Source: an uncultured Bacteroidales bacterium (GTDB lineage: Bacteria > Bacteroidota > Bacteroidia > Bacteroidales > UBA932). Taken from it: a DNA stretch of 64,000 nt. Shown piece after piece: positions 1 through 64,000 of this stretch. The notes beneath the pieces were generated by a model. The model worked only from the letters and a program-made list of their open reading frames with translations. It did no database searches and was not told where the DNA came from. The stretch's first letter is position 1, and every line of letters begins with the position of its first letter. A program made the position numbers and the translations under genes. Location of the stretch: NCBI GenBank assembly GCA_900319855.1, contig ONQC01000001.1, forward strand, positions 52,398-116,397, written 5' to 3'.

Positions 1-2
1 TG

Positions 3-1037
3 GGGCCGGACCAGGTCGGAGAGGTGAAAGACGCCGTCGCGGCGTCCATCGGCAATGGCTATGATGAGGAGTACCGGATGGCCGACTTGTTCCGGAGCCC
101 GGGTTGCGGGGTCGGGGACCTGGCGACCAAGGCGGAACCGACCCGGACCTATCAGCGGCCGCTCAGGGACCTGATTCGGGAATATGCCGCTTCGGGCACG
201 AAAACCGGCGCGTCCGTACCGGACCCGGAACTCCTCAGCCGGTCGGATGTACAGATCTATTGGCCGTATTCAGAGACCGCCTTCCCGGAAGGGGAACTGC
301 CGACGGTGACCTTCGATCCGGGTGACGGGTCTTCCGCCAATATCGGATACCGGAGGGGCGTCGACGGGTCGATAGAAGAGGTGATTGTTGACGAAGACTA
401 TGCCCGCCATCATCCGGTCTGGGTGGTCAACCGCAACCAGGACAGTGGTTTCCAGACGCTGGAACTGTTGCGGAAACTCCATCCCGAATGGGGTTCTGGC
501 GGTGGCGGACTGTCCCTGGTCCCAGCCGGCCCCGCGACGAAAGCGACTGGCGACGGAACGCTCCGGACCCTGGTCTTGAAAAGCTTTACGATGAAACGCC
601 AGTACGACCCGTGGCTGGCGGGTGCTTCGGAATTCTTTGTCAAACTGGGCGCGCTGGATGATTTTTCTGCGTCGACCGAAGCCGAATTGCTGCTGTACCA
701 GCCGCTGATCACCGATTTCATGGTGGTGGTGCGCCGGATGCTGATCGGTCAGCCCCGCCCGCTCAATGCCATGTTGGTTTCCAACTGGACGGAGCAACTC
801 TCGACATGTGCCTTGATGATTACGGAGGACGATGGCGGGACGCGGACGAGCTGGAAGACGGAGGGCGAGGTGAAGATCAAGTCCAAGACCTATGGGTTCA
901 GCCTGTCGATCCCCTTCAATTCCCGCGACGACATTGTCTGGCGGGGCAGCCTGTCACGGAAATACTTCGAGCGCTACAGCAATGTCTCCGGGCATTTCGG
1001 CGATGTCGACCTCACCTTCGAAATCCTCGAGCGGTAA
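3..1037 (+). CDS. Hypothetical protein, probably 5'-truncated by the window edge
   Basis: I do not recognise this protein. The frame is open from base 3; the first possible start inside the window is a GTG at 24 (337 aa from there), but the reading frame continues to the edge, so the true start may lie outside. There is no signal peptide or membrane segment in the visible part. The sequence is rich in aromatic residues and acidic/Gly turns, including a Gly-rich stretch (GSGGGG) near residue 155, and the C-terminal half reads like alternating beta strands. It converges on the U32 peptidase gene, with a palindromic element between the two stop codons. The coding call rests on the long uninterrupted frame and codon use like its neighbours. 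Confidence 0.6.
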   Translation, partial: GPDQVGEVKDAVAASIGNGYDEEYRMADLFRSPGCGVGDLATKAEPTRTYQRPLRDLIREYAASGTKTGASVPDPELLSRSDVQIYWPYSETAFPEGELPTVTFDPGDGSSANIGYRRGVDGSIEEVIVDEDYARHHPVWVVNRNQDSGFQTLELLRKLHPEWGSGGGGLSLVPAGPATKATGDGTLRTLVLKSFTMKRQYDPWLAGASEFFVKLGALDDFSASTEAELLLYQPLITDFMVVVRRMLIGQPRPLNAMLVSNWTEQLSTCALMITEDDGGTRTSWKTEGEVKIKSKTYGFSLSIPFNSRDDIVWRGSLSRKYFERYSNVSGHFGDVDLTFEILER

Positions 1038-1040
1038 TCT

Positions 1041-1175
1041 GTCCGGTAAGGGAACTGCCTCCGGACGGCGTAGCCGCCCGCGGCTCCGTGAGCGGGAGGG
1101 GCCCGCGAGCGAAGCGAAGTGGGAGGGATAGCCCCGAAGGGGCGTACCGGTCCGGAGGCAGTTCCCTTACCGGAC
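1041..1175. repeat. Nested palindromic element between convergent genes
   Basis: Perfect 26-bp inverted arms lie at 1041-1066 and 1150-1175, separated by 83 bases. The interior is GC-rich and holds smaller self-complementary pieces (for example GCCCGCGG...GCGGGAGGGG and AGCCCCGAAGGGGC). The right arm runs over the last codons and stop of the reverse-strand U32 gene. It could act as a bidirectional terminator, but there is no T-run, and the size and nesting look more like a REP/MITE-type repeat. Confidence 0.75.
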
Positions 1176-3032
1176 GGTCATCTCGCAGGCGCGGCAGTCG
1201 AAACCGAGTTCGAGGCGGCGGCCGTTGTTGAGGAGGAAGAGCGGGCCGGTGTCCTTTGCCCCCTGGAAACGGGGGCAGAGGCCGAGTTCGAAGCGGATGC
1301 AGTATTTGCTGCGCATCAGTTCGGCTCCGGCGGGGTGGGCGAGTTCATAGGCGTCGTCAATGACCTCGGCGCCCCGCTCCCGATAGGTCCCGCGGGCCAG
1401 GGAGTTGGCGACATTCGCCTTGTAATCAAGCGCTTTGACGGGAAGCGGACAGTCGAAAGGCTCAGCCGTCTGAAGGGGCCGGCGGCCGCAGGGCTGTCCG
1501 TCCAAGGCCTCGGCCGTTTCCCGCCGCAGGCCGTTGAGGATGGATGCCGGCAGGAAGGGAAGACCGTCCGGGGCATCGAGCGATTCCAGCCGGAAGGCAT
1601 AGTCTCCCGTGGTCTTCTCCAACTGGGCGGTGAAGAGCGCCTGCATCCGGGCCGGGTCGGTGGCCATCTCCGCGTCGACCGGGACGGAGCGCGTAACCTT
1701 CCGACCGTCTTCCGTCTGCGCCTGTATGCCGATCTGCCAGCCGGAATCGCGATGCTCCACTTTCAGATGCAGGCCGGTATCCAGCAGGCGGCGGCAGCGG
1801 CTGCGTTCGAGCAGCCGCTCGAAGGCGACGCTGATGTTGCGGAAAAGGGGCATTCCGGGCTGTAACCGTGGTTCGGTCTTGCAACGGATGGTCAGTCCCT
1901 GGCAGACATCGCCTCGGAAACCGATGATTTCCTCGCGGGTAGCGAAGGCAAAGCCGTCTCCGTTGGTCAGGACCGGTCGTTCGTCAACCGGATCCAGGGT
2001 GATTTCCATGGTATCCCGACCGACGGGGCGGATGCTTCGAACGGTTCCGATCCGTTCGCCCATGCTCTTGGGCATATCCATGGCGGCCCAGCCACGGCTG
2101 CGCCGGCCGTCCAGGAAGAGTTCGGTATAGCCCCGGTTGAAAGTCTTGGCGGGATCGGGCGTGAATCCGCCCGTCACGCGGCCGAACGAGGCCCGGACAT
2201 ATTCCTGCGGATGCGCCGCGATGAACGCATCCAGCGCCAGGGAATACTCGCGGACGACATTGCGGACATAGGAGATGTTCTTGAGCCTTCCTTCTATTTT
2301 AAAAGAGCAGACGCCGGCCTCGGCCAGGTCTGCGATCCGGTCTTTGAGGTTGAAATCCTTGAGGGACAGCAGCGCTTTGTTCCGGACCAGGGTTTTCCCG
2401 GACGCATCGACCAGGTCATACCGCGACCGGCAGGCCTGCATGCAGGCCCCCCGGTTGGCGCTGCGGCCGGCCAGGTGTTCAGACAAGTAGCATTGTCCGC
2501 TGTAGCAGACGCACAGGGCTCCATGGATGAAGCATTCAATCTCCGCCCCGGTCGCCTCGCGAATCGCCCGGATCTGTTGCAGCGGGAGTTCCCGCTCCAG
2601 TACCAGCCGGGAGAAGCCGAGCGAGGCATAGAACCGGGCCTTGTCCACGGAGCGGATGGCGCATTGGGTCGAGGCATGCATCGGCAGGGTCACCTTGGGC
2701 CCCGTCCCGTCCGGTCCGCCTTGGGCCAGGCGCAGGACGGCCAGGTCCTGGACGATGAATCCGTCCGCGCCCGCTTCCTGGACATCCAGCATGAAACGGT
2801 AGGCAGCGTCCAGCTCTTCCTCGTAAATCAGCGTGTTGAGGGTGATGAAGATCCGGGCGCCGAACCGGTGGGCATACGCGCACAGCCGGCGGATGTCCTC
2901 CACGCTGTTGCCGGCCGCCTGGCGGGCGCCGAAGGCGGGACCGGCGATGTAAACGGCATCGGCACCGCAGTCGATGGCTGCGATGCCGATATCTGCATTC
3001 CTTGCCGGAGCAAGCAGCTCAAGCTGTCTCAT
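1167..3032 (-). CDS. U32 family peptidase / RlhA-type RNA hydroxylation protein
   Basis: This 621-aa protein starts MRQLELLAPARN and carries the U32 signature at residues 166-181 (E-C-F-I-H-G-A-L-C-V-C-Y-S-G-Q-C), followed by further cysteines near 197 and 201. These are of the kind known to hold an iron-sulfur cluster in the RlhA/TrhP branch. Members were named collagenase-like peptidases, but E. coli RlhA and TrhP act in 5-hydroxycytidine formation in 23S rRNA and 5-hydroxyuridine formation in tRNA. The length and the long C-terminal domain fit the RlhA-like Bacteroidetes proteins of about 620 aa. No signal peptide is present, so it is cytoplasmic. Whether this copy modifies rRNA or tRNA cannot be told from sequence alone. 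Confidence 0.88.
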   Translation of the reverse strand: MRQLELLAPARNADIGIAAIDCGADAVYIAGPAFGARQAAGNSVEDIRRLCAYAHRFGARIFITLNTLIYEEELDAAYRFMLDVQEAGADGFIVQDLAVLRLAQGGPDGTGPKVTLPMHASTQCAIRSVDKARFYASLGFSRLVLERELPLQQIRAIREATGAEIECFIHGALCVCYSGQCYLSEHLAGRSANRGACMQACRSRYDLVDASGKTLVRNKALLSLKDFNLKDRIADLAEAGVCSFKIEGRLKNISYVRNVVREYSLALDAFIAAHPQEYVRASFGRVTGGFTPDPAKTFNRGYTELFLDGRRSRGWAAMDMPKSMGERIGTVRSIRPVGRDTMEITLDPVDERPVLTNGDGFAFATREEIIGFRGDVCQGLTIRCKTEPRLQPGMPLFRNISVAFERLLERSRCRRLLDTGLHLKVEHRDSGWQIGIQAQTEDGRKVTRSVPVDAEMATDPARMQALFTAQLEKTTGDYAFRLESLDAPDGLPFLPASILNGLRRETAEALDGQPCGRRPLQTAEPFDCPLPVKALDYKANVANSLARGTYRERGAEVIDDAYELAHPAGAELMRSKYCIRFELGLCPRFQGAKDTGPLFLLNNGRRLELGFDCRACEMTVR

Positions 3033-3046
3033 GCCGGCAGGCGGTC

Positions 3047-3982
3047 TTACTTATTGAGGGCGTCGACCATCTTCTGGGCGTCGGCATAACCGGCGGCAAC
3101 GGCCTTCTTGTAGAATTCGAGGGCTTTGGCCTTGTTGTTCTGGCCCTGGTAGAGCGCACCCACGGTGTAGGCGATGGCGCCGACGTTCTTGTTCTTCGGG
3201 TCAGCCTCGATGAACTTCTCGAAGTACTTGATGGCATCACCGATCTTGTTCAGCTTCTGGGAAGCGGAAGCGGCGAGCTGGTAAGCGGCGGCGTTGGAGA
3301 TCAGGCCTTCTTCGTCAGCCTTGGCGATCATCGAGACGACGTCGGCGTTCTTGCCGGCCTTCAGGGCAGCCTGGGCCTCCTTGAGGACGATGTTGCCGAG
3401 CTGCTTCTTGGCGTTGGCCTCCTGGCCGTTGGCCATGGCGGTCTGGAAAGCGGCCTTGGCTTCCTCTACCTTGCCGAGGGCGTTCAGCGCCTGGCCGAGA
3501 TACATGGCACCGGTGCCGTTGGTCGGATCGAGCTCAAGGGATTTCTGGAGATATTCGACGGCCTTGTCCATCGCTTTCTCGCGGATGGCGTTGGAACCGG
3601 CGGCCTGGTAAACCTGCGGGAGAAGTTCGGCTGCGTCGGCGATCACTTCGTCGTTTTCATACTCCTTGGCGACGGTCTCAGCCTCGGCGATCTTCTCAAT
3701 GGCTGCGTCATATTCCTTGTCCTTGACGAGGTCCTTGCCGATGGAAAGGGTCAGGGCCGGGATGGTATTCTTGCAATTTGCGACAAGCTCCGCACCTTCG
3801 TCACCGCAGGCTTCGCCCATGGTGAGGGCCTTTTTGAAAAGGTCGAGGGCAGCGACTTTGTCACCGGCCTGGAACTGTTCGGCTCCATTATTGTAGGTTT
3901 CAGTGGCGGATGCCAGGTCCTGAGCGGACATCATGCCGGCCGAAAGGACGGCAGCAGCAAAGGCGAGAATAAATTTTTTCAT
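3047..3982 (-). CDS. Exported tetratricopeptide repeat protein
   Basis: The start chosen is the ATG at 3980-3982 (MKKFILAFAAAVLSAG...), because it begins a typical signal peptide ending near SAQ-D; a longer open frame reaches 4066 but would run through the promoter. The mature protein of about 290 aa is almost entirely helical TPR-like repeats (for example the segments around VEYLQKSLELDPTNGTGAMY and IKYFEKFIEADPKNKN). This fits a periplasmic scaffold protein. It contains no enzymatic motif. It is transcribed divergently from the M16-like gene, and a TACATTTG -7 box on this strand lies at 4029-4036. The exact partner is unknown. Confidence 0.85.
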   Translation of the reverse strand: MKKFILAFAAAVLSAGMMSAQDLASATETYNNGAEQFQAGDKVAALDLFKKALTMGEACGDEGAELVANCKNTIPALTLSIGKDLVKDKEYDAAIEKIAEAETVAKEYENDEVIADAAELLPQVYQAAGSNAIREKAMDKAVEYLQKSLELDPTNGTGAMYLGQALNALGKVEEAKAAFQTAMANGQEANAKKQLGNIVLKEAQAALKAGKNADVVSMIAKADEEGLISNAAAYQLAASASQKLNKIGDAIKYFEKFIEADPKNKNVGAIAYTVGALYQGQNNKAKALEFYKKAVAAGYADAQKMVDALNK

Positions 3983-4028
3983 AATTATAACTGTGTTTTT
4001 GTTTAACTTTCTTTTTGCACGCAAGAGA

Positions 4029-4036
4029 CAAATGTA
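4029..4036 (-). promoter_or_regulatory. Bacteroidetes -7 promoter element for the TPR gene
   Basis: Read on the minus strand this is TACATTTG (consensus TAnnTTTG), 46 bases upstream of the chosen start at 3982. It lies back to back with the promoter of the divergent M16-like gene. Confidence 0.5.
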
Positions 4037-4050
4037 GCAAAAAAAGTTTG

Positions 4051-4058
4051 TAAATTTG
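4051..4058 (+). promoter_or_regulatory. Bacteroidetes -7 promoter element for the M16-like gene
   Basis: TAAATTTG matches TAnnTTTG and lies 17 bases before the ATG at 4076. No clear TTTG is seen at the ideal 19-nt distance. Confidence 0.5.
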
Positions 4059-4075
4059 TCAAACAACCCGGAAAC

Positions 4076-6847
4076 ATGACATTCAAGATACCACGGCTGA
4101 TTCTCTGCGCATTGCTGACACTATTTCCAAGAATTGTGCCAGCCGTGGATCTACCGAAACTCCCGATGGCGCCGCAGGTGCGGACCGGGCATCTTGATAA
4201 CGGCATAACTTATTATCTTGTAAAGAATTCCGCAGAAAAAGGAAAGGCTGAGGTGGCGCTGGTCCAGCGGGCGGGATCCGGCGGGGAAGACGCCCGGACA
4301 GCCGGCGATGCGCGGGTGCAGGCCCGCGGAGCCTTGTCCGACCTGCCCCATTTCATGACCCAGACGCCGCAGCGATATCTCTCCCGCAGCGCGATCTGGC
4401 CGGCCGAAGGCGGCTATGTGACCGTCGGCCCCGATGCGACGATCTACCGCTTTTCCGACCTGACCCTTCCCTATAGTCCGGACATCGTCGACTCCACCCT
4501 GCTGATGGTCTTCGATGTGGTGGGACGCAGCGACGCGCCGGTCTATGCTCCCCAGAACCAGGCCGTCATCGTCGCCGGAGACATCGATCCCGATGCGCTC
4601 CTCAATAAGATGAACATGCTGTCGATGCTGGTGACCCGTCGCTCGGGGCTGCGCCTCGACGTCCCGTATGTCTGGGCGGACAGCGACACGCTCCGGGTGC
4701 TTCCGCTGCCGGCTGCATCCGGCAAGGCGGCCGACCTCGTTGTCCGTTATGCCTCGGCCCGGACGCCCCAGGAGAACATGGCCACCGTCCAGCCCCTGGT
4801 GTCCTGGCGGTATGCCCGGGAGTTCGGCATCCTGCTGCGCAAACGGCTCGGCCGAGCCTTCCGGCAGGCCGGCATTCCGGTCTCCGGCCTGGATGTGACG
4901 TACCGGAGCAGCGCGGACGGCCCGGGAGACGAGCAGGTGGAGATCCGCCTGACGACGGATCCGCGCCGCTACATTTCAGCGGCCAGCACGCTGGCCGGAA
5001 CGCTGGCTTCGCTGGACCGGACAGGCACCATGGAGGCGGAATACCGGGATGTGCAGAATGAGCTGGAAATGGAACTCCGCCGCGAGTGGGGGCCCGACAT
5101 CCTTCCCAATCATGAATACGTCAGCCGGTGCATTTCCGCCTATTTATATGGTGCTTCCCTGGCTTCTCCCAAGTCCAACCTGGACTTCTTCCTGACCCGT
5201 AGCCTGGAGCCCAAGGCCGCGACGGATTTGTTCAACGGGTATGTGGGCGCCCTGCTGGACCCCGCGAAGAACCTGACGGTCTGCGCCGACCTGGACCTTT
5301 TGCCCGAAGCCCGTGTCCGGGACCTGTTCAACAGTGCCTGGTCGCGTCAGTCGGAAGCGGAAACGGCCTATGTCGTCAGCCACGGTGATACCCTGACGCT
5401 GCAGGCGCCGAAAAGCCGCGTCCGGCTCAAAACCGATGAAACGGAGCCTTTGTCCGGCGGAAAGTCATGGACATTCGCCAACGGGATCCGCGTCATCTAT
5501 AAACAAGTGCCCACGGGCGGCGTGTTCCACTATACCTGGCTGCTCAAAGGCGGCCACGGATCGGCCGGACTGAAACCGGGCGAAGGACCCTATCTGGGCG
5601 ACATGCTGGCCCTGGACAATATCGCGGATATGAAATATTCCGCCTTCCAGGACATGCTGCGCGCCAATGGCATTACCTTGGAACCGGAGGTCACCCTGAC
5701 GGATTTCCGCCTCTGTGGCGCCGCTCCCACTTCCCGTCTGACCCTGCTGTTGAAATCCCTGCTGGCCCTTTCCGGGCACCGGGAACCCGATCCGGAGGCA
5801 TACCGCCTGTTCCGGGAACAGGAGGCCCTGCGGTGGGAGCGGGGGAAAAACGGGACGCAGGCCCGTCTGGCGATCCTGGACAGTCTGGCCCATCCTGACG
5901 GCCTGGCGACATCTCCCTACCGGCGTCAGATTGTCTTTTCCGACGACTTCCCGCAGCGGGCGGAGCGGTTTTTCTCCGGGGCGTTCTCCCATATGGGCGA
6001 CGGGGTGCTGATCCTGGCGGGCAGTTTCGACGAGAATGCCTTGAAGCGGATCCTTTCCCAGCATCTGGGCGGTTTCCGGACGGAGCGGGCTCCCGCCGGC
6101 CGGTTCCGCGCTGCCGGCCGCCCGTCATCCGGACGGGCCACGCGGGTGGACCGGGGCGGTGCCCGGCCGCAGCTGGACCTGGAGATGACGGCTTACCTTG
6201 ACTATACCGTAGAGCATTTTGCCGCAGCGAACATTGCAGCTAAGGTCTTGTCGGACGCCGTGTCGGCGGCACTTTCCCGCAGGGGCTGGTACAGCCGGGC
6301 TTCCTGGCGGTTCGATGTGTATCCTACGGACCGTTTCAGTCTGGACATCCTGTCCTCGATGGCCGACTCGGAGGGCCTTCCGGCTTCGCTGATGCCGGCC
6401 GATTCAGTCGAGGCCGTCTTGCAGGATGTGCATGCAGCCCTCGCCAAGGCTGCGTCAGAGGGTATTTCCGCGGCCCGGCTGAAGGCCGGCAAGAATGAAT
6501 TGATTAATCAATACAATACGGGGGCTTCCGACCCGGAGACCGTGATTTCCCTGCTGGTCCTGCGTCATTCCTATGGCAAGGACCTGATGACCCGTTATGC
6601 CGAAAAGGTCGGGGCCGTCAGCCGCGACCAGGTGGGCCGGATCATGAAGGAACTTGTCGGCGGCCTCTTCGCCGAACACCTGGTCCGGGCGGCGCAGGTG
6701 GGAGAACCCCTGCATGCAGCGGATCCTGAAGAACCAGCCTGGCCGGCGGTCGAACCGCCCCGGGCTCCGTCGGATTCGACGGGCATGCTGGACCTGTACC
6801 GGGAACTGTTCGGCCCGCAAACCTTTCCTTTGACGCCAATCCTATGA
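4076..6847 (+). CDS. M16 (pitrilysin/insulinase) family protein, zinc motif absent
   Basis: This 923-aa exported protein has a hydrophobic N-terminal signal (LILCALLTLFPRIVPA). The start of the M16 fold is clear: HLDNGITYYLVKN, then a KGKAEVALVQRAGS strand, as in PqqL-like Bacteroidetes peptidases, and a second half beginning WTFANGIRVIYKQVP. Active M16 enzymes carry HxxEH about 20 residues after the first strand. Here the corresponding region reads GALSDLPHFMTQTP, and neither half contains HxxEH. The protein is therefore probably not a zinc protease and may be the regulatory partner of another M16 protein or a binding protein. It overlaps the next gene by 4 nt (ATGA), indicating translational coupling. 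Confidence 0.75.
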   Translation: MTFKIPRLILCALLTLFPRIVPAVDLPKLPMAPQVRTGHLDNGITYYLVKNSAEKGKAEVALVQRAGSGGEDARTAGDARVQARGALSDLPHFMTQTPQRYLSRSAIWPAEGGYVTVGPDATIYRFSDLTLPYSPDIVDSTLLMVFDVVGRSDAPVYAPQNQAVIVAGDIDPDALLNKMNMLSMLVTRRSGLRLDVPYVWADSDTLRVLPLPAASGKAADLVVRYASARTPQENMATVQPLVSWRYAREFGILLRKRLGRAFRQAGIPVSGLDVTYRSSADGPGDEQVEIRLTTDPRRYISAASTLAGTLASLDRTGTMEAEYRDVQNELEMELRREWGPDILPNHEYVSRCISAYLYGASLASPKSNLDFFLTRSLEPKAATDLFNGYVGALLDPAKNLTVCADLDLLPEARVRDLFNSAWSRQSEAETAYVVSHGDTLTLQAPKSRVRLKTDETEPLSGGKSWTFANGIRVIYKQVPTGGVFHYTWLLKGGHGSAGLKPGEGPYLGDMLALDNIADMKYSAFQDMLRANGITLEPEVTLTDFRLCGAAPTSRLTLLLKSLLALSGHREPDPEAYRLFREQEALRWERGKNGTQARLAILDSLAHPDGLATSPYRRQIVFSDDFPQRAERFFSGAFSHMGDGVLILAGSFDENALKRILSQHLGGFRTERAPAGRFRAAGRPSSGRATRVDRGGARPQLDLEMTAYLDYTVEHFAAANIAAKVLSDAVSAALSRRGWYSRASWRFDVYPTDRFSLDILSSMADSEGLPASLMPADSVEAVLQDVHAALAKAASEGISAARLKAGKNELINQYNTGASDPETVISLLVLRHSYGKDLMTRYAEKVGAVSRDQVGRIMKELVGGLFAEHLVRAAQVGEPLHAADPEEPAWPAVEPPRAPSDSTGMLDLYRELFGPQTFPLTPIL

Positions 6848-7503
6848 GTGCGAAAGACTTTGGAACCATCATCCAGATCGGAGACGTCCTGGTTTCCGAA
6901 GAGGTCGTTACGGAATTTTTCTGCTGTGACTACGAGAAATGCCGGGGCTGCTGCTGCGTGATCGGCGACGGCGGGGCTCCGATGCGGGAAGAAGAGGCGG
7001 AAGAGTTGGAGCGGCATTATCCGGTCTATGCACCCCTGATGACGCCCGAGGGCAGGGAAGCGGCCGAGGCGGCAGGTTTCTTCGAGATCGACCGGGAGGG
7101 GGACGTCGTGACCCCGACGGTAAAGGTACCGCACCGGGTGGAGGGACTGACCTCGATCCCTGGCTGCGACGGCACGGTCGGCACGGCGGGTCTGGAAGAC
7201 TGCGCGTACTGCCTGTATGAGAGCGGGAACGTGATGTGCGCGGTGGAGCGGTGTTTCTTCCAGGGGAAGATTCCGTTCCGCAAGCCGGTTTCCTGCTGGC
7301 TGTACCCGATCCGGATCACGAAGATGCCGGGCGGCGGCGAGGCGCTCAACTACCACCGCTGGTCCATCTGCGCGGATGCGGTCGCCAAAGGCAAGAAAGA
7401 AGGGATCCGCGTCTATCAGTTCTTGCGCGAACCCCTTGAATTCCTGTACGGTAAAGAATTTTGGGAAATGCTCGACGCCGCTGCGCGGCACATCCTGGGC
7501 TAA
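6844..7503 (+). CDS. DUF3109 family cysteine-rich protein
   Basis: This 219-aa cytoplasmic protein is recognised as DUF3109, related to the YkgJ-type CxxCxxxCC metal-chelating group. It has an N-terminal cysteine cluster (FFCCDYEKCRGCCCVIGD, around residues 27-41), later cysteines in CAYCLYESG and the C-x8-C arrangement of MCAVERCFF, and the CWLYPIRI segment. The family is widespread in Bacteroidetes and is presumed to bind iron or zinc; its biochemical role is not established. Its ATG overlaps the TGA of the M16-like gene, so the two are co-translated, and its stop overlaps the stop of the convergent DUF2007 gene. Confidence 0.85.
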   Translation: MSAKDFGTIIQIGDVLVSEEVVTEFFCCDYEKCRGCCCVIGDGGAPMREEEAEELERHYPVYAPLMTPEGREAAEAAGFFEIDREGDVVTPTVKVPHRVEGLTSIPGCDGTVGTAGLEDCAYCLYESGNVMCAVERCFFQGKIPFRKPVSCWLYPIRITKMPGGGEALNYHRWSICADAVAKGKKEGIRVYQFLREPLEFLYGKEFWEMLDAAARHILG

Positions 7504-7721
7504 TTCTCTTTTTCGCTTTCTGCAAGCAGGGCGAGGGCTTTGTCGTAGTCCTCGGCGTTGACCTTGACTTCGACGCTGTTGATGGCGGCGTTGATCGAGG
7601 GGTAGGAGGAGGTCTGGCCGAAGACCTGGGCCGGGATGTCATTGTCCCGGAGCATGCCGGCGGTAATCTCGGCGATCAGCGGATCGGAGAACCGGGCGAC
7701 GGTTTTGAATTCTTCTTTCAT
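7500..7721 (-). CDS. DUF2007 family small protein
   Basis: This 73-aa protein (MKEEFKTVARFSDPLIAEIT...) has the DUF2007 pattern: a strand with VARFSDPLIAEITAGMLRDNDIPAQVFG, then a central IN-S-V-E-V-K-V strand and a C-terminal helix DYDKALALLAES. The family has a ferredoxin-like fold and is often called a putative signal-transducing protein without proof. It lies 6 bases downstream of the gene for a two-span membrane protein on the same strand and probably shares its transcript. Confidence 0.8.
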   Translation of the reverse strand: MKEEFKTVARFSDPLIAEITAGMLRDNDIPAQVFGQTSSYPSINAAINSVEVKVNAEDYDKALALLAESEKEN

Positions 7722-7727
7722 AATAGC

Positions 7728-8201
7728 CTAGTATAGATCCATGTTCCTTATCTTGTTCTCGAGGCCGTGGACGAGGCGGACGACATCCCGGCGAAGCCCT
7801 TCGACATCGAAACCGCTGATGCGGCGGGTCAGGGTGATGCGGTCCTCAAACATCCGGAAGAGACGGTTGACGACGCTGCTGCTGCGGAAGGTCATGTCCT
7901 CGCCTTGCTCCGATTCCAGTTTGTAGCCCCGGCTTTCCATGAACTCGATGACGGCGGTCCGGATTTCCTTGTATTCCCCGGGGACGATGGCTTCTTTCTT
8001 CTGGAAGCCGAACATCGGGTAGAAGGCCGAGAGGATGCCGAACATGATGGCGATCTTCACGAGGGAATTGTATCCGTCCCGGAAGAGGGTTTCGACATTG
8101 TTGGCATCGGTGGCATGGGCCAGGATCAGGATGCCGATCATGAGGGCCAGCAGGGCGCAGAAATAGAAGAAATATTTGACGGCGCGGATGACGTAACGCA
8201 T
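7728..8201 (-). CDS. Hypothetical inner-membrane protein with two membrane spans
   Basis: The chosen start is the ATG at 8199-8201 (MRYVIRAVKYFF...), giving 157 aa. The longer frame upstream runs into the deformylase gene in another frame and is not coding. Two hydrophobic segments are visible, about residues 9-27 (FFYFCALLALMIGILILA) and 45-62 (IAIMFGILSAFYPMFGF). A soluble basic/acidic C-terminal domain follows, with EYKEIRTAVIEFMESRGYKLE and several Arg-rich strands. I do not recognise a named family. It is followed after 6 bases by the DUF2007 gene. Confidence 0.75.
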   Translation of the reverse strand: MRYVIRAVKYFFYFCALLALMIGILILAHATDANNVETLFRDGYNSLVKIAIMFGILSAFYPMFGFQKKEAIVPGEYKEIRTAVIEFMESRGYKLESEQGEDMTFRSSSVVNRLFRMFEDRITLTRRISGFDVEGLRRDVVRLVHGLENKIRNMDLY

Positions 8202-8221
8202 AGCGGTAAGTGTTGTTTCAG

Positions 8222-8229
8222 CAAATATA
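8222..8229 (-). promoter_or_regulatory. -7 promoter element for the two-span membrane protein gene
   Basis: TATATTTG on the minus strand, about 20 bases upstream of the ATG at 8201, in the short gap after the deformylase gene. Confidence 0.55.
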
Positions 8230-8247
8230 CGAAAACTCCCGGAAATC

Positions 8248-8952
8248 CTATTCCCACCAGGCCGGTTTGCGGTAGGCGCCCTTTTCCAGGAAGGCGGCCC
8301 GTTCGGCGGCCCAGGCCTCGTTGACGGAAACGGAATCCGCCCGGTCTGTGCAGACGGTCCCTTCCATGTGGTCGCATTCGTGCTGGAAGATGACGGCGGT
8401 GTAACCATGGACCGTGTCGCGGCGTTCCTGCAGTGTCTGCGGGTCGGTCCAGGAGACGATGACGGTCCCGTAGCGGGGCACGACGGCCCTTTGCGGAGGG
8501 ACGGACAGGCAGCCTTCCGGATCGTGGGAAACGGCGCCGGAGCGTTCCAGGATCCGGATGTTCGGATACAGTTCCCAGGGTTCGCCCGGTTTGTCATAGC
8601 GCTGCACCCAGGCGAGGCGGCGGCTGATGCCGACCTGCGGGGCGGCGATGCCGACGCCGTCCTGCTCGGGGGACTGGACGGTGGCGAGCATCTTGGCGGC
8701 CAGGGTCTTGAAGTCTTCGGAGCGCAGCAGGGCATCCGGCAGGTCCTGCACGGTGGCCCGCAGGATGGTGCTGTCTTCCGGCAGGACGGTGACATACATC
8801 ACACTGTCGGATTGGCGGATGATCCGCTGCTCCTGCGGAGTGAAGGCGTTGTGTCCGGCCGGGAACCGGCAGCCGGGGATTCCGGCGGCCATGATCAGAC
8901 AGATCAGGGCGGGGACCAGCGCCCTGGCGGTCTTTCTCGGGGATTTGTCCAT
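8248..8952 (-). CDS. def: Peptide deformylase-family lipoprotein
   Basis: The start at 8950-8952 gives 234 aa. All three deformylase motifs are intact: GIAAPQVG (residues 101-108), EGCLS (146-150, metal-binding Cys) and HECDH (191-195, metal-binding His pair and catalytic Glu). Before them is an N-terminal signal with a lipobox, AAGIPGC (Cys28), so the protein is predicted to be a lipid-anchored exported protein rather than the usual cytoplasmic Def. The family normally removes formyl from nascent Met. Its role outside the cytoplasm is unknown, and a deformylase or amidase acting on other N-formyl peptides is possible. TGATG overlap with the upstream DUF5009 gene implies coupling. Confidence 0.85.
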   Translation of the reverse strand: MDKSPRKTARALVPALICLIMAAGIPGCRFPAGHNAFTPQEQRIIRQSDSVMYVTVLPEDSTILRATVQDLPDALLRSEDFKTLAAKMLATVQSPEQDGVGIAAPQVGISRRLAWVQRYDKPGEPWELYPNIRILERSGAVSHDPEGCLSVPPQRAVVPRYGTVIVSWTDPQTLQERRDTVHGYTAVIFQHECDHMEGTVCTDRADSVSVNEAWAAERAAFLEKGAYRKPAWWE

Positions 8953-10145
8953 CAGATTTTCAGTTTGAGGCCTATCTTCCCGAGCAAGGCGGCGGTGCCG
9001 ATGCACAGGAGGGAGAACAGGGCGCATTTGAGGAATCCGACCCCGCCGGCCAGCCATGCCGGGACCGGGGAGTTGAAAACGACCCAGAGGGCATAGTACA
9101 GATAGGGCATCATATAGACGGTAAGGGTCGCCGTCCCGGCGGGACGCAGCGGGGTGAACCACTTGGTCTTGCCGTGGCGGTCCAGGACGCTGAGCAGGGT
9201 GAAGGCTGCGACGGAGATGGCGCCCACATACAGGCACCAGGGGAGGGTGCCGATGTTCTTGGAGACGATCCATCCCTGGTGGACGGCCCAGCCGGCGAGG
9301 GCCAGCACGACGGCGGCTCCCAGGCCGAAGACGATCCGCCGGTGCTCCGGGCGGTCCTGGAGCCGGAGGCCCGTCCAGGCGGTCAGGACGCCGCCCAGGG
9401 CCATGATGGCGCTGGAACCGTTGCCGAGTCGCAGGGCATCGGCAAAGTCCGTGATGAGATTCCGGCCTTCGATCAGCCGGGTGCCGTCCCGCATGCCGGT
9501 CGAAATAAGGTTGAGGGCGACCAGGGCGAACCAGACCGGGATCAGCCAGCCGGGCCTCTTGCGCGCAAGCAGCCAGGCCATGGAGCAGAAAAGGTAGGCC
9601 CAGCCGATCAGGCCGAGGATGCCCCACCAGCTGCTGCGGAACAGGCCGCCTTCCGGGGTGCGGAACGTCAGGGCGAGGAAGGCCAGGACGGCGATACCGG
9701 CGGCCTGCAGCACCCTTTTATAGCGGAAATCTTCCGGATAGCGGTTCCAGATCAGGAAGAATCCGGTCACCATGAGGACCCAGTATAATGGCTTCCCATA
9801 GCCCAGGAGCGGGGCGAAGCCGCCTTCGCTGTTGACGATGAAAACGCCCATCAGCAGTAGGGCGAGGGTGCGGGAGAGGATGTGGCCGACGGTTGATTCG
9901 CCGCTCAGGCCCTTGGCAAAACGCCGTTCGATGGCATAAGGTATGGACAGGCCCATGGCAAAGAGGAACATCGGGAAGACGATGTCCGACAGTCCCATGG
10001 CATCTTCCGTGGTCTGGGCATGTTCCATCCAGTGCGGGATGCCCCGCACCGTCCAGAAATCATTGACAATCACCATCAGGAACATGGTCAGTCCCCGCAG
10101 CATGTCGATGGCGCCGTTGCGGCGTCCGGTGAAATTGGTTTCCAT
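8952..10145 (-). CDS. DUF5009 / HGSNAT-like membrane acyltransferase
   Basis: This polytopic membrane protein of about 397 aa has 10 or more hydrophobic segments. It begins with the typical RRNGAIDMLRGLTMFLMVIVNDF motif region and then DIVFPMFLFAMGLSIPYAIERR, as in DUF5009 and heparan-alpha-glucosaminide N-acetyltransferase relatives (NagX group) of Bacteroidetes. These are thought to acetylate amino sugars at the membrane using cytoplasmic acetyl-CoA; for this protein that is inference. I chose the ATG at 10143-10145 over the TTG at 10161-10163, because a minus-strand -7 promoter box lies exactly at 10161-10168 and would put the TTG upstream of transcription start. It is divergent from the ROK kinase of the sugar cluster. 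Confidence 0.8.
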   Translation of the reverse strand: METNFTGRRNGAIDMLRGLTMFLMVIVNDFWTVRGIPHWMEHAQTTEDAMGLSDIVFPMFLFAMGLSIPYAIERRFAKGLSGESTVGHILSRTLALLLMGVFIVNSEGGFAPLLGYGKPLYWVLMVTGFFLIWNRYPEDFRYKRVLQAAGIAVLAFLALTFRTPEGGLFRSSWWGILGLIGWAYLFCSMAWLLARKRPGWLIPVWFALVALNLISTGMRDGTRLIEGRNLITDFADALRLGNGSSAIMALGGVLTAWTGLRLQDRPEHRRIVFGLGAAVVLALAGWAVHQGWIVSKNIGTLPWCLYVGAISVAAFTLLSVLDRHGKTKWFTPLRPAGTATLTVYMMPYLYYALWVVFNSPVPAWLAGGVGFLKCALFSLLCIGTAALLGKIGLKLKI

Positions 10146-10160
10146 CAGCAGCAGTTTTTT

Positions 10161-10168
10161 CAAAGGTA
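10161..10168 (-). promoter_or_regulatory. -7 promoter element for the DUF5009 gene
   Basis: TACCTTTG on the minus strand, 15 bases upstream of the ATG at 10145. It decides the start codon of that gene. Confidence 0.55.
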
Positions 10169-10180
10169 AGAAAATTTCGT

Positions 10181-10188
10181 TATCTTTG
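10181..10188 (+). promoter_or_regulatory. -7 promoter element for the ROK kinase gene
   Basis: TATCTTTG with TTTC at the -33 position, 47 bases before the ATG at 10236. It probably starts the sugar-cluster transcript. Confidence 0.6.
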
Positions 10189-10235
10189 TATCAACCCTGG
10201 AAAAGGGACTGATAACGAACCAATACTTTCTTGAT

Positions 10236-11186
10236 ATGCAAACTTTTTTGGGATTGGACCTGGGCGGGACCAAGCTCCTGATCGGAGAGGTGGATGCCCA
10301 AGGGAATGTTTTGCAAAGCAAACAGTATGTTTCCGGTTTTCTGGACCAGCAGGCTGCCTGTGAGGTGCTCTGCCGCAGCCTGGACGATTATATCACCACC
10401 GTCGGCTGGGCGACCGGGGAGCCGCCGCAGGCGATGGGCGTGGGCCTGATCGGCCGGGTGGACCCGTATGCGGGTATCTGGCACCAGATCGATCCCGGCC
10501 GCACGCAACCCGTCAACCTGGCTGAAATGCTGGCGGCCCGTTACGGGCTTCCCTGCCGGATTGACAATGATGTCAAAAGCGCGACGCGGGCCGAACAGGC
10601 CTGGGGTGTCGGAAAGTATTCCAAAGATTTCGTATTCATCAATATAGGCACCGGAATCGCGGCCGGAACCGTTACCGGCGGACACATCGTCCGCGGCGGT
10701 CATTTCAATGCCGGGGAAGTCGGCCATACCCAGGTCGGTGCCGGCGTCGGCATCCGGTGCGTCTGCGGCCGGACCGACTGCGTCGAAGCCTTCGCTTCGG
10801 GTTCGGGCATCGACCGTTGCGCCCGCTTCCTGCAGCGCCAATACCGGACGGCCCTTCCGATTCCGGTGGACGGGACCCCGGTCAAGTTCTCCGACGTGCT
10901 GGCGCTCAGCCAGGAAGGAGATCCGCTCTGCAGTTTCCTGGTGGAGAATGCGGCCGACGGGATCGCCCGGCTGATCATGAACCTGGTCCGCATGTCCGAT
11001 CCGGATACCGTCGTGCTCGGCGGCGGGGTGATCGCCCAGGAAACCATGCTTGAAAGGGTCCTGGCCCACCTGCATCCGTCTACGATGCGGTTCGTCTCGC
11101 GCGGGGTCGTGCTGACGGAACTGGATCCCCGGTATGCCGGCCTGCTGGGTGCCGCGGCCGTCGCGATGGATGCCACAAGCCATTGA
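10236..11186 (+). CDS. ROK family sugar kinase
   Basis: This 316-aa cytoplasmic protein has the ATP-binding phosphate-1 motif GLDLGGTKLLIGEV at its N-terminus, a second glycine-rich motif (NIGTGIAAGTVTGG) and the ROK zinc-site signature HTQVGAGVGIRCVCGRTDCVEAFASG, which supplies the conserved His and Cys residues. ROK kinases phosphorylate glucose, N-acetylglucosamine, N-acetylmannosamine or related sugars at C6. With an amino-sugar-phosphate isomerase and a GH18 protein just downstream, a GlcNAc or glucose substrate is likely, but specificity cannot be read from the sequence. No helix-turn-helix is present, so it is a kinase and not a NagC-type repressor. Confidence 0.88.
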   Translation: MQTFLGLDLGGTKLLIGEVDAQGNVLQSKQYVSGFLDQQAACEVLCRSLDDYITTVGWATGEPPQAMGVGLIGRVDPYAGIWHQIDPGRTQPVNLAEMLAARYGLPCRIDNDVKSATRAEQAWGVGKYSKDFVFINIGTGIAAGTVTGGHIVRGGHFNAGEVGHTQVGAGVGIRCVCGRTDCVEAFASGSGIDRCARFLQRQYRTALPIPVDGTPVKFSDVLALSQEGDPLCSFLVENAADGIARLIMNLVRMSDPDTVVLGGGVIAQETMLERVLAHLHPSTMRFVSRGVVLTELDPRYAGLLGAAAVAMDATSH

Positions 11187-11205
11187 TACATTGAGAAAGT
11201 ATCCC

Positions 11206-11213
11206 TATCTTTG
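11206..11213 (+). promoter_or_regulatory. -7 promoter element upstream of the GH18 gene
   Basis: TATCTTTG, 20 bases before the ATG at 11234, in the 47-base gap after the ROK gene. An internal promoter would let the GH18-transporter genes be expressed apart from the kinase. Confidence 0.6.
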
Positions 11214-11233
11214 CACAACTACTGACTACCGAT

Positions 11234-12262
11234 ATGAAACCTCTTTTTCCCGCCATGCTGGCCATGGCCTTGCTGCTGTCCTGCAGCGGCGCTCCGAAAA
11301 CGGGCAGCGACCGCGTCGTCGTCGCCTATGTGACATCCTGGACGGATGTCATGCCCGATCCTTCCGTCCTGACCCATATCAACTATGCCTTCGGCGGGGT
11401 GACCCCCACCTTTGACGGCGTGCGGATCAGCAACGAAGACCGCCTGCGGTCCATCGTCGCCCTCAAGAGACAGGCTCCGGATCTGAAAATCTGCCTGTCC
11501 GTCGGCGGATGGGGCAGCGGCAACTTCAGCGAGATGGCCGCCTCCGACAGCCTGCGCGGCGCTTTTGCCGCGGATTGCGCCCGGGTGGCCGATGCCTTCG
11601 GCCTGGACGGTATCGACATCGACTGGGAATATCCCACGCAGAACGGCGCCGGCATCTCCTCCTCGCCGGATGACACGAAGAATTTCACCCTGCTGATGCG
11701 GGACCTGCGGACGGCCCTCGGTCCTGACCGGCTGCTGACCCTGGCAACGGTCAGTACGGCCCAGTACATCGATTTCCCCGCCATCCTTCCCTATATCGAT
11801 TTCGTCAACATCATGTCCTACGACATGGGTTGGGCGCCCAAGCACAATGCGCCCCTGTACCGTTCCGACGCTTCCGGGAAGACGACTCCCATCGCCGGTG
11901 ACGTGACGGCCGACGAAGCGGTCCGCGCCCATCTGGCGGCCGGCGTGCCGCCGGAGAAACTGGTGATGGGCATGCCTTTCTATGGCCGCGGCAAGCGCGA
12001 AGCCTATGGGGATTACAAGAATTTCAAGGACATCCAGGGCCCCCGCGAGGGGGATGTCGAAGTCTGGGACGAGATCGCCCGGGTCCCTTACTATGCCGAC
12101 AGCGAGGGGACGCTCCTGTTGGGCTTTGATAATGTCCGATCCATTCAAGAAAAATGTAACTATTTGCTGGAAAAAGGCCTGCATGGTGCCATGTATTGGG
12201 ACTACAGCGGTGACAACGCAGACCTGGACCTGGCCAAAACCATTGCCAACGCGATTCTGTAG
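11234..12262 (+). CDS. GH18 family glycoside hydrolase lipoprotein
   Basis: This 342-aa lipoprotein has signal MKPLFPAMLAMALLLSC with Cys17 as the lipidated residue. The catalytic GH18 motif DxxDxDxE is intact as D125-G-I-D128-I-D130-W-E132. It is preceded by the SVGGWGSGNF strand (family pattern SxGG) and followed by VNIMSYDMGWA and a C-terminal MYWDYSGDN strand, all typical of the GH18 barrel. Family activities are chitinase or endo-beta-N-acetylglucosaminidase. There is no carbohydrate-binding module, and the short length suits oligosaccharide or glycoprotein substrates. It is followed closely by the amino-sugar isomerase, MFS transporter and more glycosidases in one direction. Confidence 0.9.
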   Translation: MKPLFPAMLAMALLLSCSGAPKTGSDRVVVAYVTSWTDVMPDPSVLTHINYAFGGVTPTFDGVRISNEDRLRSIVALKRQAPDLKICLSVGGWGSGNFSEMAASDSLRGAFAADCARVADAFGLDGIDIDWEYPTQNGAGISSSPDDTKNFTLLMRDLRTALGPDRLLTLATVSTAQYIDFPAILPYIDFVNIMSYDMGWAPKHNAPLYRSDASGKTTPIAGDVTADEAVRAHLAAGVPPEKLVMGMPFYGRGKREAYGDYKNFKDIQGPREGDVEVWDEIARVPYYADSEGTLLLGFDNVRSIQEKCNYLLEKGLHGAMYWDYSGDNADLDLAKTIANAIL

Positions 12263-12265
12263 AAA

Positions 12266-12991
12266 ATGATAGCAACCATTGTACGCGGCGAATCCGCGTT
12301 TGACCGGCTGGCGGCCGACCAGATCCTGAAAGTGATGCGCGAGAAACCGGACGCCGTCATCGGCCTGTCCACCGGCCGGACGACCGGCGCCATGCACCGC
12401 CTTGTGGCGGAAAGCTGGAAAGCCGCCCCGTTTGATATTTCCCGGATTACCTTCTTCGGACAGGATGAGGTCACCGGTGTCTCTCCCTTGTATGCCGGCG
12501 CCTGCGTCGCCATGCTCCGCAATGAAATCATCGACCCCCTGGGCATCGATGACGACCATTTCCTGATGCTCCCGACCCGTTCGGACGATTTCCCGGCCGC
12601 CTGCCGGGATTTCAAGGCGGAGTTGGACCGGCGCGGCGGGATCGACCTGCTCGTGCTCGGTCTGGGCGAGAACGGCCACCTCGGCTTCAACCAGCCCGGG
12701 TCTCCTTTCGACAGCCGGACCCGGGTGTCGGTCATGTACCCCGAACTGGAAGCGCGGATCCGCCGGGAAACGGCGACGCCGCCGGAGATTCCGCTCGGCG
12801 GGGTGACCCTCGGCCTGGCCGACATCATGGAAGCCAAACGCATCCTGCTGGTGGCAAAAGGCCGCAACAAAGCCGCCATCGTCCGGAAGATCATCAAGGG
12901 TCCCGTCACGGAGGCGGTTCCCGCTTCGATCCTGCAAAACCATCCCAACTGTGAATATTTACTCGACCATTTAGCCGCATCTCTCTTATGA
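12266..12991 (+). CDS. nagB: Glucosamine/galactosamine-6-phosphate isomerase family protein
   Basis: This 241-aa cytoplasmic protein of the NagB/AgaI family would convert an amino-sugar 6-phosphate to a ketose 6-phosphate plus ammonia. Visible motifs are GLSTGRTTGAMH (phosphate loop), FFGQDEVTGV (acid equivalent to Asp72 of E. coli NagB) and LGLGENGHLGFNQPGS, the active-site loop. In that loop the positions of NagB Asp141 and Glu148 are Asn and Gln, while the His is kept. Asn is usual in the AgaI-like branch, but Gln is less common. Specificity (GlcN-6-P or GalN-6-P) is therefore open. It starts 4 bases after the GH18 stop and overlaps the transporter gene by 4 nt. Confidence 0.82.
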   Translation: MIATIVRGESAFDRLAADQILKVMREKPDAVIGLSTGRTTGAMHRLVAESWKAAPFDISRITFFGQDEVTGVSPLYAGACVAMLRNEIIDPLGIDDDHFLMLPTRSDDFPAACRDFKAELDRRGGIDLLVLGLGENGHLGFNQPGSPFDSRTRVSVMYPELEARIRRETATPPEIPLGGVTLGLADIMEAKRILLVAKGRNKAAIVRKIIKGPVTEAVPASILQNHPNCEYLLDHLAASLL

Positions 12992-14235
12992 ACCAGAAAA
13001 CCAATTACATGGGACCATTCCTGACGATGGTCTTCCTGTTTTTCATCGTCGGCTTCCTGACGACGGCCAACACCCAGTTCCAGGGACCGCTCAAAGAGGC
13101 CTTCCTCTCGGGCGCCGGCGGCCTGAAGAACACGTTCGCCACCCTGATTACCTTCTCGTGGTTCCTGGCCTATCCGCTGGCCGGACCGGTCGGATCCCGC
13201 TGGGTCGACCGCCGCGGCTACAAGACGACCCTGATCCGGGGTCTCGCCGTGATGGCCTGCGGCCTGGTGCTGTTCTTCCTCTCTTCCTGGTTCACGGTGC
13301 GCTTCCCGGATGCCGCCATCGGCGGCGAAAGCCTCCGCATCCCGGCCGGATTCCTGATCTTCCTGGCCGGTTCCTTCGTGACCGGTGCCTCCGCCACCAT
13401 CCTGCAGGTGGTGCTCAACCCCTATCTGAATGCCTGTGAAGTGCCTGGTACCCAGGCCATCCAGCGGATGGCCATCGGCGGTACGGCCAATTCCGTCGGT
13501 ACGACCGTCGCCCCGTATTTCGTGACGGGCATCGTCTTCGGCGGCCTGGCGATGGAAGATATCTCCGTCCGGCAGCTGATGATTCCGTTCTTCGTCCTGG
13601 CCGCGGTGATCGTCGCGGTGGCCCTCATCCTGTCCCGTTTCCGCCTGCCGGACATCGCCGGTACCCGGGCGCAGGACGGTGAGAAACTGGAAAAAAGCGT
13701 CTGGTCCTTCCGCCACCTGACCCTGGGTGTCGTGGCGATTTTCTTCTATGTGGGCGTCGAGGTCTGCATCGGCGGCAACATCAACCTGTACGCCATCGAA
13801 AAAGGCCTGGCTTCGCCGGCACTGCTCGCCACCCTGTACTGGGGCGGCATGCTGATCGGACGGGCCGTCGGCAGCAGCCTGAGCAAGATTCCGCCGCGGG
13901 TGCAGCTGACCGTCACGACCGTCACGGCCTTCGTCCTGGTCCTGCTGTCCATCCTCCTGGACAATCCGTGGATCCTGGCGGCCGTCGGCTTGTTCCACTC
14001 CATCATGTGGGGTGCGATTTTCACGCTGGCCATCCAGGGACTGGGCAAATATACCTCCGCCGCCTCCGGCGTATTCATGATCGGCGTCGTCGGCGGGGCC
14101 ATCCTGCCGCTCTGCCAGGGTGCACTGGCTGACCTGATCGGCGGATGGCGCCTTTCCTGGGCCATCGTCCTGGCCGGCGAACTCCTGATGCTGCTCTATG
14201 CCCAGTTCGGTTCCCGTGTCCGTGAAACCCAATAA
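12988..14235 (+). CDS. MFS sugar transporter (FucP/NagP-like, FHS family)
   Basis: This 415-aa inner-membrane protein has about 12 hydrophobic spans. The N-terminus (FLFFIVGFLTTANTQFQGPL) matches the fucose/glucose/GlcNAc:H+ symporter group, and the loop after span 2 (GSRWVDRRGYKTTLIRG) is the MFS G-x-x-x-D-R-x-G-R/Y-K motif. Homologues take up fucose, glucose, galactose or N-acetylglucosamine. Its place between the NagB-like isomerase (4-nt overlap) and glycosidases suggests uptake of the monosaccharide released by this cluster. Gene order favours an amino sugar or glucose, but this is inference. Confidence 0.88.
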   Translation: MNQKTNYMGPFLTMVFLFFIVGFLTTANTQFQGPLKEAFLSGAGGLKNTFATLITFSWFLAYPLAGPVGSRWVDRRGYKTTLIRGLAVMACGLVLFFLSSWFTVRFPDAAIGGESLRIPAGFLIFLAGSFVTGASATILQVVLNPYLNACEVPGTQAIQRMAIGGTANSVGTTVAPYFVTGIVFGGLAMEDISVRQLMIPFFVLAAVIVAVALILSRFRLPDIAGTRAQDGEKLEKSVWSFRHLTLGVVAIFFYVGVEVCIGGNINLYAIEKGLASPALLATLYWGGMLIGRAVGSSLSKIPPRVQLTVTTVTAFVLVLLSILLDNPWILAAVGLFHSIMWGAIFTLAIQGLGKYTSAASGVFMIGVVGGAILPLCQGALADLIGGWRLSWAIVLAGELLMLLYAQFGSRVRETQ

Positions 14236-14251
14236 AAAAGATAACAACCTT

Positions 14252-15727
14252 ATGAAACGTGTATTAAGTATTGCGGCGCTTGCCGTCCTGCTGCTTTCCT
14301 GCGGCCACAAAGGCGCTTACAAGATTCCCGGTGTGGGATCTTTCGATGCCCTGGTCTATACGACCACGGCCGACAGCACCCGGCTGTTTGTCAAAAGCGG
14401 CCTGGACTTCGCGGCTGCCGATCCGTCCGTCCCGGTCATCCGGGTGACGGACCAGACCTTCCAGACCGTGGAAGGCTTCGGCGCGGCCATAACGGTTTCT
14501 TCCTGCTACAACCTGCTGAAAATGAAACCGGAAGACCGTAAGGCCTTCCTGGTGGAACTCTTCGATCCGAAGGAGGGTGTCGGTTCTTCCCTGATCCGGC
14601 TGGCCATCGGCGGTTCCGACTTTACGTGGGATTACGAACACCCCAACGGCGGCCGGTTCACCTGGTGCGATGAAGAAGGGATGGAGCATTTCGCCCCGCA
14701 CGAGCTGGATGTGAAGTATGTCCTGCCCATCCTGAAGGAAATCTATGCCATCAACCCGGATGTCAAGATCATCGGCTCTCCCTGGACCGCCCCGCGCTGG
14801 ATGAAGCTGGATGCCGACCTCAAGGAACCGCATTACAGCTGGACCGGCGGCCGCCTGAACCCCGCCTGCTACCAGGATTATGCGGATTACTTCGTCAAAT
14901 GGATCCAGTACTTTGAGGGACAGGGCTTCCCGATCTACAGTATCACCCCGCAGAACGAGCCGCTCAACGCCGGCAACTCCATGTCCATGCTGATGTACTG
15001 GGAAGATACCCGCGACTTTGTCAAGACGGCCCTCGGTCCCGCCTTCGAAAAGGCCGGCTTGAAGACCAAGATCCTGATTTTCGACCACAACTACAACTAC
15101 GACCGGATGGCGGACCAGGACGGTTATCCGCTCAAGGTCTACGAAGATCCCGAAGCCAGCAAGTATATCGCCGGCTCCGCCTGGCACAACTACGGCGGCC
15201 GGGTCAGCGAACTGGACCGGATCATCGCCGCCGCTCCTGACAAGGAGATCTGGTTTACGGAAGCGTCCATCGGAAAATGGGGCTACCGGTTCGGCCGTTC
15301 GCTGCTGAACGACTTCCGGGAGATCTTCCTCGGAACCCTCTCCCGCAACGGAAAGGGCGTTGTCTTCTGGAACCTGATGCTGGACGAGAAATTCGGTCCC
15401 TACACCAATTTCAAGGGCTCCTGCATGACCTGCTACGGTGCGGTCAACGTCGTATCGGGTGACTATTCCAAGGTAGATCGGTATTCGCAGTGGTACAACA
15501 TCGCCCATGCTTCGGTCGTCGTCCGTCCGGAAGCCGTCCGCGTCGGGACGGAAGGATCCGTCGAAGGCGTGCAGTGCCTGGTCTTCCGCAACGTGGACGG
15601 TTCCTATGGTGCCCTCCTGCTCAATGATGCCGATGCCGCGAAACAGCTCAGCCTCACGGCCGGGAAGCATTCCCTGCCGGTCGAAGTGCCTTCGCGTTCC
15701 CTGGTTTCCGTCCGTTGGACCGAATAA
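14252..15727 (+). CDS. GH30 family glycoside hydrolase lipoprotein
   Basis: The start at 14252 (MKRVLSIAALAVLLLSC) gives 491 aa with a lipobox Cys17; a longer frame begins inside the transporter gene. GH30 features are clear: QTVEGFGAAITVSS near the N-terminus, IGSPWTAPRWMK, the acid/base Glu236 in TPQNEPLNAG, nucleophile Glu337 in IWFTEASIGKWG, and a C-terminal beta domain after VVFWNLMLDE. Family enzymes include glucosylceramidase, beta-1,6-glucanase and beta-1,3/1,6 activities. Subfamily 1 or 3 seems likely, with beta-1,6-glucan a possible substrate given the GH5 and GH9 neighbours. It is lipid-anchored, so it acts in the periplasm or on the cell surface. Confidence 0.9.
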   Translation: MKRVLSIAALAVLLLSCGHKGAYKIPGVGSFDALVYTTTADSTRLFVKSGLDFAAADPSVPVIRVTDQTFQTVEGFGAAITVSSCYNLLKMKPEDRKAFLVELFDPKEGVGSSLIRLAIGGSDFTWDYEHPNGGRFTWCDEEGMEHFAPHELDVKYVLPILKEIYAINPDVKIIGSPWTAPRWMKLDADLKEPHYSWTGGRLNPACYQDYADYFVKWIQYFEGQGFPIYSITPQNEPLNAGNSMSMLMYWEDTRDFVKTALGPAFEKAGLKTKILIFDHNYNYDRMADQDGYPLKVYEDPEASKYIAGSAWHNYGGRVSELDRIIAAAPDKEIWFTEASIGKWGYRFGRSLLNDFREIFLGTLSRNGKGVVFWNLMLDEKFGPYTNFKGSCMTCYGAVNVVSGDYSKVDRYSQWYNIAHASVVVRPEAVRVGTEGSVEGVQCLVFRNVDGSYGALLLNDADAAKQLSLTAGKHSLPVEVPSRSLVSVRWTE

Positions 15728-15739
15728 TTTATGTGCCTT

Positions 15740-17641
15740 ATGAAACGAATCCTTTTTGCCCTGGGCCTGCTGCTGGCCGTTGCCTGCTCTTCGCCCAAAA
15801 CCTTTGTCACCATTGACGGTCCGACCCTCGTCGGTACGGACGGACAGCCTTTCCTGATCAAAGGCACCAACCTCGGGAACTGGCTGAATCCGGAAGGCTA
15901 TATGTTCAATTTCGGCCGGGCCACCTCCCCGCGGCTGATCAACGAGGCGTTCAGCCAGCTGCTCGGCCCGGACGGTGCGGCCGACTTCTGGAAAGCCTTC
16001 AAGGACAATTATATCACCGAAGACGATATCGCCTTCATCGCCTCGACTGGCGCCAATACCATCCGCCTTCCTTTCCATTATAAGCTCTTCACCGACGAAG
16101 ACTACATGGGCCTGACCTCCGCGCAGGACGGGTTCGAGCGCGTCGATAAACTGGTGGAATGGTGCCGCGCCCACGGCCTGTACCTTATCCTGGACATGCA
16201 TGATGCCCCGGGCGGCCAGACCGGCGACAACATCGACGACAGCTACGGCTATCCCTGGCTCTTTGAAAGCGAGGCCTCCCAGGCCCTTTTCTGCGACATC
16301 TGGAAACGGATCGCCGCCCACTACAAGGACGAGCCGGTCATCCTGGGCTATGAGCTTTGCAACGAGCCGATCGCCACGCATTTCCGGGAGAAGCAGGACG
16401 AGCTGAACCAGCAGCTGGAGCCGCTGTACAAGCGTGCTGTCGCTGCCATCCGGGAAGTCGACAAGAACCACATCGTCCTGCTGGGCGGCGCCCAGTGGAA
16501 CAGCAATTTCTCGATGTTTACGGATTGGAAGTTCGATGACAAGATCATGTACACCTGCCACCGTTATGGCGGCGGTACCGATGCGGATGCCATCCGTTCG
16601 TTCATCGAATTCCGGGACAAGACCAACCTCCCGATGTACATGGGCGAAATCGGCCATGGCACGGACCTCTGGCAGGCTGAGTTCTGCAAAACCTTGGAAG
16701 ACAACAACATCGGCTGGACCTTCTGGCCGTATAAAAAGATTGACGGCTCCTGCATGATGGCCTACAAGGCCCCTGAAGGCTGGGATGTGGTCCGCCGTTT
16801 CGCCGACGGCCGCCGGGCCTCCTTCGGTGAACTCCGCCGGATCGTGCCCGACCGGGATTCCGCCCGCGCCGCGCTGTCCGGCCTGCTGGAAGCGGTCAAG
16901 TTCGCCAACTGCGAGCCGCAGACCTCCTATATCCGGTCCATCCATTTGAAACCGGCGCAGATCCTTGTCCTGCGGGAACTCGGTGGACATCACCTGCCGT
17001 TTACCGAAGCCACCATGCCTTGGCTGCAGGAAGTGGCCAAGGAGAAGGGCTTTGAAATTACCGAGCGCAACAACCTCAAGGATGTGGATGCCGCTTTCCT
17101 GGCCGGTTTCGACGCCGTCCTCCAGCTGGACTTCCCGCCCTATCCGTGGCCGGAAAAAGTCCAGGAGGCTTTCATCCAGTATGTCAACCGCGGAGGCGGC
17201 TGGGTCGGCCTGCACCATGCTTCGCTGCTGGGCGAGTTCGACGGCTATCCGATGTGGCCCTGGTTCTCGCAGTTCCTGGGCGGCATCCGCTTCGACAATT
17301 ACATCGCCGACCTGTCGGACGGCCGTGTGGATGTGGAAGCCCCGGAGCATCCCATCTTCGCCGGTGTCCCGGCGTCCTTCACCCTGCCGGATGACGAGTG
17401 GTATACCTATGACAAGAATCCCCGGAAGTCGCCGGATGTGAAAGTCCTCGCGACCGTGGATGAGTCTTCCTATACCCTTTCCACGCCCGTGAAGATGGGC
17501 GACCATCCGGTGATCTGGACGAATACGTCCGTGCTCGGGCGCAACGTTTATTTCCAGTTCGGCCACAGTCCGAAGCTGATGGAGAACGAGGCATTCAAGA
17601 CCTTGCTGGTCAACTCGATCCTATGGGCCGCCGTCCGCTGA
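15740..17641 (+). CDS. GH5 glycosidase fused to a ThuA-like domain, lipoprotein
   Basis: I chose the ATG at 15740 (MKRILFALGLLLAVACSS) because it starts the signal peptide; an ATG nine bases earlier is possible. Residues about 30-370 form a GH5 domain: GTNLGNWLNPEGYMF, acid/base Glu209 in LCNEPIATH and nucleophile Glu303 in MYMGEIGHGTD. Residues about 405-633 form a ThuA-like domain with a glutamine-amidotransferase-like fold (ILVLRELGGHHLPFTEA, then FIQYVNRGGGWVGLHHAS and DHPVIWTN). The same domain occurs alone in the gene at 19989. GH5 suggests a beta-glucan or beta-mannan substrate; ThuA domains have no firm activity. The end of this gene overlaps the GH9 gene by 19 bases. Confidence 0.88.
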   Translation: MKRILFALGLLLAVACSSPKTFVTIDGPTLVGTDGQPFLIKGTNLGNWLNPEGYMFNFGRATSPRLINEAFSQLLGPDGAADFWKAFKDNYITEDDIAFIASTGANTIRLPFHYKLFTDEDYMGLTSAQDGFERVDKLVEWCRAHGLYLILDMHDAPGGQTGDNIDDSYGYPWLFESEASQALFCDIWKRIAAHYKDEPVILGYELCNEPIATHFREKQDELNQQLEPLYKRAVAAIREVDKNHIVLLGGAQWNSNFSMFTDWKFDDKIMYTCHRYGGGTDADAIRSFIEFRDKTNLPMYMGEIGHGTDLWQAEFCKTLEDNNIGWTFWPYKKIDGSCMMAYKAPEGWDVVRRFADGRRASFGELRRIVPDRDSARAALSGLLEAVKFANCEPQTSYIRSIHLKPAQILVLRELGGHHLPFTEATMPWLQEVAKEKGFEITERNNLKDVDAAFLAGFDAVLQLDFPPYPWPEKVQEAFIQYVNRGGGWVGLHHASLLGEFDGYPMWPWFSQFLGGIRFDNYIADLSDGRVDVEAPEHPIFAGVPASFTLPDDEWYTYDKNPRKSPDVKVLATVDESSYTLSTPVKMGDHPVIWTNTSVLGRNVYFQFGHSPKLMENEAFKTLLVNSILWAAVR

Positions 17642-19980
17642 TCCTGCTGCTGGGACTGATGGCGGCGTGTACGGCTGTCCCGGAAGGGAAGCTGGCCGTG
17701 GACCCGGAATTGGAAGCGGAGATCCTCGCTTCCGACCGGGTCCACCGACCGCTGCCGCTCCACCCGGAACGCTCCTACGAAGCGGTCCGGGCGGCCGAGC
17801 CCGTGCTGGAGGAAGAGGTCCTGCCGCAAGAGCTGGAAATCCGTTTCGCCAATCACGCGAAAGTGCGCCCGGTCGGGTCGCCGGATGATATCGATTATGC
17901 GACCTTCGGCTCCTATTCCGCCCGTCTGCCGCTGGACGAGAGGGACCTGGAGAAATGGAACCGGATCGCCTTTACGGTAACGCCCCAGGCAGGGGGAGCA
18001 GAGGTGACCAGCCTGACGGTCTCCTTCAACGCAGCCCCCAGTCCTGCCAAACCCGGCTACAACGAGCCCTCCGGCTCCCATTATATCCCTTTGCAAGACG
18101 GTCGTCCGAATCCCTGTTTCCTGGAAATCGGTGAGTTCCGCCGCGAGAAGATGGGCAGCCTGACCTTCTCCGTGACCGACCGCGGCCAGTCTCCCGCCGA
18201 CAGTTCCGTCTACCGGATTACGGACATCCGCCTGCAGCGGGTCGCCACGGACGCACCGGTCGTGGGCTGGCAGCCGCAGGGGATCGTCGTTTCTTCGACC
18301 GGGTATGAGCCCGATGCGGCCAAGATGGCCTATCTGCCATTGGCAGAAGGAGGTTTCAAGGTCTATGACCTGGACCGCCGCCGGACCGTTTACCGGGGCC
18401 GGATCGCGGCCTGCGAAACGTATGGTGCTGCCGATTTTTCGGCCCTGCAACGCGAAGGCCGGTATGTCATTCGGGCCGGCGGGCAGGAATCCGCCCCCTT
18501 CCGGATCAGCACCCGGCTGTGGACCGATGCCCGTTGGCGGGTCCTGAACTATATCTACTGCCAGCGCTGCGGCGATGCCATTGCGGGCATCCATGCCGAT
18601 TGCCACCACGACCTGTTCAGCGTCCATGACGGGATGCGGATCTCCTACGGCGGCGGCTGGCACGATGCCGGCGACCTGTCGCAGCAGACCCTGCAGACCG
18701 GCGACGTGGCCTATGCGCTGCTGGAGGCGGCGCAGGCCTGCCGCGAGACGGAACCGGACCTGGCCGCCCGGCTGGAGGAAGAGGCCCGCTGGGGACTGGC
18801 GTTCCTGCTGCACTGCCGTTTCGGCGATGGGTGGCGGGCTTCTTCGATGGGCCTGCTCCATTGGACGGACAACCGCGTCGGGACGGCCGATGACATCGAG
18901 ACCGTGCGCAAGCAGAACCTGGCCTTTGACAATTTCCTGTCCGCCGGGTATGAGGCCTTCGGCGCCATGAACCTGACCGGCTCCGACTCCTTGCAGACGG
19001 CCCTTCGCCAGGCGGCCGTGGAAGATTACGCCTTTGCGCGGGAGCGGTTTGCGCAGGAGGGCTTCGAGCCGTTCCGGCACATGATGGAGCACACGTTCAA
19101 TACCTCCCCGAGCCAGTATATGGCGACCGTCTCCTGGGCGGCCGGCCAGTTGTATCGCCTGACCGGGGAGTCCGGTTATGCGGAGGAAGCGGCGGAGGCC
19201 ATCCGCTATACGCTTTCCTGCCAGCAGACCGAACCGCTTGAGGGTGACGGACTTCTGCAAGGTTTCTTCTATCGGGACACCACCCGCCGTTCCCTGGTGC
19301 ATTACATCCACCAGTCCCGCGAACAGGTCTTTATGCAGGCCCTGGTGCAGCTGTGTGAACTGCTGCCGGACCACCCGGACCGGCCCCGCTGGATCGAGGC
19401 CGTCCGGCTTCATGGCGAATACCTCAAGGGCCTCGCCGCCCGCGGACAATACGGCATGATTCCGGCCGGGGTGTACCGGTCGGATGAATGGAAGGATGAA
19501 GATCCCTTTACCCGCCTGCACCTCTTTGCACCGGCCGATGCCGTCCAGCATTATCAGACGCAATTCGCCACCGGACAGCCCCTTGGGGAAGGCGGCCGCA
19601 ATTTCCGTCTCCGCCAGTTCCCGATCTGGTTCAGCATCTTCAACGGCAACAACGCCATCATCCTGTCCCAGGGCAAAGCGGCTGCGCTTTGCGGCCGGTT
19701 CCTGGGGGACGAAACGTTGCTGCAGATCGGCCGCGACCAGCTTTCCTGGGTGACGGGCCTGAACCCGTTCGGCCAGTCTATGATTTATGGAGAAGGTCGT
19801 AACTACCCTTCGATGAACAGTTTTTCCATCGGGGAAGTGACCGGAGAGATGCCGGTCGGCATCCGCACCCTCGGGGACGGGGACGAACCCTACTGGCCCC
19901 GGACCAACAATGCCTGCTACAAGGAAGTCTGGGTGACGACCGCCGGGAAGTTCTTGTCCTTAACTGCTGAATATCAATGA
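17623..19980 (+). CDS. GH9 family endoglucanase-like lipoprotein
   Basis: This 785-aa protein starts at 17623, inside the end of the GH5-ThuA gene, because only this start gives the signal and lipobox (LILLLGLMAAC). The N-terminal third is beta-rich with RVATDAPVVGWQPQGIVVSS and the CelD-type Ig-like domain (FKVYDLDRRRTVYRGRI, then YVIRAGGQESAPFRI). The (alpha/alpha)6 catalytic domain follows, with Asp348 and Asp351 in GGWHDAGDLSQQ and the acid Glu768 in YKEVWVTTAG near the C-terminus. GH9 enzymes cleave beta-1,4-glucan or related chains by inversion. It is probably translationally coupled to the upstream gene. Confidence 0.9.
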   Translation: MGRRPLILLLGLMAACTAVPEGKLAVDPELEAEILASDRVHRPLPLHPERSYEAVRAAEPVLEEEVLPQELEIRFANHAKVRPVGSPDDIDYATFGSYSARLPLDERDLEKWNRIAFTVTPQAGGAEVTSLTVSFNAAPSPAKPGYNEPSGSHYIPLQDGRPNPCFLEIGEFRREKMGSLTFSVTDRGQSPADSSVYRITDIRLQRVATDAPVVGWQPQGIVVSSTGYEPDAAKMAYLPLAEGGFKVYDLDRRRTVYRGRIAACETYGAADFSALQREGRYVIRAGGQESAPFRISTRLWTDARWRVLNYIYCQRCGDAIAGIHADCHHDLFSVHDGMRISYGGGWHDAGDLSQQTLQTGDVAYALLEAAQACRETEPDLAARLEEEARWGLAFLLHCRFGDGWRASSMGLLHWTDNRVGTADDIETVRKQNLAFDNFLSAGYEAFGAMNLTGSDSLQTALRQAAVEDYAFARERFAQEGFEPFRHMMEHTFNTSPSQYMATVSWAAGQLYRLTGESGYAEEAAEAIRYTLSCQQTEPLEGDGLLQGFFYRDTTRRSLVHYIHQSREQVFMQALVQLCELLPDHPDRPRWIEAVRLHGEYLKGLAARGQYGMIPAGVYRSDEWKDEDPFTRLHLFAPADAVQHYQTQFATGQPLGEGGRNFRLRQFPIWFSIFNGNNAIILSQGKAAALCGRFLGDETLLQIGRDQLSWVTGLNPFGQSMIYGEGRNYPSMNSFSIGEVTGEMPVGIRTLGDGDEPYWPRTNNACYKEVWVTTAGKFLSLTAEYQ

Positions 19981-19988
19981 TTTTTAAT

Positions 19989-20816
19989 ATGAAACGTCTT
20001 GCAATCCTGGCAGCGGCCATCCTGCTGGCTGCCTGCGGTCATAAAACCGCACCCCAATCCACTTTCGTGTCGGCGGCCGACGTCCGCCCGGCCAGTTATG
20101 CCGGCAAGACGCCGCGCTTCAAAGCTCTTCTGTATTACTCCGACTACGTGGAAGAGGCCCATCGCGACTTTTCCCACCAGGCTATCGAGTTCTTCCACCG
20201 CCTGACCTACGGGGAGGGCTGGATCATGGATGTGAGCACCAGCCTGCTTGAAAATGGCGACCTGTCCCAGTACGACGTCATCATCATGCCGGACGTGGCT
20301 CCTTCCTCGCCGGCCGACCAGGCTGCCTTCCAGGAGTACATGGAAAACGGTGGCGGCTGGCTGGGCTATCATGCCGCTGCTTACAATGACCAGTCTTTGA
20401 AATGGATGTGGTTCCGGGATTTTCTGGGCGGCGTCCGTTTCCTGTGCAATACCTGGCCGCCGCAGCCGGGCCTGGTCAACATCGAAGGACATGACCATGA
20501 CATCACCAAGAACCTGCCGGACCGCTATGTAGCGCCGGCCACGGAGTACTACCAGTGGCAGCCCGACCCGCGCTCCAATCCGGATATCCGGATCCTGGCG
20601 AGCCTGGCGCCGGAGAATTTCCCGATGGGCCTCAAGGATGTGGTCTTCGGCGGGGACTTCCCGGTGGTCTGGACCAACACCAAGTACCGGATGGTCTACA
20701 TCAACATGGGCCACGGGGACGAGTGCTTTACGGACGCGACCCAGAACCTTCTCTTTGTCAATTCGTTGCGCTGGGTTGTCAGCCAGTCGCCGAAGGGGGA
20801 TCCCTTCCAGCGCTAG
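19989..20816 (+). CDS. ThuA-domain lipoprotein
   Basis: The start at 19989 (MKRLAILAAAILLAAC) gives 275 aa with a lipobox Cys. It closely resembles the C-terminal domain of the GH5 fusion: FKALLYYSDYVEEAHRDF, YDVIIMPDVAPSSPAD, YMENGGGWLGYHAAAYND, FLGGVRF and FPVVWTNTKYRMVYINMGHGDE. ThuA was named for trehalose utilisation, and the fold resembles class I glutamine amidotransferases but lacks a proven activity. It is last in the glycan cluster and is followed by a good intrinsic terminator. Confidence 0.88.
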   Translation: MKRLAILAAAILLAACGHKTAPQSTFVSAADVRPASYAGKTPRFKALLYYSDYVEEAHRDFSHQAIEFFHRLTYGEGWIMDVSTSLLENGDLSQYDVIIMPDVAPSSPADQAAFQEYMENGGGWLGYHAAAYNDQSLKWMWFRDFLGGVRFLCNTWPPQPGLVNIEGHDHDITKNLPDRYVAPATEYYQWQPDPRSNPDIRILASLAPENFPMGLKDVVFGGDFPVVWTNTKYRMVYINMGHGDECFTDATQNLLFVNSLRWVVSQSPKGDPFQR

Positions 20817-20840
20817 CGGTACGGAATTTGAAAAACAAGG

Positions 20841-20868
20841 GAATCGGGGTGAAAATCCCGATTCTTTT
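20841..20868 (+). terminator. Intrinsic terminator of the glycan cluster
   Basis: GAATCGGG (20841-20848) pairs with CCCGATTC (20857-20864) around an 8-base loop, followed by TTTTGTTATTTTT. It lies 24 bases after the ThuA stop. Confidence 0.85.
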
Positions 20869-20870
20869 GT

Positions 20871-20878
20871 TATTTTTG
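20871..20878 (+). promoter_or_regulatory. -7 promoter element for the coiled-coil protein gene
   Basis: TATTTTTG matches TAnnTTTG, placed directly in the T-rich tail of the preceding terminator and 55 bases before the ATG at 20934. Confidence 0.5.
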
Positions 20879-20933
20879 TATGATGCCTCTTCCGCGGAAG
20901 GGGCCGTATGCGTGAAACTTAAATTGGAAAGAT

Positions 20934-21845
20934 ATGGAGAACGATCCTATTCAGATGCGCCGTGAGGCAGAAGCCCAGATCGCGAAAGCCAAGACCCTTC
21001 GCGGTGTGATGTACGGACTGGCCGCCGTGGCCGTGGCCCTGGCGGGCGTCCTGGCTTATGTGTGGACCCAGAAATCCTCCCTGGTCAATGACCTTGAAGC
21101 GGAGAAACAGGACCTGACCGAACAGATGGTGGCCCTCCAGAAAGATTACGAGTCCCTGTCTTCGGATTATGACAGCATCAACTCCCAGCTCGACACCTCC
21201 CGTGCCGAGGTGGCCGCGCTGATCGAGCAGATCCAGAAGACCGAGGCGACCAACCGCACCAAGATGCGCCAGTACGAGAAAGAACTGGGTACCCTGCGCT
21301 CCATCATGCGCGGCTACATCACCCAGATTGACTCGCTCAATACGTTGAACCACAAGCTGACGGCCGATGCCGCCGCCGCGCGCCGCGAGGCCGCCGAGAG
21401 CAAGAAGGCCAACGAAGAGCTGACCCAGCAGGTCGCCAGCCTGACTGGCCAGGTGGCCGCCGGATCCGTCATCAAGGCCCGTGGCATCCGCCTGGAGGCC
21501 TACAACGGCTCCGACAAGATCACTGACCGCAGCAGCCGTGTCGTCCGGATGCTGACGACCCTGAGCCTGGTTGAAAACGACCTGGCACCGAAGGGACCGG
21601 TGCGCGTGTACATCCGCGTCAAGGATCCGGAGGGCGTCATCCTGACCAATGCCAACCGCAGCCAGTTCACCCTGAACGGCGAGGCGATGGTCGCTTCCGC
21701 TTCCCGCGAAGTCGACTACGAGGGACGCGAGGTCGAGATGAGCATCTATCTCAACGACATTCCGTCCTTCAGCAAGGGCATCTATACGGTTGAGGCCTAC
21801 ACGGAGCAGGCGCTCCTGGGATCGGCCGAGCTGATGCTGCGCTAG
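20934..21845 (+). CDS. Membrane-anchored coiled-coil protein of unknown function
   Basis: This 303-aa protein has a short cytoplasmic start, one membrane span at about residues 25-45 (GVMYGLAAVAVALAGVLAYVW) and a long coiled coil from about 50 to 180 (heptads such as LVNDLEAEKQDLTEQMVALQ). A C-terminal beta-rich domain of about 110 aa follows (KARGIRLEAYN, RVYIRVKDPEGVILTN, YEGREVEMSIYL). Similar proteins are conserved in Bacteroidetes without an assigned role. Directly downstream, without a gap, is hemW; nothing else suggests a shared function. Confidence 0.82.
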   Translation: MENDPIQMRREAEAQIAKAKTLRGVMYGLAAVAVALAGVLAYVWTQKSSLVNDLEAEKQDLTEQMVALQKDYESLSSDYDSINSQLDTSRAEVAALIEQIQKTEATNRTKMRQYEKELGTLRSIMRGYITQIDSLNTLNHKLTADAAAARREAAESKKANEELTQQVASLTGQVAAGSVIKARGIRLEAYNGSDKITDRSSRVVRMLTTLSLVENDLAPKGPVRVYIRVKDPEGVILTNANRSQFTLNGEAMVASASREVDYEGREVEMSIYLNDIPSFSKGIYTVEAYTEQALLGSAELMLR

Positions 21846-22955
21846 ATGATCTATGTCCATGTCCCTTTCTGCAAGAGTTTCTGCACGTACTGCGGGTTTT
21901 ATTCCGAGGTGTGCAAGGGAACGGCGCAGATAGTGGACTATGTGGACGAGGTCTGCCGTGAGATCTCTTCACGGGCAGCGGAAATCGCTGCGACGGCATC
22001 TGTAAATACGTTGTATATCGGCGGCGGCACCCCTTCGGTGCTGCCGCTTTCTGCGCTCGGCCGGGTCGTGGACACGTGCCGTAAAGCCCTCTGTTCTCTG
22101 GGACTTCCTGCTGATTTCGAGGAATTTACGGTTGAGGTTAATCCGGAGGATATCGTAGAGAAAGGTCCGGAGTATGTCCGGGGCTTGCGCAGTCTGGGGG
22201 TGAACCGGATCAGCATGGGCGTCCAGTCGTTCGACGACGGGATCCTGCGCTGGATGAACCGTCGGCATACCGCGGAGCGGGCCCTTCGGGCGTTCAACCT
22301 TCTCCGGGAAGGGGGCTTCGACAACATCAGCATTGACCTGATTTTCGGGCTGTCCCAGCTGTCGGACGATTTATGGCGCTCCACCTTAGAACAGGCCCTG
22401 GCGCTGGAGCCGGAGCACATTTCTTCCTACCAGTTGTCGGTCGAAGAGGGGAGCGCGCTGGAGCGGCAGGTGCAGGAAGGGCGGTATGCGGAGGCCTCCG
22501 ATGAGCAGTGCCGCCGGCAATATGATATCCTGTGTCAGGTGCTTGCCTCGGCCGGTTACCGTCATTATGAAATCTCAAATTTTGCCCGGCACGGTTTCGA
22601 GGCGCGGCACAACGCAGCTTACTGGCGCCGCGTTCCCTATGCCGGTTTCGGCCCCGGAGCCCATTCTTTGCTGCCGGACGGGCGTACCCGCCGGTGGAAC
22701 AGCGACGAACTGCCGGACTGGAGGGTAGCGCAGGAGTTCCTGACCGGGGAGGACATGCGGGTGGAGCGGCTGATGCTGGCCCTGCGGACGGATGCTGGCC
22801 TTCCGAAAGCGGAACTGGAGCGGCTGGCTGCTCCCCAGGCCGTTTCCCGTCTGCGGTCAGAGGGGGCTTTGACGTTAATCCCCGGAGAGCGCATCCGCAT
22901 CCCCGAGGATCATTTCTTCGTTTCGGATGAAATCATCCGGGAGCTGCTGCCCTAG
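21846..22955 (+). CDS. hemW: Radical SAM heme chaperone HemW
   Basis: This 369-aa cytoplasmic protein has the radical SAM cluster motif C9xxxC13xxC16 in VPFCKSFCTYCGFYS, then NTLYIGGGTPSVL, EFTVEVNPEDI, RISMGVQSF and SIDLIFGLSQL, the standard HemW order. The C-terminal wing (YAGFGPGAHS) fits as well. Members were annotated as oxygen-independent coproporphyrinogen III oxidase, but HemW lacks the extra N-terminal residues of HemN and is known as a heme-insertion chaperone. The start follows directly on the stop of the coiled-coil gene. Confidence 0.92.
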   Translation: MIYVHVPFCKSFCTYCGFYSEVCKGTAQIVDYVDEVCREISSRAAEIAATASVNTLYIGGGTPSVLPLSALGRVVDTCRKALCSLGLPADFEEFTVEVNPEDIVEKGPEYVRGLRSLGVNRISMGVQSFDDGILRWMNRRHTAERALRAFNLLREGGFDNISIDLIFGLSQLSDDLWRSTLEQALALEPEHISSYQLSVEEGSALERQVQEGRYAEASDEQCRRQYDILCQVLASAGYRHYEISNFARHGFEARHNAAYWRRVPYAGFGPGAHSLLPDGRTRRWNSDELPDWRVAQEFLTGEDMRVERLMLALRTDAGLPKAELERLAAPQAVSRLRSEGALTLIPGERIRIPEDHFFVSDEIIRELLP

Positions 22956-22970
22956 TAAGATGCGGATTTC

Positions 22971-23001
22971 TTTGCATTCCGGGCATTATTTCGTAATTTT
23001 G
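22971..23001 (+). promoter_or_regulatory. Consensus Bacteroidetes promoter for trxA
   Basis: TTTG at 22971-22974, exactly 19 bases, then TAATTTTG at 22994-23001: the full -33/-7 architecture of the Bacteroidetes primary sigma factor. The trxA ATG is at 23059. Confidence 0.8.
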
Positions 23002-23058
23002 TGGGTTAGATGGGTATTATACCCTTTGCAAAACGAACCTTTTTAAAGACTTTGGATT

Positions 23059-23370
23059 ATGGCAAAAGTAGCTACTGTTGCAACCTTTAAGGATATCATC
23101 TCCGGCCCGAAGCCGGTCATGGTCGATTTCTGGGCCGTATGGTGCGGTCCGTGCCGGATGCTCTCCCCGACGGTGGACGAGCTGGCGGAAACCTATGCCG
23201 ACAAGATCGACGTGGTCAAGTGCAATGTCGATGACTGCCAGGAAATTGCCATGGAATATGGCATCCGCAGCATCCCTACCCTGCTGTTCTTCAAGAACGG
23301 CGAGGTGGTTGACCGTTCCGTCGGCGCCGTGCCGCGCCAGGAGATCGTCGACATCATCGAAAAGCTGTAA
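23059..23370 (+). CDS. trxA: Thioredoxin
   Basis: This 103-aa protein has the redox motif W28-C29-G-P-C32 in VDFWAVWCGPCRML, the buried Asp23, and the cis-Pro loop SIPTLLFFKNGEVV. It has no signal peptide, so it is the cytoplasmic thiol-disulfide reductant. It has its own consensus promoter and is followed after 4 bases by an outer-membrane barrel gene, so the two are likely co-transcribed. Confidence 0.95.
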   Translation: MAKVATVATFKDIISGPKPVMVDFWAVWCGPCRMLSPTVDELAETYADKIDVVKCNVDDCQEIAMEYGIRSIPTLLFFKNGEVVDRSVGAVPRQEIVDIIEKL

Positions 23371-23374
23371 GTAC

Positions 23375-24040
23375 ATGAAAAAGAGACTCATCACCATCGT
23401 CCTCGCGGCGATGGCCATGGCGTTGACCGTCCAGGCGCAACCCCGGATGGGCGTTCTGGCCGGTTTCACTTCTTCGAAGGCCAGTGTCTCCGAATTCGAA
23501 GCCTCCAGCGTATCCCTGTATCATGCCGGCGTGGCTTTCAACTTCCCGTTGGGCCTGGGCTTCGCCATCCAGCCGCAGCTGACCTATCAGGTGAAAGGAA
23601 CTTCCCTGGACCAGATCCATTCCGTGGCGGATATTTCCGCCCAGGACATGGACCTGAAGGTGGGCTATGTCGAGATTCCGGTGCAGTTCCAGTACGGACC
23701 CGACCTGATGGCTTTCCGGCCCTATGTTTTCGCCGAGCCGTTCATCGGTTTCGGCGTGAACATGTCCTCGAAGTATTCGGCGGATGATACCGTCCTTGAA
23801 AAAATGTCCAATCAATTCAAGGATGCGGACCTGCGCCGCTTTGAATATGGCCTGGGCCTGGGTATCGGCATCGATTTCTGGCGGATGCAGCTGACCGGCC
23901 GGTATTTCTGGAATTTCGGCTCCCTGTCCGCGGACGGGGGGACGGTGGATTCCGAATACATCGGGAATACGGTGAAGTCCGCCTTCAAGGACAAGAGACA
24001 TTTCAACGGCATGTCCGTTTCCCTGGCTTATTTCTTCTAG
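23375..24040 (+). CDS. Outer-membrane beta-barrel protein (PorT-like family)
   Basis: The start at 23375 (MKKRLITIVLAAMAMALTVQAQ) is chosen because it begins a clean signal peptide; an open frame upstream overlaps trxA and is not coding. The mature part of about 200 aa shows alternating amphipathic strands (LGFAIQPQLTYQVKG, MDLKVGYVEIPVQFQYGP, FEYGLGLGIGIDFW) and a terminal strand ending in aromatic residues (MSVSLAYFF), as needed for barrel insertion. It belongs to the small porin/PorT-like group common in Bacteroidetes. Function unknown. Confidence 0.85.
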   Translation: MKKRLITIVLAAMAMALTVQAQPRMGVLAGFTSSKASVSEFEASSVSLYHAGVAFNFPLGLGFAIQPQLTYQVKGTSLDQIHSVADISAQDMDLKVGYVEIPVQFQYGPDLMAFRPYVFAEPFIGFGVNMSSKYSADDTVLEKMSNQFKDADLRRFEYGLGLGIGIDFWRMQLTGRYFWNFGSLSADGGTVDSEYIGNTVKSAFKDKRHFNGMSVSLAYFF

Positions 24041-24043
24041 GAC

Positions 24044-24574
24044 ATGGAAGAAAGACGCATCGCCCTGTTCTGTTCTTCTATCCAGGAGATCGATCCGGAT
24101 TTCCACGAAGCCGCCCGTGAAGTGACCCGGCGGCTGTGCGGGAAGGGGTATACCATTGTCTCCGGCGGATCCTGGCGGGGGACCATGGGAGTCATATCCG
24201 ACGAAGCGGTCCGTTGCGGCGGGCGCCATATCGGCGTCGTTCCGCGTTTCATGGCGAAATATGCCTATGAAGGACTGACGCAGCTGGTCTGGACGGATAC
24301 CATGGCCGAGCGAAAGGGGATCCTGCGCGACAAGGCGGAGGCGGTCATCGCCCTGCCCGGCGGCATCGGCACCCTGGATGAACTGATCGAAACCCACGTG
24401 CTGGCCAAGCTCGGCCAGTACGACGGAAAGATATTCGCATTGAATATCAAAGGCTTTTATGAGCCGCTCAAAGACCTGTTCCGGCATTATGCCGCGACAG
24501 GGATGACAGCCCCCCAAGATTGTGACCGGGTCGTTTTCGTGGACTCGGTGGATGCTTTGATAGAACAATTGTAA
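24044..24574 (+). CDS. LOG family protein (Rossman-fold nucleotide hydrolase, TIGR00730-like)
   Basis: This 176-aa cytoplasmic protein has the signature P105-G-G-I-G-T110 followed by LDE113 and the upstream GGSWRGTMGVISDEAV, which define the LOG (lysine-decarboxylase-like) family. Characterised members are 5'-phosphoribohydrolases that release a base from nucleoside monophosphates, including cytokinin ribotides; many bacterial members were misnamed lysine decarboxylases. It lies 3 bases after the barrel gene and 2 before the polyprenyl synthase. Confidence 0.9.
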   Translation: MEERRIALFCSSIQEIDPDFHEAAREVTRRLCGKGYTIVSGGSWRGTMGVISDEAVRCGGRHIGVVPRFMAKYAYEGLTQLVWTDTMAERKGILRDKAEAVIALPGGIGTLDELIETHVLAKLGQYDGKIFALNIKGFYEPLKDLFRHYAATGMTAPQDCDRVVFVDSVDALIEQL

Positions 24575-24576
24575 GG

Positions 24577-25554
24577 ATGGACCAAACTGCTGTCAGAAAA
24601 CGCCTTCAGGCCGAGTTGGATCAGGTGAACAAGCTGATCCTGGACTCTTTGGAGAGTGATATCGAATTGTTGAACCGGACCAACCGTGCGCTGCTGGACC
24701 ACCCGGGCAAGCAGCTCCGGCCGATCCTGGCCCTGCTGGTGGCCCGTGCCATCGGCGGCCGGGTGAACGACGACACCCTGCGTTTCGCCGCGGCTTCCGA
24801 ACTCCTGCACAACGCCACGTTGCTGCACGACGACGTAGCCGACGGGAGCGCGGAGCGGCGGGGACGGCCGACCGTCATGTCACTGCTGGGTTCGCGGGCT
24901 TCGGTCTTGTTGGGCGATTTCTGGCTGGTACGGGCGGTAGCCCGGATCCTGGAAGCATCGCGTGAGTCCAACCGGGTCATCCGGATCTTCGCCGATACCC
25001 TGGCGGATCTGGCGGAGGGCGAGATGCTTCAGCTGCAGAAGGCCTCTGCGGGCGATACGCAAGAAGCTGATTACCAGCGGATTATTTATAACAAGACGGC
25101 TTCGCTTTTCGTGGCGGCCGCCCTGTCCGCCGCGATTTCCGCGCAGGCGACGCCGGCGCAGGAGGAAGCGGTGCGCTCCTATGCGGAAAACCTGGGAATG
25201 GCCTTCCAGATCAAGGATGATATCTTTGATTATCAGGAAAATGTTTCCATCGGTAAACCGGTCGGGCAGGATTTGCAGGAGCAGAAGATCACACTGCCGC
25301 TCTTGGGCGCCTTGCAGGCCGCGCCGGAGCAGGAGGCATCGGTGCGCCGGATGGTGACGCAGATCGGCGAGCATCCGGAGTATCAGGCGGAAATCGTGGC
25401 GTTTGTCAAGACCCGCGGCGGGATGGATTATGCCGTCGCGCGGCTGGATGAATATGTGGACAAGGCCATTGCGGCCCTGGATGTGCTTCCCCAAGGGGAA
25501 GACCGTCAGGCGCTGGCGGACCTGGCCCGTTTTGTATCGGAAAGGAAATCATGA
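24577..25554 (+). CDS. Polyprenyl diphosphate synthase
   Basis: This 325-aa protein has both aspartate-rich Mg-binding motifs of trans-prenyltransferases: D85-D-x-x-D89 (LLHDDVADG) and D214-D-x-x-D218 (FQIKDDIFDY), with GKQLRPILALLVARA before the first. It would condense isopentenyl diphosphate onto an allylic diphosphate to make a longer chain. Its length and its lack of a bulky short-chain block fit a long-chain (octaprenyl or similar) synthase for menaquinone side chains, but chain length cannot be fixed from sequence. It overlaps holB by 4 nt. Confidence 0.92.
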   Translation: MDQTAVRKRLQAELDQVNKLILDSLESDIELLNRTNRALLDHPGKQLRPILALLVARAIGGRVNDDTLRFAAASELLHNATLLHDDVADGSAERRGRPTVMSLLGSRASVLLGDFWLVRAVARILEASRESNRVIRIFADTLADLAEGEMLQLQKASAGDTQEADYQRIIYNKTASLFVAAALSAAISAQATPAQEEAVRSYAENLGMAFQIKDDIFDYQENVSIGKPVGQDLQEQKITLPLLGALQAAPEQEASVRRMVTQIGEHPEYQAEIVAFVKTRGGMDYAVARLDEYVDKAIAALDVLPQGEDRQALADLARFVSERKS

Positions 25555-26624
25555 ATCTGGACGGGATCATCGGCAATGAGGATGTCAAGCGGGCTTTTCG
25601 GAGCATGGCTGCGACAGGACGTGTTCCCCACGCCCTGCTGCTGCATGAGAACGAAGGCGGCGGCGCCTTGCCGTTGGTGCTGGGATTCATCGAGTTGCTG
25701 ACTGGAAACACGCATTATGAATGGAATACGCATTTCTCGTTCCCGATCTCGTCGGGCACCAAGGTGTCCGGGGCAGTGAAGGACCTGACGTGCGATGATT
25801 TTTCCAAATACTGGCGGGAACTGCTGGAGGCGAACCCGAATTTCCTGGAGAATGAACTGTCCGCGGCCCTGGGCATCGAGAAGAAATCGGGCGTGATTGC
25901 CGTGGCGGAGGGGAAGTCGATCCTGCAGAAACTGTCCCTGTCGGGCGACGGCTACCGGTTCATGGTCATCTGGATGCCCGAGAAGATGAATCCGCAGACG
26001 GCGAACATGCTGCTCAAATCCATCGAGGAGCCGTCGGAGCAGACGGTGTTCATCCTGGTGACCCACAGTCCCGAGGACGTGCTGCTGACCATTTCTTCGC
26101 GGTGCCAGCACATGCGCGTGCTGCCCCTGTCCACGGAGGAAGTCGTCCGGACACTGGTGGAGCAGCGGGGCGTCGATCCGGAGTCGGCGGCGGAAGCGGC
26201 TGCCTATGCGGACGGCAGCGTCGGCATGGCGCTCCAATACCTGTCGGGCGCCGGCGATGCCGGTTTGTTCCAGGATTTGTTCACCGAGATGATCGGGAAC
26301 CTGACGGACCGCAAGTTGGAAGACGTCCTGGAAGTGGGCGAGGCCCTGGCTGCGCTGGAATCGCGGGAACGGCAGAAGGCTTTCTGCCTGTTCGCTGGAA
26401 GCCGGCTCCGCAAGATTTTCCTGCTCCAGCAGGGAATGGAGGCGGTGGCTTCGATCCCGCCGCAGGAGGAGGCTTTTTACAAAGATGCGGCTGCGCGGCT
26501 GGGCAAGACCTTCTGCCGCAAGGCGCTGGATATCCTGGGGCGGACGGCCCGCCTGCTGGAGAGGAACGTAGGACAGAAGATCCTGTTCTGCAACATGATG
26601 ACCCGCCTGTGGGCATCGGTTTGA
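25551..26624 (+). CDS. holB: DNA polymerase III delta' subunit (HolB-like)
   Basis: This 357-aa protein has the clamp-loader delta' layout: GIIGNEDVKRAFRSMAATGRVPHALLLHENEGGGALP, then YRFMVIWMPEKMNPQTANMLLKSIEEPSEQTVFILVT and the SRCQHMRVLPL box. The nucleotide-binding loop is degenerate (NEGGGALP in place of GxxGxGKT), as expected for delta', which does not hydrolyse ATP. Other AAA+ features such as SRC support the call. It is coupled to the polyprenyl synthase upstream and followed by ricT, a gene order often seen in this phylum. Confidence 0.88.
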   Translation: MNLDGIIGNEDVKRAFRSMAATGRVPHALLLHENEGGGALPLVLGFIELLTGNTHYEWNTHFSFPISSGTKVSGAVKDLTCDDFSKYWRELLEANPNFLENELSAALGIEKKSGVIAVAEGKSILQKLSLSGDGYRFMVIWMPEKMNPQTANMLLKSIEEPSEQTVFILVTHSPEDVLLTISSRCQHMRVLPLSTEEVVRTLVEQRGVDPESAAEAAAYADGSVGMALQYLSGAGDAGLFQDLFTEMIGNLTDRKLEDVLEVGEALAALESRERQKAFCLFAGSRLRKIFLLQQGMEAVASIPPQEEAFYKDAAARLGKTFCRKALDILGRTARLLERNVGQKILFCNMMTRLWASV

Positions 26625-26635
26625 AAGACTGAGTC

Positions 26636-27844
26636 ATGAATAACGAGAACGAAAATATCAAGTTCGACTGCAGCCGGGGTTGTACGGTGACCCGCGGCCA
26701 GAATGATGAATTGAACTGCACCTATCGGCGCGGATGCTGCAAGCTGGAGGATTACGACTGGCTCCATGGGGTCGGCCAGGAGCAGTATGCCCCCTATTTC
26801 GAGGTGCGTTTCAAAAATACACGCAAAGGCATCTACCGCAATGATTCCGGCCAGAGCGTCAAGATGGGCGACATGGTCATCGTGGAGGCGCAGAGCGGCC
26901 ACGACCTGGGCATCGTGACCCTGGAAGGACCGATCGTGGGCCGTCAGATGAAGTGCAAGGGCATTGATCCGGCGACCTATGAATTCAAGCGGATCTATCG
27001 GAAAGCCAAGCCCTTCGACATCGAGAAATGGCAGGAAGCCATCGCGCGTGAGCAGGATACTATGATCCGGGCCCGCCAGATTGCCGCGGAACTGGGTCTC
27101 GAGATGAAAATCGGTGATGTGGAGTTCCAGGGAGACGGTACAAAGGCTATTTTCTATTACATCGCCGACGGCCGCGTGGACTTCCGCCAGCTGATCAAGG
27201 TTTTCGCCGAGGAGTTCCGCATCCGTATCGAGATGAAGCAGATCGGCGCCCGGCAGGAAGCCGGCCTCATCGGCGGCCTGGGCGTGTGCGGTCGCGAACT
27301 GTGCTGCGCCAATTATATCACGAATTTCAAGTCGATCACGACCGGTGCGGCCCGGGCGCAGGACCTGTCCCTGAACCCGCAGAAACTCGCCGGCCAGTGC
27401 GGCAAGCTCAAGTGCTGCCTCAATTATGAGGTGGCCAATTATCTGGATGCCCAGTCCCGCATTCCGCGGGTTTCCGAGCCGCTCGAATTCGAAGACGGCC
27501 CGGCGTGGCTGGTCAAGACCGATATCCTGCGGGAAATCATGTACTTCTCCTATGAGAAGGGGTCCCTGGCCAACATCTATGCGCTGGACGCCTCCGAGGT
27601 GCGGGAAATCATCAAGATGAACCGCAACGGCATCCGTCCGGAATCGCTGAAGTACGAACCGGAGCCGGAGCTTCCGGAGTTCGTGACGGCCGTGGGGGAT
27701 GACAGCATCACCCGTTTCGATACCGTGTCCAAAAAGCGCAAGAAGAAGGGCGGTTCGGGGAAGAAAGGTGAAAACCGGCAGGGCGGACAGGGCCAGAAGG
27801 GCCACCGTCCGTCCAAACAGAATGAAGGGCAGCAACCGTCATGA
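26636..27844 (+). CDS. ricT: PSP1 domain protein, RicT/YaaT-like
   Basis: This 402-aa protein has a PSP1 C-terminal domain at about residues 110-200 (AREQDTMIRARQIAAELGLEM, AIFYYIADGRVDFRQLIKVF) and the cysteine pattern GVCGRELCCANYI with GQCGKLKCCLNYE, which in B. subtilis RicT takes part in an iron-sulfur-bearing complex controlling RNase Y. The N-terminus carries extra cysteines (FDCSRGCTV, YRRGCCKLEDYDW). The C-terminal tail is Lys/Gly/Gln-rich and probably disordered. It overlaps the GldH-like gene by 4 nt. Confidence 0.88.
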   Translation: MNNENENIKFDCSRGCTVTRGQNDELNCTYRRGCCKLEDYDWLHGVGQEQYAPYFEVRFKNTRKGIYRNDSGQSVKMGDMVIVEAQSGHDLGIVTLEGPIVGRQMKCKGIDPATYEFKRIYRKAKPFDIEKWQEAIAREQDTMIRARQIAAELGLEMKIGDVEFQGDGTKAIFYYIADGRVDFRQLIKVFAEEFRIRIEMKQIGARQEAGLIGGLGVCGRELCCANYITNFKSITTGAARAQDLSLNPQKLAGQCGKLKCCLNYEVANYLDAQSRIPRVSEPLEFEDGPAWLVKTDILREIMYFSYEKGSLANIYALDASEVREIIKMNRNGIRPESLKYEPEPELPEFVTAVGDDSITRFDTVSKKRKKKGGSGKKGENRQGGQGQKGHRPSKQNEGQQPS

Positions 27845-28299
27845 AACGCCTCCTCGCTGTCCTGATGGTCCTGGTGGCCGTTTCCGCCTGTCGCCGTCCG
27901 GCGATGGAGGAGACGTTCGTACGCGTAGCGGACCGGGACGCGTTGGGGCGGTATGGTTTCCAGGTGGACCTGGCGGATTCGACGCTGACCTACGACCTGG
28001 ACCTGCTGGTGGGAATGGCTTGCGACGATGTCGTGTTCTCTTCTTTCCGGCAGCTTCCGCTCCGCCTGCAGTGGACGGCCCCGTCGGGGCAGCCGTATGA
28101 GGAAACGGTGTGGATGCGCCGCAAGGAGCTATCGGACAGCACTTTCTATGAAAAACATTTCTGGGTGGAATACCGGCATGACCTGCGTCCCGTTCAGGCG
28201 GGGGTGTGGGACCTGGCCGTTTCCATCCCGGAGAATCTTTCGGATCAATTCAATGTAACGGGGACAGGACTCCGTCTGACACGCCATGGGACACGGTAA
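27841..28299 (+). CDS. gldH: GldH-like lipoprotein
   Basis: This 152-aa lipoprotein has MKRLLAVLMVLVAVSAC with Cys17 as anchor. It is divergent, but it has the GldH end pattern (VWDLAVSIPENLSDQFNVTGTGLRL), and in many Bacteroidetes gldH sits directly after ricT, as here. GldH is needed for gliding and type IX secretion-linked motility in Flavobacterium but is kept in non-gliding Bacteroidales, where its role is unclear. It overlaps ricT by 4 nt and trmB by 14 nt. The assignment rests on synteny plus weak sequence similarity. Confidence 0.65.
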   Translation: MKRLLAVLMVLVAVSACRRPAMEETFVRVADRDALGRYGFQVDLADSTLTYDLDLLVGMACDDVVFSSFRQLPLRLQWTAPSGQPYEETVWMRRKELSDSTFYEKHFWVEYRHDLRPVQAGVWDLAVSIPENLSDQFNVTGTGLRLTRHGTR

Positions 28300-29107
28300 A
28301 CTGAAGAAATTTCTGGAGAATGAATCGTTCGGCTGCCTGTTGCAGCCGCATATGGAAGAGGTGGTGGACCTGCAGGCGGACGGTTTGGTGTTGAAGGACC
28401 ATCCGATGAAGGGGCATTGGAACGAGCGGATGTTCGCGAAGCCCCAGCCGATCGTCCTGGAGCTGGGCTGCGGACGCGGGGAGTATACCATCGACCTGGC
28501 CCTGCGCAATCCGGAGTGTAATTATATCGGCGTGGATATCAAGGGGGCCCGCCTGTGGAAGGGGGCCAAGTACGCCACGGTCAACCAGTTGCCGAACGTC
28601 GCCTTTTTGCGGACACGGGTGGAATTCATCGAAGCCTTCTTCGCACCCGGCGAGATCGCCGAGATCTGGCTGACCTTTTCCGATCCCCAGCTCAAGAGCG
28701 AGAACAGCCGGCTGACCTCCCCGCGTTTCCTGACCCGCTATCGCAGTTTCCTGCAGCCCGGCGGTCTGGTGCATCTGAAAACCGACAGCCGCTTCCTGCA
28801 TGAATATACCAAGGCGGTCTGCCAGGTCAACGGCCTGCCCGTCCTGGCAGCAACGACCGACTTGTATGCGACCCCTCCGGAGTCGCTTTTCGCGGACGGG
28901 TCCATGCCCGCCGACCGGGTCGCGGCCCTCTACGAGGTCCGGACCTATTACGAACGGCTTTTCATGGAACAAGGCTACAAGATCACTTATCTCTGCACCC
29001 GGATCGACCGGTCTGAGCCCTATCTCTGGCCCGGCGACGCCTTTGACGCCGACTACTGGAAATCCACCGAGGGCCCCCGCCGCACCTACTGCCTGTCGGA
29101 AGGATAA
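28286..29107 (+). CDS. trmB: tRNA (guanine-46-N7)-methyltransferase
   Basis: This 273-aa protein has the SAM-binding motif VLELGCGRGEYT, YIGVDIKGARLWKGAKYA (motif II region) and the TrmB-specific EIWLTFSDPQLKSENSRLTSP, which normally reads FPDPWxKxRHxKRR; the Bacteroidetes branch has this altered form. It transfers methyl from SAM to N7 of G46 in the variable loop of tRNA. The start lies inside the end of the GldH-like gene. The N-terminal extension of about 50 aa is usual in this phylum. Confidence 0.9.
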   Translation: MGHGKLKKFLENESFGCLLQPHMEEVVDLQADGLVLKDHPMKGHWNERMFAKPQPIVLELGCGRGEYTIDLALRNPECNYIGVDIKGARLWKGAKYATVNQLPNVAFLRTRVEFIEAFFAPGEIAEIWLTFSDPQLKSENSRLTSPRFLTRYRSFLQPGGLVHLKTDSRFLHEYTKAVCQVNGLPVLAATTDLYATPPESLFADGSMPADRVAALYEVRTYYERLFMEQGYKITYLCTRIDRSEPYLWPGDAFDADYWKSTEGPRRTYCLSEG

Positions 29108-29129
29108 TCTTTTTAGAGACGGGAATGAC

Positions 29130-29588
29130 TTAGTATCCGCTGCGATCCATTTCGCGGCGGATGTCTTTTTCCTTGATGCTCTGGCGTTTGTCGTAGGCTT
29201 TCTTGCCCTTGGCCAGGGCGATGACGAGCTTGGCGTAGCCGTTCTCGGCGACGAAAAGGCGGACGGCGACGATGGTGTTGCCCTTGAGCTTGACTTCCTG
29301 GCGGAGATGGCGCAGTTCGCGCTTGGTCAGCAGGAGTTTGCGGTCCCGGACGGGTTCGTGCTGGCCCCAGGAACCCCAGAAATACTGGGCGATGTTCATT
29401 CCTTTGACATAGAGCTGGCCGCGCTGGTCGAAATAGCAGAACGCATCGACCAGGGAGGCCTTGCCGGCGCGGATGGATTTGATTTCCGTTCCGACGAGCT
29501 GGATTCCGGCCGTATAAGTCTCCAGGAACTCGTAGTCAAACGAGGCCCGGCGGTTGCTGATCTGGATTTTGCTCTTGGCTTTCGGCAT
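29130..29588 (-). CDS. smpB: SsrA-binding protein
   Basis: The start at 29586-29588 ([20 protein letters not shown]) gives 152 aa. Conserved SmpB segments are present: [39 protein letters not shown]-like [25 protein letters not shown] and the C-terminal tail [12 protein letters not shown] that enters the decoding centre. SmpB binds tmRNA and brings it to stalled ribosomes. A TATATTTG -7 box lies 24 bases upstream. It is divergent from miaA. Confidence 0.95.
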
Positions 29589-29611
29589 GGTCTTTCCTGT
29601 CAAAGGGGATG

Positions 29612-29619
29612 CAAATATA
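29612..29619 (-). promoter_or_regulatory. -7 promoter element for smpB
   Basis: TATATTTG on the minus strand, 23 bases upstream of the smpB ATG. Confidence 0.6.
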
Positions 29620-29630
29620 CGAATTATTCT

Positions 29631-29638
29631 TACATTTG
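29631..29638 (+). promoter_or_regulatory. -7 promoter element for miaA, very close to the first ATG
   Basis: TACATTTG ends only 4 bases before the ATG at 29643. Transcription would then start at or just after that codon, so the message would be leaderless or translation would begin at the ATG at 29712. Confidence 0.55.
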
Positions 29639-29642
29639 CCAC

Positions 29643-30686
29643 ATGACCGAAAAACCCCGTCCCGTCCCGAATCGGACCCAATTGCTGCCCGACCGCCCCG
29701 GCATTCCGCCGATGGCGGAGCTTCCCGTTGCCGAACGAATCGATCCGGCGGAAATCCTCGCCGCATACGAGGCCGGGGAGATCGACCTGATCTGCGTGCT
29801 GGGACCGACCGCATCCGGGAAAACCCGCTATGCCGTCCATCTTGCCCGGGTTTTGAACCGGCTGCGGGGGAACGGTCAGCCGTCGGACGGTCGTTGCGCC
29901 GGTGCGGAGATCCTCTCGGGCGACTCCCGGCAGGTATACCGGGGCATGGATCTGGGGACCGGGAAGGATCTGGAGGAATACCAGGAGATTCCGTATCACC
30001 TGATTGACATCGCCGAGCCGGGTACCCGATACGACATTTACCAGTTCCAGCAGGATTTCGAAACCGCGTACCAGGATATCCGGAGCCGTGGCGGCATTCC
30101 GATCCTCTGCGGAGGCTCCGGCCTGTACATCGAGGCGGCCACTTGCGGTTATACGCTGCCCCAGATTCCGCCGGATCCGGAATTACGGGAGGCCCTGGAG
30201 GGGGAATCGACCGCCGACCTGCACGCCCGTCTGCTGGCCCTGAAGCCAGATACCGACGCATCCACCCTGGAATCCCGGCGCCGGACCATCCGTGCGCTGG
30301 AAGTCGCTTTGTATGAAGCGGAACATCCCGTGGTCCGAAGCGGTTTCCTTCCCAAGAAAGTCTATTATATCGGCACGCTCGTGTCCCGCGAAGACCGGGT
30401 CGCCCGGATCGACCGCCGGCTGGACGAGCGGCTGGAGGCCGGGTTACCGGACGAAGTACGCCGTCTGATGGCAGGCGGCGTACGGGCAGAAGACCTGATG
30501 TATTATGGTCTTGAGTATAAGTATGTTACCCAGTATGTCCTCGGGATTCTCTCCCGGGAGGAAATGCGGATCCTGCTGGCCAATGCCATCCATCAGTTCG
30601 CCAAACGGCAGATGACCTGGTTCCGGGGCATGGAGCGCAAAGGCATCCGCATCCACTGGACCGATCCGGCTATTGCACCGGCTTGA
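29643..30686 (+). CDS. miaA: tRNA dimethylallyltransferase MiaA
   Basis: This protein (347 aa from the first ATG) has the P-loop G-P-T-A-S-G-K-T at about residues 54-61, [21 protein letters not shown] (tRNA and substrate contacts), [25 protein letters not shown] and the [11 protein letters not shown] end motif. It adds a dimethylallyl group to N6 of A37 in tRNAs that read UNN codons. The P-loop normally sits about 10 residues from the start, so there is an unusual N-terminal extension of about 45 aa. The -7 box directly before this ATG leaves open a start at 29712 ([12 protein letters not shown], 324 aa). Its end overlaps the convergent C69 gene by 17 bases. Confidence 0.92.
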
Positions 30687-32325
30687 CGTACCGGTCGCCG
30701 GTCTGGGCCTTGACGGCATCGATGAAGGCCGGAGCATAGGCCGGGGAAGTCCGGCGGCCCTGCACCACCACGCCATTTTCGGAAGGCTGCATGATCTGGT
30801 CGTTGTGCTTGACGATCAGCAGGCGGGCCAGTTTGTCCCACCGCGTCATCATCTTGTCCGTATAGGCTTCGGTCTTGGCGGTCAGGTAATCGACCCGCTC
30901 GCTGTGGGTCATGTCCGCCACCTTGGCCTCGACCTCTTTCTGGTCTTCGGCATAATAGTCTTCCAGCTCTTTCTGCGCCTCACGCAGGTCGCCGATCATG
31001 GCGCTGTACCGCGGATAAACCATGTTGGCCACGAAGTTGTTCATCCAGAAAGCGCTCTCCGTGCTGAATTCGCGGATGTCGTTGTTCTCCCTGCGGAACG
31101 GTTCCGGCACCCGGTTGATGCTGCAGTAGACCGGCACGTAGGCCACCATCGTGGCATCGTCCATGTTGAAATAGGTCACGCCGCCGACTTCGTCCGGCAG
31201 GAAGGAACGCATCTGGCAGACCATGGTCATGCCGCTCTGCTGACAGCCGATCGGACGCTCGCGGAACATGTCAGTCCCGTCGCTGCTCTTGAAATTGACG
31301 GGCTGGTTGCGGTACGGGGAAGCCCAGGGACCGGCGCTCACATCGACGGTCATGTCCAGGGCGGTGCCCTCGTAGTGGTCGCGCATGTCGTTCATCAGGT
31401 CGCGCACGGAAAGCGGCGCATTGGGCTTGATCCAGAGCGGCAGGTGGTCGATCACGTCGGTCTGGCCGTTGATGAACGGCAGGTAGCTGTCCATTTCGGC
31501 GGTGTCATAGTGGTGGCGGAAGAAGCTCCAGACACGGGCCTCGCAATAGCGGATGGCGCTGAAATCCAGCGGTCCATAGGCCTCGCGGAAGCTGAAGTCC
31601 GCATCCTTTCCCTCATAGAATCCCATCTCCCGGGCGAAGGAAATCACGTCTGCGCTGTACATGCATTCTCCCTCTACTACGCAGAAGCCCAGTTTCTTGT
31701 CGGCCTTCTTCGCCTGCGGGAACTGCTGGATCCGGCTGGCATTCGCATAGGCACAGACACAATCGTCCGGCACCCGCAGCGCCACCCAGACCGCGCCCTT
31801 GCGGCCGGGACCCTTGCCGATCAGTTCCATGATCCAGGCCTCGTCCTTGTCACAGACTGCGAACGACTCGCCGGTCGCATTGTAGCCATACTGCTGGACC
31901 AGGGCGTCCATCACGGCGATGGCCTCACGGGCCGTCCGGCTGCGCTGGAGCGCCAGGTGCATCAGGGTGAAATAATCCAGCCATCCGTTCGGATTACGGA
32001 GTTCTTCCCGGCCGTCCCACGTCGTCTCGACGATGGTGACCTGGTTCTCGTTCATCAGGCCGGCCACGTTATAGGTATACGGGGCCTGGTCGACAAACCG
32101 CCCGGTGCCGTTGGCGCCGAAGCCCCGTACCGGAACCTTTTCTCCGGCCACATGGCTGCCGGCTCCGTACCAGGTCAGCGGCGAGGCAAAACCGAACCCG
32201 TCGCAGTTGTAGGTGCACATCACGCTTCCGTCTACGGAAGCCTTTTTCCCGACAATCAGGTTGGTGCAGGCAAAACCCGCGACCGTCAAAAAGGTCAGAA
32301 CGACCGAAAGAATCCACTTTTTCAT
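30670..32325 (-). CDS. C69 family dipeptidase (PepD-like), exported
   Basis: The start at 32323-32325 (MKKWILSVVLTFLTVAGFACTNLIVG) gives 551 aa. In C69 enzymes the catalytic Cys becomes the N-terminal residue after processing, and here Cys20 in GFACTNLIVGKKASVDGSVM stands at the start of the mature protein with the family pattern CTxxxVGKxASxDGS. Other family blocks are YTYNVAGLMNENQVTIVETT and WIMELIGKGPGRKGAVWVA. It would hydrolyse dipeptides outside the cytoplasm. Cys20 could also be read as a lipobox, but the residues after it favour the catalytic reading. Confidence 0.88.
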   Translation of the reverse strand: MKKWILSVVLTFLTVAGFACTNLIVGKKASVDGSVMCTYNCDGFGFASPLTWYGAGSHVAGEKVPVRGFGANGTGRFVDQAPYTYNVAGLMNENQVTIVETTWDGREELRNPNGWLDYFTLMHLALQRSRTAREAIAVMDALVQQYGYNATGESFAVCDKDEAWIMELIGKGPGRKGAVWVALRVPDDCVCAYANASRIQQFPQAKKADKKLGFCVVEGECMYSADVISFAREMGFYEGKDADFSFREAYGPLDFSAIRYCEARVWSFFRHHYDTAEMDSYLPFINGQTDVIDHLPLWIKPNAPLSVRDLMNDMRDHYEGTALDMTVDVSAGPWASPYRNQPVNFKSSDGTDMFRERPIGCQQSGMTMVCQMRSFLPDEVGGVTYFNMDDATMVAYVPVYCSINRVPEPFRRENNDIREFSTESAFWMNNFVANMVYPRYSAMIGDLREAQKELEDYYAEDQKEVEAKVADMTHSERVDYLTAKTEAYTDKMMTRWDKLARLLIVKHNDQIMQPSENGVVVQGRRTSPAYAPAFIDAVKAQTGDRYVKPVQ

Positions 32326-32496
32326 TGTAATGCAGACTGTTGTTTCCCAAATATAGTGAAATTTCATGGATTCCCCTGTGTTTTCGCCCACGTCCCGTCC
32401 GTTCCTGTCGTCGCCGGACTCCTCCTCGGCCGCCCGAAGAGGGTCGATTCGGAGTTCCCGGACCAGGGAGCTGCGGGCCGTGGGGTGGTCTCATAT
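32326..32496. other. Intergenic stretch with a minus-strand promoter box
   Basis: First part of the 467-base gap between the dipeptidase and the transposase gene. A TATATTTG -7 box on the minus strand lies at about 32348-32355 and suits the dipeptidase gene. The GC-rich remainder shows no gene or structure I can support. Confidence 0.5.
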
Positions 32497-32606
32497 GTGA
32501 GAAATGTAAATAATTGAAAGTTAGGAATATAGGAGACCATTATTGCAAAATAATTTGCCATAATGGTCGCTTAAACCGCTGTGGATCAATTAAATGTATT
32601 TCTCAC
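32497..32606. repeat. Nested palindrome upstream of the RAYT gene
   Basis: The outer imperfect inverted arms are 32497-32517 and 32586-32606 (GTGAGAAAT...TAATTGA, 17 of 21 matching). Inside is the hairpin 32535-32568 with arms GACCATTAT and ATAATGGTC around TGCAAAATAATTTGCC. The inner hairpin closely resembles the one at 33792-33835 after the gene. AT-rich against a GC-rich background. Confidence 0.75.
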
Positions 32607-32792
32607 CTATATGGGGATTGGTAAACTTTTTCAGGACCGGACCGTGATGTGAAGCCCTTGAAGTGCGGTTTCTCTGTACTGATGTGACGGGTGTTTTTAT
32701 TCGTATTATATAGGATACTTCAAATTATTTTCCGATCTTTGTCTACGGCGCGAGTCAAACGCTCGGGCCGGATCTTTAATCCTTGCCGGTTT

Positions 32793-33731
32793 ATGAGGGG
32801 AATGAAGCGGACCATCGTCCCGGAGGCTGTTCATCATATCTATCAACGTACCGTTGACGGGGTGCTGCTGTTTTACACCGTGCGGGACCATCTTGTCCAT
32901 TTTTCGGTCTTTTCAGTTTGCGCGAGGAGATATGGAATAACGGTCCTCGGGTTTTGCCAAATGCCGGACCATCTTCATCTTTCGGTCCGGCCTTCACGAC
33001 GGGACCAGATGTCCGGATTCATGAAGGAGTCTGCCATCTGTTTTGTCAAGGAATACAATTCCTCCATCGGTCGGTGTGGACCTATATTGGAGTCTTGCTT
33101 CGGCAGTGCGCCCAAAATCAAGGATAAAAGGGTCCGCGAGAATATCGTCTATCTATATAACAACCCTGTGGAGAGGGGGTTATGCATGATGGCTGAAGAT
33201 TATCAATGGAACTTTCTCGCTTACGCCTGGTCAGACCATCCTTTTTCCGAGCCCTTCATTTATCGAAGAGCTTCGTGGAAAATGAAAAAAGCCGTCAGGA
33301 TGCTTAAAGATTGCTGTAAATCAGGGAACTATCTCCGCTATCATTTTTTGGACAGTTTGTTCGAGGAGTTGGACCAGCGGGAAACTGCGCAGCTTATCGA
33401 CATGATTATCAACTTATACCAATTCATTGATTATAACGCGGCTCTGTCCTACTATGGCTCCATGGAGAAAATGTTGTCAGCCATCCATTCCAATACCGGT
33501 ACGGAACATGATATCCGCGAGGTTTTCGATGCCGGCACAGACAGGGTATATATCAAAATGGCTCAGTTGATTCGTAAAGGAGGCCGGTACCGGAACGTAC
33601 GGGAGGTCACCGTCGCTCCCGTTGAGGAGAAAATCCGGTTGTTCCGTGAAATCCAGGCCCGGACAGGGGCTACCGGGCGTCAAATCGCAAAGTTCCTTCA
33701 TCTCCCTTTTTCCTCCGACAACACTCGGTAA
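32793..33731 (+). CDS. REP-associated tyrosine transposase (RAYT, IS200-like Y1 family)
   Basis: The start is taken at 32793 (MRGMKRTIVPEAVHHIYQRT); the ATG at 32802, preceded by AGGGGA, is equally likely. The 312-aa protein has the single-strand transposase layout: HHIYQRTVDGVLLFYT, the HUH metal motif in FCQMPDHLHLSVRP, then IKDKRVRENIVYLYNNPVERGL and a conserved YQWNFLAYA segment. A C-terminal part of about 140 aa has no domain I recognise. Such proteins in Bacteroides are commonly annotated as transposases. Base composition is visibly more AT-rich than the neighbours and codon use differs, which suggests transfer. Related hairpins flank it, as expected for a RAYT with its REP substrate. 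Confidence 0.8.
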   Translation: MRGMKRTIVPEAVHHIYQRTVDGVLLFYTVRDHLVHFSVFSVCARRYGITVLGFCQMPDHLHLSVRPSRRDQMSGFMKESAICFVKEYNSSIGRCGPILESCFGSAPKIKDKRVRENIVYLYNNPVERGLCMMAEDYQWNFLAYAWSDHPFSEPFIYRRASWKMKKAVRMLKDCCKSGNYLRYHFLDSLFEELDQRETAQLIDMIINLYQFIDYNAALSYYGSMEKMLSAIHSNTGTEHDIREVFDAGTDRVYIKMAQLIRKGGRYRNVREVTVAPVEEKIRLFREIQARTGATGRQIAKFLHLPFSSDNTR

Positions 33732-33791
33732 CACGTTTTCAGCACGGAGACATTTTGGACGGAAAATGGAATTGTTTGGTTGATAAATACT

Positions 33792-33835
33792 TAGAGGACC
33801 TTTATGGCAAATCAAATTGCCATAAAGGTCCTCTA
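33792..33835. repeat. Perfect 19-bp stem hairpin after the RAYT gene
   Basis: TAGAGGACCTTTATGGCAA (33792-33810) pairs perfectly with 33817-33835 around the loop ATCAAA. The core GACC(A/T)TTAT-GCAAA...TTTGCC-ATAA(T/A)GGTC is shared with the hairpin at 32535-32568. It lacks a T-run, so it is not a plain terminator. The remaining bases up to 33950 show nothing I can assign. Confidence 0.85.
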
Positions 33836-33950
33836 GTTAGCTGAATTATAGGCGTTTACGTTTTTCGGCCGTTCGCTGCGTTTCCGGTTGGTCTTTCACG
33901 GGATCGACGGCGGCTGCGATGAATGGCCGCTCCAGGATCCGGGAGGGGAA

Positions 33951-35228
33951 CTACCGCAGCTGGAAGGCGGTGGCGGGCTGGATGTGGAAGGCTTCGCGGA
34001 TGCGGGGGACGGCGTCGAGCTTCTCCCAGCCGAAGAACTGCACGTCGCGTTCGACCTCGGCGCCGTCGCGAATGAGCTTGAGGCGGCGGACATAAGGCTC
34101 GCGGCCCATGTGGCCGTAGGCGGCGGTGGGTTCGTAGATCGGGTTCTGCAGGCCGAACTGGCGGATGATGGCGGCGGGACGCAGGTCGAAGAGCTGGCCG
34201 ACCATGGCCGCGATCTCGCTGTCGTGGCGGATGCCGGTTCCGTAGGTGTCGACGAAGATGCTCACGGGCTCGGCGATGCCGATAGCATAGGAGACCTGGA
34301 CGAGCATTTCATCGGCGATGCCGGCGGCGACCATGTTCTTGGCGATGTAGCGGGCGGCGTATGCGGCGCTGCGGTCGACCTTGGAGGGGTCTTTGCCGGA
34401 GAAGGCGCCGCCGCCGTGGGCACCGCGTCCGCCGTAGGTGTCGACGATGATCTTACGGCCGGTCAGGCCGGTATCTCCGTGGGGGCCGCCGATGACGAAC
34501 TTGCCGGTCGGATTGACATGTAGGATGTACGTCCCGTCAAAAAGGGCCGCGGTCTCGGGCGGGAGCTGGGCCAGGACGCGGGGGAGTAGGATCTTGCGGA
34601 CATCTTCTTCAATGCGCGCGTGCATGGCCTCGTCGGTGTCGAACTCGTCGTGCTGGGTCGAGACGACGATGGTATGGACCCGGACCGGACGGTGGTTGGC
34701 ACTGTCATATTCAATGGTATACTGGGCCTTGGCATCCGGACGGAGGTAGGGCATGAGGACGGCTTCCCGCCGCAGGTCGGCCAGAGTCTTGAGCGTCAGG
34801 TGCGACAGGGCGAGGGGAAGGGGCATGTACTGCCGGGTGTCGCGGCAGGCATAGCCGAACATCATGCCCTGGTCGCCGGCACCCTGGGCTTCGGGCTCCT
34901 CGCGGACCACGCCCCGGTTGATGTCCTGGCTCTGGTCATGGATGGCGGACAGGATGCCGCAGGAATTGCTGTCAAAGCGGTATTCAGCCTTGTTGTAACC
35001 GATGCGGTCGATGACCCCGCGGACGGTTTTCTGGATATCGACGTATGCGTGCTCGGAACGGACTTCGCCGCCCACGACGACCAGGCCTGTGGTGCAGAAG
35101 GTTTCGCAGGCCACTTTGGCATAGGCGTCCTGACGGAGGAACTCGTCGAGGATGGCATCGGAGATCTGGTCGGCCACTTTGTCCGGATGGCCTTCGGAAA
35201 CGGATTCGGAAGTAAACAGATAGTTCAT
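33951..35228 (-). CDS. metK: S-adenosylmethionine synthase
   Basis: The start at 35226-35228 ([20 protein letters not shown]) gives 425 aa. Diagnostic motifs are [29 protein letters not shown] (ATP site), [20 protein letters not shown] (phosphate binding) and [12 protein letters not shown]. It makes SAM from methionine and ATP in the cytoplasm. The 5' leader contains a full promoter, a SAM-II-like aptamer and a terminator hairpin, so expression is predicted to fall when SAM is plentiful. The size of 425-430 aa is usual for Bacteroidetes MetK. Confidence 0.95.
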
Positions 35229-35238
35229 ATCAACATAC

Positions 35239-35269
35239 AAAAAAAGGCTCCTTGGGGGAACGCGGAGCC
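35239..35269 (-). terminator. Attenuator terminator in the metK leader
   Basis: On the minus strand GGCTCC (35269-35264) pairs with GGAGCC (35251-35246) around a 12-base loop, followed by seven T. It stands 17 bases or less before the metK start, downstream of the SAM-II-like aptamer, so it is the likely expression platform. Confidence 0.8.
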
Positions 35270-35302
35270 ATCACAAAAACACAAAACATTGATATGAAAA
35301 GC

Positions 35303-35331
35303 GGTCACAGTTTTCGGCGTGACCTTGGGTC
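35303..35331 (-). promoter_or_regulatory. Alternative hairpins between aptamer and attenuator
   Basis: On the minus strand GGTCAC/GTGACC can form a 6-bp stem (35324-35303), while its GGTC can instead pair with the GACC just upstream (35331-35328) over a CAA loop. The two pairings exclude each other, which would suit a switch. This is inference from base pairing. Confidence 0.4.
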
Positions 35332-35382
35332 AACATTTTAGCATTTTTTTACGTGGTTGCAAGCAGGCAAATCTGTCCACAT
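35330..35382 (-). ncRNA. SAM-II riboswitch aptamer upstream of metK
   Basis: Minus-strand reading, 5' to 3': stem strand ATGTGG (35382-35377), then GATTT (35373-35369), TTGCAA (35362-35357), second stem strand CCACGT (35356-35351), an A-rich linker and GCTAAAATG (35342-35334). This is the order and spacing of the known SAM-II (metX) aptamer: a 5-6 bp P1, GAUUU and UUGCAA in the loop, CCACGU-AAA and a 3' GCUAAA. The stem closes with one wobble pair. It begins within about 10 bases of the predicted transcription start. SAM-II is known from alphaproteobacteria and Bacteroidetes. Confidence 0.85.
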
Positions 35383-35397
35383 TCCCGAAAGGGATGG

Positions 35398-35428
35398 CAA
35401 AGGTACGCAGAAAACCGATAATTCCAAA
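35398..35428 (-). promoter_or_regulatory. Consensus Bacteroidetes promoter for metK
   Basis: On the minus strand TTTG (35428-35425), 19 bases, then TACCTTTG (35405-35398). The start of transcription would fall near 35391, just before the SAM-II aptamer. Confidence 0.85.
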
Positions 35429-35499
35429 CTTTTTTTGCGATAAAACGATGAAATATAAGATAAAACGATTTTTTATTTTCCGATTCTCATGGATTATTT

Positions 35500-35507
35500 T
35501 ATCTTTG
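35500..35507 (+). promoter_or_regulatory. -7 promoter element for the first Oar-like receptor
   Basis: TATCTTTG with TTTC at the -33 position, 37 bases before the ATG at 35545. The surrounding 316-base gap between metK and this gene is otherwise taken up by the metK leader. Confidence 0.65.
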
Positions 35508-35544
35508 CGGCCGGAAAATACAACCAACCCATTTATCAATATCT

Positions 35545-38500
35545 ATGAAACATTCTTTCAAGTATGTTTTGCTTGCCGCCATTTCGATGGTAGCGAGCAT
35601 CGTCACCTATGCCCAGGTGACGACGGCATCCATTGCCGGCCGCGTTTCTGACGCCCAGGGCGCTGTGATTGGCGCTCCGGTCGTCGCTGTCTACCAGCCG
35701 ACGGGTGCTACCTACTATGCCGTGACGGACAGCCGTGGTGCCTACCGTCTCAGCGGTCTTACCCCGGGCGGTCCCTACACCGTGACCTTCGACGTCCTCG
35801 GATACCGCAAGGTGGAAAACCAGGGTATCTATGCTCCTCTCGGTGAGACCGTCACTGTCAATTCTGACCTTGAGGAAGAATCTATCAACCTTGACGCCGC
35901 CGTCTTCGTCGCCGATGGCACCGAATCCGGCATGAACATCAAGCGCTCCGGCATCGGTACGTCCGTCAGCCAGCGCACGATGAACAACCTCCCGTCCGTC
36001 AACCGCAGCATGAACGATGTCATGAAACTGACTCCGCAGGCTTCTACGACCTCCAACGGTCTGGCCGTCGGTGGCGGTGACTACCGTTCCTCCTATGTGA
36101 CCGTCGACGGTGCCGCGTTCAACAACGCTTTCGGTATCGGTTCCAACCTCCCGGCCGGCGGCAGCCCGATCTCCCTCGATGCAATCGAGCAGATGAGCGT
36201 CAACATCACCCCGTTCGACGTCCGTATGTCCGGTTTCACCGGCGGTGCGATCAACGCTGTCACCAAGAGCGGTACCAACCAGGTCAAGGCTTCTGTCTAC
36301 GATTACTACACCAGCCAGGATATGCGTGGCTACAAGGTTGAGGATCAGGACATCACCAAGACCGACATGCTGAACAACACCCTCGGCTTCACCCTGGGTG
36401 GTCCGATTATCAAGAACAAACTCTTCTTCTTCGTGAACGGTGAATACACCTGGGATACCGTTCCGGGTTCCAGTAAGGTTGTCAGCACGGCTTCCGGCCG
36501 CGTCGATCCTAACTTCGCTGTTGGCGGCACAACCGTCCGTCCGACCGAGTCCTTTATGAAAGAGGTCAAGGACTACCTGTCCAACACCTATGGTTATGAC
36601 CCCGGCCGCTACCAGGGTTATTCCTTCTCGACTCCGGACTACAAAGTGATGGCCCGCCTGGACTGGATCATCAACGACGCCAACAAGCTGAACGTCCGTT
36701 TCAGCCACACCCATACGGCCAACTCCAACAGCCCGTCCAGCTCGGTCAACCCGATCAACCCGAACCCGTACAACCGTGACACCTACGGCCGTACTTCCGA
36801 CTACGCGATGTACTTCGAGTCCAGCCGCTACTTCCAGGAGCAGAACTTCACCTCCGTCGCCGCTGAGCTCAACTCCCGTATCGGCCGCGCCGACAACATG
36901 TTCCGCGTGACCTGGTCCCACCAGAACGAGCCCCGTTCCTTCGTGGGTGCCAACTTCCCGACGGTTGATATCCTTGAGAACTATGTCGATGCGAATGGCG
37001 AGAGCAACCGTGCCGTCCTGACCTCGTTCGGTCCGGACCCGTTCACCTACGGCAACCTCCGCGACGTCCAGACCATCGTCGGTACCGACGAACTGACGTG
37101 GGTCAACGGCATCCACAACTGGGTGCTCGGCCTGCAGTTCGAGTACAACAACACCAAGAACGGCTTCATGCAGGGCGGTCTCGGCTACTATGTCTATGAC
37201 AGCTGGGAGAGCTTCAAGGCCGCCGGCAAGCCGGTCGCCTTCGCGATCACCCACTCCAACCGTGACGACCTCGCCCAGGTCTACCCGTCCTTCGAGTATA
37301 TGCAGTACTCCTGGTATGCCCAGGATGAGATCACGTTCAGTGACTACTTCAAGATGACCGCCGGTATCCGTTTCGAGCTCCCGGTCTATCCAGTCATCCC
37401 GAACAACACCAACAAGGAGTATCTCCAGCTCGCCGCCCGCGGCAACTCCCTGGCCGGCACCAGCACGGCTGACATGCCGATCGCCCGTCCGAACGTCTCC
37501 CCGCGCCTCGGCTTCAACTGGGATGTCCTGAAGAACCGCAACCTGATCCTGCGCGGCGGCACCGGCATCTACACCGGCCGTATCCCGTTCGTGTGGATCG
37601 TCTCCGCCGCCGGCAACTCCAACAACCTGCAGGCCCAGTTCATCGACACCGACGGTACCAACCAGAACACCCCGAACTTCCATGACAATGTCAACGATAT
37701 CCTGAAGGACATCTATGGCGGAGCCTTCAAGGCCCAGGATCTCCCGGCCCCGGGCGGTGCGACCATCATGGACAAGCACCTGCGCATGCCGATGACCTGG
37801 AAGGCTTCCCTGGCTGCCGACGTCCAGCTGCCTTGGGGCATCAAGGGCTCCTTCGAAGGTATCTACAACTATGACCTGGAGACCGTTACCGCCAACCGTC
37901 TGGGTTACACGGAAGGTGCCGGTGTCACCCTGCCGGGTGAGCCGTCCCCGCGTGCCAGCTGGTCTTCCGAGCGCATCAAGTCTTCCGCCGGTACCACTGT
38001 CGCTCCGTACTACCTGACCAACTCTGACAAGCACGGCCACTATTGGTCTCTCACCGCGCAGCTGCAGAAGACCTTCGGCTTCGGTCTCGATATCATGGCG
38101 GCTTACACCCGCAGCGAATCCAAGGGTATCCAGGAAGGCTACGGCGACCAGGTTTCCTCCCTCTTCGCCGGTGGCAACTACTCCGTCAACGGTTCCAACC
38201 ATCCGGAGCTCGGCCATTCCGCCTACGTTTCCCCGAACCGTCTGATCGCCAACATCAGCTACCGTCTGCAGGAAGGCCGCAACCTGGCCACTACCTTCGG
38301 CCTGTTCTATGAGGGTTACAACCACTGCTATGTGGGTAACTACTCCTACACCCGCCGTTCCTACACGATCGGTACCCAGAGCGGCAAGTACACCAACCCG
38401 GTCACCGGTGAAGGTGGTTCCCTGAACCTGATCTATATCCCGACCGACAGCGACCTGAACAAGATGACCTTCACCTCCGAAGAGAACAAGGCCGAGTTCA

Positions 38501-38841
38501 AGAGCTTCATCGAGAGCGACAAGTACCTCAGCAACCACCGTGGCGAATACAGCGTCCGTGGCGCGAAGGTCGCTCCTTGGCAGCACCGTTTCAACCTGAA
38601 GGTGGCCCAGGACTTCATCGTCTACATCGCCGGTCGTCCGACCACCCTGCAGATCGGTGCGGATATCCTCAATGTCGGCAACCTGATCAACTCCAACTGG
38701 GGTCTGGCCAAGCAGTACAGCACCGAGAACATCCTGAAGATCTCCAACGGTACTTACAGCTTCACCGCTCCGAAGGAAGTTACCTATAAGAACATTGCCA
38801 ACACCTGGCAGGCCCTGCTGAGCGCCCGTCTCTTCTTCTAG
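35545..38841 (+). CDS. Oar-like TonB-dependent receptor with carboxypeptidase-regulatory-like domain
   Basis: This 1098-aa outer-membrane protein has a signal peptide (ending TYAQ), a CarboxypepD_reg-like beta-sandwich at about residues 27-115 (TASIAGRVSDAQGAVIGAPV), a plug (SVSQRTMNNLPSVNRSMNDVMKLTPQ, then SGFTGGAINAVTKSGTN) and a large barrel ending WQALLSARLFF with the terminal aromatic. This is the Oar group and not a SusC: no SusD gene follows. Substrate is unknown. Codon use is strongly biased (CCG, CGT, GGT, AAC, ATC), as in very highly expressed genes. It is a monocistronic unit with its own promoter and terminator and a paralogue at 45663. Confidence 0.9.
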   Translation: MKHSFKYVLLAAISMVASIVTYAQVTTASIAGRVSDAQGAVIGAPVVAVYQPTGATYYAVTDSRGAYRLSGLTPGGPYTVTFDVLGYRKVENQGIYAPLGETVTVNSDLEEESINLDAAVFVADGTESGMNIKRSGIGTSVSQRTMNNLPSVNRSMNDVMKLTPQASTTSNGLAVGGGDYRSSYVTVDGAAFNNAFGIGSNLPAGGSPISLDAIEQMSVNITPFDVRMSGFTGGAINAVTKSGTNQVKASVYDYYTSQDMRGYKVEDQDITKTDMLNNTLGFTLGGPIIKNKLFFFVNGEYTWDTVPGSSKVVSTASGRVDPNFAVGGTTVRPTESFMKEVKDYLSNTYGYDPGRYQGYSFSTPDYKVMARLDWIINDANKLNVRFSHTHTANSNSPSSSVNPINPNPYNRDTYGRTSDYAMYFESSRYFQEQNFTSVAAELNSRIGRADNMFRVTWSHQNEPRSFVGANFPTVDILENYVDANGESNRAVLTSFGPDPFTYGNLRDVQTIVGTDELTWVNGIHNWVLGLQFEYNNTKNGFMQGGLGYYVYDSWESFKAAGKPVAFAITHSNRDDLAQVYPSFEYMQYSWYAQDEITFSDYFKMTAGIRFELPVYPVIPNNTNKEYLQLAARGNSLAGTSTADMPIARPNVSPRLGFNWDVLKNRNLILRGGTGIYTGRIPFVWIVSAAGNSNNLQAQFIDTDGTNQNTPNFHDNVNDILKDIYGGAFKAQDLPAPGGATIMDKHLRMPMTWKASLAADVQLPWGIKGSFEGIYNYDLETVTANRLGYTEGAGVTLPGEPSPRASWSSERIKSSAGTTVAPYYLTNSDKHGHYWSLTAQLQKTFGFGLDIMAAYTRSESKGIQEGYGDQVSSLFAGGNYSVNGSNHPELGHSAYVSPNRLIANISYRLQEGRNLATTFGLFYEGYNHCYVGNYSYTRRSYTIGTQSGKYTNPVTGEGGSLNLIYIPTDSDLNKMTFTSEENKAEFKSFIESDKYLSNHRGEYSVRGAKVAPWQHRFNLKVAQDFIVYIAGRPTTLQIGADILNVGNLINSNWGLAKQYSTENILKISNGTYSFTAPKEVTYKNIANTWQALLSARLFF

Positions 38842-38866
38842 GAATCCTTCCAACATACTATATGAT

Positions 38867-38900
38867 ACGTCCGGCTGTTTTCACAGCCGGACGTTTTTTT
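38867..38900 (+). terminator. Intrinsic terminator after the first Oar-like receptor
   Basis: ACGTCCGGCTGT (38867-38878) pairs perfectly with ACAGCCGGACGT (38883-38894) over a tetraloop, followed by T7. It shares the ACGTCCGGC/GCCGGACGT stem with the terminator at 45521. Confidence 0.92.
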
Positions 38901-38905
38901 ATTGC

Positions 38906-38936
38906 TTTGTATTTCATTCGGATTTCCGTATCTTTG
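38906..38936 (+). promoter_or_regulatory. Consensus promoter for the caspase-like/fimbrillin-like unit
   Basis: TTTG (38906-38909), 19 bases, TATCTTTG (38929-38936), then 56 bases to the ATG at 38993. Confidence 0.85.
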
Positions 38937-38992
38937 GCTTTGGGAGTATCATTCTTCCATTTTGTAATTCAGCCGTTTCCAATCTTTTACAG

Positions 38993-41900
38993 ATGAAATA
39001 CATCCGCTTTTTTGTCGCCACCATCGCCCTTCTGGCTGCTTTAGCCTCTTGCGATTTGATGAACAAAGAAGAGGAGGCGACCCTTGACACCAGTGTACGG
39101 GAGCTTTCCTTTACTCCGGAAGGGGGCAGCCTCTTCGTCTCAGTAACTACCGATCTGGACTGGACCGCCAGCTGTTCGGGCGAGGGCTTCTCCGTCAGTC
39201 CGGCTTCGGGATCGGGCAGCGGCCGCCTCACGGTCTCCGCAACGCCCAATCCCGGCTATGATGCCCGGACGGGAAAAGTTACGATTTCAGCCGGCGGACT
39301 CTCTTCGAGCGTCAGTCTCGTCCAGGCCGCGGGGGATGCCATCACCCTGGACAAGAGCGAGTACGAACTGGACTGTGAGCCCGCATCCCTGGAACTGAAG
39401 GTCGGAAGCACCGTGGACTTCCAGGTGGATTCTCCCGTGGATTGGGTCAGCGTCGTGTCCTCCAAGGGTCTTTCCGAATCCAAGGTCGTGTTGTCCGTAG
39501 CCCGGAACGATACCAAGGAAATCCGGGAAACCCAGGTGCAGATTTCCGGAGGCGCAATCAGCAAGAGCGTGCATATCGTCCAGAAGCCGACGACGCATTT
39601 CCCCCAGACGGAGGCGGAATTCGAGGCCTCCGTTGCCATTACCGAGGCAATCGGGGAAGCGGTCGTGTCTTTCATGGATTCCTTGACTCCTGAGCAGAGA
39701 AAGGACTCTGCCATGGTCGTGCACCACATAGAGGAGATGGAGAACGTCCTGCATGTCATCTATCTTTCCGACGGTACGGTGTCCTTCATGCAGCGGGACA
39801 GCATCTGGGCCAATTATAGCCCGCTGCCCGGAGATGCGGAGATGTCCGCTCAGACGACTGGCAAGGCCTTTGCCGTTACGCCTGGCCTGAAGAACCGTTT
39901 CTCTTCTGTTTCCCCGCGTAACGGCAGCTATGTCATGACGGGGAAGTCCGCCTTGATCGTAGATCCCTATTTCGGACACAATCATAATGAGCTTGCGCAG
40001 TTCCTGTCGGATGCGGGGTTCTCGGATATCCGTATTTTTTCTCCGGGAGAGGTGACGTTGGAGCACTTCCATGGGGCGTATTTGAACACCTTTGATTTCA
40101 TCATGTTTGACACCCATGGTGCCTCCCTTGCCGTGCCGATTATCGCCGATATAGAAGTAGCTTCTATTGATTACGCCTTTCCGGGCTTTTCCGCCTGCAA
40201 GAGCCTCTTGTATACCGGGGTCCGCTATTATCCCGGTTTGCTTTCGTCGCTGATCACCATGGGCATAAACCCCAAGAATCTGGCGATCAATTTCTGTATG
40301 GAGGAGGGAAAGGGAAGGCCTTACATCTGCGCCACTCCGGATTACATCCGGGATGAAGCTTCTTTTGACAGCAATACCTTCGTGATCATGGATGCCTGCA
40401 GTTCAGCCGCGATAACGGAGGATAAGGAAGACAAGCACCGTTCCCTGGTCCTTGCATTCCTGGACAGTGGCGCCGGTGTCGTCTCCGGATTCAGGAATAC
40501 GGCTTTCAGCGCCAACACACTCCCCTTGACGAACAGGCAAGTCCGGCTGATGGCGCATGGGGTATCCTATCAAGACGCTTACCTGCACTTACAGTCTTTC
40601 TCCAGGGTCTATGATTATTGCTACTCTGTCTTTGATGCGATCGGGAGCGGGGACGATTATGATACTTTTCCGGGAAGTGCCTATGACTTCCAAGGATTAT
40701 ACAGATGTTTCCAGAATCAGGATATGAACAAGGTGCCGTATTTCATGGTCGCTGGTTATCCTGTCCTGGACACTCCATCCGTATCCGGCGAGGGCATATC
40801 CCTTTCATGGGAATCCTCCATGTCGTCTTTCCGGGATTATGACTGGACTGTCGTAACCGAAGCAAATGAAACCTCGACCGGGTCCTGGGACCTGAAGTAT
40901 AAAACGGTCACCGAATGCTATTACGTATGCTCTTTCGACGTGTATATCGATGGCGAGAAAGTTGCAACGACAACGGAAAAGACGCTGTCTCTGGATAAAG
41001 AGCATGAGCTATACGATAAGATAAAGGCTTTCGGGACCCATGAATGCTATGTCGTTGCCAATATGCGTACAGAAGATGAACTGATCGCTTCCTACAAGAG
41101 CGATGTGGTCAAGTATACAATCGGCGTGGAGGCATCCGTAGAAGTTCCGGAAGATGAGATAACCGCATCGACTACGGCGGCCACCGTCTTTGTATATACG
41201 TCCTGCAATACGACCGTCAAAGAAAAAGGGCTTGTGTATTCCGCCGGCAACATGAATCCGGTAATCGGGCCCGCGGACTGCATCAAACAGGTATCCGGGA
41301 CCCATACCGACAACTTCCTGGTCGCCTTGACCGGCCTGACCCCGGGGACTACCTACTATGCAAGGGGATACATCATCGTCCAGGACGGCAGCAGTGACAA
41401 AACCATCTACAGCGATACGGCAAGCTTTACAACCGCCGAGGAGACCAAACCGCTCATCTCCCTCTCTTCGGACTCCGTAAACTATGGGTCCGTCGATGTC
41501 GGCGTCGGGAAGGAGGTCGACATAACCATTGAGAATACCGGGAATGCCACGCTGACGATATCTTCCATAGAGGTCTCCGATGAAAGCATCTTCTCGGCGA
41601 GCCTGTCAAGTATGACAATTGCGCCGGGCACGCCTGCTACCTTGACAACCCGGTTCCTCCCGGGCGAAGCGAAGAGTTATTCCGGCACCATAACCATCAG
41701 GTCCAATGCTGGGAACCTGCCTGCTGCGGTCGTTTCGCTGAGCGGAGTCGGAACCGCTGTCTCCGTGGGCCCCATCCTCTCGCTCTCTACCAGGGAAGTC
41801 GACTTCGGGTCCGTCTACGTGAACGGGGAGGCCTCGCAGTCGGTCAGTATCTCCAATACCGGAGATGAGCCCCTGGTCATCACCTCCATCGGCAAACCCG

Positions 41901-42715
41901 GTTTCCTGTCGGTCGACTGGGCGAAAAAAACCATCGGGGTGAACGGGCAGGAGCCGCTTACCCTTACTTTCAAGCCGGGTTCCGCCACTTCGTACAGCGG
42001 CACCGTCGTCATCTATTCGAACGGCGGAAATGCAACGATCGTCGTCCGCGGGTCCGGCAAGGAAAAGCATTATACCGCGGAATATGTCGACCTGGGACTG
42101 TCTGTCAAGTGGGCGACCTGCAACCTGGGCGCCTCCAGTCCGGAGGGATACGGCGATTATTTCGCCTGGGGCGAAACGGAAACAAAGACGGATTTCGGCT
42201 GGAATACGTACATGTGGTGCAACGGTTCTTCGAATTCTTTGACCAAATACAATACCTCGGCCATGTCCGGCAGCGTGGACGGAAAAACGGTTCTCGAGTC
42301 GGGAGACGATGCCGCCTCCCAGGCTTTCGGCGGCAAATGGCGCATGGCCACAATCAAGGAATGGGAAGAGCTCTGCAACGATAAATATTGCACGTGGACG
42401 TGGACGACGGTAAACGGAGTACAGGGTTACAGGATAACCAGTAAGATTACCGGTTTCACAGACAATTCGATATTCCTTCCCGCCGCAGGGTATAAAGACG
42501 GTACGAACGCTGTATCCGTGGGGGGCCGGGGTTATTATTGGTCTTCAAGCCTTGATTCCAGCTCGAGTGCCCATTATGTGGAGTTCTATCCATCTTCCAA
42601 AATCACCTTATCCGCAATCCGTTGCTTCGGATACCCTGTCCGTCCGGTTTATGGCGACAAACAGATTCAGCCCGGAGGGGATCACGAAGGGACCGAAGAC
42701 GAACCGTGGAACTAA
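38993..42715 (+). CDS. Caspase-like (clan CD) lipoprotein with BACON-like, anchor and Fib_succ_major domains
   Basis: This 1240-aa lipoprotein has the anchor Cys in LAALASCDL. Residues about 32-205 are two BACON-like Ig domains (VRELSFTPEGGSLFVSVTTDLDW and the following repeat). Residues about 320-590 look like a clan CD cysteine peptidase: YLNTFDFIMFDTHGAS gives a candidate His375 and TFVIMDACSSAAI a candidate Cys469, each at the end of a hydrophobic strand as in gingipains and metacaspases. After a fibronectin-like stretch come two choice-of-anchor-D/ASH-like domains (about 822-1025). The C-terminal domain of about residues 1031-1228 is of the Fibrobacter major-paralogue type (YVDLGLSVKWATCNLGA...RCFGYPVRPVYG). 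Peptidase activity is inferred from the fold pattern only. Confidence 0.75.
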   Translation: MKYIRFFVATIALLAALASCDLMNKEEEATLDTSVRELSFTPEGGSLFVSVTTDLDWTASCSGEGFSVSPASGSGSGRLTVSATPNPGYDARTGKVTISAGGLSSSVSLVQAAGDAITLDKSEYELDCEPASLELKVGSTVDFQVDSPVDWVSVVSSKGLSESKVVLSVARNDTKEIRETQVQISGGAISKSVHIVQKPTTHFPQTEAEFEASVAITEAIGEAVVSFMDSLTPEQRKDSAMVVHHIEEMENVLHVIYLSDGTVSFMQRDSIWANYSPLPGDAEMSAQTTGKAFAVTPGLKNRFSSVSPRNGSYVMTGKSALIVDPYFGHNHNELAQFLSDAGFSDIRIFSPGEVTLEHFHGAYLNTFDFIMFDTHGASLAVPIIADIEVASIDYAFPGFSACKSLLYTGVRYYPGLLSSLITMGINPKNLAINFCMEEGKGRPYICATPDYIRDEASFDSNTFVIMDACSSAAITEDKEDKHRSLVLAFLDSGAGVVSGFRNTAFSANTLPLTNRQVRLMAHGVSYQDAYLHLQSFSRVYDYCYSVFDAIGSGDDYDTFPGSAYDFQGLYRCFQNQDMNKVPYFMVAGYPVLDTPSVSGEGISLSWESSMSSFRDYDWTVVTEANETSTGSWDLKYKTVTECYYVCSFDVYIDGEKVATTTEKTLSLDKEHELYDKIKAFGTHECYVVANMRTEDELIASYKSDVVKYTIGVEASVEVPEDEITASTTAATVFVYTSCNTTVKEKGLVYSAGNMNPVIGPADCIKQVSGTHTDNFLVALTGLTPGTTYYARGYIIVQDGSSDKTIYSDTASFTTAEETKPLISLSSDSVNYGSVDVGVGKEVDITIENTGNATLTISSIEVSDESIFSASLSSMTIAPGTPATLTTRFLPGEAKSYSGTITIRSNAGNLPAAVVSLSGVGTAVSVGPILSLSTREVDFGSVYVNGEASQSVSISNTGDEPLVITSIGKPGFLSVDWAKKTIGVNGQEPLTLTFKPGSATSYSGTVVIYSNGGNATIVVRGSGKEKHYTAEYVDLGLSVKWATCNLGASSPEGYGDYFAWGETETKTDFGWNTYMWCNGSSNSLTKYNTSAMSGSVDGKTVLESGDDAASQAFGGKWRMATIKEWEELCNDKYCTWTWTTVNGVQGYRITSKITGFTDNSIFLPAAGYKDGTNAVSVGGRGYYWSSSLDSSSSAHYVEFYPSSKITLSAIRCFGYPVRPVYGDKQIQPGGDHEGTEDEPWN

Positions 42716-42718
42716 TCA

Positions 42719-42726
42719 AGAGGAGG
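42719..42726 (+). promoter_or_regulatory. Strong Shine-Dalgarno sequence
   Basis: AGAGGAGG stands 8 bases before the ATG at 42734. Strong purine-rich sites like this are rare in Bacteroidetes and in this window. Confidence 0.6.
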
Positions 42727-42733
42727 GAATACA

Positions 42734-45499
42734 ATGAAAGCTAAATGGATGATTATTCCGGCGATGGCCCTCTTGATGGGATGCACCCGGGAAATGGACA
42801 ATGACAAGGCAGCCTTTATATCGGGGGAGTTCTCCCTGTATGCAACTTCGGGAGAGCCGGACACCAAAACGGTTCTGGAGCAGGATGGGAATATCCTGTG
42901 GAGCCCTGCGGATTGTATCAATGTCTACTATGGCGATGCCTCCGGCAAGTTCACCTCTGTCAATACGGAGCCGGCAGCCCACTCCCGGTTTACCGGGTCG
43001 CTGGGCTCTTTCTACCTGGATGGACAGACCCCTTTCGTGGCCGTTTATCCGTATTCCGACGGGAACACGTATTCGGAGGAAATCCTCAAACTCCATCTTC
43101 CTTCGGACCAAACGGGGGTCGAGGGTTCGTTTGCGGACGATTTGTACATATGCGTCGCAAAATCGACCGACTACAACCTGCATTTCTACAATGTGTGCGG
43201 GGGTGTAAAGTTTTCCCTGGTAAGGGATGATATCAAGAAGATCGTGTTCCGGGGCAACAACGGAGAGCTGCTCGCCGGCGACCTGAGCGTCCGGATCGGC
43301 GCGAACCAGATCCCCTTCATTGTCTCCACCAACAATGTCCCCCACATCGAAAACGGGGCGACGGCCATCACGCTGACGGCTCCGGACGGGGGTACTTTCA
43401 AGGCCGGGACCTGGTACTACCTTGTTGCCGTTCCCGTAGCCTTGAAGAAGGGTTATACCATGGAACTCTATTCCGACGGACTCGCCGAGACCCTGTCTTC
43501 CGACGCTTCCGTTACGATCCGCAGGTCCGTATGGGGTGTGCTGAACCACATGGGGACCAAACCCGAAATCGAGGTGACCCCCGCCCCGCTCGACTTCGGC
43601 ACGGTGCCTTATCGTTCCAGTCTCACGAAAGATCTGACCATCAAGAATACCGGTTACGGGAAGCTTACTTTCACAATCGAAAACGTGACCGGCCCCTTCT
43701 CGGTCGAGACGAACGGGGACGGTTCCCCGAAGAGCTATTCCCTTGACACGGGAGAATCCGTCCAGATTCCTTTCACCTACACGCCTTCCGGCAGTTCGTC
43801 CAATGACAAAGGGAGTTGTACGATCCTCTCGAATGCGACCCGGCCGTCCGTGACCGTTACCTTGTCGGGATCGGGTACCGCACCTTCGACAGGAGCCGTA
43901 GATTATGTAGACCTCGGCCTCTCGGTGATGTGGGCCACCTGTAATCTCGGCGCCTCTTCCCCCGAAGCGTTCGGCGACTACTATACCTGGGGAGAGACCG
44001 AACCGTATTATACCTTCGGGCACTCCCAGGACGATCCGTGCGAGACATGGAGAGACGGGAAATCCGCCGGCTATGACTGGGGCGCTTACAAGTGGTGCAA
44101 CGGGGCGTCCCATACACTGACGAAGTATAACACCCAAAGCGCGAGGGGCACTGTCGACAATAAGACGGTCCTCGATCCGGAGGATGATGCCGCCTATGTG
44201 CTGCTCGGAGGCAACTGGCGGATGCCGACCAAGGAGGAAATCAGCGAATTGCAAGACAGCAAGTACTGCAAATGGGCCTGGACGACCGAAAACGGCGTGA
44301 TGGGGTACCGCATCACCAGCAAGGTGGCGGGATATGAAGGCAACTCGATCTTCTTGCCCGCCGCAGGTTACCGTGCCTATGAGTATTTCTATCCCAGCGA
44401 GGGTGATATGGATATGTTTTACTGGTCTTCTTCGCTCAGTGAAACCGTTTCTTACAAAGCGATAACACTTACATCCGACTTCGAACGTTGCACAGGACTT
44501 CCGGTCCGCGCTGTCTACGACAATGCTGCCCAGCGCCCTAAGATCACAGTTTCCCCGTCCAGCCTCGATTTCGGATCGGTGCCTGTCGGTTCCAGCTCCA
44601 GCAAGAACGTTACCGTCACGAATGTCGGGACCGGGACCCTTACCTTCACGATTGAGAATGTATCCGCTCCTTTCTCCGTCCCGACGAACGGGAACGGGAC
44701 GGCCAAGAGCTATTCCCTGTCTGCAGGACAATCCGTCCAGGTGCCATTCACCTTCACACCCGTCTCGGCTTCGTCCAGCTCCAGCGGAAGTTGCTCCATC
44801 GTTTCCAATGCCATGGAAGGAAAGGTCAATGTATCTTATACCGGAACCGGCGTGTCGCAGGGGTCGGGACCGGCCACCATGGAATATGTGGACCTTGGCC
44901 TGTCCGTCAAATGGGCGACATGCAACATCGGAGCATCGGTGCCGGAAGAAGAAGGCGATTTCTATGCCTGGGGAGAAACCGAGACGTATTACCAGAGCCT
45001 GTTCCCCCTGACGTGGAAAACGGGGAAAGGAGAAGGCTATGCGAATGCTTCTTACTCCTACAGTGACGCGAACGAGAAGATGACAAAATACTGTATTTCA
45101 TCGTATGAAGGGAAGGATGGCTTTGTCGACAACAAAACCGTGCTGGATCCGGAAGACGATGTCGCACATGTCAAGCTGGGCGGCTCCTGGAGAATGCCGA
45201 CCATCGCGGAAGTGGAGGAACTGTGGAGCAAATGTTCCAATGTATGGGTAACGGTCAACGGCGTCGGGGGATTCAGGCTGACCGGCCCCAACGGGAATAC
45301 GATCTTCCTCCCTCAGACCCGGAGCATCGTCCTCGGGGAACTTCAGGACAGCGACGGATATGGCTCAATCTGGTCTTCTTCCCTTGACACGAGCGTTTCA
45401 TCCTTTGCGAAGGTATATGTCTACAGCGTGTCTTCCCGGTTTACGAATTCGATGCCCCGCTACCTCGGGTATGCGGTGCGGCCTGTTTACGCAGAGTGA
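42734..45499 (+). CDS. Fimbrillin-like lipoprotein with two anchor-D plus Fib_succ_major modules
   Basis: This 921-aa lipoprotein has MKAKWMIIPAMALLMGC as signal and lipobox. Residues about 20-270 resemble the fimbrillin/Mfa-like beta-sandwich (DTKTVLEQDGNILWSPADCINVYYG, then FVAVYPYSD and GTWYYLVAVPVALKKGYTMELYS). Then a unit occurs twice: an ASH/choice-of-anchor-D domain (about 276-385 and 599-710; both read LDFGTVP or LDFGSVP, then NTGYGKLTFTIENV or NVGTGTLTFTIENV) followed by a Fib_succ_major domain (about 390-594 and 717-921; YVDLGLSV.WATCN.GAS). It probably forms a surface adhesin or binding protein. It is co-transcribed with the caspase-like gene 18 bases upstream. Confidence 0.8.
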   Translation: MKAKWMIIPAMALLMGCTREMDNDKAAFISGEFSLYATSGEPDTKTVLEQDGNILWSPADCINVYYGDASGKFTSVNTEPAAHSRFTGSLGSFYLDGQTPFVAVYPYSDGNTYSEEILKLHLPSDQTGVEGSFADDLYICVAKSTDYNLHFYNVCGGVKFSLVRDDIKKIVFRGNNGELLAGDLSVRIGANQIPFIVSTNNVPHIENGATAITLTAPDGGTFKAGTWYYLVAVPVALKKGYTMELYSDGLAETLSSDASVTIRRSVWGVLNHMGTKPEIEVTPAPLDFGTVPYRSSLTKDLTIKNTGYGKLTFTIENVTGPFSVETNGDGSPKSYSLDTGESVQIPFTYTPSGSSSNDKGSCTILSNATRPSVTVTLSGSGTAPSTGAVDYVDLGLSVMWATCNLGASSPEAFGDYYTWGETEPYYTFGHSQDDPCETWRDGKSAGYDWGAYKWCNGASHTLTKYNTQSARGTVDNKTVLDPEDDAAYVLLGGNWRMPTKEEISELQDSKYCKWAWTTENGVMGYRITSKVAGYEGNSIFLPAAGYRAYEYFYPSEGDMDMFYWSSSLSETVSYKAITLTSDFERCTGLPVRAVYDNAAQRPKITVSPSSLDFGSVPVGSSSSKNVTVTNVGTGTLTFTIENVSAPFSVPTNGNGTAKSYSLSAGQSVQVPFTFTPVSASSSSSGSCSIVSNAMEGKVNVSYTGTGVSQGSGPATMEYVDLGLSVKWATCNIGASVPEEEGDFYAWGETETYYQSLFPLTWKTGKGEGYANASYSYSDANEKMTKYCISSYEGKDGFVDNKTVLDPEDDVAHVKLGGSWRMPTIAEVEELWSKCSNVWVTVNGVGGFRLTGPNGNTIFLPQTRSIVLGELQDSDGYGSIWSSSLDTSVSSFAKVYVYSVSSRFTNSMPRYLGYAVRPVYAE

Positions 45500-45520
45500 C
45501 ATTCCAACCTGGAAACAGAT

Positions 45521-45553
45521 ACGTCCGGCCGATAAAACCGCCGGACGTTTTTT
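45521..45553 (+). terminator. Intrinsic terminator after the fimbrillin-like gene
   Basis: ACGTCCGGC (45521-45529) pairs with GCCGGACGT (45540-45548) over a 10-base loop, with a run of six T. Confidence 0.9.
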
Positions 45554-45611
45554 CTGCCTGCTGACCGCAGTTCCTGCCATTCAAACCGTTTTAGATTCCA
45601 ATTTTTTTGGC

Positions 45612-45619
45612 TATATTTG
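45612..45619 (+). promoter_or_regulatory. -7 promoter element of the proposed nucleic-acid operon
   Basis: TATATTTG, 43 bases before the ATG at 45663. The preceding terminator and the short gaps in the following seven genes make this the likely single promoter of the unit. Confidence 0.65.
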
Positions 45620-45662
45620 TCAATTACTATTCCTTTTTTTGGACAAAAACAACCAAAATATT

Positions 45663-48600
45663 ATGTATCAACTGATTAAGAAAGGTTTGGCAGTCCTTGC
45701 CGCAGCATTCGTCGCGGTGACGGCCTTTGCGCAGGTGACTACCTCCTCCCTTGGCGGTCGCATCACGGAGGACGGCGGTGAGCCGCTGGCCGGTGCCGCC
45801 GTCATCGCCGTGCACACCCCGTCCGGCACCCAGTACGCCGCCATCACCAACAATGACGGCCGCTATGCCATCCAGGGCATGCGTACCGGCGGTCCCTACA
45901 CCGTGGAAGTCTCCTTCCTCGGCATGGGCACCCTCCGTTACGAGGACATCACCCTGAAACTCGGTGAACCCTATGAACTCAACGCCGAGCTCAAGTCCAC
46001 CAACGAACTGAACGCCGTGACGGTCGTGGCGGAGAAATCCTTCAATGCCAGCATTACCGGCGCCGGCTCCTCCTTCAGCCAGCGCGTGGTCGAGACGATG
46101 CCGACCATCGACCGCAGTATCTACGACGTGGTCAAGTACACCCCGCAGGCGTCGATGAACAAGGGCGGCGGCATCTCTTTCTCCGGTGCCAACAACCGCT
46201 ACAACTCCTTCCAGATCGACGGCGCCGTGGCCAATGATACCTTCGGCCTGTCCAGTTCCGGTACCAACGGCGGCCAGACCGACGCCAACCCGGTCGCCCT
46301 GGACGCCATCGAAGAGATCCAGGTCGTCGTGGCGCCGTTCGACGTGCGCCAGTCCGGTTTCACGGGCGGTGCCATCAACGCGATCACCAAGTCCGGTACC
46401 AACACCGTCAAGGGTTCGGCCTATACCTACTACACCAACCAGGAACTGATCGGTACGACCCCGGGCAACAAGGAACAGGTCAAGTACTTCAATGCCGACG
46501 GCAAACGCACCAAGTACGAGAAGCAGTACTCCGAGACCTTCGGTTTCACCGTCGGCGGCCCGATCATCAAGAACAAGCTCTTCCTTTTCCTGAGCGGCGA
46601 GTATTACAAGAACTCCCGGCCGAACATCTACACCCCGGCCAACGCCTCCTATGAGAAGGACGACCTCAAGCTCTCCCAGACCGTTGAACTGGAGGATGGC
46701 AGCACCTACGACTATTTCAACGCCGAACTCGCCGAGAAGCTCATCAGTTTCTACGAGAAGACCTACAAGGTAAGCAACACGGGCGAGAACTTCAAGCAGC
46801 ACCAGATCGATATCCGTTCCTACAATGTCCTGGCCCGCCTGGACTGGAACATCAACGAGGCCAACAAGCTGATGCTCCGCTATCAGTACATGGACGCCTT
46901 CAAGGACCGTTACGCCTCCAACTACCGGACGTATTACTACAACAATTCGTCCTACCTGCAGGCCAACAAGACCAACACCTTCGTGGCGGAGCTCAACTCC
47001 CGGATCTCCCCGTCGGTCTCCAACATGCTGCGTGCGACCGCAGTCTTCGTCCGTGACCACCGCGACATCCCCTACAAGGGCGCCAACAACTACATCAAGG
47101 ACAAGGTCTATGTCAACATCGGTACCGAGTATTCCTCCGGCGGCAACCGCATGAATTCCGACACCTATACGATCACGGACAACCTCAGTTGGTACCTGGG
47201 CAAGCATGAGTTGACCTTCGGTACCCACAACGAGATCTACAAGTTCGACAACCTCTTCCTGCAGTACGCCTTCGGCGAATACGAGTTCGCTTCCCTGAAC
47301 GACTATTTCCACAATTCCCCTGCAGCGTTCTATTACCGGTATTCCGACCCGGCCGTGACCGGCTCCAACGACACGACCAACTGGGCCGCCGCCACCTACG
47401 CCGCCCAGTTCGGTCTCTATGCCCAGGATGAGTGGAAGCCCAATACCAACCTGACCCTGACCTACGGCCTGCGCGTCGACGTCCCGGTCCTGCTGAACAA
47501 TCCTACCGAGAACCCGGAATTCAACAAGGGTCCCATTTCCGCAGCATCCGGCGAAAAAGTCGGTGTCGTTCCGAGAGTCGTCCCTCTCTGGTCCCCGCGT
47601 GTGGGCTTCCGCTGGTTCCTCAACGACAGCCATGCGACCCTGCTGCGCGGCGGCGCCGGCCTCTTCACCGGCCGTATCCCGTTCGTGTGGATCTCCAATG
47701 CCTACAACAACACCGGCATGGAGACCAAGTACGTGCGGGTCAATCAGCCGGCGTACGGCAAGTTCCCGTTCACCAGCGATCCGTATAATGAAATCGTCAA
47801 GGCCGGTCTCGCCGAGGAGCAAGGCGGCCAGGCCACGATCAATACCCTGAACCGCAACTTCAAGTATCCGCAGGTCTTCCGTGCCAACCTCGGCTTCGAG
47901 CAGGTCTTTGGCGGCGGCTGGAAGTTCACCTTCGACGGCCTCTTCTCCAAGACCCTCAACAACGTGTTCTTCAAGAACCTGGCCCTCCAGCAGAAGGGTG
48001 TGGTCTACGGTGTGGATGCCGCAAATGCCCATGAAAACAGCGTCGCTCCGTACTATACAACGGAGGATATCCCTTACAACGCGGTCATCGCCCTGCTGAA
48101 CACCAACAAGGGCTATACGTATTCGTTCAGCGGCCAGATCCAGAAACATTTCGACTTCGGCCTCGACCTGATGGCGGCCTATACCTTCGGCCATGCCTAT
48201 TCCGTCAACGACGGTACCTCTTCGATTGCGAACTCCAACTGGCAGGGCAACACTTCCGTCGACACCAACGGCATGGAACTGGGCCACTCGCTCTTTGACA
48301 AGACCCATAAGCTGACGGGCGTCGTGTCCTACCGGACCCCGAAATACCTCGGCGGCCGCCTGCAGTCGACCTTCACCCTGTCTTACGAAGCCGGCAGCGG
48401 CCAGCGCTTCTCCTACACGATGAATGAAAACGCCGTCGATTTCAACAACGACGGCCGTACCGGCAACTCCCTGCTGTACATCCCGACCCCGGCCGAAATC
48501 GGCCAGATGAACTGGTCCACCCCGGGCGATGCCGCCGCCTTCGAGCGCTACATCCGCGATGACAGCTACCTGTCCTCCCACCGGGGCCGGTGGTCCGAGC

Positions 48601-48911
48601 GTTTCGCCGCACAGGCTCCGTTCGAGCACCATTTCGACTTCCAGTTCGCCCAGGATTTCCTCTACGACCGTCGTAACGGCCGCAAGGTCCAGCTGACCCT
48701 GGACATCCTGAACGTGGGCAACCTGCTCAACCGCGCCTGGGGCATGTACTACAGCAGCGTTACGTCCCGCCAGATCCTGACGGTGACCGCTTCCAGCCTG
48801 GATGCCGCAGGCAACATGACCCCGACCTACCACTTCGATCCGCAGACCGTCAACCTGGCGGACTTCAACTCCCGCTGGCGGATGCAGGTCGGCGTACGTT
48901 TCACCTTCTAA
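45663..48911 (+). CDS. Oar-like TonB-dependent receptor, first gene of the nuclease operon
   Basis: I chose the ATG at 45663 (MYQLIKKGLAVLAAAFVAVTAFAQ), giving 1082 aa with a good signal peptide; the open frame from 45360 crosses the terminator and promoter. The domain order is the same as in the receptor at 35545: CarboxypepD_reg-like (TSSLGGRITEDGGEPLAGAAV), plug (FSQRVVETMPTIDRSIYDVVKYTPQ; SGFTGGAINAITKSGTN), barrel with LLRGGAGLFTGRIPFVWIS, and the final strand MQVGVRFTF. It is a clear paralogue of that gene and also has strong codon bias. It has no SusD partner. Its position ahead of two secreted nucleases suggests uptake of their products or binding of their substrate, which is inference. 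Confidence 0.9.
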   Translation: MYQLIKKGLAVLAAAFVAVTAFAQVTTSSLGGRITEDGGEPLAGAAVIAVHTPSGTQYAAITNNDGRYAIQGMRTGGPYTVEVSFLGMGTLRYEDITLKLGEPYELNAELKSTNELNAVTVVAEKSFNASITGAGSSFSQRVVETMPTIDRSIYDVVKYTPQASMNKGGGISFSGANNRYNSFQIDGAVANDTFGLSSSGTNGGQTDANPVALDAIEEIQVVVAPFDVRQSGFTGGAINAITKSGTNTVKGSAYTYYTNQELIGTTPGNKEQVKYFNADGKRTKYEKQYSETFGFTVGGPIIKNKLFLFLSGEYYKNSRPNIYTPANASYEKDDLKLSQTVELEDGSTYDYFNAELAEKLISFYEKTYKVSNTGENFKQHQIDIRSYNVLARLDWNINEANKLMLRYQYMDAFKDRYASNYRTYYYNNSSYLQANKTNTFVAELNSRISPSVSNMLRATAVFVRDHRDIPYKGANNYIKDKVYVNIGTEYSSGGNRMNSDTYTITDNLSWYLGKHELTFGTHNEIYKFDNLFLQYAFGEYEFASLNDYFHNSPAAFYYRYSDPAVTGSNDTTNWAAATYAAQFGLYAQDEWKPNTNLTLTYGLRVDVPVLLNNPTENPEFNKGPISAASGEKVGVVPRVVPLWSPRVGFRWFLNDSHATLLRGGAGLFTGRIPFVWISNAYNNTGMETKYVRVNQPAYGKFPFTSDPYNEIVKAGLAEEQGGQATINTLNRNFKYPQVFRANLGFEQVFGGGWKFTFDGLFSKTLNNVFFKNLALQQKGVVYGVDAANAHENSVAPYYTTEDIPYNAVIALLNTNKGYTYSFSGQIQKHFDFGLDLMAAYTFGHAYSVNDGTSSIANSNWQGNTSVDTNGMELGHSLFDKTHKLTGVVSYRTPKYLGGRLQSTFTLSYEAGSGQRFSYTMNENAVDFNNDGRTGNSLLYIPTPAEIGQMNWSTPGDAAAFERYIRDDSYLSSHRGRWSERFAAQAPFEHHFDFQFAQDFLYDRRNGRKVQLTLDILNVGNLLNRAWGMYYSSVTSRQILTVTASSLDAAGNMTPTYHFDPQTVNLADFNSRWRMQVGVRFTF

Positions 48912-48924
48912 TCCCTGCGAACGT

Positions 48925-49752
48925 ATGAAAAAGATCTATATCGCTTTGATGGCCCTGCTCGCAGTGGCCGCGTGCAAGGAAAAAGAAATCAACCTGGCTT
49001 CCCGCGTGATCATCTCCCAGACGGAGGAACTCGTGGTGGAGGCCGAGAATGTCCCGACCCTGGCCGTGGAGGTCGTCTCCGACGGCGACTGGGTCGTGGT
49101 GACCCCCGACTGGATCTCCGCCAGCCCGCGTTATGGCCGGGGCGACGGAACCATCCTGTTCAATATCGCTGACAACTATACGAACGGTGAGATGAATGCC
49201 GACCGCCAGGCGACGGTTTCCGTCGAGTGCGCCAGCGGCGCCTCCTCCTTCCTGGTCAAGCAGGCCGGCGACCCGATGAAGGGCAACGTCTATCTGCCGG
49301 TGACCGAGGTCAAGGATGGTGGAGTCTATCTGCTGGTGGCTCCGAACAAGGATGGCGCCCTGACGGTCGCCAGGCCGATTAAGAATTACGGTTACATCCA
49401 GGTAACGACGGAGATGATGGGCGATGCGGAAAAGATCGCCATGGCCAAGGCCGACAACGAATTTACCTTCGTGGCCGTCGACGGCGGATGGAACATCGTC
49501 CAGCCGGACGGGCGTTATGTGTACCAGAAGGGCACGTTCAACAGTTTCAACGTGGTGGCCGATAAGTCAGATCCGGACGGCTCCTATGTCTGGACCGTGA
49601 CCTTCGACGCAGACGGGTATGCAACGATCACCAATGTCGGCATGAACAAGTGGGTCCAGTTCAGCCTGACCCATGGCTCCTATGGCTGCTACCCCAGCGC
49701 CCAGGACAGCGGTGTCCTCCCGAGACTCTACGAAAAAGTTGAAAATCAATAA
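48925..49752 (+). CDS. BACON-domain lipoprotein
   Basis: This 275-aa lipoprotein has MKKIYIALMALLAVAAC with Cys17 as anchor. Residues about 35-115 form a BACON-like domain (VPTLAVEVVSDGDWVVVTPDWIS...ATVSVECASGASSFLVKQAGD). The remaining 160 residues are beta-rich (GGVYLLVAPNKDGALTVARPI, NEFTFVAVDGGWNIVQPDGRYVYQ, WTVTFDADGYATITNVGMNKW) and resemble a ligand-binding sandwich seen in Bacteroidetes outer-surface proteins, without a name I can give. It starts 13 bases after the receptor and ends 11 before the next lipoprotein. It may fill the SusD-like capture role that is missing in this operon. Confidence 0.8.
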   Translation: MKKIYIALMALLAVAACKEKEINLASRVIISQTEELVVEAENVPTLAVEVVSDGDWVVVTPDWISASPRYGRGDGTILFNIADNYTNGEMNADRQATVSVECASGASSFLVKQAGDPMKGNVYLPVTEVKDGGVYLLVAPNKDGALTVARPIKNYGYIQVTTEMMGDAEKIAMAKADNEFTFVAVDGGWNIVQPDGRYVYQKGTFNSFNVVADKSDPDGSYVWTVTFDADGYATITNVGMNKWVQFSLTHGSYGCYPSAQDSGVLPRLYEKVENQ

Positions 49753-49763
49753 TTACGGATAAA

Positions 49764-52559
49764 ATGAAAATCAGAAATCTCATCATGTCCCTCCTGGCGG
49801 TGGCTGCGCTCGCCGCGACCGGCTGCCGGGAAGAGGAGCAGGATCTCGGGCTGCCCGAGGTCAAGGTCGGAACGACCCAGTTGAGCTTCGATGCCGGCAT
49901 CGGTACCAACACCGTGACCGTCAACACGACCCGTGACTGGAAAGCCGTCGCGACCGTCGACTGGATCGATGTCTCCCCGAAGAGCGGCGTCGGCTACGAA
50001 AACGCCGTCCTGACCATTTCGGTCCTGGAGAACGAAGGCTACAACCGGACGGGTTCCGTCCGTGTGGACATCGGCTATGACTACAAGACCATCCTGGTCC
50101 ACCAGGCAGGTCCGCTCGGCGAGAAGACCGAAGGTACGGGTACCCTCGAGGATCCGTTCACCCCGGCCGGCGCCGCGGCTGCGGCCAGCGCCCTGGCGGC
50201 CGACGAGGAAGCCGGTCCGTACTACATCAAGGGTATCATTACCACCATTTCTACGACTTTCGAGGCCAGCGGAACCTACGGTAATGCAAGCTTCTTCATT
50301 TCTGAGGACGGGACGGAGAACACGAAGTCGTTCCAGGTTTACCAGACCTACTATCTGGGAAACAAGAAGTGGACGGCTTCCCTCGGTCCGGATGTCAAGG
50401 TCGGTGACGAAGTCATCATCTATGGCAAGATCACCAATTTCAAGGGCAACACCCCGGAGACCGTCGGAAAGGGAGGCAGCTACATCTACTCCCTGAACGG
50501 CGAGACCGGCGGCGTGACCCCGGGTGAAGGCGACGAGCCCAAGGGTACGGGAACCCTCGAAGATCCGTACAACCCGGCCGGTGCGGCCGATGCGGTCAAG
50601 GACCTGACCTGGACCGACAAAGATAATTACGACAAGATCGGCCCTGTCTATGTCAAGGGCAAGATCTCGAAGATCGCAGATAATGGGACCTATACTCAAA
50701 GCGGCACCTTCGGCAATGCGACCTTCTATATGACCGAGGACGGCGAGAGCGGAACGGAATTCTATGCTTACCGCATCCTCTATCTGGGCAACAAGAAGTA
50801 CTCGTCCGGAGACGATATCAAGGTCGGTGACGAAGTCATCGTCTATGGCGAGATCATGAATTACCGGGGCAACACCCCTGAAACAGTGCAAGGTTCCGCG
50901 TATCTGTACTCCCTGAACGGCAATACCGGCGGCGACACCCCGACTCCGCAACCGGGCGACGATATCACGACGGCGACGATTGCCGAGATCAAGGCGGCGC
51001 CGGTGGACGACAGCAAGTTGTACAAGTTGACGGCGACAATCAAGACCATCAAGAATGCGACCTACGGCAACTTGGTCGTGACGGATGCGACGGGCGAGCT
51101 GGATATCCAGGGCCTGATCAAGGGCACGGCTGTCGGCGCGAATGACAAGAGTTTCGCCGACCTGGGCCTTGCTGTGGGTGACAAGATTACCATCGTGGGT
51201 GTCCGTCAGGAGTTCAACGGCACGCCGCAGCTGGGTTCCAATAACCTGGCTTGCTACTTCGTCTCGAAGGAAGAAGGTGGCGATCCGACCCCGGGCGGAA
51301 ACGGCAGCGGAACGCTGGCAGATCCGTACACGCCGAAGGGAGCAATCGATGCGGTCAAGGACCTGAAGTGGACGAGCAACTCAGATTATGAGACGACCGG
51401 TGATGTCTATGTGAAGGGTAAGATTTCTCGGATTAAGGGGACTTATACCGAGGGCGGAACGTACGGCAACGCGTCGTTCTATATTTCCGCGGACGGTACC
51501 GAGACGGACGAGTTCTATGCTTTCCGCATCCTCTATCTGGGGAACAAGAAATTCGAAGCGGGACAGACCGACATCAAGGTCGGCGACGAAGTCGTCATCT
51601 ATGGCAAGTTGATGAATTATCAGAATAATACGCCGGAAACGGAGGCGAACAAAGCCTACCTGTACTCCCTGAACGGCAATACCGGCGGTGATACCCCGAC
51701 TCCGCAGCCGGGCGGCAACGGCAGCGGCACGCAGGCTGATCCGTACACGCCGAAGGGAGCGATCGATGCCGTCAAGGACCTGACCTGGACAAGCAATACG
51801 GATTATCAGTCCACGGAGGATGTCTATGTAAAGGGCAAGATTTCCCGGATTGCCAGCGGCGGAACCTATACTGAGGGTGGAACGTACGGCAACGCGTCGT
51901 TCTACATTTCCGCGGATGGTACCGAGACGGACGAGTTCTATGCTTTCCGTGTCCTCTATCTGGAGAACAAGAAATTCGAAGAAGGCCAGACCGACATCAA
52001 GGTCGGCGACGAGGTCGTCATCTATGGTAAGTTGATGAATTACAGGGGCAATACGCCGGAAACGGAGGCGAACAAAGCCTACCTGTATTCCCTGAACGGC
52101 TCGACGACACCCGGTGGTGGTGGCGGCGACACGCCGACCGGCAGCACGGTTTCCTTCGATACAAACGCGTCTGCCCAGACCTGGTCGGCGGAGACCGACG
52201 GCACCTATGGCGCCGGCTTCTCCTCCACGACGCAGGGCGTCAAAGTCGGCTATTACAAGCATACCAGTACCAGTGCGGCTGTTACTCCGAACGATCAGCA
52301 CATCCGTGTCTACAAGAATTCTGTATTGTCCGTTACGGCCCCGACCGGGAAAAAGATCAAGGAAATGGTCTTGAAGACGGAGCCGAAGTCTGGGGACAGA
52401 GAATATTGTTTTGACATGGCTGGTCTGGAGGGTGGTGCCTCTGCCACGGCCAATAAAGAGGCGCTGACCGTTACCTGGTCCGGTAGTGCGGAGAAAATCG
52501 TTCTCCATGCCAATAACGGTCAGGTCCGGATCAAATCGATTTCCCTCACCCTCGAATAA
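49764..52559 (+). CDS. Lipoprotein with BACON domain and repeated OB-like (DUF6359-type) modules
   Basis: This 931-aa lipoprotein has its anchor Cys in ALAATGCREE. Residues about 32-120 are BACON-like (VGTTQLSFDAGIGTNTVTVNTTRDW). Then four copies of a module of about 120 aa occur (starting near residues 124, 261, 512 and 650): G-x-L-x-DP-[FY]-x-P-x-GA, YVKGKISKI, GTYGNASFYIS, YLGNKK, IKVGDEVVIYGKLMNY, NTPETE..AYLYSLNG. Between the second and third is a distinct OB-like domain (about 395-505; KLYKLTATIKTIKNATYGNLVVTDATG). A jelly-roll-like C-terminal domain of about 140 aa follows. YVKG...VVIYG patterns are typical of OB folds, which often bind nucleic acid. Modules are separated by Pro/Gly/Thr-rich linkers. 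Confidence 0.82.
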   Translation: MKIRNLIMSLLAVAALAATGCREEEQDLGLPEVKVGTTQLSFDAGIGTNTVTVNTTRDWKAVATVDWIDVSPKSGVGYENAVLTISVLENEGYNRTGSVRVDIGYDYKTILVHQAGPLGEKTEGTGTLEDPFTPAGAAAAASALAADEEAGPYYIKGIITTISTTFEASGTYGNASFFISEDGTENTKSFQVYQTYYLGNKKWTASLGPDVKVGDEVIIYGKITNFKGNTPETVGKGGSYIYSLNGETGGVTPGEGDEPKGTGTLEDPYNPAGAADAVKDLTWTDKDNYDKIGPVYVKGKISKIADNGTYTQSGTFGNATFYMTEDGESGTEFYAYRILYLGNKKYSSGDDIKVGDEVIVYGEIMNYRGNTPETVQGSAYLYSLNGNTGGDTPTPQPGDDITTATIAEIKAAPVDDSKLYKLTATIKTIKNATYGNLVVTDATGELDIQGLIKGTAVGANDKSFADLGLAVGDKITIVGVRQEFNGTPQLGSNNLACYFVSKEEGGDPTPGGNGSGTLADPYTPKGAIDAVKDLKWTSNSDYETTGDVYVKGKISRIKGTYTEGGTYGNASFYISADGTETDEFYAFRILYLGNKKFEAGQTDIKVGDEVVIYGKLMNYQNNTPETEANKAYLYSLNGNTGGDTPTPQPGGNGSGTQADPYTPKGAIDAVKDLTWTSNTDYQSTEDVYVKGKISRIASGGTYTEGGTYGNASFYISADGTETDEFYAFRVLYLENKKFEEGQTDIKVGDEVVIYGKLMNYRGNTPETEANKAYLYSLNGSTTPGGGGGDTPTGSTVSFDTNASAQTWSAETDGTYGAGFSSTTQGVKVGYYKHTSTSAAVTPNDQHIRVYKNSVLSVTAPTGKKIKEMVLKTEPKSGDREYCFDMAGLEGGASATANKEALTVTWSGSAEKIVLHANNGQVRIKSISLTLE
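50134..52100 (+). repeat. Coding tandem repeats for the OB-like modules
   Basis: Four related units start near 50134, 50544, 51297 and 51711. The last two, 414 bases apart, are almost the same over long stretches at the DNA level (for example the run around 51470-51520 and 51890-51940), pointing to a recent duplication. The first two are more diverged. Spacing is not short enough for a CRISPR and the repeat keeps the frame. Confidence 0.85.
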
Positions 52560-52571
52560 AACCATCCTGTC

Positions 52572-53876
52572 TTGAAGACTGACAAGTTCATACGGCGGAT
52601 CCTCCCGGCAGTGCTCCTCGGAGCGCTGCTGGCGGGGGCCGTGTCCTGCGGCGGCGACAAGGGCGGCAGCGACGACCCGGTCGCCCCGGCGACCCTGACC
52701 CTGCGGACGAATCCCGTTACTTCAGAGGTCGGTTCCCAATCGGCAACGATTCTTGCAACCGGAGCGTGGACGCTTTCTTCTGACCAGGACTGGCTGACGG
52801 TTTGTCCGTTAAAGGCTGGAGAGGCAAGGGAGACTGCCAAGAGGTCTTTGTCTGGAACGGGTGATGCCACGATCGTCTACTATTATACGATCAATCCGGG
52901 AGAAGATGCCCGGACCGCGACATTGACCCTCAAGTCCGGAAGCAATTCTGTTTCAGTCGTCCTGACCCAGAAAGGTCTGGCTAAGATTAACGGACAGAAG
53001 ACTGCAAAAGTAGGTTGGTTGGAACTTCCTCAGACGGATGCGGATGACAATAAGTATTTCTTCACCCACGACATGACCCTTGGTAGTAAATCCATTCGGA
53101 ACTATTCGTTCTATTGGGACTATTCCAACCTGGTTTCCTGGTGGGTGGCGTATCCGCTGAATGCTGCTTTGCTAGTAAAGAATCTTCCCAAGCGGTCGGA
53201 TGCTTGGGGCTTGGATCCGCTTCTACCAAGAGCAGAACAACAAGTAATTCATGCTCGAACCTACACGAATGACAGTGGCGAGAAAGTTACCCGAGCATAC
53301 TTTACTAATGCAAATTGCACGAATGGATCCGGCTATACAAAGGGTCATCAAATCCCTTCGGCTGACCGCCTGTATGACTATGCCTCGAATGCGCAGACCT
53401 TTTATGGGACGAACATGACACCGCAGAACTATGATTTTAATGGGGGAACGTGGGAAAAGTTAGAGGAGAATGTTCGGGAATGGGCAAAAAAATCCACGAC
53501 AGACACACTGTATGTTTGCACAGGCTGCGTGGTTTCTAACGGTGGGCAGAAAGTTTATGACCACGACGGAAAGCCTGTCGCAGTCCCTACCGCTTATTTC
53601 AAGGCATTGCTGATCCATGAGAAGTCTTCCAGTCACACTTTTGATGCGACTGGGGGGTATTCATCCTGTGCCTTCTTCTTCGATCATGCCGAGTACAGTA
53701 CATCCGGCAAGAGTGGCCTGAGTAAGGCACAAGTGAAAGACCTGGCCATCTCCGTCGAAGATCTGGAGAAGAAGCTGGGATACAAGCTGTTCGTAAACCT
53801 GCCCGACAAGATCGGGGCCGACAAGGCCGCGACCGTGAAAAAGACCGATCCCAAGACGGTTTCCTGGTGGAAATAG
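52572..53876 (+). CDS. DNA/RNA non-specific endonuclease lipoprotein with BACON domain
   Basis: This 434-aa protein starts with TTG at 52572, the only start giving a full signal and lipobox (LLGALLAGAVSC). Residues about 40-135 are BACON-like (LTLRTNPVTSEVGSQSATILATGAWTLSSDQDW). The rest is the EndoG/NucA-type ββα-metal nuclease: YTKGHQIPSADR puts the catalytic His at about residue 259 (DRGH in most relatives, so the Asp-Arg are replaced), then FYGTNMTPQNYDFNGGTWEKLEENVREWA with the metal-binding Asn, and DTLYVCTGCV. It cuts DNA and RNA in known relatives. The catalytic half is visibly less GC-rich than the flanking genes. Confidence 0.88.
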   Translation: MKTDKFIRRILPAVLLGALLAGAVSCGGDKGGSDDPVAPATLTLRTNPVTSEVGSQSATILATGAWTLSSDQDWLTVCPLKAGEARETAKRSLSGTGDATIVYYYTINPGEDARTATLTLKSGSNSVSVVLTQKGLAKINGQKTAKVGWLELPQTDADDNKYFFTHDMTLGSKSIRNYSFYWDYSNLVSWWVAYPLNAALLVKNLPKRSDAWGLDPLLPRAEQQVIHARTYTNDSGEKVTRAYFTNANCTNGSGYTKGHQIPSADRLYDYASNAQTFYGTNMTPQNYDFNGGTWEKLEENVREWAKKSTTDTLYVCTGCVVSNGGQKVYDHDGKPVAVPTAYFKALLIHEKSSSHTFDATGGYSSCAFFFDHAEYSTSGKSGLSKAQVKDLAISVEDLEKKLGYKLFVNLPDKIGADKAATVKKTDPKTVSWWK

Positions 53877-53906
53877 TCTTCAAGACGATGATTTAAATTA
53901 CGCGAT

Positions 53907-54974
53907 ATGAAAAAGTTACTCTATACCTTACTGATTGTCCTGCTGGCCGCTCCGGTGGCCATGGGGGCCGGCAAGAAGAGCTACGTGATCGGGTTCTACA
54001 ACCTCGAGAACCTCTTCGATACCTACCACGATGAAGGGAAGAACGATGAAGAGTATCTCCCCGACGGTGCCAACCAGTGGACGGAGGCCAAGTATGCCAA
54101 GAAACTCAAGAACATGGCGTCGGTCATCCGCGCGATGAAGGAAGAGAACAAGGCCTGGCACGCCATCCTGGGCGTCAGCGAGATCGAGAACCGCCATGTC
54201 CTCGAGGACCTGGTCTCCCAGCCGGAGATCGCCGAGGCCAACTACCAGATCGTCCACTATGACGGTCCGGACCGCCGCGGCGTCGACGTGGCCCTGTTCT
54301 ACCGGCCGGAGCTCTTTACGCTCCTGGAGAGCCGGTCCATCCCGTTCGACTTCAACAGCAACCTGGACTTCGGCATGAGCGAAGAGGAAAAAGCCGATTT
54401 CCGCACCCGTGACATCCTGATGGTCCGCGGCATGCTCGGCGACGAGATGTTCGCCTTCTTCGTGGCGCACCTCCCGTCCCGCCTGGGCGACAAGAGCAGC
54501 GCCCTGCGCAGCCGCGGCGGCGAAATCATGTACCAGACCAGCCGCGAATTGATGGCCGCCTATCCGGGCATCAAGATCGTGGCCATGGGCGATATGAACG
54601 ACAACCCGACCGACGACAGCATGGCCGTGCAGATGCGCGGTCGCGAGAAGATCGAGGAGGTCGGACCGGAGGATTTCTTCTCTCCGTTCCTGTCCATGCT
54701 CAAGGCCGGTTACAGCTCGTTGTTCTACCGCGGCAGCGGCAACATCTATGACATCCTGGTCTGCAACTACAACCTGGCCCACGCGCCGAAGGGGACCCTG
54801 CAGATCCAGCCGATCGTCAAGAAGAAGTACTACGGCCGGGTGTTCCACCAGCCGTTCATGACCCAGCAGGACGGGCAGTATGCCGGCCAGCCGTTCCGCA
54901 CCTATTCCAACGGTGCCTTCGTCGGCGGCTATTCCGACCACTATCCGACCTATATCATCGTCAGCAACAAATAG
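53907..54974 (+). CDS. Exported endonuclease/exonuclease/phosphatase family protein
   Basis: This 355-aa protein has a cleavable signal (LLYTLLIVLLAAPVAMGAG). EEP motifs are in order: GFYNLENLFDT (catalytic Asn), ILGVSEIENRHVLEDL (metal Glu), DRRGVDVALFYRPE, AMGDMNDNPTDDS (Asp-Asn pair) and the final GGYSDHYPTYIIV (Asp-His). The fold includes DNase I-like nucleases, phosphodiesterases and phosphatases. Its place between a non-specific nuclease and a TonB-dependent receptor suggests a nuclease acting on nucleic-acid fragments in the periplasm or on the surface. It could instead be a phosphatase that releases phosphate. Confidence 0.88.
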   Translation: MKKLLYTLLIVLLAAPVAMGAGKKSYVIGFYNLENLFDTYHDEGKNDEEYLPDGANQWTEAKYAKKLKNMASVIRAMKEENKAWHAILGVSEIENRHVLEDLVSQPEIAEANYQIVHYDGPDRRGVDVALFYRPELFTLLESRSIPFDFNSNLDFGMSEEEKADFRTRDILMVRGMLGDEMFAFFVAHLPSRLGDKSSALRSRGGEIMYQTSRELMAAYPGIKIVAMGDMNDNPTDDSMAVQMRGREKIEEVGPEDFFSPFLSMLKAGYSSLFYRGSGNIYDILVCNYNLAHAPKGTLQIQPIVKKKYYGRVFHQPFMTQQDGQYAGQPFRTYSNGAFVGGYSDHYPTYIIVSNK

Positions 54975-54984
54975 ACGGAAATAA

Positions 54985-57891
54985 ATGAAATACGATATGA
55001 CAAAGAAACTTATCCTGGCATTTGCGGCCATCCTGTGCACCCTGGGCCTTGCCGCCCAGACGTACACGGGCGGCGTCAAGGGTACGGTGATCAACCGTAC
55101 CGACCGGCAGCCGGTCGCAGAGGCTACCCTGGTCCTCATGCAGGGGTTGGAGGAGATTGCGACGGCCACGTCGGACGCCTCGGGCAACTTCCTGATCCCG
55201 GACCTGGCGGACGGAATGTACGACCTGGTCATCACGGCGCCTGATTTCATCGAGACGCGGGTCAACGTGACGGTCAACGACGGCTATGTCAAGAACATGT
55301 TCAACTTGTCCATGACACCGTCCCAGGTGGTCAACGAGGTGGATGTCGAGAACCTGGTCGAGTTCGACCTGGATGACAGCGGCTACAGCGACAACCCGAC
55401 CGTCCTGTTCGGCCAGAACGATGTCTTTAACGAGATCGCCGGCTTCAATTTCAGTGACATCCGTTTCCGTGTGCGCGGCTATTCTTCCGAGAGCCAGGAC
55501 GTCTACCTGGCCGGCGTTCGGATGAACGATGCCATCACGGGCTATTCCCCGTTCTCCCTGTGGAGCGGCCTCAATGAGGCGACCCGCACGAAGAACACGG
55601 TCAATGGCGCGGAGATCGCGGACTGGGGCATCGGCGGCTACAACGGCCTGACCAACATCCCGGTCAACGCCTCGTCCGTCCGCAAGGGCTGGCGCGGAAG
55701 CATCCTGACCAACAGCGCCCTGTACCGTCTCCGCCTGATGATGACCTATTCCTCCGGCCAGCTGGACAACGGCTGGGCCTACGCCATCAGCGCCTCCGCC
55801 CGTCTGGGCGGCAACGACTGGGTGCAGGGCCAGTACTACCGTTCCTTCGGCTACTATGCCGCCGTCGAGAAGCAGTTCGACGACGTGCACCGGCTGGGTC
55901 TGGTGTTCATGGCGACCCCGGGCAACCGCGGCAAGCAGAACTCTTCGACCCAGGAGGTCTACGACCTGATGGGGGACAACATGTACAACAGCAACTGGGG
56001 CTACCAGAACGGCAAGATGCGCAACTCCCGCCTGGCGATCACCCACGAACCGATCGCCATCCTGAAGTACGACTTCACCCCGTCCTATAAGTTCAATGCG
56101 TCCGCCACGGTGCTCTATCGTTTCGGCAAGAACGGCGCGACGGCCCTCGACTGGTACGACGCCGCGGATCCGCGTCCGGACTACTACCGCAACCTGCCGA
56201 GCTACTTCTGGAACGATGACGAGGAGTACAACCGCTTGAACATGTCCAAGTCGATGTGGGCGCGTGACGCCTGGGAGAACCAGGATCCGAGCGTGGTGCA
56301 CGTCAACTGGGACCGCATGTACAACGTCAACAAGCTGAACATCATCGACGGACAGCGCCGTTCCAAGTACGCGGTCGAGGAGCGCCGCGCCGACCAGCGC
56401 GACCTCAACCTCGCCGCCAGCTTCAAGTGGCGCCCGGACCGGGACATCATCCTGACCGGCGGCTGGAACGCCAAGTTCAACCGCACCGAGCACTTCAAGG
56501 TCCTGTACGACCTGCTGGGCGGCGACTACTTCCTGGACGTCGACTCCTTCGCCGACCGCGACTTCTCCGCCTATCCGTACATGACCCAGAACGACCTGGG
56601 TTACTGGATGGAGCATGGCGAGGCCCGCAAGGTCCGCTCCGGCGACAAATACGGCTATGACTACTATGCGCAGGTCCGCAAGACCGAGGCCTGGTTCTCC
56701 GCCCGCGCGGAGGCCAAGGGCTTCGAGGCGGCCATCGGCGGCCGTCTGGGCTACACCGCCTTCTGGCGCGAGGGCCTGGTCCGCAAGGGCCTCTTCCCGG
56801 GCCTGAACGACGACGGCTCCGCCTTCCTAGTGGACGGCCAGCCGGTCACCAACTATGACAGCGACGGTAAGCCGGTGACCTCCTTCGGCAAGTCCGCCGT
56901 GCAGGATTTCATCACGGGCGCAGTCAAGGGCAACCTGGCCTACGTCATCCGCGGCGGCCACCGCATCTACTTCAATGCCGGCTACTTCAGCGACGCCCCG
57001 ACGTTCAACCAGACCTTCATGTCGCCGAGGACCCGCAACACCGTGATCCCGGATGTCAAGAACGTGCAGACCTTCACGACCGACCTGAACTACCAGTTCT
57101 CCAACAACGGCTACAACCTCCGCCTGACCGGCTTCTGGACCTATATCAAGGACCAGTCCGACGTGATGAGTTTCTACGATGACTCCCAGCACTCCTTCAC
57201 GAACTTCGCGATGACTGGCATCGACCAGCGCCACATCGGCATGGAACTCGGTTTCCAGGTCCCGACCCCGATTCCGGACCTGTCCGTCGAAGGCGTCCTG
57301 AGCTATGGCAACTATGTCTATACCTCCAACCCGGTCATGTACCAGACCATCGATAACAACGCCTCCGTCGTCGCCGACACCTACGGGGTCAAGATCCCGT
57401 ATTGGAAGAGCCATCCGACGGCCGACGGCGAGACGGTCCGCCACTATGTCCCGAGCACGCCGCAGCTGGCCTCCAGCCTCGGCCTGAGCTGGAACCACAA
57501 CTACTGGTTCATCGACCTGGCCGCGCAGTATTTTGACAAGGCCTACCTGGACATGAACCCGGTCTACCGCACCGACATGGCGACCGCCGGCAACGACGGC
57601 ATCGTGACCATGGAGGAAGTCGAGTACATGGCTGCCCAGGAGAAATTCGACCCGGCCTTCCTGATGAACGCGTCCATCGGCAAGTCCTGGTACATCCAGC
57701 GCAAATACCAGCTGGGCTTCTCCCTGAACATGAAGAACCTGCTGAACAACCGCAATGTCCGCACCGGCGGTTATGAGAACACCCGCCTCATCAGCAATAC
57801 CAAGAGCAAGGAGCGCTACTTCCGCTTCGACCCGAAGTATTTCTACATGAGCGGTTTCAATTACATGTTGAACATTTATTTCAGATTCTAG
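54985..57891 (+). CDS. TonB-dependent receptor with carboxypeptidase-regulatory-like domain
   Basis: This 968-aa outer-membrane protein has an alternative start at MTKK, 12 bases later. The signal ends LGLAAQ, and a CarboxypepD_reg-like domain covers about residues 28-112 (GGVKGTVINRTDRQPVAEATLVL). The plug contains FRVRGYSSESQDVYLAGVRMNDAITG, and the barrel ends MLNIYFRF with the terminal Phe. It differs from the two Oar-like receptors and matches the group that is paired with a DUF5689 lipoprotein; that gene begins 4 bases after its stop. With EEP upstream and DUF5689 downstream it forms the second half of the operon. Substrate unknown. Confidence 0.9.
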   Translation: MKYDMTKKLILAFAAILCTLGLAAQTYTGGVKGTVINRTDRQPVAEATLVLMQGLEEIATATSDASGNFLIPDLADGMYDLVITAPDFIETRVNVTVNDGYVKNMFNLSMTPSQVVNEVDVENLVEFDLDDSGYSDNPTVLFGQNDVFNEIAGFNFSDIRFRVRGYSSESQDVYLAGVRMNDAITGYSPFSLWSGLNEATRTKNTVNGAEIADWGIGGYNGLTNIPVNASSVRKGWRGSILTNSALYRLRLMMTYSSGQLDNGWAYAISASARLGGNDWVQGQYYRSFGYYAAVEKQFDDVHRLGLVFMATPGNRGKQNSSTQEVYDLMGDNMYNSNWGYQNGKMRNSRLAITHEPIAILKYDFTPSYKFNASATVLYRFGKNGATALDWYDAADPRPDYYRNLPSYFWNDDEEYNRLNMSKSMWARDAWENQDPSVVHVNWDRMYNVNKLNIIDGQRRSKYAVEERRADQRDLNLAASFKWRPDRDIILTGGWNAKFNRTEHFKVLYDLLGGDYFLDVDSFADRDFSAYPYMTQNDLGYWMEHGEARKVRSGDKYGYDYYAQVRKTEAWFSARAEAKGFEAAIGGRLGYTAFWREGLVRKGLFPGLNDDGSAFLVDGQPVTNYDSDGKPVTSFGKSAVQDFITGAVKGNLAYVIRGGHRIYFNAGYFSDAPTFNQTFMSPRTRNTVIPDVKNVQTFTTDLNYQFSNNGYNLRLTGFWTYIKDQSDVMSFYDDSQHSFTNFAMTGIDQRHIGMELGFQVPTPIPDLSVEGVLSYGNYVYTSNPVMYQTIDNNASVVADTYGVKIPYWKSHPTADGETVRHYVPSTPQLASSLGLSWNHNYWFIDLAAQYFDKAYLDMNPVYRTDMATAGNDGIVTMEEVEYMAAQEKFDPAFLMNASIGKSWYIQRKYQLGFSLNMKNLLNNRNVRTGGYENTRLISNTKSKERYFRFDPKYFYMSGFNYMLNIYFRF

Positions 57892-57895
57892 GACC

Positions 57896-58996
57896 ATGAA
57901 AAGATTTGCAATGATTTTCGCCGCCGCGGCGGTGCTGCTCTCTTCCTGCGAGGAATGGGATCCGGTCGTGAATGTGAAATATGACGACGTCTATGTGGAC
58001 GAGGGCGTGACGATGACCCCGAATACGACCATCGCCGAGCTCAAGGCCCTGTATACGACCGCCGGCCAGCCGGTCAAGCTGGAAGACGACGACATGGTCA
58101 TCGGCGGCCAGGTGATTTCCGAGGACCGTTCCGGCAACATCTACAAGAGCCTGTACATACAGGACGAGACCGGCGCCATCGAGATCAAGCTCGGCAAGAA
58201 CGGCATCTACAACGATTACCAGCCGGGCCGTTGGGTCTATGTCAAGCCGTCCGGCCTGACCCTGGGCGACTACGAAGGCATGCTCCAGCTGGGCTGGCGC
58301 CGCAACCAGAACGCCCTGGGCGAGGATGCGGCCGATACCGATGCCGACGGGGACAACTCCGATAAGTATGAGACCAGCTACATCGAGGTCGACTATATCA
58401 TCAATACCCATATCTTCAAGGGCAAGATGGGAACTCCCGTCGAGCCGAAGGTGCTGACGGAGGATGACCTCAAGGCCAACCTGGCGACCCGTCCGATGCC
58501 CCAGCAGGGCCCGGATTTCGGCCGGCTGGTACGGCTGGACGGACTGCTGTATGGCAAGGAGGTCTTCTGCCTGGTCTATCCGGATCCGAACATGCCCCAT
58601 GACAAGGACCATTCCGAGAACCGGGTCTTCCTTTCCGACAAGGACTGGAACATCAAGACCTGGGGCCTGACCAAGGAACGCATGATCGCCCACCTGGAGG
58701 CCGGCGACTTCGACGCCGCCACCCTGGGCGACAACTCCAAGCCCGTGTCCGATCCCGAGGTCAAGGCGAAGCTGCTCAAGAATGCCGGCGCCTATGCCGT
58801 GAGCCAGTACTTCAAAATGGGCCAGACCACCGTCCAGATCCGTACCAGCGGATACGCCCGTTTCGCGGACAAGGAGCTGGATCCGAAAATCCTGACGGGC
58901 CAGTACCCGATCAGCGTGACCGGCATCCTGACCAACTACCAGGGTTCCATCCAGTTCACGTTGATTGACGAAGACAGCATCGTCCTTCTCCAGTAA
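57896..58996 (+). CDS. DUF5689 lipoprotein
   Basis: This 366-aa lipoprotein has MKRFAMIFAAAAVLLSSC with Cys18 as anchor. The N-terminal part has the DUF5689 pattern: TIAELKALYTTAGQPVKLEDDDMVIGGQVISEDRSGNIYKSLYIQDETGAIEIKLG, then YQPGRWVYVKPSGLTLGDYEGMLQLG, an OB-like strand order. A C-terminal part repeats a similar order (ILTGQYPISVTGILTNYQGSIQFTLID). It probably caps or assists the TonB-dependent receptor encoded just upstream as a surface substrate-binding protein. The operon ends here, with a terminator 5 bases downstream. Confidence 0.85.
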   Translation: MKRFAMIFAAAAVLLSSCEEWDPVVNVKYDDVYVDEGVTMTPNTTIAELKALYTTAGQPVKLEDDDMVIGGQVISEDRSGNIYKSLYIQDETGAIEIKLGKNGIYNDYQPGRWVYVKPSGLTLGDYEGMLQLGWRRNQNALGEDAADTDADGDNSDKYETSYIEVDYIINTHIFKGKMGTPVEPKVLTEDDLKANLATRPMPQQGPDFGRLVRLDGLLYGKEVFCLVYPDPNMPHDKDHSENRVFLSDKDWNIKTWGLTKERMIAHLEAGDFDAATLGDNSKPVSDPEVKAKLLKNAGAYAVSQYFKMGQTTVQIRTSGYARFADKELDPKILTGQYPISVTGILTNYQGSIQFTLIDEDSIVLLQ

Positions 58997-59000
58997 ATTC

Positions 59001-59025
59001 AAAGGCCGGTCCGCCGGCCTTTTTT
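59001..59025 (+). terminator. Intrinsic terminator at the end of the nuclease operon
   Basis: AAAGGCCGG (59001-59009) pairs with CCGGCCTTT (59014-59022) over a TCCG tetraloop, followed by T-rich sequence. The next gene starts at 59040, so part of the transcription may read through. Confidence 0.9.
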
Positions 59026-59039
59026 CAATAGGAAAAACA

Positions 59040-61067
59040 ATGAAAAAAGCAACACTGATCCTAGCATCCATCCTTATGATGACCGCTTGCAGCCAGCCGA
59101 AGAACCCTTTCCTTCAGGAATGGAATACTCCGTATGGCACCGCCCCCTTCAGCCAGATTACCGAGGCTGACTACCTCCCTGCCATCCAGGAAGGTCTCAA
59201 GCAGCAGAAAGCCGAAATCCAGGCCATTATCGATTGCCCGGACGCCCCGACCTTCGAGAACACCATCGCCGCCTATGAACTGTCCGGCGGCCTGCTCGCC
59301 AAGGTGACCGGCGTATTTTACAATATCTCCGAGTCCGATGCGACCCCGGCCATCCAGGCCCTGGTCGACGAGGTGACTCCGATCATGACGGCTGCCGAAG
59401 ACGAGATCTTCATGAACGCCGCTTTCTTCGCCCGCGTCAAGGCGGTCTATGAGAACCGGGCTTCCCTTGACCGGGAACAGCAGATGGTGACCGAGAAACT
59501 CTATCGCCGCTTCGTCCGCAACGGCATCGACCTCGATGCCGCCGGCCAGGCCCGTTTCAAGGAGATCAACAGCCGTCTCGCGACCCTCAGCCAGAAATTC
59601 GGCAACAACCTCCTGGCCGAGAACAACGCCTTCAAGGACAAGATCGGCGTGACCGTGTCCCAGTATTCCGATTTCATGACTTCCTGTACCGACCGCGCCA
59701 AGCGTGAAGAGGCCTTCAAGGCCTATTCCAACCGCGGCAACAACGGCGGCGACAATGACAACAACGCCATCGTCCTGGAGATCATGAAACTCCGCACCGA
59801 GCAGGCCAACCTCCTGGGTTACAAGACTTCCGCCGAGTACCTGCTGGCCGACAAGATGGCCGGCGACCCGGTCACGGTCGACAACTTCCTTGCCGAGATC
59901 ATGGCCTCTTCCATGAAGAAAGCCAAGGAAGAGATCGCCGACATGCAGAAGGTCATGGACGAGGACATCAAGGCGGGCGTGCTGCCGGCCGGCTCCAAGA
60001 TCCAGCCTTGGGACTGGTTCTACTATGCTGAAAAGGTCCGCAGCCGCAAATACGACCTGGACGAAGAGCAGACCAAGCCCTATTTCCAGATCGACTCCGT
60101 CCGCAAGGGCGTCTTCTTCGCCGCCAACAAGATCTACGGCATCACGGTCGAACCCGCTCCGGAAGTGGAAGTCTACCACCCGGATGTCAAGGCCTACAAG
60201 CTGACCGACGCCGACGGCTCGCTGCTGGGTATCTTCTATGCCGATTCCTTCACCCGCGACACCAAGCGCGGCGGTGCGTGGATGAACAACTTCCGTGACC
60301 AGTACATCGATGCCTCCGGCAAGGATGTCCGTCCGGTCATCGTCAACGTGTGCAACTTCCCGCCGGCCACCGCGGACACCCCGTCCATGCTGACCATCGA
60401 CCAGGTCCAGACCTGCTTCCATGAGTTCGGCCACGCCCTCCACGGCTTCCTGACGAAATGCCGCTACCGCGACGTGAGCGGCACCTCCGTGACCCGCGAC
60501 TTCGTCGAGATGTTCTCCCAGTTCAACGAGCACTGGGCCTTCCAGCCGGAGATCCTCTCCGCCTATGCCCACAATTGCAAGACCGGCGAGCAAATCCCGG
60601 CCGAGCTCGTCGCCAAGATTGGCAATGCGCTGAAATTCAACCAGGGTTTCACGACCGGTGAACTCTGCGCCGCTTCCATCCTGGACATGAAATGGCATGA
60701 ACTGACCGCCGAGCAGCTCGCATCCTTCACGGACGCGGCATCCATCCGCCAGTTCGAGATCGACAAGTGCAAGGAGATGGGCCTGATCGACGAGATCATC
60801 CCGCGCTACCGCACGACCTACTTCAACCACATCTTCAACAGCGGCTACAGCGCCGGCTACTACAGCTACCTCTGGTCTGAAGTCCTCGATACCGATGCGT
60901 TCGAGTATTTCCAGGCCCATGGCATCTACAATCCGGAGGTGGCGAAATCCTTCCGCCAGACCTTCCTGGAACGTGGCGGCAGCGAGGAGCCGATGACCCT
61001 CTTCCGCCAGTTCAAGGGCGGCGACCCGGATCCGGGCGCCCTCCTGCGCAACCGCGGACTGGAATAG
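59040..61067 (+). CDS. dcp: M3 family dipeptidyl carboxypeptidase lipoprotein
   Basis: The start at 59040 (MKKATLILASILMMTAC) gives 675 aa with a lipobox Cys; an open frame from 58965 crosses the terminator. The zinc motif is H461-E-F-G-H465 (CFHEFGHALHGFL), with the third ligand Glu in the expected DFVEMFSQFNEHW segment. The N-terminal helices (NPFLQEWNTPYGTAPFSQI) match Bacteroidetes Dcp. The enzyme removes dipeptides from the C-terminus of oligopeptides. In E. coli Dcp is cytoplasmic; here lipidation places it in the periplasm or at the surface. Confidence 0.92.
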   Translation: MKKATLILASILMMTACSQPKNPFLQEWNTPYGTAPFSQITEADYLPAIQEGLKQQKAEIQAIIDCPDAPTFENTIAAYELSGGLLAKVTGVFYNISESDATPAIQALVDEVTPIMTAAEDEIFMNAAFFARVKAVYENRASLDREQQMVTEKLYRRFVRNGIDLDAAGQARFKEINSRLATLSQKFGNNLLAENNAFKDKIGVTVSQYSDFMTSCTDRAKREEAFKAYSNRGNNGGDNDNNAIVLEIMKLRTEQANLLGYKTSAEYLLADKMAGDPVTVDNFLAEIMASSMKKAKEEIADMQKVMDEDIKAGVLPAGSKIQPWDWFYYAEKVRSRKYDLDEEQTKPYFQIDSVRKGVFFAANKIYGITVEPAPEVEVYHPDVKAYKLTDADGSLLGIFYADSFTRDTKRGGAWMNNFRDQYIDASGKDVRPVIVNVCNFPPATADTPSMLTIDQVQTCFHEFGHALHGFLTKCRYRDVSGTSVTRDFVEMFSQFNEHWAFQPEILSAYAHNCKTGEQIPAELVAKIGNALKFNQGFTTGELCAASILDMKWHELTAEQLASFTDAASIRQFEIDKCKEMGLIDEIIPRYRTTYFNHIFNSGYSAGYYSYLWSEVLDTDAFEYFQAHGIYNPEVAKSFRQTFLERGGSEEPMTLFRQFKGGDPDPGALLRNRGLE

Positions 61068-61076
61068 TCCTGTAGG

Positions 61077-62378
61077 TTATTTTACGACTTGGACGGCGAC
61101 CGTGCGGAGATAACGTGCGGTCGCCGTTTCCAGATGGCAGTCCGGGGCCCGGTCAACGAAGTTGCGGTTGTCGATGCCGAGCGTCAGGTAGTTGACACAG
61201 GCCTTGAGGTAGGCGCCGTAGGCGTTGGGATGGTGACCGTCGGTGTGGTAGAGGTTGAGGTCCGGCCGCTCGGACATGACCCGCTCGAATGCATCCAGGA
61301 TGGGGGAGACCCGGGACTTCTCGGCCTCGGCCATGGCGGCCGCGCCCTTCTTCATGGCCGGGACCCGGACGGCCGGGTCTTCGGAGGTACGGCGCCAGGT
61401 ATTCTCATGGATGATGTCGCAGGCCGGACTTTTTTCCCGGATGCGGGCCGCGATCTTGCCGGCGTTCTCCCGGAGGGTGGCGTAGCGCTCCGGATCGCTG
61501 CCGTAGCGGAAATTCGACTGGCTCTGGTCCTGGAGGAAGGCGAAATCGAAGCCGCCCTGGCCGATGGCGTCGTTGGTGACGGTCAGTCCCAGATGCTGGC
61601 CGAAGGTCTGGCCACCCTTGGTGGCGTCGACGACATGGAGCCGGTGGCCCATGCCCCAGGCGATTTCCTTGAGCATGAACGTGGCGCCGTAGTAATAGGT
61701 GAAGGAGTTGCCGATGCACAGGACCTTGTGCAGGTCTTTGGTCTTGCCGCGGCCCAGGACGTTGATGTAGGCCGTGGTGTTGAGGTCGGCCGGGAATCCG
61801 GTGCCGGACTGTGCAGCGTCCCCGACACCGCCTTTATAGGGCCCTACGGCGCGGATCCGCAGGCAGAGGGTATCCTTGACCGCCTTGCGGAGCCGGAAGG
61901 TCTGGAGGACGTTTTTGGGCTCTTCCGCCCCGCCGGTTCCCTTGCACGGGGCACGGAACGAATACTTCAGGGCCGGGTCTTCTTCGGCCACGAGCTGCGG
62001 CTCGATGGAGGGATGCCATACCCCGCCGTCCAGGATCTCCACAGCATAGTATTTCGGGGAGCCCGGGTAGGAGAGGAAGCAGAAATCAAATTCGACATAA
62101 CTGCCGCGGGCCACCTTGCCGACCGGCTGCTTGAACAGCCAGCAGTCGCCTTCCCGGAACCGGTCGGACAGGATCCGCCCGCCGGTGGAGACGGGTTTCA
62201 GGTCCGGGCTGCCCAGGGTCAGGACCCCTTCTCCGGAGACGGTCGCTTTCAGCCGGCCGGTGGAGGTCCACTCCTGGATATAGTCGAGTTCGTCGTAATT
62301 CTCCAGCCAGATGCTGGTCTGGGCATGAGCCGCAAGGCCGAGGCCGGCTGCGAGCAGGGACAAGAGGATTCTTTTCAT
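61077..62378 (-). CDS. Exported SGNH/GDSL-like hydrolase (DUF4886-type)
   Basis: The start at 62376-62378 (MKRILLSLLAAGLGLAAHAQ) gives 433 aa with a cleavable signal. The N-terminal 200 residues are a beta-rich domain (SIWLENYDELDYIQEWTSTG; YVEFDFCFLSYPGSPKYYAVEI). The SGNH domain follows, with KVLCIGNSFTYYYGA (nucleophile Ser in block I), FDFAFLQDQSQSNFR and the C-terminal YHTDGHHPNAYGAYL (Asp and His of block V). It probably removes acyl groups from a glycan or other ester. It lies downstream of manA and GH92, so a de-esterase acting on a mannose-containing glycan is plausible but unproven. Confidence 0.82.
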   Translation of the reverse strand: MKRILLSLLAAGLGLAAHAQTSIWLENYDELDYIQEWTSTGRLKATVSGEGVLTLGSPDLKPVSTGGRILSDRFREGDCWLFKQPVGKVARGSYVEFDFCFLSYPGSPKYYAVEILDGGVWHPSIEPQLVAEEDPALKYSFRAPCKGTGGAEEPKNVLQTFRLRKAVKDTLCLRIRAVGPYKGGVGDAAQSGTGFPADLNTTAYINVLGRGKTKDLHKVLCIGNSFTYYYGATFMLKEIAWGMGHRLHVVDATKGGQTFGQHLGLTVTNDAIGQGGFDFAFLQDQSQSNFRYGSDPERYATLRENAGKIAARIREKSPACDIIHENTWRRTSEDPAVRVPAMKKGAAAMAEAEKSRVSPILDAFERVMSERPDLNLYHTDGHHPNAYGAYLKACVNYLTLGIDNRNFVDRAPDCHLETATARYLRTVAVQVVK

Positions 62379-62384
62379 GAGGAA

Positions 62385-62431
62385 AGCCGTTTTACGCAAT
62401 CGCAAGATAGTGATAATTACGTAAAACGGCT
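62385..62431. repeat. Perfect 12-bp inverted repeat upstream of the SGNH gene
   Basis: AGCCGTTTTACG (62385-62396) and CGTAAAACGGCT (62420-62431) with 23 bases between. It fills most of the 72-base gap between manA and the SGNH gene, its left arm only 6 bases before the ATG. It could be an operator or an RNA hairpin covering the ribosome site; there is no T-run for a terminator. Confidence 0.7.
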
Positions 62432-62450
62432 CTCTTTCTTGTCAAAAACT

Positions 62451-63482
62451 TTACCGGATGTAGCTCGTGACGAGTTTCAAGCCGGCGTCCGCGGCGGGTT
62501 TGAAACGCACGCCCTTGGAGGTGGCGGGGATCAGGACGGTGTCACCCTGGCGGATCTTGCAGGTGTGGCCCTTGGTCGGACCGGGAATGAGCTTTCCGTC
62601 AGGACCTTCGCTGAACACCGGTTCGCTGTCCTCGACCGTTCCTTCTCCGGCCACGCACATGACGACCATAAAGGAATCGGTATCGGAGAGGTCGCGGCGG
62701 ACGGGCTTGTCCAGGTCCCATACCTCGGTCGTGAAGTACGGGCAGGAGACCACCTCGACCGGGGCGTCCTTGGCCGGCTCATAGGCCGTGCGGTAGTCCG
62801 GATAGACCGTATAGTCGATGGCATCCTTGGCGAGTTCGGTATGGAGCTGGCGGGGTTTCCCATCGAGGCCGAGGCGGCCGTAGTCATAGATGCGGTAGGT
62901 GATGTCGGAGGTCTGCTGGATCTCGGCGATGAAGCAGCCGCCGCAGATGGCGTGGATGCGTCCGGCGGGCAGGAAGAACACGTCGCCGGGGTGCACGTCG
63001 TGGCGGGCCAGGACATCGGTGATGGTGCCATCGGCCACGCGCCGCTCATACTCTTCCGGGGTAATCTGCTCGGTCAGGCCGGCCAGCAGGTGGGCGCCCG
63101 GCTCGGCGGCGACGACGTACCACATCTCGGTCTTGCCCTTGCTGCCGTTATGGCGGACATAGGCGAGGGCGTCGTTCGGATGGACCTGGATGCTGAGGTC
63201 GGAGAGGGCGTCGATGAACTTGATCAGCAGCGGGAACTGGTTGCCGGTGTTGTCATAGACATGCTGCCCGACAAGGCGTCCCTTGTACTCGCGTACGAGG
63301 TCGGCGATGCTGCGGCCTTTCCAGGCGCCGTTCGCGACAATGGATTCGTTGCCGGCCACGCCGGAGAGTTCCCAGCTCTCGCCGATGTGGTGCTGGTCGG
63401 TTTCGATATGCTTGAACGGGGCGATTTTCTCGCCGCCCCAGACGACGGTCTTCAGGATGGGTTTGAATTTCAGCGGATACAT
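62451..63482 (-). CDS. manA: Mannose-6-phosphate isomerase, class I
   Basis: This 343-aa cytoplasmic cupin enzyme converts mannose 6-phosphate and fructose 6-phosphate into each other. It begins MYPLKFKPILKTVVWGGEKI, with IGESWELSG and the zinc-site segment LSIQVHPND (Gln and His ligands), KTEMWYVVAAEPGA (Glu ligand) and DVFFLPAGRIHAICGGCFIAEIQQTSD (His ligand). It is short, as in the Bacteroidetes/Firmicutes type. It lies 61 bases after the GH92 mannosidase on the same strand, which points to catabolism of released mannose. Confidence 0.93.
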   Translation of the reverse strand: MYPLKFKPILKTVVWGGEKIAPFKHIETDQHHIGESWELSGVAGNESIVANGAWKGRSIADLVREYKGRLVGQHVYDNTGNQFPLLIKFIDALSDLSIQVHPNDALAYVRHNGSKGKTEMWYVVAAEPGAHLLAGLTEQITPEEYERRVADGTITDVLARHDVHPGDVFFLPAGRIHAICGGCFIAEIQQTSDITYRIYDYGRLGLDGKPRQLHTELAKDAIDYTVYPDYRTAYEPAKDAPVEVVSCPYFTTEVWDLDKPVRRDLSDTDSFMVVMCVAGEGTVEDSEPVFSEGPDGKLIPGPTKGHTCKIRQGDTVLIPATSKGVRFKPAADAGLKLVTSYIR

Positions 63483-63543
63483 ATTTTCCTATCTATTAAA
63501 GTCTTCGCGTTGTTCAAGATGACAATGGATCCTACAAGGCGGA

Positions 63544-64000
63544 TCAATACCAGACGGCGGGGGCGTCTCCCATCCGGAAGACGAGGGTGCCGCCGGCGGT
63601 GATGTCGGCAAATTCCAGGTAGCCCTTCGCGTAGGGTTTTCCGTTGAGGGTGACGCCCTGGATGTACGGGCCTTCGCCTTCGCAGCGGACCTGGAAGGTG
63701 CCGCCGGCGACCCGGACGGAAGCCTCGCGGAAGCGGGGGAGTCCGAACCAGAACTGCGTCGAGGCGGGCTCAACTTGGTAGAAGCCCAGGCTGGAGAGCA
63801 CGTACCAGGCGCTCATCTGGCCTTCGTCTTCGTTGCCGGCCAGGCCGTTGTCATTGGCGAAATACATGGTTTCATACACCTCGCGGATGCGGTCGGCCGC
63901 CTTGGCCGGGGCGCCCGCCATGGTGTAGAAATAAATGATGTGGTGGCTCGGCTCGTTGCCATGGACATACTGGCCGATCAGGCCGGAGATGTCCGGGGAG
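63544..64000 (-). CDS. GH92 alpha-mannosidase, C-terminal end only
   Basis: Only the last 152 residues are in the window; the frame stays open to base 64000, so the gene continues outside. The family motifs VHGNEPSHHI followed by an aromatic strand and GLAGNEDEGQMSAWYVLSSL are diagnostic for GH92, where the HGNEPSHH and NED..QMSAWY segments hold calcium and catalytic-site residues. GH92 enzymes remove alpha-1,2-, alpha-1,3- or other alpha-linked mannose from N-glycans with inversion, using calcium. manA follows directly and fits use of the freed sugar. Confidence 0.93.
   Translation of the reverse strand, partial: SPDISGLIGQYVHGNEPSHHIIYFYTMAGAPAKAADRIREVYETMYFANDNGLAGNEDEGQMSAWYVLSSLGFYQVEPASTQFWFGLPRFREASVRVAGGTFQVRCEGEGPYIQGVTLNGKPYAKGYLEFADITAGGTLVFRMGDAPAVWY

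What the first reader, a model, noticed from the sequence alone, without database searches (positions are those of the whole stretch)
45612..59025. Candidate system for capture and import of extracellular nucleic acid
One promoter box, seven genes with gaps of 4-30 bases and one terminator. Together they encode two TonB-dependent receptors of different type, a BACON lipoprotein, a large lipoprotein of OB-like modules, a lipid-anchored DNA/RNA non-specific endonuclease, an exported EEP-family protein and a DUF5689 lipoprotein with OB-like strands. There is no SusD and no glycosidase. The set reads as bind (OB modules), cut (two nucleases) and import (two receptors). Two nuclease families with OB-like binding proteins in a receptor operon is directly visible at motif level; the substrate is inference. 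I do not recall a described locus with this exact set.
Basis: partly seen in the sequence, partly recalled or inferred. Interest (0 to 1): 0.9.

Follow-up and report, generated by a model that had tools for sequence, protein, structure and literature searches.

The report
Outer-membrane DNA-import operon in Bacteroidota
A seven-gene operon in an unnamed bacterium carries relatives of the receptor-lipoprotein pair that a duck bacterium needs to take up DNA, packed together with two nucleases and DNA-binding-like proteins, so it probably captures, cuts and imports DNA across the outer membrane.

Summary
In detail: one promoter box, seven co-directional genes with 4-30 bp gaps, one hairpin terminator, no SusD or glycosidase. 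The second receptor and the DUF5689 lipoprotein are homologues of Riemerella anatipestifer RA0C_RS04915/RS04920. Markerless deletion of either abolishes natural transformation there (PMC8459023), and tonB mutants lower it (PMC8383284). I matched the Riemerella locus by gene order, domains and a named record. The receptor occurs, mostly in one copy, in 126 of 247 genomes of the window's order; in the loci examined it is nearly always beside DUF5689 and an Exo_endo_phos_3 gene. In the window's family and a sister family that nuclease gene is co-directional and joined by an EndA-like endonuclease, one operon. The first receptor and OB/BACON lipoproteins vary. Secretin is absent in 40 of 44 genomes with the receptor, including six of Riemerella's genus. 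Best reading: a TonB-driven outer-membrane DNA importer. Transformation or food is open; the genus has a short ComEC, and Flavobacterium johnsoniae, which has the homologues, was not transformable when tested. None of the window's proteins has been assayed. New variant of a barely known kind.

The parts
45589..45619 (+). Bacteroidota-type promoter box (TTT-N20-TANNTTTG)
   Evidence: 6 matches in window, 0.09 expected
45663..48911 (+). First TonB-dependent receptor (CarboxypepD_reg + OMP_b-brl_4; plug match below cut-off); accessory, seen upstream in 9 of 21 genus loci (some stretches are cut short)
   Evidence: no sequence similarity to the second receptor
48925..49752 (+). BACON-like lipoprotein
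   Evidence: (below Pfam cut-off)
49764..52559 (+). Lipoprotein: BACON + four related OB-fold modules plus other regions
   Evidence: PF01336 1.6e-17, 4 stretches; modules 2-4 are 51-56% identical to the first
52572..53876 (+). Lipoprotein DNA/RNA non-specific endonuclease (beta-beta-alpha metal, EndA/Serratia type) with BACON; TTG start
   Evidence: H259, N290, E298 invariant in 10 of 10, RGH is KGH here
53907..54974 (+). Exported Exo_endo_phos_3 (DNase I-like) protein, no lipobox, probably periplasmic (inferred)
   Evidence: N32, E94, H188, D229, N231, D344, H345 invariant in 20 of 20
54985..57891 (+). Second TonB-dependent transporter, homologue of R. anatipestifer RA0C_RS04915
57896..58996 (+). 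DUF5689 OB-fold lipoprotein, homologue of R. anatipestifer RA0C_RS04920
59001..59025 (+). Intrinsic-terminator hairpin and T-run

Best explanation
The operon builds a DNA-import station on the outer membrane. Surface lipoproteins with OB and BACON modules hold DNA (inferred). The lipid-anchored endonuclease cuts it into pieces (inferred from a kept catalytic core and from EndA and NucM, which act in DNA entry). The second TonB-dependent transporter, with its partner DUF5689 OB-fold lipoprotein, pulls DNA through the outer membrane with TonB energy (shown for the Riemerella homologues only as: both genes essential for transformation, tonB mutants impaired; passage through the barrel is inferred). 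The exported EEP nuclease processes the DNA in the periplasm, perhaps making it single-stranded (inferred). The DNA then goes to ComEC/DprA for transformation or is degraded for nutrients; this last step is undecided for the window's organism.
For: P0006 aligns end to end with the R. anatipestifer transporter (28% identity, E 6e-108), P0007 with its DUF5689 partner (30% over 145 residues, E 3e-13), P0005 with its EEP neighbour (29%, E 1e-54). Markerless deletions of RS04915 and RS04920 fall below detection (4.2e-10) from 5.4e-5; tonBA/tonBB mutants lower transformation. In 48 of 296 phylum genomes the transporter scores >=500 bits, next best listed 263 bits; DUF5689 within 1 kb on the same strand in 46 of 48 (read by hand). 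EEP, transporter and DUF5689 all found in 60 of 64 named loci. Secretin absent in 40 of 44 genomes with the transporter, including the window's and 6 of 6 of Riemerella's genus. ComEC and DprA present in the window's genome.
Against: No experiment on any of the seven proteins. 28% identity allows a change of substrate. F. [quoted passage not shown] The genus ComEC is short (own 356 aa, no DUF4131, match ends at 237 of 270; Riemerella 602 aa), so transformation may be lost. The four good genus genomes without the transporter (G019, G029, G030, G058) keep DprA, and three of them, all that were tried, ComEC: these markers do not co-vary with it. HHH_3 was uninformative. The tonBB effect is ascribed to iron. 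The EEP has only weak PDB relatives (Nocturnin E 0.003). The endonuclease has KGH for RGH. P0003 OB modules do not match DUF5689 by profile. OB matches of the DUF5689 model are no better than E 0.0037. Four of 44 genomes do have a secretin.
Confidence: 0.7

Rival explanations
1. Nutrient scavenging: the same machine brings DNA (or nucleotides cut from DNA/RNA) through the outer membrane as a source of phosphate, nitrogen and nucleosides, with no role in transformation in this genus. It overlaps with the best explanation, which leaves this step open.
For: Two nucleases in one operon; related loci add a metallophosphatase and/or a second EEP (L047, L051); the genus ComEC is short; the window's own genome has three more NS endonucleases.
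Against: The homologous pair is essential for transformation in Riemerella; EndA and NucM show that such nucleases can serve transformation; DprA and an open ComEC frame are kept in the genus.
Confidence: 0.4
2. A receptor operon for another ligand (glycan, peptide, metal) that has picked up nuclease-like genes by chance or uses the EEP as a lipid or sugar-phosphate phosphatase.
For: The transporter's nearest solved folds are PQQ, siderophore, copper and B12 transporters, as for any member of this fold; EEP sequence relatives are weak and include Nocturnin; further upstream L051 has a GH95-like gene (below cut-off), L063 a GH43_C-type and L056 an M23 peptidase gene; an M3 peptidase follows the operon.
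Against: No SusD or glycosidase in the seven; two unrelated nuclease families with kept active sites; EEP, transporter and DUF5689 together in 60 of 64 named loci; Riemerella genetics.
Confidence: 0.1
3. Surface self-defence or biofilm remodelling: the nucleases destroy phage, neutrophil-trap or biofilm DNA, and the receptors only recycle products.
For: A secreted nuclease of this family affects biofilms (NucM, PMC6384898, passages).
Against: Does not explain why DUF5689 follows the receptor in 64 of the 64 hand-picked loci that hold it, nor why the pair is essential for transformation in Riemerella.
Confidence: 0.1

Closest known systems
Riemerella anatipestifer RA0C_RS04915/RS04920 transformation pair (PMC8459023)
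   Same: Homologous transporter and DUF5689 lipoprotein, adjacent, same order; EEP gene next door in both
   Different: In the Riemerella stretches fetched the EEP is divergent and no endonuclease, OB4-like gene or first-type receptor was found in front of the transporter; the window's DUF5689 protein shows no DUF5017 match; here one seven-gene operon
EndA of Streptococcus pneumoniae / NucM of Moraxella catarrhalis entry nucleases (PMC6384898, passages read incl. part of the abstract)
   Same: Endonuclease_NS family; His and metal-ligand positions kept (assigned from recall)
   Different: Here a BACON-fused lipoprotein in a TonB receptor operon; KGH in place of RGH in this copy (RGH in the nine relatives aligned)
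SusC/SusD nutrient loci (recalled)
   Same: TonB-dependent receptor plus surface lipoprotein
   Different: No SusD; DUF5689 OB lipoprotein in its place; nucleases in place of glycosidases
Type IV pilus/secretin competence machinery (recalled)
   Same: Purpose: DNA across the outer membrane; ComEC and DprA further in
   Different: No secretin in 40 of 44 genomes with the transporter

Membership tests
Riemerella-type outer-membrane DNA-uptake locus | Orthologue of RA0C_RS04915 transporter | tested here: met
   28%, E 6e-108, full length; score gap 500 to 263 bits, three best candidates scored per genome; tree; one paralogue only as contrast, on a long branch, deep forks weak
Riemerella-type outer-membrane DNA-uptake locus | DUF5689 lipoprotein directly downstream | tested here: met
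   4-bp gap
Riemerella-type outer-membrane DNA-uptake locus | Essential for natural transformation | not testable with these tools
   known from R. anatipestifer
Riemerella-type outer-membrane DNA-uptake locus | Inner-membrane ComEC and DprA in the same genome | tested here: met
   but ComEC is short, 356 aa
Endonuclease_NS entry nuclease (EndA/NucM) | DRGH catalytic motif | tested here: inconclusive
   H259, N290, E298 kept; motif reads TKGH in this copy, RGH in 9 of 9 relatives aligned
Endonuclease_NS entry nuclease (EndA/NucM) | Role in DNA entry | not testable with these tools
   no data for this protein
DNase I-like EEP nuclease | Catalytic residues of the fold (positions assigned from recall) | tested here: met
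   invariant in 20 of 20
DNase I-like EEP nuclease | Nucleic acid rather than lipid/sugar phosphate as substrate | tested here: inconclusive
   four PDB relatives, best E 0.003
SusC/D locus | SusD-type lipoprotein | tested here: not met
   no SusD family in any of the seven proteins
Secretin/type IV pilus competence | Secretin PF00263 | tested here: not met
   none in the window's genome (about 91% complete)
OB-fold nucleic-acid binder | OB fold in DUF5689 protein P0007 | tested here: met
   residues about 40-136 mostly at pLDDT 86-94; top Foldseek matches are OB-containing chains (LysRS, RPA, RMI, SSB) at E 0.0037 or worse; whole-model pLDDT 69.8
OB-fold nucleic-acid binder | Binds DNA | not testable with these tools
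   none

The most novel reading that the evidence does not exclude
Bacteroidota that have no secretin bring transforming DNA through the outer membrane by a dedicated TonB-powered transporter partnered by a DUF5689 OB-fold lipoprotein, with the neighbouring Exo_endo_phos_3 protein as the missing periplasmic nuclease. In one lineage this core was rebuilt into a single operon with an EndA-like surface endonuclease and modular OB/BACON DNA-holding lipoproteins: a TonB-dependent DNA utilisation locus.
Probability: 0.4. Interest if true: 0.92.

Novelty: new variant of a known kind. Interest (0 to 1): 0.75.

Why it matters
How bacteria without a secretin carry DNA across the outer membrane is, to my knowledge, open. 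This gives a candidate conserved across orders with a third partner (the EEP), and offers that EEP as the nuclease which the published Riemerella model leaves unidentified. If the DNA is food instead, it is a nucleic-acid counterpart of the Sus loci. Either way it is testable by single gene removals.

Tried and rejected
Phylogenetic profile of ComEC against the transporter: ComEC was found in 45 of 45 genomes and 29 of 31, so it has no power. HHH_3 as a marker for the Riemerella helix-hairpin-helix gene: top matches are ~710-aa proteins (taken by me for Tex; name recalled), so uninformative. My guess that a 613-aa gene in L081 was ComEC was wrong: G338's ComEC lies elsewhere. P0003 OB modules against DUF5689 by hhalign: no match. 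PDB sequence search with the DUF5689 profile: nothing. PDB search with P0003: no OB relative. VIA-align library was not available. Literature: 'DUF5689' is held in one paper only; the listings (titles and starts of abstracts seen) showed no paper on this locus in the window's order; subscription papers and preprints are not covered.

Considered and rejected: an ordinary Sus locus (no SusD, no glycosidase), and a chance pile-up of nuclease genes (conserved neighbours).

Limits of counts: genome searches scored only the best candidates of a first look (three per genome), so some absences may be misses. Upstream counts (first receptor, OB4-like) are lower limits because several fetched stretches end early (L053, L063, L066 and others).
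Full report
WHAT IS THERE. The window (G000:C19:52398-116397 of a 2.15-Mb, 60-contig draft) holds seven co-directional genes at 45663-58996 with gaps of 13, 11, 12, 30, 10 and 4 bp. A TTT-N20-TANNTTTG box lies at 45589-45619; the window has six such boxes against 0.09 expected in shuffles, and no other lies in the operon. A 9-bp GC-rich hairpin with a T-run closes it at 59001-59025. Pfam gives two receptors of different type, a BACON-like lipoprotein, a lipoprotein of BACON plus four OB stretches, a BACON plus Endonuclease_NS lipoprotein, an Exo_endo_phos_3 (EEP) protein with a signal-peptide-like start but no lipobox, and a DUF5689 lipoprotein; there is no SusD and no glycosidase. No call names the window's organism. 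Its class also holds genomes whose contigs match named Chryseobacterium and Riemerella records in length, so the phylum is Bacteroidota; I take the order for Bacteroidales (inferred).

WHAT THE CORE IS. The only held paper that names DUF5689 is a transformation screen in Riemerella anatipestifer (PMC8459023; outline, sections 17-21 and passages read). There an outer-membrane protein with a CarboxypepD_reg domain (RA0C_RS04915) and the DUF5689 protein next to it (RA0C_RS04920) are each essential: markerless mutants fall from 5.4e-5 to below a detection limit of 4.2e-10. I found that locus among the held genomes by gene order: L093 (G405) reads RecA, four genes, ComEC, two genes, EEP, then in the other direction transporter and DUF5689, which fits tags RS04870, RS04895, RS04915 and RS04920; Pfam confirms RecA, ComEC, DUF5689 and a weak DUF5017 (below cut-off), as the paper states for RS04920. 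That RS04910 is the EEP follows from this order; the passages read do not say what it is. A named record, R. anatipestifer CCUG25054 contig NZ_QXHU01000005.1 of 286,583 bp, equals G418:C22 in length and carries the same three genes. The window's P0006 matches its transporter over the full length at 28% identity, E 6e-108; P0005 its EEP (29%, E 1e-54); P0007 its DUF5689 protein (30% over 145 residues, E 3e-13). The window's two receptors show no similarity in sequence.

HOW FAR IT REACHES. With a 26-row profile the transporter scores 500 bits or more in 48 of 296 phylum genomes (window's included, counted by hand), and the next best listed match has 263 bits; DUF5689 lies within 1 kb on the same strand in 46 of the 48 (compared by hand; not in G076 and G355). 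In the window's order 126 of 247 genomes, 80 of 165 genera, have it at E<=1e-100; the weakest few (352-494 bits) are doubtful, and a few genomes have more than one match. In the genus it is in 46 of 61 genomes, 22 of 26 good ones, one genome (G027) with two strong copies. The paper is of two minds on its spread: it says that the homologues are widely distributed in the phylum, especially Flavobacteriaceae, and later that RS04915 homologues were only found in Flavobacteriaceae. Its supplement was not read. In 64 named loci, mostly Weeksellaceae and Flavobacterium, EEP, transporter and DUF5689 are all found in 60; L136 lacks a DUF5689 hit, L142 an EEP hit, and L143 and L160 have no EEP hit and only part of the transporter.

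ARCHITECTURE. Counts: in 21 of 21 genus loci, 2 of 2 other loci of the family and 2 of 2 of a sister family (f2), the order is endonuclease, EEP, transporter, DUF5689, all co-directional. In 17 other loci of the order DUF5689 follows in 17, the EEP is divergent in 14 and not found in 3 (L174, L180, L182), and no endonuclease precedes in the same direction; but L181 has an endonuclease gene downstream of DUF5689 and L180 a divergent one nearby, so the link may have arisen more than once. In 24 loci of other orders (two, L070 and L085, have no transporter in the stretch) DUF5689 follows in 22 of 22 and the EEP is divergent in 20 of 22 (not found in L067 and L076). In a tree of 46 transporters the 12 rows with the endonuclease operon form one group (99/99 support), so one rearrangement is enough for them; deep forks are weak and the one paralogue has a long branch. 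Upstream genes vary: an OB4-like protein in 15 of 21 and the first receptor in 9 of 21 genus loci, lower limits. The gene just before the endonuclease was scanned in 20 genus loci (L066 ends before it): 19 have BACON over the cut-off and 10 an OB-fold family over the cut-off for the whole protein. Family loci L164 and L165 and sister locus L083 have a DUF5689 protein there, L084 no family. L047 adds a metallophosphatase and a second EEP, L051 a second EEP.

MECHANISM. Shown: the homologous pair is needed for transformation in Riemerella; tonBA and tonBB mutants have lowered transformation (PMC8383284, abstract, passages and section 20; the authors ascribe tonBB to iron). The P0006 model (mean pLDDT 70.9, plug region poor) has by my count 22 barrel strands and matches TonB-dependent transporters (PqqU E 2.4e-25, FecA, OprC). 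The P0007 model has a confident domain at about residues 40-136 whose best matches are OB-containing chains (LysRS, RPA, RMI, SSB), at E 0.0037 or worse. The EEP keeps its active-site residues in 20 of 20 aligned proteins; the endonuclease keeps H259, N290 and E298 in 10 of 10, though this copy has KGH where the nine relatives have RGH; which residues are catalytic is recalled. EndA and NucM, of the same family, act in DNA entry (PMC6384898, passages). Secretins are absent from the window's genome, from six genomes of Riemerella's genus and from 40 of 44 genomes tested that have the transporter. Inferred: OB/BACON lipoproteins hold DNA, the endonuclease trims it, the transporter with DUF5689 pulls it in, the exported EEP processes it in the periplasm, where the published Riemerella model has an unidentified protein.

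WHAT SPEAKS AGAINST, AND WHAT IS OPEN. No protein of the window has been tested. F. johnsoniae has the homologues but was not competent under the Riemerella conditions. ComEC and DprA occur with and without the transporter, so co-occurrence does not help. The genus ComEC is short: 356 aa here, PF03772 ends at 237 of 270 and no DUF4131 match, against 602 aa with DUF4131 in Riemerella. The extra phosphoesterases and the short ComEC fit DNA as food; DprA and the kept ComEC frame fit transformation. EEP substrate class could not be settled by sequence. RNA is untested.

VERDICT. The finding is real and its core idea holds. It is an enlarged variant of a DNA-uptake pair whose role is known from Riemerella, with the EEP as a third conserved partner that the passages read do not discuss.

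Noticed in passing
59040-61067: An M3-family peptidase with a lipobox-like start follows the terminator; a homologue lies directly downstream of DUF5689 in 15 of 21 genus loci.
   Followed up: partly
L183:3002-4072: The window's genome has a short ComEC (356 aa); genus frames run 356-477 aa against 520-731 aa in the other genomes without an inner stop.
   Followed up: partly
L093:18490-19717 and L094:18210-19898: Cas1 and Cas2 genes (L093) and a Cas9-like frame (L094, Pfam hit below cut-off) sit near the transporter-DUF5689 pair in Riemerella-genus genomes: an adaptation module near a DNA-uptake locus.
   Followed up: no
L047:2840-5031, L051:14559-15323: In some genus loci a metallophosphatase and/or a second EEP stand upstream where others have the first receptor.
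   Followed up: partly
L181 and L180: In two other families of the order an Endonuclease_NS-like gene lies near the core in another arrangement (downstream in L181, divergent in L180).
   Followed up: no
L002, L001, L004 (G000:C16, C41, C39): Three further NS endonucleases in the same genome; the C16 one follows a protein that resembles the window's BACON lipoprotein.
   Followed up: partly
G016:C6, G041:C1, G050:C1, G669:C177: Four transporter-bearing genomes do have a secretin in frames of 542-660 aa.
   Followed up: no
G027:C49 and G027:C59: One genus genome has two strong transporter copies, each with a DUF5689 match nearby.
   Followed up: no
42734-45499: Upstream gene: large lipoprotein-like protein with two HYDIN/ASH-type Ig domains and an Lcl_C-like part (below cut-off); outside the operon.
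   Followed up: no
window, 6 sites incl. 22971-23001, 35398-35507, 38906-38936: Bacteroidota-type promoter boxes are over-represented (6 against 0.09 expected) and may map transcription units of the window.
   Followed up: no
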